Under the pieces are notes generated by a model. It saw only the letters and a program-made list of their open reading frames with translations, had not been told where the DNA came from and did not search any database. Of a DNA stretch of 34,195 nucleotides, positions 1 through 34,195 are shown piece by piece. Where the stretch lies: contig JAUWQW010000016.1 in assembly GCA_030610885.1 (NCBI GenBank), positions 1 through 34,195 of the forward strand. The letters are read 5' to 3'. A program made the translations under genes and the position numbers. Positions within the stretch are counted from its first letter, which is position 1; every line of letters begins with the position of its first letter. This stretch comes from Candidatus Aminicenantota bacterium. Its GTDB lineage: Bacteria; Acidobacteriota; Aminicenantia; UBA2199.

Positions 1-197
1 AACCTCTCACCATTTTTACCTCTTAAAAATATCTTCCTACCCCAGTTCCTTAAAATATAAGAAGCATAACACCTGTTATAACCTGTCAACTCTACAAACT
101 CATCTAATACCTCTGTCTTTGATCTTTTACGCACTTTCTTATATCTCCTCGCATATTCCTTACTTACTTCTCTCTTAGCTTTCATTGTTAACCCCAT
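1..197 (-). CDS. Transposase/integrase N-terminal fragment (cut by window edge)
   Basis: An open frame runs on the minus strand from an ATG at 197 to the window edge, about 65 codons with no stop. The start is chosen because AGAGGTG lies just upstream; a second in-frame ATG at 185 is too far from it. The product is very basic, and contains EVSKEYARRYKK and then LDEFVELTGYNRCYASYILR. This matches my memory of the N-terminal helix-turn-helix region of DDE transposases annotated as integrase catalytic or ISNCY-like. The catalytic part lies outside the window, so neither the family nor intactness can be settled. Confidence 0.55.
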   Translation of the reverse strand, partial: MGLTMKAKREVSKEYARRYKKVRKRSKTEVLDEFVELTGYNRCYASYILRNWGRKIFLRGKNGER

Positions 198-278
198 TAC
201 ACCTCTTCTGATAGATTACATCAAAAAAGGTACCACTTCCTGATAAATTTTTCATATAGATTTTTTCGTGCGTCAACG

Positions 279-297
279 ATCTATACTTCGTATAGAT
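279..297. repeat. Perfect 8-bp inverted repeat with 3-nt loop
   Basis: ATCTATAC and GTATAGAT flank the loop TTC. The right arm continues as TATAGATT, which also occurs at 255-262, so the first copy can pair alternatively with 279-285. The site lies between a transposase start and the mobA promoter. It could be part of an IS end or a transcript-end hairpin, but no T-run follows. Confidence 0.5.
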
Positions 298-349
298 TCT
301 TAAATGAGGCAATAGGGGATTTAATTGAGTTTTAAAATATATTGTAAGG

Positions 350-378
350 TTGATATCAGCTGAAATTTAACATATAAT
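350..378 (+). promoter_or_regulatory. Predicted sigma-70-type promoter of mobA
   Basis: TTGATA at 350-355, a 17-nt spacer and a perfect TATAAT at 373-378. The expected start near 385 gives a leader of about 27 nt containing the GAGGTG ribosome site. Confidence 0.65.
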
Positions 379-411
379 TCATGTTAGTCAAGCTGAGGTG
401 TGAGGTGTTAA

Positions 412-1011
412 TTGGATACAAAATCAATAACTTGTGCAATACTTGCAGGTGGAAAAAGCAGAAGGTTTGGAAAAAATAAACTTTTACTTCCATTTAGGGG
501 AAAAAACTTTTTGCAGTTAACTATTGCTAAACTTTCTGAAATTTCAAAAGAAATTATAATTGCTGGCAGAAATTTTGAAGAAATTCAAGCCTATACATAT
601 AAGTATAAATATTTCAAAGATGATTATAACCTAAAAGCATCTATTGTTGGTATTCATACTGCGTTAAAATATTCAAATAATGATATGGTGTTAGTTGTTG
701 CTGGAGATCTTCCACTTTTAAAATTGGAAGTTCTAAAACTCTTAATTTCTAAATATATTTCTAATGATTGTATGGCAGTAATTCCTGTTGTGAGGGGATA
801 TATAGAACCTCTTGTTGCTCTTTATTCAAAAAAAACATTAAATTTAATTGAGGAAAATATAGGGAATAATAGTCTAAAAATAGCTGATTTTATAAAAAAA
901 ATAGATGCTTGTAAACTTTCAGAAAAGGAAATCAGAGTTGTAGATCCTGAGTTGGTCTCTTTTTTTAATATCAACACAAAAGAGGACTATTCTGAACTAT
1001 TACAAATGTAG
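412..1011 (+). CDS. mobA: Molybdenum cofactor guanylyltransferase
   Basis: MobA transfers GMP from GTP to molybdopterin to make the guanine dinucleotide cofactor used by DMSO-reductase-family enzymes in the cytoplasm. The 199-residue length is normal. The nucleotide-binding signature LAGGKSRRFGKNK lies near residues 11-23, a metal-binding AGDLPLL near residues 97-103, and the C-terminal NINTKEDY motif typical of MobA near residues 186-193. The start is TTG, supported by GAGGTG at 402-407; no better ATG exists before the motif. The gene stands alone behind its own promoter, with no other Mo-cofactor gene here. It implies that molybdoenzymes are encoded elsewhere. Confidence 0.88.
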   Translation: MDTKSITCAILAGGKSRRFGKNKLLLPFRGKNFLQLTIAKLSEISKEIIIAGRNFEEIQAYTYKYKYFKDDYNLKASIVGIHTALKYSNNDMVLVVAGDLPLLKLEVLKLLISKYISNDCMAVIPVVRGYIEPLVALYSKKTLNLIEENIGNNSLKIADFIKKIDACKLSEKEIRVVDPELVSFFNINTKEDYSELLQM

Positions 1012-1047
1012 ATTCTATATATATTTATCAACCTGATTAATTTTAAA

Positions 1048-1076
1048 TTGAAGTGATTGTGATTTTAGAGTATAAT
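1048..1076 (+). promoter_or_regulatory. Predicted promoter of the leuS-lptE-holA operon
   Basis: TTGAAG at 1048-1053, a 17-nt spacer and TATAAT at 1071-1076. The start codon follows at 1104 with an AGGAG ribosome site at about 1091, an ordinary leadered arrangement. No T-box or Leu-rich leader peptide is visible in the short leader. Confidence 0.6.
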
Positions 1077-1103
1077 TGATTTTTTTCTGCAGGAGTTTGA
1101 TAT

Positions 1104-3560
1104 ATGCAATACAATTTTAAAGAGATTGAAAAGAAATGGCAAAACATATGGGAAGAGAGAAAAATATTTAAGGCTGAAATAGATAGAAAAAAGAAAAAAT
1201 TTTATTGCCTTGAGATGTTTCCTTATCCTTCCGGAAGAATTCATATGGGGCATGTCAGGAATTACTCTATTGGTGATGTTATTTCCAGGTTCAAAATGAT
1301 GAATGGATATAATGTTATACATCCAATGGGGTGGGATTCCCTTGGCTTACCTGCAGAAAATGCTGCAATTAAAAATAAATCCAATCCCAAAGATTGGACT
1401 TTAAATAATATTAAATTTATGAAAAATCAGCTAAAAGAAATGGGATTTGGATATGATTGGGATAGAGAAATTGCAACTTGTATGCCAGAATATTTAAAAT
1501 GGAATCAATATATTTTTACTAAAATGTATGAAAAGGGGCTGGTTTATAGAAAAAAAGCTGAACAAAATTGGTGCCCCTCATGTAAAACTGTTCTTGCGAA
1601 TGAGCAGGTAATAAATGGGAAATGCTGGAGATGTGAATCTGAGGTGGAATTAAGGGATTTAGATCAGTGGTTTTTAAAAATAACAGACTATGCTGATGAA
1701 TTACTTGCTTCTCATAAAGAACTAAAAAAATGGCCTCAAAAGGTTATTCTTATGCAAAAAAATTGGATAGGAAAGAGTGAGGGTGCAGAAGTTGAGTTTA
1801 AAATATATGAAACAAATTTTAAGATCAATGTGTTTACTACAAGACTTGACACAATATTTGGTTCTACATTTTTTGCTTTATCTGTAAAACACCCTTATAT
1901 TAAGGAATTAATAAAAGATAGTCCTCATAAAGGTGGAATAAAAAAGTTTATAAAACAAGTAGAGAAAGATTTAAAGTATGATTTAGAGGTGGTTGAGAAA
2001 AAGGGTTTTTTTACAGGTAAGTATGCTGTGAATCCTTTTAATGGAGAGAAAGTCCCAATTTGGCTTGCAAATTTTGTTTTAATGGAATATGGCACTGGAG
2101 CAATAATGTCAGTACCTGCTCATGATGAAAGAGATTTTGAATTTGCAAAAAAGTACAATATTCCAATAAAAAGGGTTATTGTTAAAGATAAAAGCAAAAA
2201 TCATCATGAAGATGTGGATGACGTTTTTATGGAAAAGGGCTATTTAATAAATTCAGGACCCTATTCTGGTCTGTCATCTGAAGAGGCAATCAGGAAAATG
2301 GGAGAATTTCTAAGGCAGAATAATCTTGGTGATTTAAAAACAATATTTCGCCTTAGGGATTGGGGAGTTTCAAGACAAAGGTATTGGGGAACTCCAATAC
2401 CAATGGTGTATTGTGATAAATGTGGGGTTGTTCCTGAATCTCTCAAAAATTTACCTATTGAATTACCAATAGATGTTGATTTTACTCCTAAAGGTGGGTC
2501 ACCTCTTGAGAAAAGTAAGGAATTTATCAATACTAAATGCCCAAAATGTGAAGGTCCTGCTAAAAGAGAAACAGATACAATGGATACTTTTTTTGATTCA
2601 TCCTGGTATTTTTTCAGATATGCAAGCCTTTCCATAGATAAACCCTTTGATAATGATGATATAAAATACTGGATGCCTGTTGATCTATATATTGGTGGAG
2701 TAGAACATGCGATCCTGCACTTAATATATTCAAGATTTTTTGCAAAAGTTTTTAGGGATTTTGGGTGGACGGATTTATCTGAGCCTTTTCCGCATCTATT
2801 AACTCAAGGTATGGTAACATTAGGTGGAACTGCTATGTCAAAATCTAAAGGGAATATAGTGGACCCAGATGAGCTGATTGATAAATATGGTGTTGATACT
2901 GTAAGACTTTTCATTCTTTTTGCCTCACCTCCAGAAAAGGGGCTTGAATGGAATGAAAAAGGTGTTGAAGGAGTAAATAGATTTCTTATTAGAATCTGGA
3001 ATTTGTTTCATAAGAATTTTAAGGCTTTAATGGGAAAAAGGGATTTTGAATTAGAAAAGGGTGAGACAAAACCAATTTTTATAAAATTAAATCAGACAAT
3101 AAAGAAGGTTTATGAAGATATTGAGATTAGATTTCATTTGAATACAGCTATAGCTGCTCTTATGGAGTTTTTTAATGATTTTTCAAGTTCCTTTAAAGAG
3201 ATCGATTCAAGCAATCCTGGAGCAGTAAGATATATTTTTGAGGTTTTATTAAAGCTTTTAGCTCCTTATACTCCTCATTTTTGTAATGAATTGTGGGAAA
3301 AACTGGGTAATAATTCAATACTTGAGCATGAAAAATGGCCTGAATATAATCCTGAATTTATCTTTGAAGAAAAGGTTAATATAATGATCCAGGTAAATGG
3401 TAAAATTAGGGATAAAATTGAAGTTAATATTAATGAAGGAGAATCAAAGGTAAAAGAAATGGCTTTTATGTCTGAAAAAATCAAAAGATATACAGAATCA
3501 AAGCAAATTATAAAGGTAATTTTTATAAAAAATAAGATGTTAAGTGTGGTTGTGAAATGA
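1104..3560 (+). CDS. leuS: Leucyl-tRNA synthetase
   Basis: Class I aminoacyl-tRNA synthetase that charges tRNA-Leu. At 818 residues it is about the usual bacterial length. The HIGH motif is HMGH at residues 47-50 (within [12 protein letters not shown]). A zinc-type segment WCPSCK...CWRCE follows near residues 156-180. The CP1 editing domain shows [10 protein letters not shown] and [29 protein letters not shown] and a second CxxC...CPKC pair precede the KMSKS loop, here AMSKS at about residues 577-581. The anticodon-binding and C-terminal domains end with [11 protein letters not shown]. The start has AGGAG about 8 nt upstream. lptE overlaps its stop by 4 nt, so the three genes are one operon. 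Confidence 0.97.
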
Positions 3561-4072
3561 TAAAAAAAATCAATTATTTTGCTGTTTTGTTATTGTTAAT
3601 AATATTTAATCAATGCGGATACAGATTAACTGGAACAGGTAAACATATCCCTGATTATATAAAAACAATTGTTATACCTGATTTTGTTAACAAAACAACT
3701 AGATATCAAGCAGAACAGTTTGTGACAAGTGCATTAAGGCAAGAGTTTATAAGAAGAAGTAAGCTAATTTTAGTTGATAGAGTATCTAAAGCTGATTCAA
3801 CGCTTGAAGGAGATATAAATAGATTTGATGTTATACCTGTGTCTTATTCAAGTGATGCAACTGCGAATTTATATAGGATTACTATAGTACTGAATGTTAG
3901 ATTCATTGATATAAAAACGGGCAAGATTATTTTTGAGAACAACAATCTGAGCTTTACTGATACATATGATATTGGTACCGGGGACTTTTTTTCTCAAGAA
4001 ACTGAAACCCTGATAAAAATTTCAAAAGAGTTTGCCTCTAGTATTGTTTCAACCATATTAGAAAATTTTTAA
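3557..4072 (+). CDS. lptE: LPS-assembly lipoprotein LptE
   Basis: LptE is an outer-membrane lipoprotein that plugs the LptD barrel and helps insert LPS into the outer leaflet. The N-terminus is a lipoprotein signal peptide (MIKK, hydrophobic stretch, FNQC lipobox with Cys near residue 20). The mature protein begins [13 protein letters not shown] and continues [30 protein letters not shown] in outline, the LptE/RlpB pattern. Length of 171 residues fits. The gene overlaps leuS by ATGA and shares one base with holA (TAATG), so translation is probably coupled. leuS-lptE-holA order is conserved in many Gram-negative bacteria and supports the call. Confidence 0.85.
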
Positions 4073-5154
4073 TGAATGAGAGCACTTTTTTTAATTTTTT
4101 AAAGAGAATAAAAGCAAAAAAAGAGAGCTTCCCATTTAATGTTATTTATGGATTTAATGAATCTCTGGGCGAAAGAGTTATCAATTCTTTTGTTGAAAAT
4201 TTTATTGAACAGAAAAGTGATTTTAATTATAGACGGTACTATTTTGAACCTGGTAAAGAGAGTAGCTGGCAGGATATAATTACTGATGCAAATAGTTCAA
4301 GTTTTTTTATTCAATCAAGGAAAATTGTTATTGCAGTTATAAGGGATGTAAAAAATCTGAAATTAAATGGAATGGATAAAAAGATATTGAAAAAATATTT
4401 GGATAAACCTAATATGAATACTATTTTGATTGTTTATATTTCATTGGATTTATTAAAGGATGATTACAAACAATTAATAAAAAGGAAAAATGGGAAAATC
4501 ACTGATTTTTTAGCAGAGCTCAATTCTTCTTATACGATCTTTGTTAATCTTGATAGAATCTTTCAAGGAGAGGTTAGTGATTATATGAAAAATACCTTGA
4601 AAGAAAAAGGTGTTTCAATTTCTCAGGGTGCTTTTGAAAAGATAGTTGAAATGAAGGGAGATGACTTAATTTCAATAATAAATGAAATGTCTATATTTGA
4701 AATAATGGCAGGAGAAGAAAAAAAGATTGATTCAGGGGATGTAGAAACAATTTTATGTGGAGTTGAGTCTCATTCAATTTGGGATTTGACTGAAGCTATA
4801 GAGAAAGAGGATGCAGTAAAATATCTTAAAACTTTAAAATATCTTTTTATTAATGGTATAAAACCAGCTTTTGTAATAGGAACATTAGTAACACATTACA
4901 ATAAGATATATACTGCAAAGTTTCTATTAAAACATAATTTTCCTGTAAGTGATATTGGTAGAGTATTAAACCAGCCTACTTATTTTCTTGATAAATTTAT
5001 TAATTCAGTTAGAAATTTTTCTGAAAAAAGACTGCAACAAATACTTGAAATAATTTATAGATTGGATTATGAGTCAAAAACATGTAGTGAAGATTTTGTA
5101 CAGGTATCTTTACAGAGTTTTATTTTTAGAATTAAATTACTAAATAAGTCTTAG
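4072..5154 (+). CDS. holA: DNA polymerase III delta subunit
   Basis: HolA opens the beta sliding clamp as part of the clamp loader. The 360-residue protein has the family outline: an N-terminal RecA-like domain opening FPFNVIYGFNESLGERVI, a middle segment ending in DLISIINEMSIFEIM (the usual NELEKL position), and a helical C-terminal collar domain after SIWDLTEAIEKEDA. No Walker A motif is present, which is normal for delta. It is the third gene of the leuS-lptE-holA operon and is followed by a hairpin terminator. Sequence similarity in this family is low, so the operon position carries part of the call. Confidence 0.85.
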   Translation: MNESTFFNFLKRIKAKKESFPFNVIYGFNESLGERVINSFVENFIEQKSDFNYRRYYFEPGKESSWQDIITDANSSSFFIQSRKIVIAVIRDVKNLKLNGMDKKILKKYLDKPNMNTILIVYISLDLLKDDYKQLIKRKNGKITDFLAELNSSYTIFVNLDRIFQGEVSDYMKNTLKEKGVSISQGAFEKIVEMKGDDLISIINEMSIFEIMAGEEKKIDSGDVETILCGVESHSIWDLTEAIEKEDAVKYLKTLKYLFINGIKPAFVIGTLVTHYNKIYTAKFLLKHNFPVSDIGRVLNQPTYFLDKFINSVRNFSEKRLQQILEIIYRLDYESKTCSEDFVQVSLQSFIFRIKLLNKS

Positions 5155-5160
5155 ACCAGT

Positions 5161-5184
5161 AGGGGTTTGATTTATCAAACCCTT
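5161..5184. terminator. Hairpin terminator between holA and the convergent GNAT-like gene
   Basis: GGGTTTGA and TCAAACCC pair around the loop TTTA (core 5163-5182), extended by one G-T and one A-T pair. It starts 6 nt after the holA stop. The following plus-strand sequence is T-rich only loosely. It may serve both convergent genes. Confidence 0.6.
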
Positions 5185-5213
5185 TGTGTATTAATATATT
5201 AAATTAATTTTTG

Positions 5214-6344
5214 TTAATTAAGATCTTTTTTGAAAATCCTTCTTCTTTTGTGTTGTTTGGGGTTAAAGTATTTCCAGAGTCCGTGAATTTTAGTGTTTGT
5301 TTCTAATTCAAGGTTTGACTCAGAGTCCCTAAATCCCATTTTATGAGCAGATTTAGCAACCTCTATAACCATTAACAAATCAACACCTATACCCCGATAT
5401 TTCTTTTTAACTCCTGCTAGATAAAAATCAAGAACATTGTAAGTTTTCAAAGCTTTTAATAGATAATACCAGCCAAAAGGAAGTAGTCTTCCCTTTGCTT
5501 TCTGGAAACCTTTTGTCAGACTGGGCATAGCAATCATAAATCCTACCATCTCATCCTTTTCATTAACAACAGCCTTTAATATATCCTTGTGTGCATATGG
5601 AATATATTTTTTTACATAATATTGAATCTGTTTGTCAGTAAGGGGTACAGAACCATAAATTTCGTCAAAAGACTCATCCAACAAGTAAAACAATTCCATA
5701 GCCCTTTTTGTAACATCTTTCTTTTTTTTAAATTCCAAAACCTTTAGATTACCTCTTTCTTTAATTCTGTCAGCAAGACGCAAGAGTTTTTCTGGTATTT
5801 GTTCTTCAGAGGGGATTTTGGCTTTAAATTCAATATAGTCAATCTCTTTTTGAAACCCATACTTTTCAAGAAACGTGTGATAGTAGGGGTGATTGTAATT
5901 AGAGGCAATAGTGGGTGTATGATCAAATCCTTCTATCATTATTCCTTCTGGATCCAGGTCAGTAAAGCCAAGTGGTCCTGTCAGAGTTTTCATGCCATTT
6001 TCTTTACCCCAATTTTCAACTGCATTAAAAAGTGTGTAACAAACCTCAAAATCATTAATTGACTCAAACCAACCAAACCTGACATTTTGAGATTTATATT
6101 TCTTGTTGGCAATATGGCTGATGATACCAACAATACGGCCTGCAGGTTTTCCATCTTTATATGCAAGAAATAATTGTGAGTCGGATTGTTCATAAGCGGG
6201 GTTTTTCTTTTTATTAAAAATTTCATATTCATCCATAATCAAAAGAGGTATCCAATTGGAACTCTCTTTATAAATTTCAAAAGGAAGTTTAATGAATTTT
6301 TTTAAATCCTTTTTTGTTTTAACTGTTTTTACTTCAATATTCAT
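5214..6344 (-). CDS. GNAT-fold N-acetyltransferase-like protein
   Basis: A 376-residue cytoplasmic protein of a conserved but uncharacterised family usually annotated as GNAT-superfamily or hypothetical. It opens MNIEVKTVKTKKDLKKFI, then WIPLLIMDEYEIFN, a central GPLGFTDLDPEGIMIEGFD motif, and a C-terminal half resembling an acetyl-CoA-binding core with KKKYRGIGVDLLMV near residues 310-325. The start is set at 6344, not the upstream in-frame ATG at 6392, because GAGG lies 5 nt before it and a promoter covers 6363-6392. The substrate is unknown. It stands alone, convergent with holA. Confidence 0.65.
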   Translation of the reverse strand: MNIEVKTVKTKKDLKKFIKLPFEIYKESSNWIPLLIMDEYEIFNKKKNPAYEQSDSQLFLAYKDGKPAGRIVGIISHIANKKYKSQNVRFGWFESINDFEVCYTLFNAVENWGKENGMKTLTGPLGFTDLDPEGIMIEGFDHTPTIASNYNHPYYHTFLEKYGFQKEIDYIEFKAKIPSEEQIPEKLLRLADRIKERGNLKVLEFKKKKDVTKRAMELFYLLDESFDEIYGSVPLTDKQIQYYVKKYIPYAHKDILKAVVNEKDEMVGFMIAMPSLTKGFQKAKGRLLPFGWYYLLKALKTYNVLDFYLAGVKKKYRGIGVDLLMVIEVAKSAHKMGFRDSESNLELETNTKIHGLWKYFNPKQHKRRRIFKKDLN

Positions 6345-6362
6345 TTTTACCTCATTTGAATT

Positions 6363-6392
6363 ATTATATAATAAAGGATTATAGGATTTCAA
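6363..6392 (-). promoter_or_regulatory. Predicted promoter of the GNAT-like gene
   Basis: On the minus strand TTGAAA (387-392), an 18-nt spacer and TATAAT (363-368). The expected start near 6356 leaves a 12-nt leader that holds GAGG. It rules out the longer reading frame starting at 6392. Confidence 0.6.
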
Positions 6393-6565
6393 TTTTTTAC
6401 ATAAAAATAATTTTCTTTATATTTCCATATTTTCTGTCTTTTATAATTTATTTAATGTAAATAGTAATTGATATTATATTTTATTTATGATAAATTCAAA
6501 TATAATCAAGTTTAATACAAATATTGAAAATATTTTTTATCTAAAAAATAAAGAGGAGGATTTTA

Positions 6566-6751
6566 ATGATTAAAAAGAGAGCTTTTGTAAGGAGTTTAGG
6601 CATATGTATTGTTTTTTTAGGTGTTGCTATTGCAGTTTATTTTAAAAATGTACCCAGGCTTGTTGATGCTATTGGCTTACTTGTTTGCGGATTTGCTTCT
6701 GGTGCATCATTGGTCAGGGCTGTGTATGCTTTAAAAGATAAAGAAAATTAA
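6566..6751 (+). CDS. Small two-helix membrane protein, unknown function
   Basis: A 61-residue protein with a strong ribosome site (GAGGAGG, about 7 nt before the ATG). It has a basic N-terminus (MIKKRAFVRS), one hydrophobic helix at residues 10-26, a short loop KNVPRLVD, a second helix at about residues 35-55 and a charged tail KDKEN. That is a hairpin in the inner membrane with both ends probably cytoplasmic. I do not recognise the family. It lies alone in an AT-rich gap and converges on the permease pseudogene. Confidence 0.65.
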   Translation: MIKKRAFVRSLGICIVFLGVAIAVYFKNVPRLVDAIGLLVCGFASGASLVRAVYALKDKEN

Positions 6752-6771
6752 TTTTAATTTTTACCTTACAT

Positions 6772-7594
6772 TCAAAATTTTATAACAATGAACCTGATTA
6801 GGAAGATTATTGTAATAATTATAAGTATTGCATTTAAATCTTTGAATTTTCCTGAAATGGTTTTTATTATAGTATATGATATAAAACCAAAAGCAAGTCC
6901 ATTAGCAATACTGTAGGTTAATGGTATGCCAACAAAAGTCAAAACAGCTGGAATACTTTCTGAAAAATCATCCCATTTTATTTTTACAACCTCTCTCATC
7001 ATTAGAACTGCAACAATTATTAAAACAGGAGCTGTTATGGGGTAGAGGAAAATCCCGTTCTCTGCAGAATATGCATAACCTCCACCTATCATGCTAATAA
7101 GTGGTGCGAAGAATATTGCGAGAATAAATAAAGATCCAGTTATAACTGCTGAGAACCCTGTTCTACTTCCCTCTTCAACACCTGCTGCACTTTCAATATA
7201 ACTTGAAACAGTGGATGTGCCTAGTAAAGCCCCTCCAATAGTGCCAACAGCATCAGCCATTAATGCTTTTGATGCTCTGGGTAGTTTATTATCCTTTAGT
7301 AATCCAGCACGAGATGATACACCTATCAATGTGCCTATTGTATCAAAGAAATCCATTATGAAAAAAACAATAATAATTGGAATGATCTCAATGGTGAATA
7401 AACCCTTAAAAGATAATTTTAGAAAAGTAGGTGTTATCGAAGGGGGAGGGGACATAAAACCCTGGTATTGAGTTTATAAACTTCTCTCTTACTTTTATTA
7501 AAGTTAGAATAACAAACATAACACCTGAAATTTCTTTTTTGAAATTTGTATTGTTTTCTTGAAACTTGAAATATTTTTGAATGAAATCTTTCAT
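6772..7594 (-). pseudogene. Degenerate NCS2 (AzgA-type) purine permease gene
   Basis: The 5' end looks intact: AAGGAAGG precedes an ATG at 7594 and the product starts MKDFIQKYFKFQENNTNFKKE, as in guanine/hypoxanthine permeases. It then jumps to ISGVMFVILTLIKVREKFIN, a segment that in full-length relatives lies near residue 110. After INSIP it jumps again to VPSPSITPTFLKL, normally near residue 220. A one-base excess in a C-run at about 7443-7447 shifts the frame there. The remaining C-terminal half is open and includes FFDTIGTLIG and the SSYIESAAGVEEGSRTG signature. Two deletions of roughly 90 codons plus a frameshift make transport implausible. Family positions are from memory. Confidence 0.8.
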
Positions 7595-7671
7595 TTATTC
7601 CTTCCTTAAATATATCTTATTATCATTTTAACATAGAAATATTTTAGATATAATTTTTTTTTAATATTTAT

Positions 7672-7700
7672 TTGCAAAAAAAAGAAAAATACTTTATAAA
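7672..7700 (+). promoter_or_regulatory. Predicted promoter of the acyl-CoA synthetase gene
   Basis: TTGCAA at 7672-7677, a 17-nt spacer and TATAAA at 7695-7700. Only 6 nt separate the -10 box from the ATG at 7707, so the predicted transcript would begin at the start codon. Confidence 0.55.
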
Positions 7701-7706
7701 ATAAAC

Positions 7707-9449
7707 ATGGAAAATATTAATATTAATACAAAAACATTGGATCAATTATTAAAAGAGAATAACAAAGATTACCCCAGAACATTAAACGAGTTTTTAGAAA
7801 GGAGTGTAGAAAAATTTAAAGATAGGCCTGCCTTATCTAAAGCCTTTGAAACACCAATAACTTATAAAGAATTTTTCGAAAAGGTTTTAAAGGTTGCTGA
7901 TCTACTTATTAAAATAGGAATAAATAAGGGGGATAGAGTAGCAATACTTGGGGAAAACTCTCCTAATTGGGGGATAAGTTATTTTGCAATTATAAGAACA
8001 GGAGCAATTGCCGTACCTATGTTACCTGACTTTCCAGAGGCAGATATCAGACATGTTTTACTGGATTCAGAGGCAAAACTCTTATTTACAACTCAAAAGC
8101 AGATTGAAAAAGTTGGCTATCTTGATCGCCTTAAACTCAAACATATCATTACTCTTGATAATTTTGAAACTGATGGGCACTCTCTTAAAGTTGAACCTAT
8201 ATCAAATATTATTGATAAAGCAATTGATTTTTTAAAAAGACTTCCAGAGACTATTGGTTTAAAATCAAAAGAAGTTTCAGAACATGATATTGCTTCGATC
8301 ATTTATACATCAGGTACTTCAGGACACTCAAAGGCTGTAATGCTTACCCATAAGAACCTGGTTTCAAATGCTCTTGCATGTTCATTAGTAATGGAATTTA
8401 ATTCTGAAGATACATTCTTATCTATATTGCCTCTTTCACATACTTATGAATTTACTGTTGGGTTTTTACTGGCTTTAGTAAATGGAGCCAGGATTGTGTA
8501 TAATGATAAACCACCAACACCAAAGATTTTAGAGGAAATCTGTAAGAAAGAAAAACCCAATGTTATTTGTTCAGTCCCATTAATTTTAGAGAAAATATAT
8601 AAAAAAAAGGTTTTAGCTGTTCTTGAAAAGAATAAATTAGTAAAACTTATGACAAAAATACCAGGTTTAAAGAAAAAAATATACAAAAAGATTAAGAATA
8701 AACTAATGGAGTTTTTTGGTGGAGAGCTCAAAGTAATGGCAATTGGTGGGGCCTCATTTAATCGTGATGCAGAAAAATTCTTTAAAGAGTCGGGATTTCC
8801 ATATCTTATTGGTTATGGTTTAACAGAAACGGCTCCTTTAATATCAGGAGGTCCCTGGGGGGATAAAACAATTAAAATCGGCTCAACAGGCAAAGTTACT
8901 CCCGGTTGTGAAATGAAAATTGAGGATCCAGACAAAAAGAACGGTATAGGGGAGATCTGTGTAAGGGGGCCAAATGTTATGAAAGGCTACTATAAGAATC
9001 CTGAATTGACAAAAGAGGTATTGGATGAACATGGGTGGTTTAGCACAGGTGATCTTGGACGCTTTGATAAATTTAAAAATCTCCATATAACTGGCAGGTC
9101 AAAGAATATGATATTAATGTCAAATGGTGAAAATATATATCCTGAATCAATTGAAGGAAAGATAAACTCCTCTATTTATGTAGTAGAATCACTTATACTT
9201 GAGAATAATGGAAAACTTGAAGCCTGGGTTTATCTTGATTATGATTTGGTAGATGAAGAGACAAAAAATAAAACTGAACAGCAGAGGCTGGTTTTTATCG
9301 AGGAAATACTTCAGAGCATTAAGGATGATGTAAATATTCAACTCTCTTCTTATTCGAAAATTTCAAGAGTGATTGAGCAAAAAGAGCCTTTTATTAGAAC
9401 TGCAACTCATAAAATAAAGAGATATTTATATACACATTCAAAAAAATAG
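7707..9449 (+). CDS. Long-chain acyl-CoA synthetase (AMP-forming)
   Basis: An ANL-superfamily enzyme that activates a fatty acid through an acyl-adenylate and joins it to CoA. Of 580 residues, the A3 P-loop is IIYTSGTSGHSKAVMLTHKN near residue 198, the A5 motif GYGLTETAPL near 368, the A7/A8 hinge GWFSTGDLGRFD...ITGRSKNMI near 446-470, and the C-terminal A10-like PFIRTATHKIKRYLY carries the expected lysine. This is the FadD/FAA-like subgroup; chain length cannot be read from sequence. No Shine-Dalgarno is present; the ATG directly follows a promoter. The next gene starts 63 nt downstream with its own ribosome site. Confidence 0.88.
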   Translation: MENININTKTLDQLLKENNKDYPRTLNEFLERSVEKFKDRPALSKAFETPITYKEFFEKVLKVADLLIKIGINKGDRVAILGENSPNWGISYFAIIRTGAIAVPMLPDFPEADIRHVLLDSEAKLLFTTQKQIEKVGYLDRLKLKHIITLDNFETDGHSLKVEPISNIIDKAIDFLKRLPETIGLKSKEVSEHDIASIIYTSGTSGHSKAVMLTHKNLVSNALACSLVMEFNSEDTFLSILPLSHTYEFTVGFLLALVNGARIVYNDKPPTPKILEEICKKEKPNVICSVPLILEKIYKKKVLAVLEKNKLVKLMTKIPGLKKKIYKKIKNKLMEFFGGELKVMAIGGASFNRDAEKFFKESGFPYLIGYGLTETAPLISGGPWGDKTIKIGSTGKVTPGCEMKIEDPDKKNGIGEICVRGPNVMKGYYKNPELTKEVLDEHGWFSTGDLGRFDKFKNLHITGRSKNMILMSNGENIYPESIEGKINSSIYVVESLILENNGKLEAWVYLDYDLVDEETKNKTEQQRLVFIEEILQSIKDDVNIQLSSYSKISRVIEQKEPFIRTATHKIKRYLYTHSKK

Positions 9450-9512
9450 GTATATAACTTCTGGTGTTTAAAGCATTATATGTTAAAATAATATAGTAAA
9501 AAGAGGTGAAAT

Positions 9513-10436
9513 ATGTCAAAAAAAGTTTTGGTTGCAACAGTTAAACCATTTGATAAAGCAGCAGTAAAAAAAATAGAGAAAATTATTAGTGAACAAGGTC
9601 ATGAATCTATTCTTCTTGAAAAGTATGAGCATTTATCTGAATTATTAAAGGCAGTTGAGGATGTTGATGCTTTAATAGTTAGAAGTGATGAGATAGGTGC
9701 AGAAGTCTTGGATGCAGCAAAAAATCTGGAGATTGTTGTACGAGCAGGTGCAGGTTATGATAATATTGATCTAAAATCTGCAACTGAACATGGAGTAATA
9801 GTAATGAACACACCAGGACAAAATTCCAATGCAGTTGCTGAACTTGCTCTTGGTATGATGGTCTATATTGCACGTAACTGCTTTAATGGTAAATCAGGTG
9901 CTGAGCTAAAAGGTAAAAAATTAGGCATGCATGCATATGGAAATGTAGGCAAATGTGTTGCAAAAATAGCAAGGGGATATGGCATGGAATTATTTGCTTT
10001 TGATCCTTATATTGATAGAGAAGTGATTGAAAAAGATGGAATTAAATGCGTTGAATCAGTTGAAGAACTGTATAGCACATGTCAGTATATTTCTCTCCAT
10101 ATCCCTGTAAATGATAAAACCAGGAAATCTATAAATTATAAACTACTATCAAAGATGCCCGTAGGAGCAACACTTGTAAATACTGCAAGAAAAGAAATTA
10201 TTTGTGAAGGGTCCCTCATGAAAATTTTTGAAGAAAGAGATGATTTTAAATATGTATCTGATGTTGCACCTGATTGTAAAGATAAAATCGAAGCCAGTTA
10301 TAAAGAAAGATATTTCTTTACTCCTAAAAAGATGGGTGCACAAACAGCTGAAGCAAATATTAATGCAGGTGTTGCAGCAATAACACAGATTGTAAACTTT
10401 TTTAAAGATGGAGATACGACCTTTAAAGTAAATTGA
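9513..10436 (+). CDS. serA: D-3-phosphoglycerate dehydrogenase-like 2-hydroxyacid dehydrogenase
   Basis: NAD-dependent 2-hydroxyacid dehydrogenase, probably the first step of serine biosynthesis from 3-phosphoglycerate. It has 307 residues and no ACT domain. VVRAGAGYDNIDL and TPGQNSNAVAELALGMM are classical. The Rossmann loop reads HAYGNVG, with Ala where GxGxxG has its first Gly, and the usual catalytic His in TPH is Lys (TPKKMGAQTAEAN). The Arg of NTARKEI remains. From memory, both changes are shared by a short Bacteroidetes-type PGDH group that lies next to serC, so they are probably normal for it. No serC is present here. The start has a GAGGTG site. Confidence 0.75.
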   Translation: MSKKVLVATVKPFDKAAVKKIEKIISEQGHESILLEKYEHLSELLKAVEDVDALIVRSDEIGAEVLDAAKNLEIVVRAGAGYDNIDLKSATEHGVIVMNTPGQNSNAVAELALGMMVYIARNCFNGKSGAELKGKKLGMHAYGNVGKCVAKIARGYGMELFAFDPYIDREVIEKDGIKCVESVEELYSTCQYISLHIPVNDKTRKSINYKLLSKMPVGATLVNTARKEIICEGSLMKIFEERDDFKYVSDVAPDCKDKIEASYKERYFFTPKKMGAQTAEANINAGVAAITQIVNFFKDGDTTFKVN

Positions 10437-10439
10437 TAA

Positions 10440-10898
10440 TTACATAAAGGGATTATTTCTTTTAACAATTCCTATGCACAAGCTGTTTGTAATCTTGGAG
10501 CAGTCTATTTTAAAGAAGGCAATATGGAAAAAGCTGAGAAAATGTTTAGGCAATCATTTGAACTCTCTTCAACTATGGTATTTCCTTATTATAGTTTAGG
10601 TAATTTACTGATATCAAAGGGAAAAAAGGAAGAGGGTTTCTCTTTTTTAGCTAAAGCAGTTAAAATGAGCCCTTCCTTTATGGAAAACAACAATTCTTTT
10701 GTTACGGTTTCTTCTTATGCTACGATAAAAGATCCTGAAATATGGTTTGAATATGCAAAATTATATGCATCAGCTGGTGATTTTAAAAAGACATATGAAT
10801 ATTTAGATAGGGCTAAAGCAGCGGGCTTTCGTGATTGGAAAAGAGTGAAAGAGGAAAATGAATTTGAAGGTTATAGAAATTGGTCTAAATTAAAGTAG
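10440..10898 (+). pseudogene. 5'-truncated TPR-repeat gene remnant
   Basis: The frame ending at 10898 stays open back to a stop at 10437-10439, right behind the serA stop, with no ATG, GTG or TTG before the ATG at 10524. Yet the TPR consensus starts upstream of that ATG: SYAQAVCNLGAVYFKEGN is followed by MEKAEKMFRQSFELSS, then a second repeat YYSLGNLLISKGKKEEGFSF and a third around WFEYAKLYASAGDFKKTYEY. The gene therefore looks like the tail of a larger TPR protein whose 5' part was lost. A shortened protein from 10524 (124 residues, AAGAAGG just upstream) could still be made. No signal peptide is left. Confidence 0.65.
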
Positions 10899-11438
10899 TA
10901 AATTATACAATTCAGTGTTCAAATGTTTGTCTTTTTCTAAAGAGGAGTATTTGTTTAATAAAAGCAGTGTTAGTTGATAAATATAGAGGTCACTTTTTCT
11001 AACATGATTAATATCTTCATTTTTGACGGAGAACCAAAAAACACAGAGTTCTTGGATTGCAAGAAATAATTTACAGAAATTTTCTGTAGAGCATGTTTTT
11101 GAGCTTTTTATATATTGTTCAATATGCTTAAAGTATTTATCTATATGTTTTTGGCAATATATTGAACTTTCTTCATTCCATTCAAACCTTTTTTTATACT
11201 CTCTAAGAAGACAATTTGTAACATCAGTCTCTTTGAGAAGATCCAGGTTGTACTGAACAAAAGATTTGAATTGCTTAAAAGGATTGACTGGTATTGTTCT
11301 TATTTCTTGCTGTGTGGGTAATTTATTTATAAATTTAATTAAGTACTGAAGTATGAATTTCCTGTATTCAATACGTTCCTTACTACGGAAAAATTTATTT
11401 AGAACATTTTTGTCAATTGCTTTTACGAAAATTGACAT
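10890..11438 (-). CDS. Hypothetical protein, probably helical
   Basis: A 182-residue protein that I do not recognise. It is rich in Lys, Phe, Leu and Tyr, has five Cys residues at irregular spacing, no signal peptide and no clear membrane segment, and looks all-helical. The last 9 nt overlap the convergent TPR remnant. No Shine-Dalgarno precedes the ATG, but TATAAA lies at 11445-11450 on the minus strand, ending 6 nt before it, which would fit a leaderless transcript; the -35 region is poor. Lack of antisense constraint or homologs here leaves its reality moderately supported. Confidence 0.5.
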   Translation of the reverse strand: MSIFVKAIDKNVLNKFFRSKERIEYRKFILQYLIKFINKLPTQQEIRTIPVNPFKQFKSFVQYNLDLLKETDVTNCLLREYKKRFEWNEESSIYCQKHIDKYFKHIEQYIKSSKTCSTENFCKLFLAIQELCVFWFSVKNEDINHVRKSDLYIYQLTLLLLNKYSSLEKDKHLNTELYNLLL

Positions 11439-11488
11439 TTTAGCTTTATAAATGTAAAATTTTCCAGGAGATTGATTTAGTTTGAAAA

Positions 11489-13330
11489 ATGTTTAAATAT
11501 CAGAAAATATTTAAAATACTTTTAATTGCATTTGTTGTTATTACAATATATTTTATATTGAAGGGGATAAGGCAGAAGGATGGAAGTGATCTTATAAGAG
11601 AATTTAAAGCAGATGGAGTTGGTATGATCCATGTGAGATTCAATAATAAAAATAAAAGATCAATTGAGTTCAAATGTAAGGAATCCAAGAAAGTAAATGA
11701 CAATAAAATAGCAATGAAAAATGTTGATGGTACTATATTTAAAAAGGGTAGAATGAATAAGGATTTAAAAATAATTGCTGATAAGGGTCTATTTGAGAAT
11801 AATTTTTACAATTTCTTTGTAGAGAAAAATGCTAAGATCATCTCAGATGATTTTACAATTAAAAGTGATAGTTTTTTTTTAAAAGACAGATTAATTCTCT
11901 CAACAGATAAAATTGTCTATTTTAAAGCGGGAAATCTAAATGGATATGCAAGAAAAGGTATGAAGTTCAATCTTAAGATGAATATTTTGAAATTTTTTGA
12001 TACTAAGGGTACTTTAAAAAAAAACAATAAGATTTTTAAGTATAAAACAGCCGAACTAATCTTTCTTGAGAAGAATAAAGCGTTGATATTACAAAAAGAG
12101 TCTAAAATAGAAAGTAAAGATTCTCTATTGAAAAGCAACAGAATAGCAATGAAATTTTCAGATGATTTAAAAAAAGTAAAAAGCTCTTTTGCTTCTGTAA
12201 ACTGTCACCTTATCTTAGGAGACAAAAGAAAGAAAAATGATTATAAAGAAATAAGGTCAGAAGACATTCGAAGTTTTTTTGATTTGGAAGCTAATATTAA
12301 AAAACTTGTTATATCTAAAAAAGGTTCAGTTGAAATAAAAACAGAATCCAATTTAATTAAAATGAGCTCTAATTTAATTGGGATATATTTTGAAAAAGAT
12401 ACAGGTAAAATTGAGACCATAAAAATGTTTTCTCGTGGTAAAGTTAATAATAGAGGTAAAACAAATTTTACTATTTCTTCAAATAAGATGGAATTGAATT
12501 TTGATAATGGAGAGATAAAAATATGTAAAGCAATGAAAGAGTGTAGCTTTAAGATAGATGAATATAGGGGAAAATCAGATATTCTAATTTATGATATTGA
12601 TAGAAAAAATATAGGTATAAGTGGCAAGAATTCAATAATTAGGATTAAAAATAATACATTTAATTCCAGTCGTTTTTTTGTTGAAACTGATAAAAAGATA
12701 TTATCATCTTCAAAAGGAATTAAATCAATTGTTAAGTTGAATGAAGAAAATGTTTTGTTTTCATCTAAATCGATTTTTATAAATTCAAAAAAAATGGTGT
12801 TTCTAAGTAAAGAGGAAAAATTTAATTATGAAGGCAATGTACATTTAAATCAGGAAAATACTGTTTTAAATTCAGAAAAACTTGAAATAAACAAGAAAAA
12901 TGATGTTATTGCATCAGGAAATGTATTTTTGTCTTTTAAGAATAATGAGGATGAAATTATTTTAAAGGGAGAAAAGTTTGATTTTGATTCAAATGAAAGA
13001 ATGATTGTTATTAATATAAATGGGAAAATAGAGAATTGTAAAAATATTTTAAAAGCAAATACACTATCTATAAAGTTTAATAAAGAGAATGAAATTGAGA
13101 GTATAAACGGAGAGGATAAGGTTAATTTCAAAAAAGAAGATATTTATGGAAGCTCAAAAAAGGTAAACTGGCTATTTAAGAGAGATTTGATAATATTTAA
13201 AGATTCTGCACAATTACAAAGGAAAAGTGGAGCAATAACAAAGGGTAAGGAATTGAAATTCGACCTTAAAAACAATAAAATTATCACCATTTCGGATGAG
13301 ATAAAACGTACTGAAACGATTTTAAAGTAA
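11489..13330 (+). CDS. Fused LptC-LptA-like periplasmic LPS transport protein
   Basis: A 613-residue protein with one N-terminal anchor (residues about 7-25, LLIAFVVITIYFILKG) and an otherwise periplasmic body. The first 200 residues follow the LptC plan: anchor, then beta strands such as IIADKGLFENNFYNFFVEKNA and IKSDSFFLKDR. The rest consists of repeated OstA/LptA-like units: SSKSIFINSKKMVF, NYEGNVHLNQENTVLNSEKLEI, DVIASGNVFLSF, LKANTLSIKFN and GSSKKVNWLF. LptC and LptA are normally separate beta-jellyroll proteins that carry LPS from LptBFG to LptDE. Here one chain seems to hold both, with several jellyrolls. An AGGAG lies about 19 nt before the ATG, too far for normal use. No lptB is visible. 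Confidence 0.7.
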   Translation: MFKYQKIFKILLIAFVVITIYFILKGIRQKDGSDLIREFKADGVGMIHVRFNNKNKRSIEFKCKESKKVNDNKIAMKNVDGTIFKKGRMNKDLKIIADKGLFENNFYNFFVEKNAKIISDDFTIKSDSFFLKDRLILSTDKIVYFKAGNLNGYARKGMKFNLKMNILKFFDTKGTLKKNNKIFKYKTAELIFLEKNKALILQKESKIESKDSLLKSNRIAMKFSDDLKKVKSSFASVNCHLILGDKRKKNDYKEIRSEDIRSFFDLEANIKKLVISKKGSVEIKTESNLIKMSSNLIGIYFEKDTGKIETIKMFSRGKVNNRGKTNFTISSNKMELNFDNGEIKICKAMKECSFKIDEYRGKSDILIYDIDRKNIGISGKNSIIRIKNNTFNSSRFFVETDKKILSSSKGIKSIVKLNEENVLFSSKSIFINSKKMVFLSKEEKFNYEGNVHLNQENTVLNSEKLEINKKNDVIASGNVFLSFKNNEDEIILKGEKFDFDSNERMIVININGKIENCKNILKANTLSIKFNKENEIESINGEDKVNFKKEDIYGSSKKVNWLFKRDLIIFKDSAQLQRKSGAITKGKELKFDLKNNKIITISDEIKRTETILK

Positions 13331-13355
13331 TTTTTGAAATTTGTTTTATATACCT

Positions 13356-14450
13356 CTATTTAGGATATTTTGTGAATAATTTTCCCCATTGAGATTCTTG
13401 TTCCCATGTTTTTACGATTTTTTCACCTTTTACTTTATACCATATTCTGTCATGGTACATTTCTGAGGCAAAAATAAATATATAAACAAGAGGAGTATGA
13501 AAGAAGATTTTTTGTATATATTTTAATGGAGTATCTTTCCAGAAGATCCTGCCTGCTCCTGTAGCAAAATTTACTCCTACATCAAATTTCCAGTTTTCAT
13601 TTACAACATCAACATCACCAACAATTTCAATCTCTTCAGGATTACCCACACCAAGTTTATGTTCGTGTGATAGGTAAATACATGGCAATTTACGCCAGTT
13701 AAATCCCATAATTTTAGCTGCTACTGAATCAATAGCTACCTGATCTGATGAAGCCAATATTATGTTTTTATCATGTGGTATAACGGTCCTTGGACCAGGC
13801 CCTGAGCCGGATGTAGTTCCATCCATTGTTGCAAACATACCACTGTGAATCTCTCTCCCAATTGCAAGTAGATCAACTAAAGTTTCATGAATCCATGTGT
13901 GAGTGTAATGCCTGCAGTTATTTAAAAGTCCTCCAAAAGCATTTTTTAAAGCTCCTGTATAGGTTGTATATGAATGTGTTTTAACTGTTGGTAAGTGGAT
14001 TATGTTTTTACCAACAAAAAAATCAGGTATGAATATTCCTTCAGGAAAAACTTTATGTAGAGCAAGTGTTTTAAATTTTGGGTTGAACTTGATCCATTTC
14101 ATGTCTTCTTCTTTGAAATTGAACAAAACCGGTATGTTGTGTTTTTTGTAAATAGGAGAAAATTTAAGTTCTTGTTCTCCTTTTTCAGCTATTGTAACAA
14201 CAGTATGGTTATGAACTGCAACAAGATCATTAAACCCTGAGCTTTTAAGACCCAGAATAGAACCTTCTAATTGCCAAGGGGTTGTGTTTACTCCAGGAAA
14301 GACATTATGCCATGTAATATTATCTTTTAGAATTGTTTTTGCTGATAAATCTAAAGCTTTGTTAATTTCAGCTAATTTACATAGTTTTTGATAATCTTCA
14401 ATAACTGTCTCTGGTTTTGTTTTTAGAATTGCAACTTTTGCTTTAGTCAT
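13356..14450 (-). CDS. DUF362 domain protein
   Basis: A 364-residue cytoplasmic protein of the DUF362 family, often found with ferredoxins but of unproven reaction. Features include IHLPTVKTHSYTTYTGALKN (the conserved region around residue 160), GTTSGSGPGPRTVIPH near residue 215 and SSDQVAIDSVAAKIMG near residue 238. It has no ferredoxin domain and no signal peptide, unlike the second DUF362 protein at 18369-19259. AAGGG lies about 10 nt before the ATG. It is divergent from lepB, with separate promoters in the 137-nt gap, and converges on the LptC-LptA gene. Confidence 0.75.
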   Translation of the reverse strand: MTKAKVAILKTKPETVIEDYQKLCKLAEINKALDLSAKTILKDNITWHNVFPGVNTTPWQLEGSILGLKSSGFNDLVAVHNHTVVTIAEKGEQELKFSPIYKKHNIPVLFNFKEEDMKWIKFNPKFKTLALHKVFPEGIFIPDFFVGKNIIHLPTVKTHSYTTYTGALKNAFGGLLNNCRHYTHTWIHETLVDLLAIGREIHSGMFATMDGTTSGSGPGPRTVIPHDKNIILASSDQVAIDSVAAKIMGFNWRKLPCIYLSHEHKLGVGNPEEIEIVGDVDVVNENWKFDVGVNFATGAGRIFWKDTPLKYIQKIFFHTPLVYIFIFASEMYHDRIWYKVKGEKIVKTWEQESQWGKLFTKYPK

Positions 14451-14497
14451 TTTTTTTTACCCTTTATATTAATTTAAGCTAAAATTGTTTAGATTCT

Positions 14498-14525
14498 ATT
14501 ATATCATACCTATATTTTATGTAAA
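14498..14525 (-). promoter_or_regulatory. Predicted promoter of the DUF362 gene
   Basis: On the minus strand TTTACA (520-525), a 16-nt spacer and TATAAT (498-503). The leader would be about 40 nt and contains the AAGGG site. Confidence 0.55.
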
Positions 14526-14553
14526 TTTTATTAGGTGTTAAAAATTTTATTTA

Positions 14554-14582
14554 TTGATTTTAGGTTAAAGTTAAAGTAAAAT
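14554..14582 (+). promoter_or_regulatory. Predicted promoter of lepB
   Basis: TTGATT at 14554-14559, a 17-nt spacer and TAAAAT at 14577-14582. The ATG at 14588 starts 5 nt after the -10 box, so the transcript would be leaderless. Confidence 0.5.
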
Positions 14583-14587
14583 CATTA

Positions 14588-15397
14588 ATGATTAAAAAGT
14601 ATTTAGAAAAAAGAAGAGAAAGAAAAAAAAAGAGAAAAGAAGAAAGAAAAAGTATTGGGGTATTTAGAGAATATTTTGAACTTATATCTGAAGTATTAAT
14701 TTATGTTTTTTTTGTTATGACTTTTCTTCTGCAATCATTTGTAATACCCACTGGTTCAATGGAGAAAACTCTTCTTATAGGTGATCATCTCCTTGTAGAT
14801 AAAGTAGCATATTCTCGTTCGATAGGAACTTTAGATAGTTATATTTTCCCTCAAAAAGAGATTGGAAGAGGTATGGTTGTTACATTTAAAGCTCCTCCAG
14901 AAATGGAAAAGGAATATGTAAAGAGGGTAATAGGATTGCCTGGTGAGACTATAAAAATTGTAAATACTAAAGTTTTTATAAATGGAAAACTTCTTAATGA
15001 ACCTTATACATTCTACAAGGGGGAAAGAAGAGATATAAGTAAAGATAACTTTCCACAAGAAAAACCACCATATCTACTTTTTAGTGATTTAAGTTTTTAT
15101 GCTAAGTTTCAGGGTTGTTTGGTAGATACTGATAAAGGAAAGGCTTTTTTAATACCTGAAGGATGCTATTTTTGTATGGGTGATAACAGGGATAATAGTT
15201 ATGATTCGAGGTTCTGGGGCCCTGTCCCATCAAATTATATAATAGGTAAACCCTGGAGAATTTACTGGTCTTATACTTCATCCACAAAAGAGTATTTAAC
15301 ACCGGGAGTTTGGCATAAAGTAAAGGATATATTTAAAACAATATTAAATTTCTTCTCAAAAACTAGATGGAATAGAACAATAAAAAAGATTGAGTAA
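14588..15397 (+). CDS. lepB: Signal peptidase I
   Basis: Inner-membrane serine protease that removes signal peptides from exported proteins. A very basic N-terminus (KKYLEKRRERKKKRKEER in outline) precedes a single membrane helix near residues 33-52. The catalytic Ser is in FVIPTGSMEKTLLIGDHLL near residue 57, the Lys general base in EYVKRVIGLPGETI near residue 118, and box E is MGDNRDNSYDSRFWGPVP near residues 198-215. At 269 residues it is ordinary. There is no Shine-Dalgarno; the ATG follows a promoter at leaderless spacing. tRNA-Leu begins 25 nt after the stop and may be read through from this gene. Confidence 0.93.
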   Translation: MIKKYLEKRRERKKKRKEERKSIGVFREYFELISEVLIYVFFVMTFLLQSFVIPTGSMEKTLLIGDHLLVDKVAYSRSIGTLDSYIFPQKEIGRGMVVTFKAPPEMEKEYVKRVIGLPGETIKIVNTKVFINGKLLNEPYTFYKGERRDISKDNFPQEKPPYLLFSDLSFYAKFQGCLVDTDKGKAFLIPEGCYFCMGDNRDNSYDSRFWGPVPSNYIIGKPWRIYWSYTSSTKEYLTPGVWHKVKDIFKTILNFFSKTRWNRTIKKIE

Positions 15398-15422
15398 TAA
15401 TTCTTTAATAAAAAATAAGAAT

Positions 15423-15504
15423 GCGAAAGTGGCGGAATTGGCAGACGCGTCAGACTTAGGATCTGGTGTTGCAAGACATGGGGGTTCAAGTCCCCCCTTT
15501 CGCA
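15423..15504 (+). tRNA. tRNA-Leu (anticodon UAG)
   Basis: The acceptor GCGAAAG (15423-15429) pairs with CTTTCGC (15497-15503) and the discriminator is A. The D arm contains GGCGGAATTGGCAGACGC, the anticodon loop is CTTAGGA with anticodon TAG, a variable arm follows as in class II tRNAs, and the T arm is GGGGG-TTCAAGT-CCCCC. CCA is not encoded. It decodes CUA. Confidence 0.95.
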
Positions 15505-15531
15505 TAAACTGATGTGGGTATTTATTTTAAT

Positions 15532-16005
15532 ATGAGAGGGAGAAAACTCTTTACAAATATAAAAATATCAATTTTATCTACAATTATTTTATGTACATAT
15601 TTTTGCACTTATAGAGTTGAACCTGAAAAAATATATGGATTAAGAAGTAAAATAGTAGGGCTTTGTAAAAGTTTAGTCGGAATTCCTTATAGGTATGGAG
15701 GAGATGACATTGATGGTTTTGATTGTAGCGGATTTGTATATTATGTTTATGATTCATTTGGGGTTAAAATACCGAGAAATGCAAAAAAACAGGGAAAAAT
15801 AAGATATAGAGTGAGATTTAAGCATGTCAGACCAGGTGATATTGTTGTTTTTAAATTGAAAAGAGGATGGCATACTGGGATTTATATAAATAAAAGATAT
15901 TTTATCCATTCTCCTAAAAAGAAAGAAACTGTAAGAACAGAACAATTTAGTTCTTATTGGAATAGGCACTTAAAATTTGTTATTAATGTAATTGATAATT
16001 TATAG
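15532..16005 (+). CDS. NlpC/P60 family cell-wall endopeptidase
   Basis: A 157-residue exported cysteine peptidase that probably cuts peptide stems of peptidoglycan. After a basic start (MRGRKL) a hydrophobic segment ILSTIILCTYFC gives a signal peptide, possibly a relaxed lipobox. The domain has GIPYRYGGDDIDGFDCSGF with the catalytic Cys, RPGDIVVFK, the catalytic His in GWHTGIYI and a third polar His in YFIHSP. An in-frame GTG at 15514 would add six residues; the ATG is preferred because the signal peptide then begins normally. No clear ribosome site is present. The gene follows tRNA-Leu by 27 nt and is probably on the same transcript. Confidence 0.85.
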   Translation: MRGRKLFTNIKISILSTIILCTYFCTYRVEPEKIYGLRSKIVGLCKSLVGIPYRYGGDDIDGFDCSGFVYYVYDSFGVKIPRNAKKQGKIRYRVRFKHVRPGDIVVFKLKRGWHTGIYINKRYFIHSPKKKETVRTEQFSSYWNRHLKFVINVIDNL

Positions 16006-16040
16006 AGATTAACTTTTTTTTAAAGTAACCCTTTTCCTGA

Positions 16041-16730
16041 TTACAATTTTTCTAATTTTATTATAATTTTTACCTTTTTCTGATCTGTAATGTTAATCTT
16101 TTTTCTATAGATTTTATAATCTGGTTTAAATACTTCAATTATAATTTCACCTTCTTTTACTTTCATATTTTCTATTTTCCCATTTTGAGGTGAGATTCCC
16201 CAGAAAGCTCCGTTTAAGTAAATTGCAGATTCAGGAGGCTGAATTTCAAGTATTATATTTACAATTTTAAATTCTTCATTTATCTCTTTTTCAGGTTCTT
16301 TAAGAGGTTTTGGGGGAGGTTCGGTTTTTGCTATATATTCGGATTTTTCTTCTTTTAAGCTGGATATTTTGCGTTCTTTATCTATATCATAGCCTTTATC
16401 TTTATGTAATTGCAGTTTTACTGTGATTTTTCTTGAATCGTATTGATGTAAATCAATTGCTTCTTCCACATAACCTTCTTTTTTAATAACAATTTCATTA
16501 TTTTTTGAAGTTAGCTTTAAAGCTGAGTCTTTTGTTGAAAATTCATAAGCCTCACCAATAACCCTTCCATTTAATAAAATTTTAGCATCATCAGGTTCAA
16601 CTAGGAAAATAATTTTATAAGATTTGAATGGGCTATAGTATGAATCTTCTAAATCGTATGGAATATGAAAAGTACAGAAAGATAAAGATAAAATCATAAT
16701 TAACATTAAATAAAAAGGTATTTTTTTCAT
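16041..16730 (-). CDS. PEGA-domain lipoprotein
   Basis: A 229-residue lipoprotein with signal peptide and lipobox LSFC (Cys at residue 19). Two PEGA-type beta repeats follow: LVEPDDAKILLNGRVIGEA near residues 43-61 with KKEGYVEEAIDL, and LEIQPPESAIYLNGAFWG near residues 160-177 with KPDYKIYRKKINI. Between them lies a charged, Pro-rich linker (TEPPPKPLKEPEKE), long enough to span towards peptidoglycan. PEGA domains occur on surface and periplasmic proteins and usually mediate binding. GGAG lies about 8 nt before the ATG. Its promoter is nearly consensus. The exact role is unknown. Confidence 0.75.
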   Translation of the reverse strand: MKKIPFYLMLIMILSLSFCTFHIPYDLEDSYYSPFKSYKIIFLVEPDDAKILLNGRVIGEAYEFSTKDSALKLTSKNNEIVIKKEGYVEEAIDLHQYDSRKITVKLQLHKDKGYDIDKERKISSLKEEKSEYIAKTEPPPKPLKEPEKEINEEFKIVNIILEIQPPESAIYLNGAFWGISPQNGKIENMKVKEGEIIIEVFKPDYKIYRKKINITDQKKVKIIIKLEKL

Positions 16731-16757
16731 TTTTTATTCTCCTTTATTCTAAATAAA

Positions 16758-16786
16758 TTTATAATACAATAAAAATATATTGTCAA
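16758..16786 (-). promoter_or_regulatory. Predicted promoter of the PEGA lipoprotein gene
   Basis: On the minus strand a perfect TTGACA (781-786), a 17-nt spacer and TATAAA (758-763). The start would lie near 16751, giving a leader of about 20 nt with the GGAG site. Confidence 0.7.
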
Positions 16787-16806
16787 GTTAGAGAAATAAA
16801 GAAAAT

Positions 16807-18360
16807 TTAATAATTAAATTCCCTTTGTTCTTCTTCTGCTGTGATATATATAGCAGGATGATCTGACCGTGGGCATACATTTTGACATATTCCGCAACCA
16901 ATGCATAAATCCGTAACAACATAAATTTGTTTTACTTTTTTCAATTTCCCTTCAAAATTCCATACTTCAACTTCTCTAAATCTGATGGCTTTATCAGGAA
17001 CAGGACAGTGTTCTTCACAAACTCCGCAATTATAACCATCAACATATGTATAACATTTGTTTCTATCAATTACTGCGGTTCCTATTTTAAATTCTTTCTT
17101 CTCTTCAATAGATAGTTTTTCTATTGCATTTGTTGGACAAATTTGAGTGCATCTGTTACATTCATATTCACAGTAACCCATATTAGGATCTAAAACTGGT
17201 GTCCATATGCCCTCTGTGCCAGCTTCAAGAAAAGAAGGTTGTATCAAGTTTGTAGGACATATTTGCATACATTTTCCACATCTTATACATTTTTGAATGA
17301 ATTGTTTTTCTGATACGGATCCAGGAGGTCTCAAAAATTTATGTCTTTTTGATTTTGCAATATCAGAAATTCTTGGTAATGCCGAAATAAAAATACCTGA
17401 TAATATTGAACCTACAACTCTTCTCCTTCCTAAATCTATTGAAGTTCTGTTTTTCTTTTTTGGAAAATTAAATTTAATTTCAATTGACTCCTCAGGACAA
17501 TCCTTTAAGCAATTAAAACAAACAAGGCATTCGGATTTCATGTAATCTTTAAAAGGGCTTCCATTGTATGTACAATTATTTGAACACAAGTTGCAGGATT
17601 TACACTTGTTTTCATTTACTTTAAGGTTAAAAAAACTGAATTTTGCAATTAAACCATACAATGCTCCTAATGGACATATATAATTGCAAAAAAATCTCCT
17701 TTTGAAGAAATTTAAAAAAATTATCAGAAAGAATATCATTCCAATCAATATTGATTGAAAGTAAACTCTCTGTTCTGTTTTCAGTATATTTTTTTTTGTA
17801 AATTCATAAATTGGTTTTAAACCCTTTACTACAATACTTTTATCATTTGCTCCATCTTTTAAAGAGTGTTCTATTGAATAATTAACTGCAGGATTTATAG
17901 CAATAGTAGAACTTCGAAATAGAATGGAAAATGGATCTAACCAGCTTCCAATATGAGTTCCCATTATAGCCATTATTACAATTAATATTAATATGATATA
18001 TTTTACATTTAGTAAATTTTTATTAATTGTCTCCTTTTTCTTTTTTGATTTTTTAAATATCCAAGAAAAAAAGTGGTTTATTGCACCAAAGGGGCATACC
18101 CATGCACAGAAAAATCTTCCAAAAATAAGTGTCAAAAAAACAGGTATAATAGAAAGTAAAAATAAGGCTTGAATTGCCTGAGTTGCAATAATATTTAATA
18201 AAAATATTAATGGGTCAAAGTAAAAGAATAAATCTATATATCCGGAGGGTTCAACATTAGATTTCCCAGTTCTTATTAACAGGAAATAGAAAAGGAATAG
18301 AAATAATATCTGAGAACCTATTCTCAATGTCTGGATAAGTGTTGTGTTTTTTGATGACAT
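16807..18360 (-). CDS. Membrane polyferredoxin, NapH-NapG-like fusion
   Basis: A 517-residue electron-transfer protein. The N-terminal half is NapH/NosR-C-like: membrane helices near residues 15-30, 55-80, 120-135 and 203-217 with the two CxxxCP motifs CAWVCP and CNYICP. Four-Cys cluster motifs lie at residues 253-263, 278-288, 358-368, 397-407, 436-452 and 486-496, so up to six [4Fe-4S] clusters. The last four resemble NapG/MauM. Between halves, residues 311-328 (LGRRRVVGSILSGIF in part) look like a twin-arginine signal, which in separate NapG proteins is N-terminal. Translated 8 nt behind a DUF362 gene in one operon. It probably moves electrons from the quinone pool to an exported partner. 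Confidence 0.8.
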   Translation of the reverse strand: MSSKNTTLIQTLRIGSQILFLFLFYFLLIRTGKSNVEPSGYIDLFFYFDPLIFLLNIIATQAIQALFLLSIIPVFLTLIFGRFFCAWVCPFGAINHFFSWIFKKSKKKKETINKNLLNVKYIILILIVIMAIMGTHIGSWLDPFSILFRSSTIAINPAVNYSIEHSLKDGANDKSIVVKGLKPIYEFTKKNILKTEQRVYFQSILIGMIFFLIIFLNFFKRRFFCNYICPLGALYGLIAKFSFFNLKVNENKCKSCNLCSNNCTYNGSPFKDYMKSECLVCFNCLKDCPEESIEIKFNFPKKKNRTSIDLGRRRVVGSILSGIFISALPRISDIAKSKRHKFLRPPGSVSEKQFIQKCIRCGKCMQICPTNLIQPSFLEAGTEGIWTPVLDPNMGYCEYECNRCTQICPTNAIEKLSIEEKKEFKIGTAVIDRNKCYTYVDGYNCGVCEEHCPVPDKAIRFREVEVWNFEGKLKKVKQIYVVTDLCIGCGICQNVCPRSDHPAIYITAEEEQREFNY

Positions 18361-18368
18361 TGAATTTA

Positions 18369-19259
18369 TTATGCAGCAAAACTCTTTAAATTTATCTTAC
18401 TTATGTCCATATTTCCCATTTTTTTCTCATAAGCAAATTTTATAAATGGGATTTCTTCAGGTTTTTCCCCAAACAAGTCAGCTGCTATAACATCAGCTTC
18501 CATTATGTTTGTTGAAGCAATAACTGTTTTTTTAAGCTCTACATCACTTATTCTTCCTCCAACAGGCCCATTTCTTTTTAATATTCTGAACGAGTCCACT
18601 ATTGTTAAATGAGTTTTAAATCCATAAGCGAGATCTGCAATATTCATGCCCAGATCTCTATGAAGTTTTCCTCTTCTTCCTCCAACTATGCCAATGAGGT
18701 TTTTCATTCCTATTGTTAGTTCAGCACTCCCATGGTGTTTTAAAATAGGTACATTTATAAATTTATCCACTTCTAAAAAATCTTTAAAAACAGGCCATCT
18801 TTTTAGCTTTTCACCCTTAAAATCATATGCAATAAGCCTGTTATTATCTGTATATCTAAGTTCTACACCCATTTTTTTTGCCATTTCCTCAATTCCACTT
18901 CTCTTATAGGTTTCTTCAGGTTTATGACATGTGTTGTCCATGATTATGATTTTTTTTGCTCCAGCATTAAAAACTTCCTCAATTATTGCTTTTAAAACAA
19001 GAGGGTTTGTATTAGCAGCCTGTTCAATTGTTCTATTCCAACCAATATTTGGTTTTATCATTACAATATCCTGTTTTGATATTATCTTTTGCATACCTCC
19101 AAGTTCTTTTATAGCTCTTTTAGTTATTTTATATGGTGAATCACCATGAACTTTTACAACAACTGAATTTGCTAAAACATTTTTTGAATTTATAAGAGAT
19201 GGGAAATAGATAGATGATGAAACTAATAGTGATGTTTTTAAAAAGTCTCTTCTTTTCAT
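18369..19259 (-). CDS. DUF362 domain protein with Tat-like signal
   Basis: A 296-residue DUF362 protein. The N-terminus MKRRDFLKTSLLVSSSIYF resembles a twin-arginine signal peptide, so it is probably exported folded. DUF362 hallmarks are KPNIGWNRTIEQAANTNP, IIIMDNTCHKPEET, NVPILKHHGSAELTIGMKN, IGIVGGRRGKLHRDLGMNI and VIASTNIMEADVIAADLFG. No cluster-binding cysteines are seen. It is the first gene of an operon with the polyferredoxin; 8 nt separate the two. AAGG lies 7 nt before the ATG. The pairing suggests that it works on or matures an iron-sulfur or other redox centre outside the membrane, but that is inference. Confidence 0.78.
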   Translation of the reverse strand: MKRRDFLKTSLLVSSSIYFPSLINSKNVLANSVVVKVHGDSPYKITKRAIKELGGMQKIISKQDIVMIKPNIGWNRTIEQAANTNPLVLKAIIEEVFNAGAKKIIIMDNTCHKPEETYKRSGIEEMAKKMGVELRYTDNNRLIAYDFKGEKLKRWPVFKDFLEVDKFINVPILKHHGSAELTIGMKNLIGIVGGRRGKLHRDLGMNIADLAYGFKTHLTIVDSFRILKRNGPVGGRISDVELKKTVIASTNIMEADVIAADLFGEKPEEIPFIKFAYEKKMGNMDISKINLKSFAA

Positions 19260-19279
19260 ATTTTACCTTCTTTAAATTA

Positions 19280-19308
19280 TAAATATCAATACGAAAGAAG
19301 AATGTCAA
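19280..19308 (-). promoter_or_regulatory. Predicted promoter of the DUF362-polyferredoxin operon
   Basis: On the minus strand a perfect TTGACA (303-308), a 17-nt spacer and TATTTA (280-285). The leader would be about 14 nt and contains AAGG. Confidence 0.55.
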
Positions 19309-19344
19309 TAGTTTAATTATAATAGGCTTAATTTAAATTTACAG

Positions 19345-20703
19345 TTAATTGTCTTTTAAAATGGTTATTTTTAAAAATTTACCCCTATTTTTATTTTTTA
19401 TTTTAAAGGAATCTGAAATAGGGGAACCATAACACCATATAATTTTTTCATTATAATTTAGTAATACAGGGCAAAGATTTCTTAATTCATATGGAATTCC
19501 AGATTCTCTTATCATCTCAAATACTTTTTGATTAAAGGAGGAATTTATTTTTATATATTTATCAGGTTTTTTAGCATTTCTTATTAATAAAGGAAATTTC
19601 ATATATGAATATGGAACTAATATCTCGTTATTGTTTTCTGGTTTTATATAATCTTCTGTTTGTTCTATTTTGATGATCTTTTTTATGTCTTTTATTCTGA
19701 CCGTTCCAGCAGAATTAATAATGTATTTATAATCAGGAATGAAAATATCATCTGGGAATATATATGCCTTATGAAATTTCAAGTTTAATCCGGGAATTGA
19801 AATGCCACTGGATATTGATGAGGTGTTGATAATATTTTCAATATGATTAAAATCTATATTAAGTAAATTCCCCTTTAAAATTCTTATATATTCTCTTATT
19901 ATGTGTCTCTTTATAGCAGGGTTATATATACTAATTATATTCAAAGGTAATATCTTTTCTAAAATTAAATTTTCTTTTAAAATTTGTTTTGCTAAATCAG
20001 TAAAATATTCATTTTCTTGTTGAATGATTGTAATTGTTTTAAATATCTGGTTTTCAATATTGGGTTCTATCTCTTTTATGTGTGGAATTATAGTGTTTCT
20101 GATCTTGTTTCTTATAAACTCATTTTGCTTGTTTGTATAATCCTCATAATACTGGATTTTATTCCTTTTTAAAAAGCTGATTATGTCTTCTTTTGAGAAT
20201 ATTAAGAGGGGTCTTATAATATTGTTTCCCTTTTTCGTAAATATAGCACTTAATCCCTGGTTTCCACTTCCCCTTAAAAGTTTTATTAAAAATGTTTCAA
20301 ATAGATCAGATTTTGTATGAGCAGTTGCAATTTTTGAATTTTTATATTTTGACGAAACCTTATTAAAAAATCTATATCTGAGTATTGAAGCCGCATGTTC
20401 AAGGTTTAGTTTATTTTTTAATTTATAAGAGATTACATCCTCTTTTGCTTTTAAAAGTTTTATATTCAAGGATTTGCAAAAATTTTCTATCCAATGCTCT
20501 TCTTTTTTTGAATCTTTTCTTATCTGGTGATTAAAGTATGCTGCAATTAATTGAAAATTAATATTTTCTTGTAGTTTTTTAAGTAAATGTGTTAATGTGA
20601 CAGAATCTTTTCCCCCAGAAAGGGCCATAATTATAGTTTCATTATTGTCAATAAGTTTGAGTCTTTTTATATATTTGAGAAATAAAGGATATAATTTTTT
20701 CAT
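19345..20703 (-). CDS. tilS: tRNA(Ile)-lysidine synthase
   Basis: TilS converts C34 of tRNA-Ile(CAU) to lysidine so that it reads AUA. The PP-loop ALSGGKDSVTL lies at residues 27-37, with AAYFNHQIR, TAHTKSDLFETFLIKLLRGSG and the EDYTNKQNEFIRNKIRN segment. A C-terminal domain follows, giving 452 residues. The start is placed at 20703 (MKKLYPLFLKYIKR), because a longer in-frame start at 20742 lies inside tRNA-Met. Only 9 nt separate the tRNA 3' end from the ATG and there is no Shine-Dalgarno, so tilS is probably made from the same transcript after tRNA processing and translated with almost no leader. Confidence 0.9.
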   Translation of the reverse strand: MKKLYPLFLKYIKRLKLIDNNETIIMALSGGKDSVTLTHLLKKLQENINFQLIAAYFNHQIRKDSKKEEHWIENFCKSLNIKLLKAKEDVISYKLKNKLNLEHAASILRYRFFNKVSSKYKNSKIATAHTKSDLFETFLIKLLRGSGNQGLSAIFTKKGNNIIRPLLIFSKEDIISFLKRNKIQYYEDYTNKQNEFIRNKIRNTIIPHIKEIEPNIENQIFKTITIIQQENEYFTDLAKQILKENLILEKILPLNIISIYNPAIKRHIIREYIRILKGNLLNIDFNHIENIINTSSISSGISIPGLNLKFHKAYIFPDDIFIPDYKYIINSAGTVRIKDIKKIIKIEQTEDYIKPENNNEILVPYSYMKFPLLIRNAKKPDKYIKINSSFNQKVFEMIRESGIPYELRNLCPVLLNYNEKIIWCYGSPISDSFKIKNKNRGKFLKITILKDN

Positions 20704-20712
20704 AAGTAAATA

Positions 20713-20785
20713 TAGCGGCGGAGGGATTTGAACCCCCGACATAACGGATATGAGCCGTCTGCTCTACCGACTGAGCTACGCCGCC
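20713..20785 (-). tRNA. tRNA-Met (anticodon CAU), elongator type
   Basis: The acceptor GGCGGCG pairs with CGCCGCT (G1-U72 wobble), discriminator A. D arm AGCTCAGTCGGTAGAGC, anticodon stem GACGG/CCGTT with loop CTCATAT, and T loop TTCAAAT. CCA is not encoded. It lacks the unpaired 1-72 position and the GGG/CCC anticodon stem of the initiator. From memory its acceptor and T arm match the Bacillus subtilis elongator tRNA-Met closely. A tRNA-Ile2 identity cannot be formally excluded, as both have CAU genes. Confidence 0.88.
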
Positions 20786-20796
20786 ATAAGTGAAAT

Positions 20797-20825
20797 ATTA
20801 TACTATTTTTCTCTATTTTAATCAA
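20797..20825 (-). promoter_or_regulatory. Predicted promoter of tRNA-Met and tilS
   Basis: On the minus strand TTGATT (820-825), a 17-nt spacer and TATAAT (797-802). The start would be about 5-6 nt before the tRNA 5' end. Confidence 0.65.
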
Positions 20826-20909
20826 GAGTAAAAGGGAAACAGTACATAACAATTGAATAAATTTGGATTTTCTGATATCTTGATATATTAACCATAAAGG
20901 AGGAATAAA

Positions 20910-21986
20910 ATGTCTGAACGTATGATAAAACAATTTATGGACATGGTACAAATTGACAGTGAATCCGGTAATGAAGTGGAATTTATTGATTACCTGATAA
21001 TTGAATTCAAAAAGCTTGGAGCTAAGGTTTCAAAGGACGGGTACGGTAATTTGATAGCTAATTTTTATGCTAAGAATTGTATAGGAAAAGATCCCATTCT
21101 TTTATCCTGTCATGCAGATACAGTGAAACCTGGAAAAGGTATAGAACCTGTGCTTAAGGATGGAGTTATCCGTTCCAAAGGAGATACTATTCTGGCTGCT
21201 GACGATAAAGCCGGAATTGCAGAACTATTAGAGGCTCTTAGAATTGCTGAGACCCATCCTCCTATTGAAGTGGCTATAAGCAGACAGGAGGAAGTGGGTC
21301 TTATAGGTGTAAAAAATCTTGATTTTAGCAGATTGAAGGCTAAGAAGGGATTTCTTCTGGACAATGATACTCTTGAAACTATTGTAATTGGTGGTCCTTC
21401 TTATTTTGCTATTGATGTTAATATAAAAGGACGTGGTGCCCATGCAGGTATGGAGCCTGAAAAAGGTATAAATGCAATATTAGCAGCATCAAAGGCAATT
21501 TGTGCAATTAAGCTTGGACGTCTGGATCATGAGACCACAGCAAATGTTGGAGTAATTAACGGTGGAATGATAAGGAACGGAGTTCCTGAATCTGTTACTT
21601 TTTTAGCAGAATGTCGAAGTCTGAACCATAGGAAGGGGGAAAAACTTGCCCAAGATATGGAAAAGATAATAAAAGAAGAGGTAGAATCTATAGGAGCTAC
21701 TGTGGAGATCAAGGTAGATAATCTATGCAAAGCTGTGGATATCCCGAAGGATTCATGGACAGTAGAAATATCAAAGAAAGCCTTAAAAAAGGTTGGAGTT
21801 AATGCAAAAACTACTTTTATTACAGGGTTCACTGATGCTTCTATTTACAACAACAAGGGTATAGAGGTGGCAGTAGTGGGGATCGGTGCAAGACTGGAGC
21901 ACTCCTGTGATGAACATATCTATGTGGCTGATATGGAGAAGGCTTTGAATATGATAGTTGAGATATTAAGACTATCAGCAGAATAA
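20910..21986 (+). CDS. M20 family metallopeptidase (PepT-like)
   Basis: A 358-residue dizinc aminopeptidase/deacylase of the M20 family, similar to peptidase T-like proteins. The zinc ligands and catalytic residues can be followed: His in LLSCHADTVKPG, the bridging Asp in ILAADDKAG, Glu-Glu in SRQEEVGLIG, Asp in LLDND, and a C-terminal His in LEHSCDEHIYV. GRGAHAGMEPEKGINAI is the dimerisation-domain signature. A strong AAAGGAGG site precedes the ATG. The gene looks richer in G+C than its neighbours (30 of 60 bases in 21241-21300, against 18 of 60 in 22201-22260). A lipoprotein gene follows 13 nt after the stop. Confidence 0.88.
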   Translation: MSERMIKQFMDMVQIDSESGNEVEFIDYLIIEFKKLGAKVSKDGYGNLIANFYAKNCIGKDPILLSCHADTVKPGKGIEPVLKDGVIRSKGDTILAADDKAGIAELLEALRIAETHPPIEVAISRQEEVGLIGVKNLDFSRLKAKKGFLLDNDTLETIVIGGPSYFAIDVNIKGRGAHAGMEPEKGINAILAASKAICAIKLGRLDHETTANVGVINGGMIRNGVPESVTFLAECRSLNHRKGEKLAQDMEKIIKEEVESIGATVEIKVDNLCKAVDIPKDSWTVEISKKALKKVGVNAKTTFITGFTDASIYNNKGIEVAVVGIGARLEHSCDEHIYVADMEKALNMIVEILRLSAE

Positions 21987-21999
21987 TAAGGAGGCTGGA

Positions 22000-22524
22000 A
22001 TGAAGATTAAAAATTTATTTTTTATCATTACTCTTTCAATCTTTTTGGTTTTTATAGCTTGTGAGGGGAAAAAGGAGGTTAAACCTTCCGAAGGATCAGC
22101 GCTTGAAAAAGAAGTATCAAAAATAAGTCCAAAGGAAATTGGGGAAATTGTTGGGAAACTATATGTTGAGGCAATAGAAGAGGTTGTTGAATGTTTAAAG
22201 GATAAACCAGAAGTAATTGAAGCAAAGAAAAAGATGGAAGAATTAAAAGAAAGTTATGTACAAAAGCTCATAGTTTATGGAAAAAAGCATGAGAAAATGA
22301 ATCAGGATGAAAAAAACACTTTTAATAGAACTGTTGGGTATGGTATTAATAAAGTTTCCAGAACAATTTTTAAATCATATTTAGACATACAAAAATATTA
22401 TAGGAAAAAGGATAGGGAGTTAGGTAATCTGATAACAACATTTAATGCTATTACACAATATGCAAACTTTGAATTATTAAAAAAACAAGCTCCAAAAGAG
22501 GCTGAACGATTAGGTATTAAATAA
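22000..22524 (+). CDS. Unknown lipoprotein, helical
   Basis: A 174-residue protein with a lipoprotein signal peptide (MKIKNLFFIITLSIFLVF, lipobox FIAC, Cys at residue 21). The mature part is rich in Lys and Glu and looks helical, with EIGEIVGKLYVEAIEEVVECLK and a C-terminal AITQYANFELLKKQAPKEAE. I do not recognise a family. A good AAGGAGG site lies 7 nt before the ATG. It is 13 nt downstream of the M20 peptidase gene and probably cotranscribed, although base composition differs. It ends just before a convergent gene. Confidence 0.65.
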   Translation: MKIKNLFFIITLSIFLVFIACEGKKEVKPSEGSALEKEVSKISPKEIGEIVGKLYVEAIEEVVECLKDKPEVIEAKKKMEELKESYVQKLIVYGKKHEKMNQDEKNTFNRTVGYGINKVSRTIFKSYLDIQKYYRKKDRELGNLITTFNAITQYANFELLKKQAPKEAERLGIK

Positions 22525-22551
22525 GTATAACTGATATGTTTGTACTAAGAT

Positions 22552-23190
22552 TTATAAAATAGATTTTATTTTTTGAATTATCATACTTTCAGGAGCAGCT
22601 CCCTCCTGATATTCTGTTTCATTTATAACAGTTCTAGGTACACCCATTACATTATATTTTTGAGAGAGTTGAGGAAACTCTGTGGCTTCAACCATATCTG
22701 CTTTTACTTTTTTACTGTAATAAGCCATCTGGTGAGCAAGTATTACAGCCTGCGGGCAATATGGACAGGTTGGTGTAACAAATACCTGAAGATGAATATC
22801 TTTTTCAAGAGTATCAAGGAATTTTTTTGTTTCTGCTTGCAGAGGACTTTCTCCAGTTGATATTAATTTTATTGCTTCAATGATTGAACTGAATTCATAT
22901 CCACTTGGTATACCATAAAATTTAATTCCATAATCTTTATTGTCCATCACCACTATTGCCGGGATTTTATCAACTCCATATTTATCTGCTTCAACTTTAT
23001 CTTTAATAAACTCAAAAACTTGCAACTTGATTTTGTCTGATAATTCACTGATCTCTTTGATTAATGCATGAGTTGTACTACAAAATCTGCATTCAAATTC
23101 CTGCGTGAAGAATTTTAATGTAACTTCTTTTTTCAATCCTTTAAATATCTCTTCTAATTCTTTTTTTACCTTTGTATCTAAGTGTTCCAT
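22552..23190 (-). CDS. Glutaredoxin-like protein / protein disulfide oxidoreductase
   Basis: A 212-residue cytoplasmic protein with two tandem thioredoxin folds, the PDO or glutaredoxin-like arrangement known from archaea and anaerobes. The N-terminal unit has CRFC (in FECRFCSTTH) with cis-Pro loop DKIPAIVV; the C-terminal unit has the active CPYC (in VTPTCPYCPQAV) with VMGVPRTVINE. It probably reduces or exchanges disulfides together with a thioredoxin reductase not seen here. The start is the ATG at 23190, placed 5 nt after AAGGAAGG; the in-frame GTG at 23196 is too close to it. The promoter holds a long palindrome, so the gene is probably under a dedicated repressor. Confidence 0.82.
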   Translation of the reverse strand: MEHLDTKVKKELEEIFKGLKKEVTLKFFTQEFECRFCSTTHALIKEISELSDKIKLQVFEFIKDKVEADKYGVDKIPAIVVMDNKDYGIKFYGIPSGYEFSSIIEAIKLISTGESPLQAETKKFLDTLEKDIHLQVFVTPTCPYCPQAVILAHQMAYYSKKVKADMVEATEFPQLSQKYNVMGVPRTVINETEYQEGAAPESMIIQKIKSIL

Positions 23191-23203
23191 AAACACCTTC
23201 CTT

Positions 23204-23224
23204 TATAGTTAATAATTAACTATA
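23204..23224. promoter_or_regulatory. 21-bp perfect palindromic operator
   Basis: Half-site TATAGTTAAT, a central A, then the exact reverse complement ATTAACTATA. It overlaps the -10 box (23219-23224) and the expected transcription start of the glutaredoxin-like gene, the classical position for a repressor site. The 7-1-7 core AGTTAAT-A-ATTAACT has the shape of Fur/PerR-family or MarR-family operators, but the regulator cannot be named. Confidence 0.7.
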
Positions 23225-23247
23225 TAATATTTTTTGATTTTTGTCAA
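23219..23247 (-). promoter_or_regulatory. Predicted promoter of the glutaredoxin-like gene
   Basis: On the minus strand a perfect TTGACA (242-247), a 17-nt spacer and TATAGT (219-224). The -10 box is the upstream end of the palindrome. Confidence 0.7.
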
Positions 23248-23325
23248 ATCATAAACCTTTAATTTTAATTTTTCGTATTTAAATATTTATTATGATAATC
23301 TTGTTTTATAATTTTGGAGGTTTGT

Positions 23326-24969
23326 ATGAAAAGAACACTCATTTTATACTTTTTGTTTATTTTTGTATTTTCATTTGAATTATTTTCAGATGAATTGCTT
23401 ACTGTACCGGAAAAAACAAATTATCAGAGAACCTCTACTTATCAAGAAGTTATAGATTTTATCAAGGCACTTAAAGAGAGGCATCCAGAAAAGATGAAGA
23501 TAGAATTTATTGGGATTACTACTGAAGGCAGAAAAATCCCTATGATAATTCTAAGTAAATATGGAATTTCTAAGCCTCGGGAAAGTAGATTGCTGAATAA
23601 ACCTCCAGTTTTGATTATGGCAAATATTCATGCTGGTGAAGTTGAAGGTAAAGAATCAACTCAGATGTTAATTAGAGAAATTCTTGAGAATAACAGAGAA
23701 GATTTGTTAGAGAATCAAACTGTTTTAATTATACCCATATTCAATTGTGATGGTAATGAGAAAATGTCATCTAAAAATCGACGAGATAATGGCCCTGAAC
23801 TTGCAGGTGAAAGAAAGAATGGGCAAGGGTATGATCTTAATAGAGATTTTGTAAAGGTGGAAAGTTTTGAAGTAAGAGCTTTGATTACAAATGTTTTTAA
23901 TTGTTGGGATCCTGTTCTTTTTGTGGATATGCATACTACTAATGGGTCTTTACATCAAGAACCAGTAACCTATGCTCCAAACATTGCACCTGAAGGTGAT
24001 CAAGTTTTAACTGATTATATGTGGAAAAAAGCCCTGCCTGAAATAGATAAAACCTTATTAAAAAAATATAAAGTTGAAAGTATTCCTTATGGGAATTTCA
24101 TAAAAAGAGATGATCCTGTTAAAGGCTGGAGAAATAGAGCTATAGAAGCACGATTTGGCACCTCTTATTATGGATTAAGAAACCGTTTTTCTATCTTAGA
24201 TGAAAACTATTCACAAGCTGATTTTAGAACCAGAATAAAAGGTGCTTTGAGCTTTATCATAGCTATTTTGGAATACACCAATAAACATATGGATGAGATG
24301 TGCAAGTTAATTAGAGAGGCTGATTTAAGAGCAATTAAAGAGGTTAAAAATTCAGAATTTCCAATAAGATTTAAGCTAACCAAGACATATGATTTCTTAA
24401 TAAAAAGCTATATATTTAAAAAGAGAGAAATCCTGGAATCTGAAAGGGAGCGTTATCCAAAAAAGTGGTACGGAGATTATCTTGTAGAAAAAACAGATAA
24501 AAAGAAAAACTATTACACAACACTTTATGCCAGTTTTAAACCATATAAAAAGGTAAAATTAAGTGAAGGCTATATTATGCTACCATCTGAGAAACAAGTG
24601 GCTATGCATTTGAAACTTCATGGTATTAATGTTCAGGTTATTGGGGAGTCGTTTAAAGGAAAAGTCAGATTGTATAAGGTTATCAAAATTGAATCCTTAA
24701 AAAGCCCTTATCAGGGGCACTTTTTACATACAAATATTGATTATAAAGAGGTGGAGAAGGAAGTTGATGTTCCAAAAGGCTCTTTTTTCATCACTTTATC
24801 TCAACCACTTTCAAGACTTGCTGCTTATTTACTGGAGCCTCAATCCAGGGATGGATATGCTGCGTGGAATTTTTTTGACAGAATTATAGTTCACCAATGG
24901 AGAGGTTACTCTCTATATCCTGTATATAAAGTACTCAAAACACCAAGAGTACAGATGCACAATTTTTAA
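23326..24969 (+). CDS. M14 family zinc carboxypeptidase, exported
   Basis: A 547-residue exported metallopeptidase. The signal peptide is MKRTLILYFLFIFVFSFELFS. YQEVIDFIKALKERHP and GITTEGRKIPMIILS are the usual start of the domain. The zinc ligands are His and Glu in NIHAGEVEGKES near residue 101 and His in DMHTTNGSLHQE near residue 202; the catalytic Glu is probably in SILDENYSQADFRTR near residue 301. The C-terminal 230 residues are family-specific. The start is set at the ATG at 23326, because the upstream in-frame TTG at 23314 is part of the GGAGG ribosome site. The peptide substrate is unknown. Confidence 0.83.
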   Translation: MKRTLILYFLFIFVFSFELFSDELLTVPEKTNYQRTSTYQEVIDFIKALKERHPEKMKIEFIGITTEGRKIPMIILSKYGISKPRESRLLNKPPVLIMANIHAGEVEGKESTQMLIREILENNREDLLENQTVLIIPIFNCDGNEKMSSKNRRDNGPELAGERKNGQGYDLNRDFVKVESFEVRALITNVFNCWDPVLFVDMHTTNGSLHQEPVTYAPNIAPEGDQVLTDYMWKKALPEIDKTLLKKYKVESIPYGNFIKRDDPVKGWRNRAIEARFGTSYYGLRNRFSILDENYSQADFRTRIKGALSFIIAILEYTNKHMDEMCKLIREADLRAIKEVKNSEFPIRFKLTKTYDFLIKSYIFKKREILESERERYPKKWYGDYLVEKTDKKKNYYTTLYASFKPYKKVKLSEGYIMLPSEKQVAMHLKLHGINVQVIGESFKGKVRLYKVIKIESLKSPYQGHFLHTNIDYKEVEKEVDVPKGSFFITLSQPLSRLAAYLLEPQSRDGYAAWNFFDRIIVHQWRGYSLYPVYKVLKTPRVQMHNF

Positions 24970-24999
24970 TTTATGGGAGGACTCCAAAAGATCTATCTA

Positions 25000-25028
25000 T
25001 TGACCTTATCTTGTTTTTCTGATAAATA
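25000..25028 (+). promoter_or_regulatory. Predicted promoter of the glycosyltransferase pair
   Basis: TTGACC at 25000-25005, a 17-nt spacer and TAAATA at 25023-25028. The ATG at 25034 starts 5 nt later. An AAAGG motif ends only 1 nt before the ATG, too close to act as a ribosome site. Confidence 0.5.
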
Positions 25029-25033
25029 AAGGT

Positions 25034-26092
25034 ATGATAATAGAACAATTTTTACCTGCATTTCATTATGGTGATGCAATAGGAAATTCAACTTTAAGCC
25101 TTCATAAATGTTTATTGGAGAAGGGGATTGATAGTCGAATTATATCTTTAACTATTGATGAGAATATGAGGGATAAAGCCTCTTTTTTCAAAGATTACAG
25201 AGAAAATCCTGAATCTATAAAGATCCTTCATTTTGCTGTTCCTTCAGAGTTAACAGATTTTTTTATAAAAACAAAGGGAAAAAAGGTTATGGTGTATCAC
25301 AATATTACACCTGCTCATTTTTTTGTAGGTTTTAGTGATGAATTTGTGAAATTTACAAATGAGGGTAGAAATCATCTCAAGAGATTAAAAGACTCTTTTG
25401 ATATGTCTATTGCTGATTCAGAATATAATGCTCAAGAGTTGAGAGAGCTAAGCTTTAGAAATGTGTTTGTTTTTCCGATTATGATAAATTTTGAAGAGTA
25501 TTCAAAACCATTCAATAAACCTTATTATAACCTTTTAAATGATGAAAGGAAAAACATAATTTTTGTAGGAAGAATCTCTCCAAATAAAAAGATAGAAGAT
25601 TTAATAAAAGTATTGTTTTTTTATAAAAAGTTTATATCGCCTTCAATAAGACTTATTGTTGCAGGTAATACTGCAACACTTCCAAAATATTTTTATTCTG
25701 TAAGGGATCTTGCATCAAGATTTTTCTTAACATCAGATGACATTGTGTTTACTGGTCATATTCCATTTGATGAACTTCTCTCAGTATATAAACTTGGTAA
25801 TATTTTTCTTTCAATGAGTGAGCATGAAGGATTTTGTTTGCCTCTTATAGAGAGTTGTTGTTTTCAGGTTCCTATAATTGCATATGATGCAGGTGCTGTA
25901 TCAGAAACCCTGGATGAAGCAGGAATAATTGTAAAAAATAAAAATTATGAATATATTGCCGGGTTGGTTGATGAGGTGATATTTAATAAAAAATTAAATT
26001 CTAAGTTAAAAAATTATGAAAAAAAGAGGGTTGAAAATTATTTTAAGGATTCCAATCCAGAAAAATTCTTATTAATATTGAATAAGCTATGA
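25034..26092 (+). CDS. GT4-family glycosyltransferase
   Basis: A 352-residue retaining glycosyltransferase with the GT-B fold, probably building a surface or lipid-linked glycan in the cytoplasm. The N-terminal acceptor domain opens IEQFLPAFHYGDAIGNSTL and has VMVYHNITPAHFF and SIADSEYNAQEL. The C-terminal donor domain has IIFVGRISPNKKIEDLI near residue 180, DIVFTGHIPFDELLSVY and the EX7E motif in SEHEGFCLPLIES near residue 280. The N-terminus is conserved close to the ATG, so the start is firm although no usable Shine-Dalgarno is present. It overlaps the next glycosyltransferase by ATGA. Confidence 0.83.
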   Translation: MIIEQFLPAFHYGDAIGNSTLSLHKCLLEKGIDSRIISLTIDENMRDKASFFKDYRENPESIKILHFAVPSELTDFFIKTKGKKVMVYHNITPAHFFVGFSDEFVKFTNEGRNHLKRLKDSFDMSIADSEYNAQELRELSFRNVFVFPIMINFEEYSKPFNKPYYNLLNDERKNIIFVGRISPNKKIEDLIKVLFFYKKFISPSIRLIVAGNTATLPKYFYSVRDLASRFFLTSDDIVFTGHIPFDELLSVYKLGNIFLSMSEHEGFCLPLIESCCFQVPIIAYDAGAVSETLDEAGIIVKNKNYEYIAGLVDEVIFNKKLNSKLKNYEKKRVENYFKDSNPEKFLLILNKL

Positions 26093-27258
26093 TTAAGATT
26101 GGAATAATTGTTCAAAGATATGGAAAAGAGGTGGTTGGCGGAGCTGAAACATTAGCTAAAAATATTGCTGAAAGGCTTACTTCAACTGGATTTGATATTA
26201 CAGTTTTTACAACAACTGCAAAAGATTATATAACCTGGAAAAACTATTATAATCAGGGCGAGTCAATACTTAAAGGTGTAAATATAAAGAGGTTTAATGT
26301 TGAAAAGGAGAGAGATATTGAAAATTTCAACAAATACTCTGAAGAATTTTTTGTAGCTGATTCTCAAAAAAGGGATGAAATGGATTGGATTAAAAGGCAG
26401 GGACCTTATTGTCCAGATTTAATAGATGCTTTGATAAATGAGCAAAAGATTTTTGATATTTTTTTATTTTTTACTTATCTCTATTATCCAACTGTAGAGG
26501 GAATAATAGTAGTTGAAAAACCAATTATATTATTTCCTACAGCTCATGATGAACTTCCTATATATTTAAACTTAATGAATCAGGTTTTTAAAAAACCTGC
26601 GTCGCTTTTTTTTCTCACAGGTGCTGAAATGAATTTTGTAAGGAAATTGTTTAACCCTAATAATAAAATGGAATTGGTAAGAACAGGCATAGATATAAAT
26701 GAGAATATAGATGAAAATCTCTTTAGAAAGAAATATTTGATGTTTCTTCCATATATACTTTATGCTGGGAGGATAGAGAGAGGTAAAGGGCTTGAACTAA
26801 TATTTGAAGCTTATGAAATTATAAGGAAAAAGAGATTGGTAAATCTGGTCTTAATTGGAAAGAAATTAATGGATATTCCTGAAATTGATGGTATAAATTA
26901 TTTGGGATATATTGCAGAGGATGAAAAAATCTCTGCATTTAAGGATGCTGTTTTATCTATTCAGCCTTCTTCAATGGAGAGTCTCTCAATAACTACTCTT
27001 GAATCATTCTCACAAAAGACGCCTGTGCTTGCAAATAAAAAGTCGAATGTTCTTAAAGAACATATTGAACTTTCTGGAGGTGGATTGTTGTATAATAATT
27101 TAGAGGATTTTGTTGAAAATTTCACAAAGATTTATGACAAAAGAAATTTAAGAAATAAAATGGGGATTAATGGTTATAATTATGTTAATAAATTTTATAC
27201 CTGGGATGTTGTTATTGAAAAAATATCAAATGGAATAAAAAGTGTAATTAAAGGATAA
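26089..27258 (+). CDS. GT4-family glycosyltransferase
   Basis: A 389-residue GT-B glycosyltransferase. The N-terminal domain has QRYGKEVVGGAETLAKNIAERL near residues 9-30, a phosphate-loop-like GGAE, and FTTTAKDYITWKNYY. The donor domain has LYAGRIERGKGLELIFEAYE near residue 224 and, at the EX7E position, SMESLSITTLESFS near residues 300-313. TNLAKN-type sugar preference cannot be read. It starts within the stop of the previous glycosyltransferase gene (ATGA), so the two are translationally coupled and likely act in one pathway. No polysaccharide export gene is seen nearby. Confidence 0.82.
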   Translation: MIKIGIIVQRYGKEVVGGAETLAKNIAERLTSTGFDITVFTTTAKDYITWKNYYNQGESILKGVNIKRFNVEKERDIENFNKYSEEFFVADSQKRDEMDWIKRQGPYCPDLIDALINEQKIFDIFLFFTYLYYPTVEGIIVVEKPIILFPTAHDELPIYLNLMNQVFKKPASLFFLTGAEMNFVRKLFNPNNKMELVRTGIDINENIDENLFRKKYLMFLPYILYAGRIERGKGLELIFEAYEIIRKKRLVNLVLIGKKLMDIPEIDGINYLGYIAEDEKISAFKDAVLSIQPSSMESLSITTLESFSQKTPVLANKKSNVLKEHIELSGGGLLYNNLEDFVENFTKIYDKRNLRNKMGINGYNYVNKFYTWDVVIEKISNGIKSVIKG

Positions 27259-27286
27259 ATTATATATATAGAATATTGGTGTGTGA

Positions 27287-28444
27287 GTGGAAGAGAGAAG
27301 ATCGGATAACTTAAAAAATAAATCTCTTGATATAGATAAGATTGCTCAAATCTGTTCTGATTGTGGTAATTGTTTATATTCCTGTCCTGTTTATAATTCA
27401 GAGTTAATTGAACCAAATTCTCCAAGGGGGAAAATTAATTTAATAAAAGCAATTCTTGATAATAGGTTAAAACCCAATAAGATTAATAAGGGATTTATGT
27501 TTCAATGTTTACTATGCGGGAGTTGTGAGCATATATGCACAAATGGTGTTGAATATTTGGATATGATGATCAATTACAGAAATTTAATTTTTAAAGAGAA
27601 AAATATCCCATTTAAGAAAAAAACAATCCTCTATTTTTATCAAACCCTTATATTAAAGAAGTTAGGTTGGTTTCTTAAAATTTTATCAAAAACTTCATTG
27701 AAGAAAAAATTGACAATACCAGAAATAGATAATATAAATTTAAACAAATTATATACATCGGATTATTCAAAAGATTTTGATATTTTACTTTTCCCTGGTT
27801 GTGTTTTAACATATTTTTATTCATCTCAAATTGAAAAAATAAAGAGATTTCTAGAAAATAAGGGTTTTAAGGTTGCTTTACCAAAGGGTTTAAAATGTTG
27901 TGGTTTCCCATATATATCTCAAGGTTGGGGCAAGAGGTTTGAAAGGTTAAAAACAAAAAATATCAATATATTTTCAGATATTAAGTTTAAGTATCTTGTA
28001 GTACCATGTGGAACAGGTGTGATTACTTTTAATAAATATTATGATTTAAAGGAAGTCGAGATTTATGAATTTACTGAATTTATATATAAATTTATAAGAA
28101 ACTCAAAAGTTAATATAAATATATTAAAAGAAGTGGATAAAAAAATTACATATCATGATCCATGTCACAACCTGAAATCTCTTGGAATATATAAAGAGCC
28201 GAGAGAGTTTATGAAACAATTTGGCGTAAAATTTGTTGATGATAAATCTGAACTATGTTGTGGTTTTGGGGGAATATTCAGTGTTGGATTTCAAAATACT
28301 TCAAAAAAAATACTTGATAAAAGAGAAAAATATTTAAAAGAGAATGGAGCAGATATTGTTGTTACATCATGTCCTGGTTGTTATATGCAATTAAAAGAGA
28401 ATTTATCATGTGATGTTAAGTTTTTTGTAGAGTTGTTTGACTGA
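27287..28444 (+). CDS. GlcF/HdrD-type iron-sulfur oxidoreductase subunit
   Basis: A 385-residue protein with two N-terminal [4Fe-4S] motifs (CSDCGNCLYSCPVY near residue 23 and CLLCGSCEHICTNG near residue 76) and two CCG domains (PGCVLTYFYS, KCCGFPY, then DPCHNLKSLG, CCGFGGIFS, SCPGCYMQL). This is the architecture of the glycolate oxidase iron-sulfur subunit and of heterodisulfide reductase D. Its usual flavin dehydrogenase partner GlcD is absent from the window. The only near start is GTG at 27287, 28 nt after the previous gene, without a clear ribosome site. An FMN-binding protein gene follows 11 nt after the stop and probably shares the transcript. Confidence 0.82.
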   Translation: MEERRSDNLKNKSLDIDKIAQICSDCGNCLYSCPVYNSELIEPNSPRGKINLIKAILDNRLKPNKINKGFMFQCLLCGSCEHICTNGVEYLDMMINYRNLIFKEKNIPFKKKTILYFYQTLILKKLGWFLKILSKTSLKKKLTIPEIDNINLNKLYTSDYSKDFDILLFPGCVLTYFYSSQIEKIKRFLENKGFKVALPKGLKCCGFPYISQGWGKRFERLKTKNINIFSDIKFKYLVVPCGTGVITFNKYYDLKEVEIYEFTEFIYKFIRNSKVNINILKEVDKKITYHDPCHNLKSLGIYKEPREFMKQFGVKFVDDKSELCCGFGGIFSVGFQNTSKKILDKREKYLKENGADIVVTSCPGCYMQLKENLSCDVKFFVELFD

Positions 28445-28455
28445 TTGGTGTTTTT

Positions 28456-29025
28456 ATGATACAAAAAAAAATGCGTATATTATTAATTATAATTATTTTT
28501 TGTTCACAAGTATTTCCAATCTCTGGATATTCAGAATTACCTGAAGTAGATCTTGAAAAATTTTATTCTATAGCAAAAAGAATAACAGAAGCTGACAAAA
28601 TTGAGATATATAAGAGTAAAATAGGTAGATTTGCATTTTATAAAAAAGATAAAACTTATGGCTTTGTTTTATTAACTGGAGATTATGCTTTATTTGAAGG
28701 ATATAGGGGACCTACATCTGTAGCACTTGTTTTTAATAACAAAGGTATAATTTCCAAATGTTCTATGGTCAGATCAAGGGATACAAGGTCATATGTTTAT
28801 TTGTTGGTAAAGGAAGGCTTTCTTGATAAATTTAAGGATTTTAAAATAAATAATACTATTAAAGTAGATACAATAAGCGGTGCAACAGAAACATGCCGGG
28901 CAATTCAAAGATCTGTTCAAAAAACCATTGAAGAAATTTTACCTATATTTAATTCATTAAAAATAGATAAAAATGGTGTTCTTCATTCAACTAATCCTGA
29001 TTTTAGTTTAAAAAAATTGAAATAG
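28456..29025 (+). CDS. Exported FMN-binding domain protein (RnfG/NqrC-like)
   Basis: A 189-residue protein with a signal peptide (MIQKKMRILLIIIIFCSQVF) and one FMN-binding domain. The covalent flavinylation motif is DTISGATETCRAIQRSV near residue 138, with the Thr of SGAT as the expected ApbE target. In RnfG and NqrC this domain carries one FMN in the periplasm. No Rnf/Nqr neighbours are present, so it is a free-standing carrier, possibly for the upstream iron-sulfur protein or the NapH-NapG-like polyferredoxin at 16807-18360. No ApbE gene is in the window. No strong ribosome site; it lies 11 nt after the upstream stop. Confidence 0.8.
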   Translation: MIQKKMRILLIIIIFCSQVFPISGYSELPEVDLEKFYSIAKRITEADKIEIYKSKIGRFAFYKKDKTYGFVLLTGDYALFEGYRGPTSVALVFNNKGIISKCSMVRSRDTRSYVYLLVKEGFLDKFKDFKINNTIKVDTISGATETCRAIQRSVQKTIEEILPIFNSLKIDKNGVLHSTNPDFSLKKLK

Positions 29026-29050
29026 ATACTTAAATAAAACTGAAATTACA

Positions 29051-30103
29051 TTACTTTAAATAAAATCCAGCAGATAAAAAGCCCACCCAGTGTTCTAAGG
29101 AGAATGGAGCTGTTATTCCATAACCAGATTTTTTAATAGGTAATACTCCTTCAGAATATGTATCAGAATATCTTAGGATTTTTCCCTCGAGATGTTTATC
29201 AGGAAAAATCTTATTTACAATTTTTAAAGTAACAAGCATTCCAAATGGAATAGAATACCTACCGCACCATAAGACTTTTTTATAGTCTTTGTTGATCTTA
29301 CCATCTAAAGCCAGTGTCAATCTTTCTATTTTGTTTTCAGAAATATTTTCAGAAAGGAATGCTTTTGCAATCTTTTTATCATAAATTGTGCCGAGATTAT
29401 GAGCTTGTTCTCCTTCTCCAAACAGATTATTATTAAAATCTTTTCCATAGTGATTCGCATCTGTAGAAATCAAAAAGAATATATCTTTACCGATTTTCAA
29501 ATTATTGATTTTAATATAATTGGCAATTAAACCGGATAGATCATTTGAAATTTCATCCATTGTTTTAAAATCCATACCAGTAATCATTATAGGAGTTATT
29601 TTTATATCAGGATTAAAGTATTGTAAAAATGGGATCATTGCTTCAATGGAATGTTCCAGCATATGAGCTTTGTTACTTACAATATATAAACCTTTTTTAA
29701 GTCTATTTTTTAGAAATTCCCTTAAACCTGAAATCTGAACTTTTTTATAAGGTCCTTTCCAGCATTTATATTTATCAAGTATTAATATTTTTTTAGGATC
29801 TCCAATCTTTTTTTTGACCGTTCCATGAGTTACACCAAAAATGACTACCTCTTTTGTTTTAAAATTTTTAAATAGAGGATAGTAAACTCTTGCAGCATAC
29901 AGGTAATCATCATGTGGAGAAATGCCTGCAATAAGTTCAGATAAATTAAATTTTTGCTTCTCTATTGATTCTAAATAATTCATTAACCTGTTTACCTGCT
30001 TTGATTTCCAGAAGAATCCAATATTGTCTCTTATTGGTCTGGTATCCTCAGAAAACATATGTATATTAAGAAAAATAAAGAATATAAATAGGATTTTTTT
30101 CAT
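29051..30103 (-). CDS. Memo-family (AmmeMemoRadiSam B) protein with signal peptide
   Basis: A 350-residue protein of the Memo family, related to extradiol dioxygenases. The metal-site positions are visible: His in GISPHDDYLYAARVYYP near residue 65, His in IFGVTHGTVKK near residue 93, HMLEHSIEAMIPFLQYF near residue 150, and STDANHYGKDF near residue 215. It begins MKKILFIFFIFLNIHMFSED, a signal peptide, whereas most Memo proteins are cytoplasmic and lie beside AMMECR1 and radical-SAM genes, which are absent here. AAGGAG lies 8 nt before the ATG. Convergent with the FMN protein gene. Function unknown. Confidence 0.78.
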   Translation of the reverse strand: MKKILFIFFIFLNIHMFSEDTRPIRDNIGFFWKSKQVNRLMNYLESIEKQKFNLSELIAGISPHDDYLYAARVYYPLFKNFKTKEVVIFGVTHGTVKKKIGDPKKILILDKYKCWKGPYKKVQISGLREFLKNRLKKGLYIVSNKAHMLEHSIEAMIPFLQYFNPDIKITPIMITGMDFKTMDEISNDLSGLIANYIKINNLKIGKDIFFLISTDANHYGKDFNNNLFGEGEQAHNLGTIYDKKIAKAFLSENISENKIERLTLALDGKINKDYKKVLWCGRYSIPFGMLVTLKIVNKIFPDKHLEGKILRYSDTYSEGVLPIKKSGYGITAPFSLEHWVGFLSAGFYLK

Positions 30104-30154
30104 TTATCTTTACTCCTTATCTTTATAATTTCATAATTAAACAATATTTGCAAG

Positions 30155-31702
30155 GGGCTGTCTATGCCAAAATCCACCGCCTAATTTATAATTATGTCTC
30201 CTGGACAACAAATTCATATTGTTTTAAGCTTTAATCATCGATATGATCACAAATCAGTCATGAGTTCACCTCCAAAAGCTCAAAAACGTACAAAAATTTA
30301 TTTTTAAACCGACTAGTTCCCAAACTTCTTGAGTTTTCACAAAGCCAACAAAATTTTTGACCTATCCTGCAGGTAAACATGCAAGCTCCATAATTCTTTT
30401 TCTGGCATTTATTAAAATATCAATTGAAGGATGTGCTTCTGCCATATAGACTATGAATTCATTTTTTTTCTTTCTTATCAAACCAGCTATATTTATTATA
30501 TTATAGCGAATCGCCTTCATACGTTTCTTTTCCCACTCTTTACTAAAAATGAGTTGTCTCATAATACTATTGATATTTACTGCAAAAATCATAATCCACC
30601 ACCAGGCTGCATTCACGCCCTTTCTTGCTAGTAACAATTTTATTAGGCACAAAGCATGCTTCAGCCCATTGCTGCCCCGTAGCTATTTTCTTCCCTCTTA
30701 TTTCTTTGTATATCGTATTCCACTGGATCTCCCTGTCTGTATTAATGGCTCTTTTTAAGGCATCCGTAATATCACAACCTACAGCAAATCCGATCCTGCC
30801 AAATCTGTTATTCTCCCCATCATCACAGTACTTCAATAATTCATGCTGATACGCAGCACTGTCCGAACGAATATAAATCTCCTCTACTCCCTCTGGTAAC
30901 ATTAAAATACTCTCTTTTAATATCCGTAATACTTCATGACCTGCGGGCACGTTACCATCTCTAAATTCAGTATGTAGTACAAGTTCCTGCTCTGCCCACC
31001 AAGCATTTATGGGTTGATAGGCTTTCCCATCTTTATAAGCACATAATGCATTACTCTTTGAGGTTGGTATAAGAGTTGCGTCAATGTCTATTGTTGCACT
31101 GCTTTTATAATTATGTCTCTGATGAAAATCCACTAACTCTAAATTAATATCAGAAATCTTATTTAAATTATCATTCATGGCAGGTATAAACGCTTTACCT
31201 GACTCTCTCTTCTTCTTTTCTGCTTCATTGTGAAAATTAGAAAGATATCGGAATATGGCAGACGGTGACGGTATTCTATTCACTTTCTGCCTGCGCCAAC
31301 GCCTCCTGATCTTCTTACGCTCACGCTTGTTTTCCCCTCTTAATTCTATATGTTTCAATATTCTGCAAAAACCCTCATCATGTTCCAGCTTCTCTATATC
31401 ATCAATGCACTCTCCACCGGCAAGATTAAGAAGTATCAAGGATATTATTATCTGCTCATCTCTCCAACCTTGACTCTCCTTCTTTATCTGCATGCTTCTA
31501 CTTATAATATTATCCAGACCCAATAGTTTGAATAGTTCCAGATATAATAATAACCCTGATAAACCCGTAAAATTTTTTGATTTTTTTTCCTCTACACACT
31601 TGAAAGGTAATATTCCCTGTGGCATAATATGTTCACCTCGTTTGTCGGAGTTAAGTTTAATTGCTAAACTCTATTATAACCTATTATAGGTACAAACGGG
31701 GC
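30155..31702 (-). mobile_element. Degenerate IS1380-like insertion sequence
   Basis: The region holds a broken IS1380-type transposase gene plus non-coding flanks (about 200 nt downstream, about 75 nt upstream). Weak candidate terminal repeats are CTGTCTATGCC at 30158-30168 and, reading inward from the right, CCGTTTGTACC at about 31689-31699, matching at 7 of 11 positions. No target duplication could be fixed, so the ends are approximate. Confidence 0.5.
30362..31625 (-). pseudogene. IS1380-type transposase, catalytic segment deleted
   Basis: The first frame starts at 31625 (GAGGTGA upstream) and carries the N-terminal region, the DDE aspartates TIDIDATLI and IRSDSAAYQ, then WAEACFVPNKIVTSKKGRE, which in relatives is followed by about 90 residues with the catalytic Glu (a RGRxGxxE-type block). 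Here it breaks at about 30611-30622. A second frame begins directly with VNAAWWWIMIFAVNINSIM, the segment after that block, and runs through KRMKAIRYNIINIAG to a stop at 30362. The third acidic residue is therefore lost and the frame shifted. Comparison is from memory of the family. The element cannot transpose by itself. Confidence 0.8.
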
Positions 31703-31838
31703 TTTTTTATACTTTTTTTTCCAGCTTTTGACTCTCTTCCTGAATTATTGATTCTTTTATTATAATTATATATCGGTTTTTTACGTAAAATTAATTTTTT
31801 TAGGTGGTGAATCAAGGTATGCAGAGCTAAAAAAAGTG

Positions 31839-31866
31839 TTGACAGATGGGTAAATAATGTTATAAT
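31839..31866 (+). promoter_or_regulatory. Consensus promoter of the asnA leader
   Basis: Perfect TTGACA (31839-31844), a 16-nt spacer and perfect TATAAT (31861-31866). Initiation 7 nt downstream of the -10 box would fall on the A of the leader ATG at 31873. It is the best promoter match in the window. Confidence 0.8.
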
Positions 31867-31872
31867 TCTAAT

Positions 31873-31971
31873 ATGATTAAGAATTGTTTCTTACTTGTTT
31901 TACCTGCAGTTTATAATGTAAACAATTCCAATAATAATAACAATAATAATCAGGCGGTTCTGCCCGTCTGA
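31873..31971 (+). CDS. Asn-rich leader peptide of asnA
   Basis: A 32-codon frame, ATG at 31873 to TGA at 31969-31971. It starts MIKNCFLLVLPAVYNVNNS, then seven consecutive Asn codons at 31930-31950 (AAT, with one AAC), then QAVLPV. Eleven of 32 codons are Asn. It lies between a consensus promoter and asparagine synthetase, so it is most simply an amino-acid-sensing leader peptide: scarcity of charged tRNA-Asn would stall ribosomes in the run. No Shine-Dalgarno precedes it; the predicted mRNA begins at the AUG. The AAT triplet repeat could arise by slippage, but the framed stop, the AAC and TCC interruptions and the location argue for function. Confidence 0.7.
   Translation: MIKNCFLLVLPAVYNVNNSNNNNNNNQAVLPV
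31881..31970 (+). promoter_or_regulatory. Leader RNA hairpins flanking the Asn run
   Basis: GAATTGTTT (31881-31889) is perfectly complementary to AAACAATTC (31920-31928), a 9-bp stem just before the Asn run. After the run, CAGGCGG (31951-31957) pairs with CCGTCTG (31964-31970), 7 bp with one G-U, overlapping the last codons. A ribosome stalled in the Asn run would cover its 5' arm. The sequence after it is A-rich, not T-rich, so it is not an ordinary intrinsic terminator. Confidence 0.5.
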
Positions 31972-32044
31972 AAATATAATTATAAAAAAACCAATATTCT
32001 TGTTAAAAATTAAATCAATTTCTATATTAAAATAAGGAGAAAAA

Positions 32045-33082
32045 ATGTTTAAACACTTAATTATACCAAAAGATTATATGTCAATAATAAATTTAGAGGA
32101 AACACAAAGGGCTATTAAAGATATTAAGTTTTTTTTTCAGGAAAACCTGGCTGCGTCATTAAATTTAAGAAGGGTTACGGCACCTATTTTTGTTAAATCA
32201 GGAACAGGTATTAATGATGATTTAAATGGAGTTGAAAAACCAGTTTCTTTTTTTATTAAAAATTTAGATAATATAAAAGCTGAGATTATTCAATCACTGG
32301 CTAAATGGAAAAGGCTTACTCTTTTTGATCTAAATATAAAAGAGGGAGAGGGTATTTATACAGATATGAATGCAATAAGACCCGATGAAATTTTGGATAA
32401 CATGCATTCCCTGTATGTTGATCAGTGGGATTGGGAAAGGGTTATTTCAAGGGAAGAAAGAAACCTGGATTTTTTAAAAGATGTTGTTAAAAGGATTTAT
32501 GGAGTTTTAAAAAAAACAGAGAACTATGTCTCCAGACTTTTTCCAAAAATTAAATCCTTTCTTCCTGAAAAAATCACTTTTATTCATGCTGAGGAACTGG
32601 AAGAGAAATACCCGAAGTTAACTCCAAGAGAGCGCGAAGATAAAGTGTGTAAAGAATATGAAGCAGTTTTTATTATTGGTGTTGGAGCAAATTTAAAAAA
32701 TGGCAAACCACATGACAGCAGAGCTCCTGATTATGATGACTGGACAACTCCAACAGAGAAAGGATTGGGTTTAAATGGTGACATTATTGTATGGTATCCG
32801 ATTCTGGGAAAAACGTTTGAGCTTTCTTCTATGGGTATTCGGGTTGACAAAGAAGTACTAATAAAGCAACTGGGGATTACCGGAAATAGTGAAAGAAAGA
32901 AACTTTTCTTTCATCAAAAATTGTTAAATGATGAATTACCCCTTTGTATTGGAGGCGGAATAGGTCAATCCAGATTATGTACTTATTTTTTAAGAAAGGC
33001 TCATGTTGGTGAGGTTCAGTCAAGTATATGGCCTGAAAAAATGAAGGAGGAGTGCAAAAAAAACAATATATTTTTACTTTAG
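32045..33082 (+). CDS. asnA: Aspartate-ammonia ligase (asparagine synthetase A)
   Basis: AsnA makes asparagine from aspartate, ammonia and ATP through an aspartyl-adenylate; it is related to class II aspartyl-tRNA synthetases. The 345 residues match family length. Visible motifs are LRRVTAPIFVKSGTGINDDLNGVEKPV near residues 42-68 in outline, YTDMNAIRPDE, YVDQWDWERVI, DSRAPDYDDW near residue 226, and the class II motif 3 GGGIGQSRLCTYFL near residues 299-312. AAGGAG lies about 7 nt before the ATG. It lies 73 nt behind an Asn-rich leader peptide, and so is probably repressed when tRNA-Asn is well charged. A short hairpin with a T-run follows. Confidence 0.95.
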   Translation: MFKHLIIPKDYMSIINLEETQRAIKDIKFFFQENLAASLNLRRVTAPIFVKSGTGINDDLNGVEKPVSFFIKNLDNIKAEIIQSLAKWKRLTLFDLNIKEGEGIYTDMNAIRPDEILDNMHSLYVDQWDWERVISREERNLDFLKDVVKRIYGVLKKTENYVSRLFPKIKSFLPEKITFIHAEELEEKYPKLTPREREDKVCKEYEAVFIIGVGANLKNGKPHDSRAPDYDDWTTPTEKGLGLNGDIIVWYPILGKTFELSSMGIRVDKEVLIKQLGITGNSERKKLFFHQKLLNDELPLCIGGGIGQSRLCTYFLRKAHVGEVQSSIWPEKMKEECKKNNIFLL

Positions 33083-33116
33083 AATATGAGTAAGTGTTTG
33101 GCCTTCATGTCCCTAT

Positions 33117-33138
33117 CTTGAATGAGTCAAGTTTTTTT
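33117..33138 (+). terminator. Putative intrinsic terminator of asnA
   Basis: CTTGA (33117-33121), loop ATGAG, TCAAG (33127-33131), then seven T residues. The stem is only 5 bp, but the T-run is directly adjacent and lies about 35 nt after the asnA stop. Confidence 0.5.
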
Positions 33139-33226
33139 AATAATTAGAAAAAAACAAAAAATTACTCTATCGAATTGATAATTAACTTATAAAGGATGAC
33201 AACAGGTACGTGTGAATTACATTATT

Positions 33227-34114
33227 TTAAATTATTCCAATAGCCTTTCCCCCTTCATAGAAACCTTTAAGAACGAAATCAAGGTCTTCATCTGTATGAG
33301 TGGCTGAAAAAGAAGTTCTTATCATTGCATCTTCAGGAGGAACAGCAGGTGCTATTACTGGATTGCAAAATATGCCAAAATCCCTTAAGAATTTCCATAG
33401 CATAAAGGTTTTTTCATCATTTCCTATAAATACAGGAATTATCGGGGTTTCTGTATTACCTGTGTGATAACCCATAGATATTAATTTTTTATTCATAGTT
33501 TTACTTATTTCCCAGAGCCTCTCTCTTCTCCATGGTTCATTTTGAATTATCTCCAATGCTTTATTTGCTGCTCCTAATGCAGGAGGTGTTATTGAAGCAG
33601 AAAATATAAGGCTTCTTGCTGCATGTTTTATATATTGAATGATCTTATGGTCACCAACAACAAATCCTCCAAGAGAAGCAAATGCTTTTGAGAAAGTTGT
33701 CATAATAAGGTCAACTTCTTCTAACATGTTAAAATGCTCGCAAGTTCCTCTTCCATTTTTTCCTAATATTCCAATACTATGAGCATCATCAACCATTACA
33801 CGTGCATTGTATTTTTTTGCAAGTTTAACTATTTCAGGGATATTCGATAGATCTCCCTCCATACTAAAAACTCCATCAACAACAATGAATTTGCCTTTAT
33901 TCTCTGGTAATCGACTGAGTTTCTCATCCAGATCTTTCATATCATTATGCTTGTATTTTGTAACATTAGCATAGGAAAGTCGAGTAGCATCAACAATTGA
34001 AGCATGGTCCATTCTATCAATTATAATAACATCATTTCTCCCGGCTATTGCATCCGTAATGTCAAAAGTTTTTAAGGTAAAACTTTCAAAACCCTTTATA
34101 TTAAAGGTTTTCAC
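33227..34114 (-). pseudogene. 5'-truncated KBL/BioF-type alpha-oxoamine synthase gene
   Basis: The product resembles PLP-dependent glycine C-acetyltransferase, 8-amino-7-oxononanoate synthase or a serine palmitoyltransferase relative, but has only 295 residues instead of about 390-400. Kept: AGRNDVIIIDRMDHASIVD, VVDGVFSMEGDLSNI, VDDAHSIGILG, the PLP lysine in TFSKAFASLGG, and MIRTSFSATHTDEDLD. The first 100 or so residues, with the NYLGL-type start and the FSTG segment that packs on PLP, are replaced by about 23 unrelated residues behind a GTG at 34114. None of the frames in the 81 nt upstream encodes the missing part. A new-start protein may be made, but normal catalysis is doubtful. Confidence 0.7.
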
Positions 34115-34172
34115 CTTTATTTAGCTTTTCTCCCTCTTTTTTGTTAAAATCTGCATTTCAGGGAGATTAAAA

Positions 34173-34195
34173 ATGCATGATAATGTAGTTAAATT
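34173..34195 (+). CDS. Start of a further gene, cut by window edge
   Basis: An ATG at 34173 follows GGGAG (34161-34165) at a spacing of 7 nt and opens MHDNVVK before the window ends. It is divergent from the truncated KBL/BioF gene. Seven codons allow no functional statement. Confidence 0.4.

Follow-up and report, generated by a model that had tools for sequence, protein, structure and literature searches.

A leader peptide rich in asparagine codons and a reused hairpin upstream of asnA in Aminicenantia: a putative ribosome-mediated attenuator

The asnA gene of an Aminicenantia genome is preceded by a short reading frame in which a run of asparagine codons is followed directly by a conserved hairpin, and we consider it probable that this leader acts as a ribosome-mediated attenuator tying asnA expression to the level of charged tRNA-Asn. 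A preliminary description of this DNA had already proposed an asparagine leader-peptide attenuator; comparative evidence now supports that reading, while neither a response to asparagine as such nor the output step is proved. There are no transcript, ribosome-profiling or reporter data for this class, and the case is built from sequence comparison. On present evidence, we would class the element as a ribosome-mediated attenuator whose effector amino acid is new, as is its hairpin module, which is shared with leaders of other amino acid biosynthetic genes.

Results

The stretch of DNA analyzed (the window, 34,195 nt) is contig 88 of a 2.5-Mb assembly. The features of the asnA region are as follows.

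31839 to 31844, plus strand: -35 hexamer TTGACA, part of a 12/12 promoter match; spacing to the leader ATG is kept in the asnA relatives
31861 to 31866, plus strand: -10 hexamer TATAAT with extended TG, part of the same 12/12 match; transcription start predicted at or near the leader ATG
31873 to 31971, plus strand: leader peptide ORF of 32 amino acids, MIKNCFLLVLPAVYNVNNSNNNNNNNQAVLPV followed by the stop, from translation; homologous leaders in 14 other genomes
31930 to 31950, plus strand: seven Asn control codons in a row, directly 5' of the hairpin; Asn is enriched in asnA leaders only
31951 to 31970, plus strand: 20-nt hairpin CAGGCGG-TTCTGC-CCGTCTG, from gapless alignment, pair counts and covariance-model matches
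31971 to 32001, plus strand: 31-nt G-free stretch 3' of the hairpin, from sequence; relatives are C-rich at +10 to +20 and U-rich at +20 to +28, and the window is without this C/U pattern
32034 to 32039, plus strand: Shine-Dalgarno (SD) sequence AAGGAG of asnA, from sequence
32045 to 33082, plus strand: asnA, aspartate--ammonia ligase, 345 amino acids, above the TIGR00669 cut-off

The promoter, the frame and the gene had each been pointed out in the preliminary description, and each was borne out. The promoter, TTGACA-N16-TATAAT at 31839-31866, matches the sigma-70 consensus at all 12 positions; no other 12/12 match occurs in the 20 kb scanned (14196-34195), nor any other exact match to this pattern in the window. 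Translation of 31873-31971 confirmed a 32-codon frame with 11 Asn codons, seven of them consecutive (31930-31950, AAT AAT AAT AAC AAT AAT AAT). The distance from the leader stop to the asnA start at 32045 is 73 nt, as claimed, and AsnA scores 403 bits against TIGR00669 (cut-off, 293). Since the leader ATG lies only 6 nt past the -10 hexamer, the predicted transcript is probably leaderless, with its 5' end at or near the AUG; no SD sequence precedes the leader ATG in the window. The hairpin starts immediately 3' of the last Asn codon, and its 3' arm overlaps the leader stop codon (31969-31971). Neither the position of the hairpin directly after the Asn run nor the leaderless start had been mentioned before.

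Several other elements were noted in the surroundings. A divergent IS1380-family transposase gene (30567-31625, minus strand), which scores under the curated cut-off, is located a short way upstream of the leader. An antisense promoter-like match (31979-32006, minus strand, 11/12) is located just downstream of the hairpin, and a terminator-like stem is found on the minus strand at 31966-31951; both are probably by-products of A/T-rich sequence. Elsewhere in the same genome, a putative promoter of asnS (C34:20472-20509) has its -10 hexamer a few nucleotides before the asnS ATG, and such close promoter-ATG arrangements number 11 compared to 0 for the reversed pattern, which suggests that leaderless genes are common in this organism.

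The preliminary description had proposed that relatives be compared for a short frame and Asn codons that are kept while the surrounding DNA varies, and this check was passed. In a sample of 142 Aminicenantia genomes, 23 carry asnA, and 15 of these 23 have a leader with an Asn cluster and then the hairpin upstream of the gene; the element was not found in the other eight. The 15 loci, from four families of the class, keep the promoter, the frame, the Asn cluster and the hairpin; the remainder of the leader has diverged. Their common layout is a promoter near the ATG of an ORF of approximately 30 codons (the -10 hexamer mostly 6 to 12 nt from the leader start), the Asn cluster, and a gapless 20-nt hairpin over the stop codon. 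The AsnA proteins of the leader-bearing relatives are 59 to 73% identical to that of the window, the best named relative being that of Candidatus Aminicenantes (locus L010, 71% identity), whose upstream sequence is identical to that of class genome G066. Leader peptides from four loci, MIRRKNFFVSETNTLVINNNHINWAVAAAQ (L090), MPARNSLLIARTSFFVIKNNKNNNWVVTATQ (L010), MCLPDKFLLSTTILAATVSAASNNNNNNRAVPPA (L003) and MEEKKETLLSLPITPPVCTTSNNNRAVPTAR (L007), illustrate that the N-terminal halves are dissimilar while promoter, Asn cluster, hairpin and spacing are alike. At locus L005, the leader is located about 310 nt upstream of asnA. Both AAT and AAC occur among the Asn codons, which would be expected if it is the amino acid and not a DNA repeat that is kept. 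On the AsnA tree, the presence of the leader requires just two changes, indicating that leader and gene travel together. Genome G062 has two asnA copies (L104 and L090), with an Asn leader only on the copy closest to that of the window; its copy without the leader peptide groups with a class copy that lacks the leader and with non-class sequences.

The hairpin pairs covary. The alignment of 14 asnA loci contains no gaps, and 93.8% of its paired cells can pair, compared to 26 to 53% when the 3' side is slid. Eight cells are changed on both sides, a number reached in only 1 of 500 shuffles; seven distinct rows have C-G as the outer pair and five have U-A. Conservation also extends beyond pairing to the sequence itself (GGGCGG...CCGCCC). 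A covariance model of the Asn codons plus hairpin (R1), run over the 142 class genomes, gave 15 matches at E <= 0.1, all 15 of them upstream of asnA. When R1 was applied to 80 asnA loci chosen by similarity of the protein (mostly from outside the class, mainly Bacteroidota), only L010 matched besides the window. A second model of the hairpin (R2) and a hairpin-only pattern search located the module in many class genomes without asnA. No convincing further copy was found in the genome of the window itself, where the next R2 match has an E value of 0.86. In a 396-genome sample of the phylum, the four matches outside the class included none with a leader ORF. Searches against Rfam matched only tRNAs in the window and returned nothing near the gathering score at five related loci; at none of these six places did a T-box or other known Rfam leader family match. 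One genome, G082, stands far above any other with 26 R2 matches, which are possibly a dispersed hairpin repeat.

The occurrence of the same hairpin module before genes for other amino acids was unforeseen. We counted 58 leaders, preceding 14 asnA, 35 TrpB-like, 2 TrpE, 6 DAHP synthase and 1 cysteine synthase genes, one further asnA leader being left out as it is cut by a contig end; the non-asnA loci (trpB2, trpE, aroF and cysK) are L140-L159 and L193-L231, and gene identities were checked with NCBIfam for representatives only. Weaker R2 matches, mostly due to chance, later added two trpB2 leaders (L263 and L264) and one probable hisG leader (L255). Up to the stop codon, the leaders end as follows: ...NNNRAVPTAR (asnA), ...LWNWWAVPTAR (trpB2), ...SINWWWAVHAAL (trpE), ...SFFSFYYFYFWAVPAAQ (DAHP synthase, aroF) and ...LACSCHCWAVPAAR (cysteine synthase, cysK). 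The ORF at approximately 111-191 of L255, MLTPTATPLATAAGLRRHFHGRPAAR and stop, has CAT TTC CAC and a variant hairpin before hisG and is a probable His leader of that gene.

Residues were counted over the 12 codons preceding the hairpin. Asn accounts for 38.7% in the asnA leaders and 0 to 2.5% elsewhere, Trp for 14.6% in the trp leaders and 0 elsewhere, Phe plus Tyr for 46% in the aroF leaders, and Cys for 25% in the cysK leader. The sum of residues matched to the pathway is 166, compared to a maximum of 115 in 20,000 label permutations; this permutation overstates independence, as several leaders come from close relatives, and the pattern holds across the families of the class. At loci L210 and L211, the stop codon falls inside the loop of the hairpin, yet the 3' arm has been retained, pointing to the hairpin as RNA, not the tail of the peptide, as the target of selection. 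We regard the match between codon and pathway as strong evidence, as far as comparison of sequences can provide it, for ribosome-mediated, amino acid-specific attenuation, and as the strongest evidence of this type for codon identity as the putative sensor.

Downstream of the hairpin, G is nearly absent for 30 nt (5% in the asnA leaders). In the leaders in general, C dominates at +10 to +20 and U from about +20 to +30 after the hairpin, and a run of four U residues occurs at +12 to +28 in 40 of 58 leaders, compared to 8.6 in shuffles. The tract in the window is likewise G-free, but A-rich and neither C-rich nor U-rich. No intrinsic terminator with an adjacent U-run was found on the asnA strand, and terminators of this type in the window were not above shuffles.

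Discussion

The arrangement of leader and hairpin lends itself to the following scheme, in which translation of the leader, stalling, the direction of control, the response to asparagine and termination as the output are all inferred. The leaderless 32-codon leader would be translated from the 5'-terminal AUG. When Asn-tRNA is scarce, the ribosome would halt in the Asn run, its leading half covering the 5' arm of the hairpin, which keeps the hairpin from closing and allows asnA expression. With ample Asn-tRNA, the ribosome would reach the stop codon at the 3' end of the hairpin and leave, and the hairpin would close. The closed hairpin would lower expression, most likely through early termination of transcription within the G-free tract before asnA, probably with Rho. 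When one of the late control codons occupies the A site, the ribosome shields about 12 to 15 nt of downstream RNA. As this span is the hairpin 5' arm adjoining the codon, stalling should necessarily open the hairpin and completion of the leader should let it close. The geometry of codons and hairpin is common to all members and, as predicted from sequence, fits attenuation with the sign one would expect, provided that low expression accompanies the closed hairpin. The genome also encodes asnS (C34:19182-20456), so free asparagine, either made by AsnA or imported, would charge tRNA-Asn and close the feedback loop.

The sensing half of this scheme is well supported by the comparative evidence, that is, the predicted leader, its control codons, the hairpin, their conservation and the codon-to-pathway match across five amino acid groups. 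For the output, we think transcription termination likely. The G-free, C-rich and then U-rich tract suggests it, by inference from sequence, and the process is possibly Rho-dependent. Rho is encoded in the genome, and its assistance seems to us nearly an even bet; a U-tract or intrinsic-like mode is rather unlikely. Since the tract of the window is A-rich and lacks the C/U pattern, the evidence from the tract, and with it this reading of the output, is least certain at the window itself. It is also not obvious, in a simple Rho model, why a ribosome stalled upstream should protect the tract. Translational control of some kind we judge unlikely, and any other output somewhat less likely again.

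The closest described systems are found in mycobacteria, and neither concerns asparagine. Leaderless polycysteine ORFs attenuate cys operons (Canestrari et al. 2020, as cited in PMC9031893 and PMC13236596), and an earlier study predicted terminator-less cys leaders, possibly under Rho control, without conserved hairpins able to act as terminators (PMC1262725). Common to these and the asnA leader are a short ORF probably at the 5' end of the mRNA, several codons for the regulated residue in a row close to the stop, a biosynthetic gene downstream and the lack of a conserved terminator. The asnA leader differs in its amino acid and phylum and in the 20-nt hairpin, obligatory and common to several amino acids in Aminicenantia, that lies between the control codons and the stop.

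By analogy with these ORFs, for which such a mechanism has been proposed, the leader might govern access to the SD sequence of asnA. This translational attenuation shares the overall anatomy of the mycobacterial precedent, a leaderless short ORF with a residue run near the stop and no terminator (PMC9031893 and PMC13236596), and in many relatives the pyrimidine tract is able to pair with the purine-rich SD sequence. The gap between -10 hexamer and ATG fits a leaderless mRNA, the start site being predicted; control through SD access is not borne out. In all 13 asnA leaders folded, the computed SD accessibility was nearly the same whether the hairpin was formed or its 5' arm was masked (0.23 and 0.22, respectively, in the window). 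Furthermore, masking the G-rich 5' arm releases a C-rich arm, and this could only make the SD sequence less accessible, an effect of the wrong sign. The nearly equal accessibility in both folded states led us to reject SD sequestration, and translational attenuation remains an unlikely explanation.

Less likely still is a classical three-segment attenuator with alternative 1:2, 2:3 and 3:4 pairings and a U-tailed terminator. In most relatives a U-run does follow the C-rich stretch, at +19 to +28, and in the trp leaders the hairpin 5' arm pairs with the C-rich stretch somewhat better than shuffles (mean z, -0.94). In the asnA leaders, however, this pairing is not significant (mean z, -0.25). 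A U-run is missing from the window, a G-rich segment 3 is absent from the interval separating leader and asnA, no U-tailed terminator with alternative antiterminator pairing was detected on the asnA strand, and no Rfam family matches. Pairing of 5' arm and C-tract as a hidden terminator was rejected, being weak in trp leaders and absent in asnA leaders. The enterobacterial his, trp, phe, leu and thr attenuators have in common with the asnA leader that their control codons are positioned for a stalled ribosome to mask the 5' arm of the first hairpin and that the stop lies near the hairpin. Unlike these, the asnA leader has no SD sequence of its own, no 2:3/3:4 segments and no U-tailed terminator, and Aminicenantia reuse one hairpin sequence for different amino acids. 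The Rho-dependent attenuation of the Escherichia coli tna operon offers another parallel, as the TnaC leader ORF is also followed by a C-rich, G-poor stretch that may load Rho. TnaC, however, detects free tryptophan by means of nascent-peptide stalling at its stop codon and controls catabolism, whereas the Aminicenantia leaders have end-product codons upstream of the hairpin.

It is hard to maintain that the ORF encodes a functional small protein, with a hairpin that binds a regulator and Asn codons that are incidental. Conservation of the hairpin sequence beyond pairing would be in line with such binding, but the N-terminal halves share no sequence, the residue class follows the gene and not the clade, and the peptide tail can be lost while the hairpin is retained (L210 and L211). 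An AAT/AAC microsatellite in frame by accident can be dismissed, for although the run is an AAY repeat within AT-rich DNA, the leader is the only ORF with seven consecutive Asn codons and the only short ORF with at least 11 Asn codons in the window (means of 0 and 0.025, respectively, in 40 order-3 Markov windows), distant relatives share the hairpin adjacency, the AAT/AAC mixing and K/H/G interruptions, and other pathways carry other residues in the same slot.

T-boxes and AsnC are reported means of asnA control by asparagine status. The asnA leader described here differs from both in that no T-box or other Rfam family was found at it and no regulator gene would be needed. In the open-access literature searched, we found neither a described leader-peptide attenuator for asparagine nor a report of attenuation in Aminicenantes.

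In conclusion, we lean, with some reserve, toward the view that Aminicenantia use one interchangeable cassette for Asn, Trp, Phe/Tyr, Cys and His, consisting of a leaderless ORF, control codons that can be swapped, an invariant hairpin-plus-stop and a G-free C/U tract. In this cassette, a single hairpin opened by the ribosome would gate termination without a competing antiterminator or a U-tailed terminator, and the asnA member would be the first leader-peptide sensor of asparagine. If true, this is a simpler attenuator design than the textbook one. An asparagine attenuator would add a missing member to the amino acids known to be sensed by leader peptides, and it would bring to light attenuation in an uncultured class in which one hairpin is reused for several amino acids. 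Given that only the control codons change, the cassette provides natural matched experiments, in which a swap of codons should swap the amino acid that is sensed and the output mechanism can be tested.
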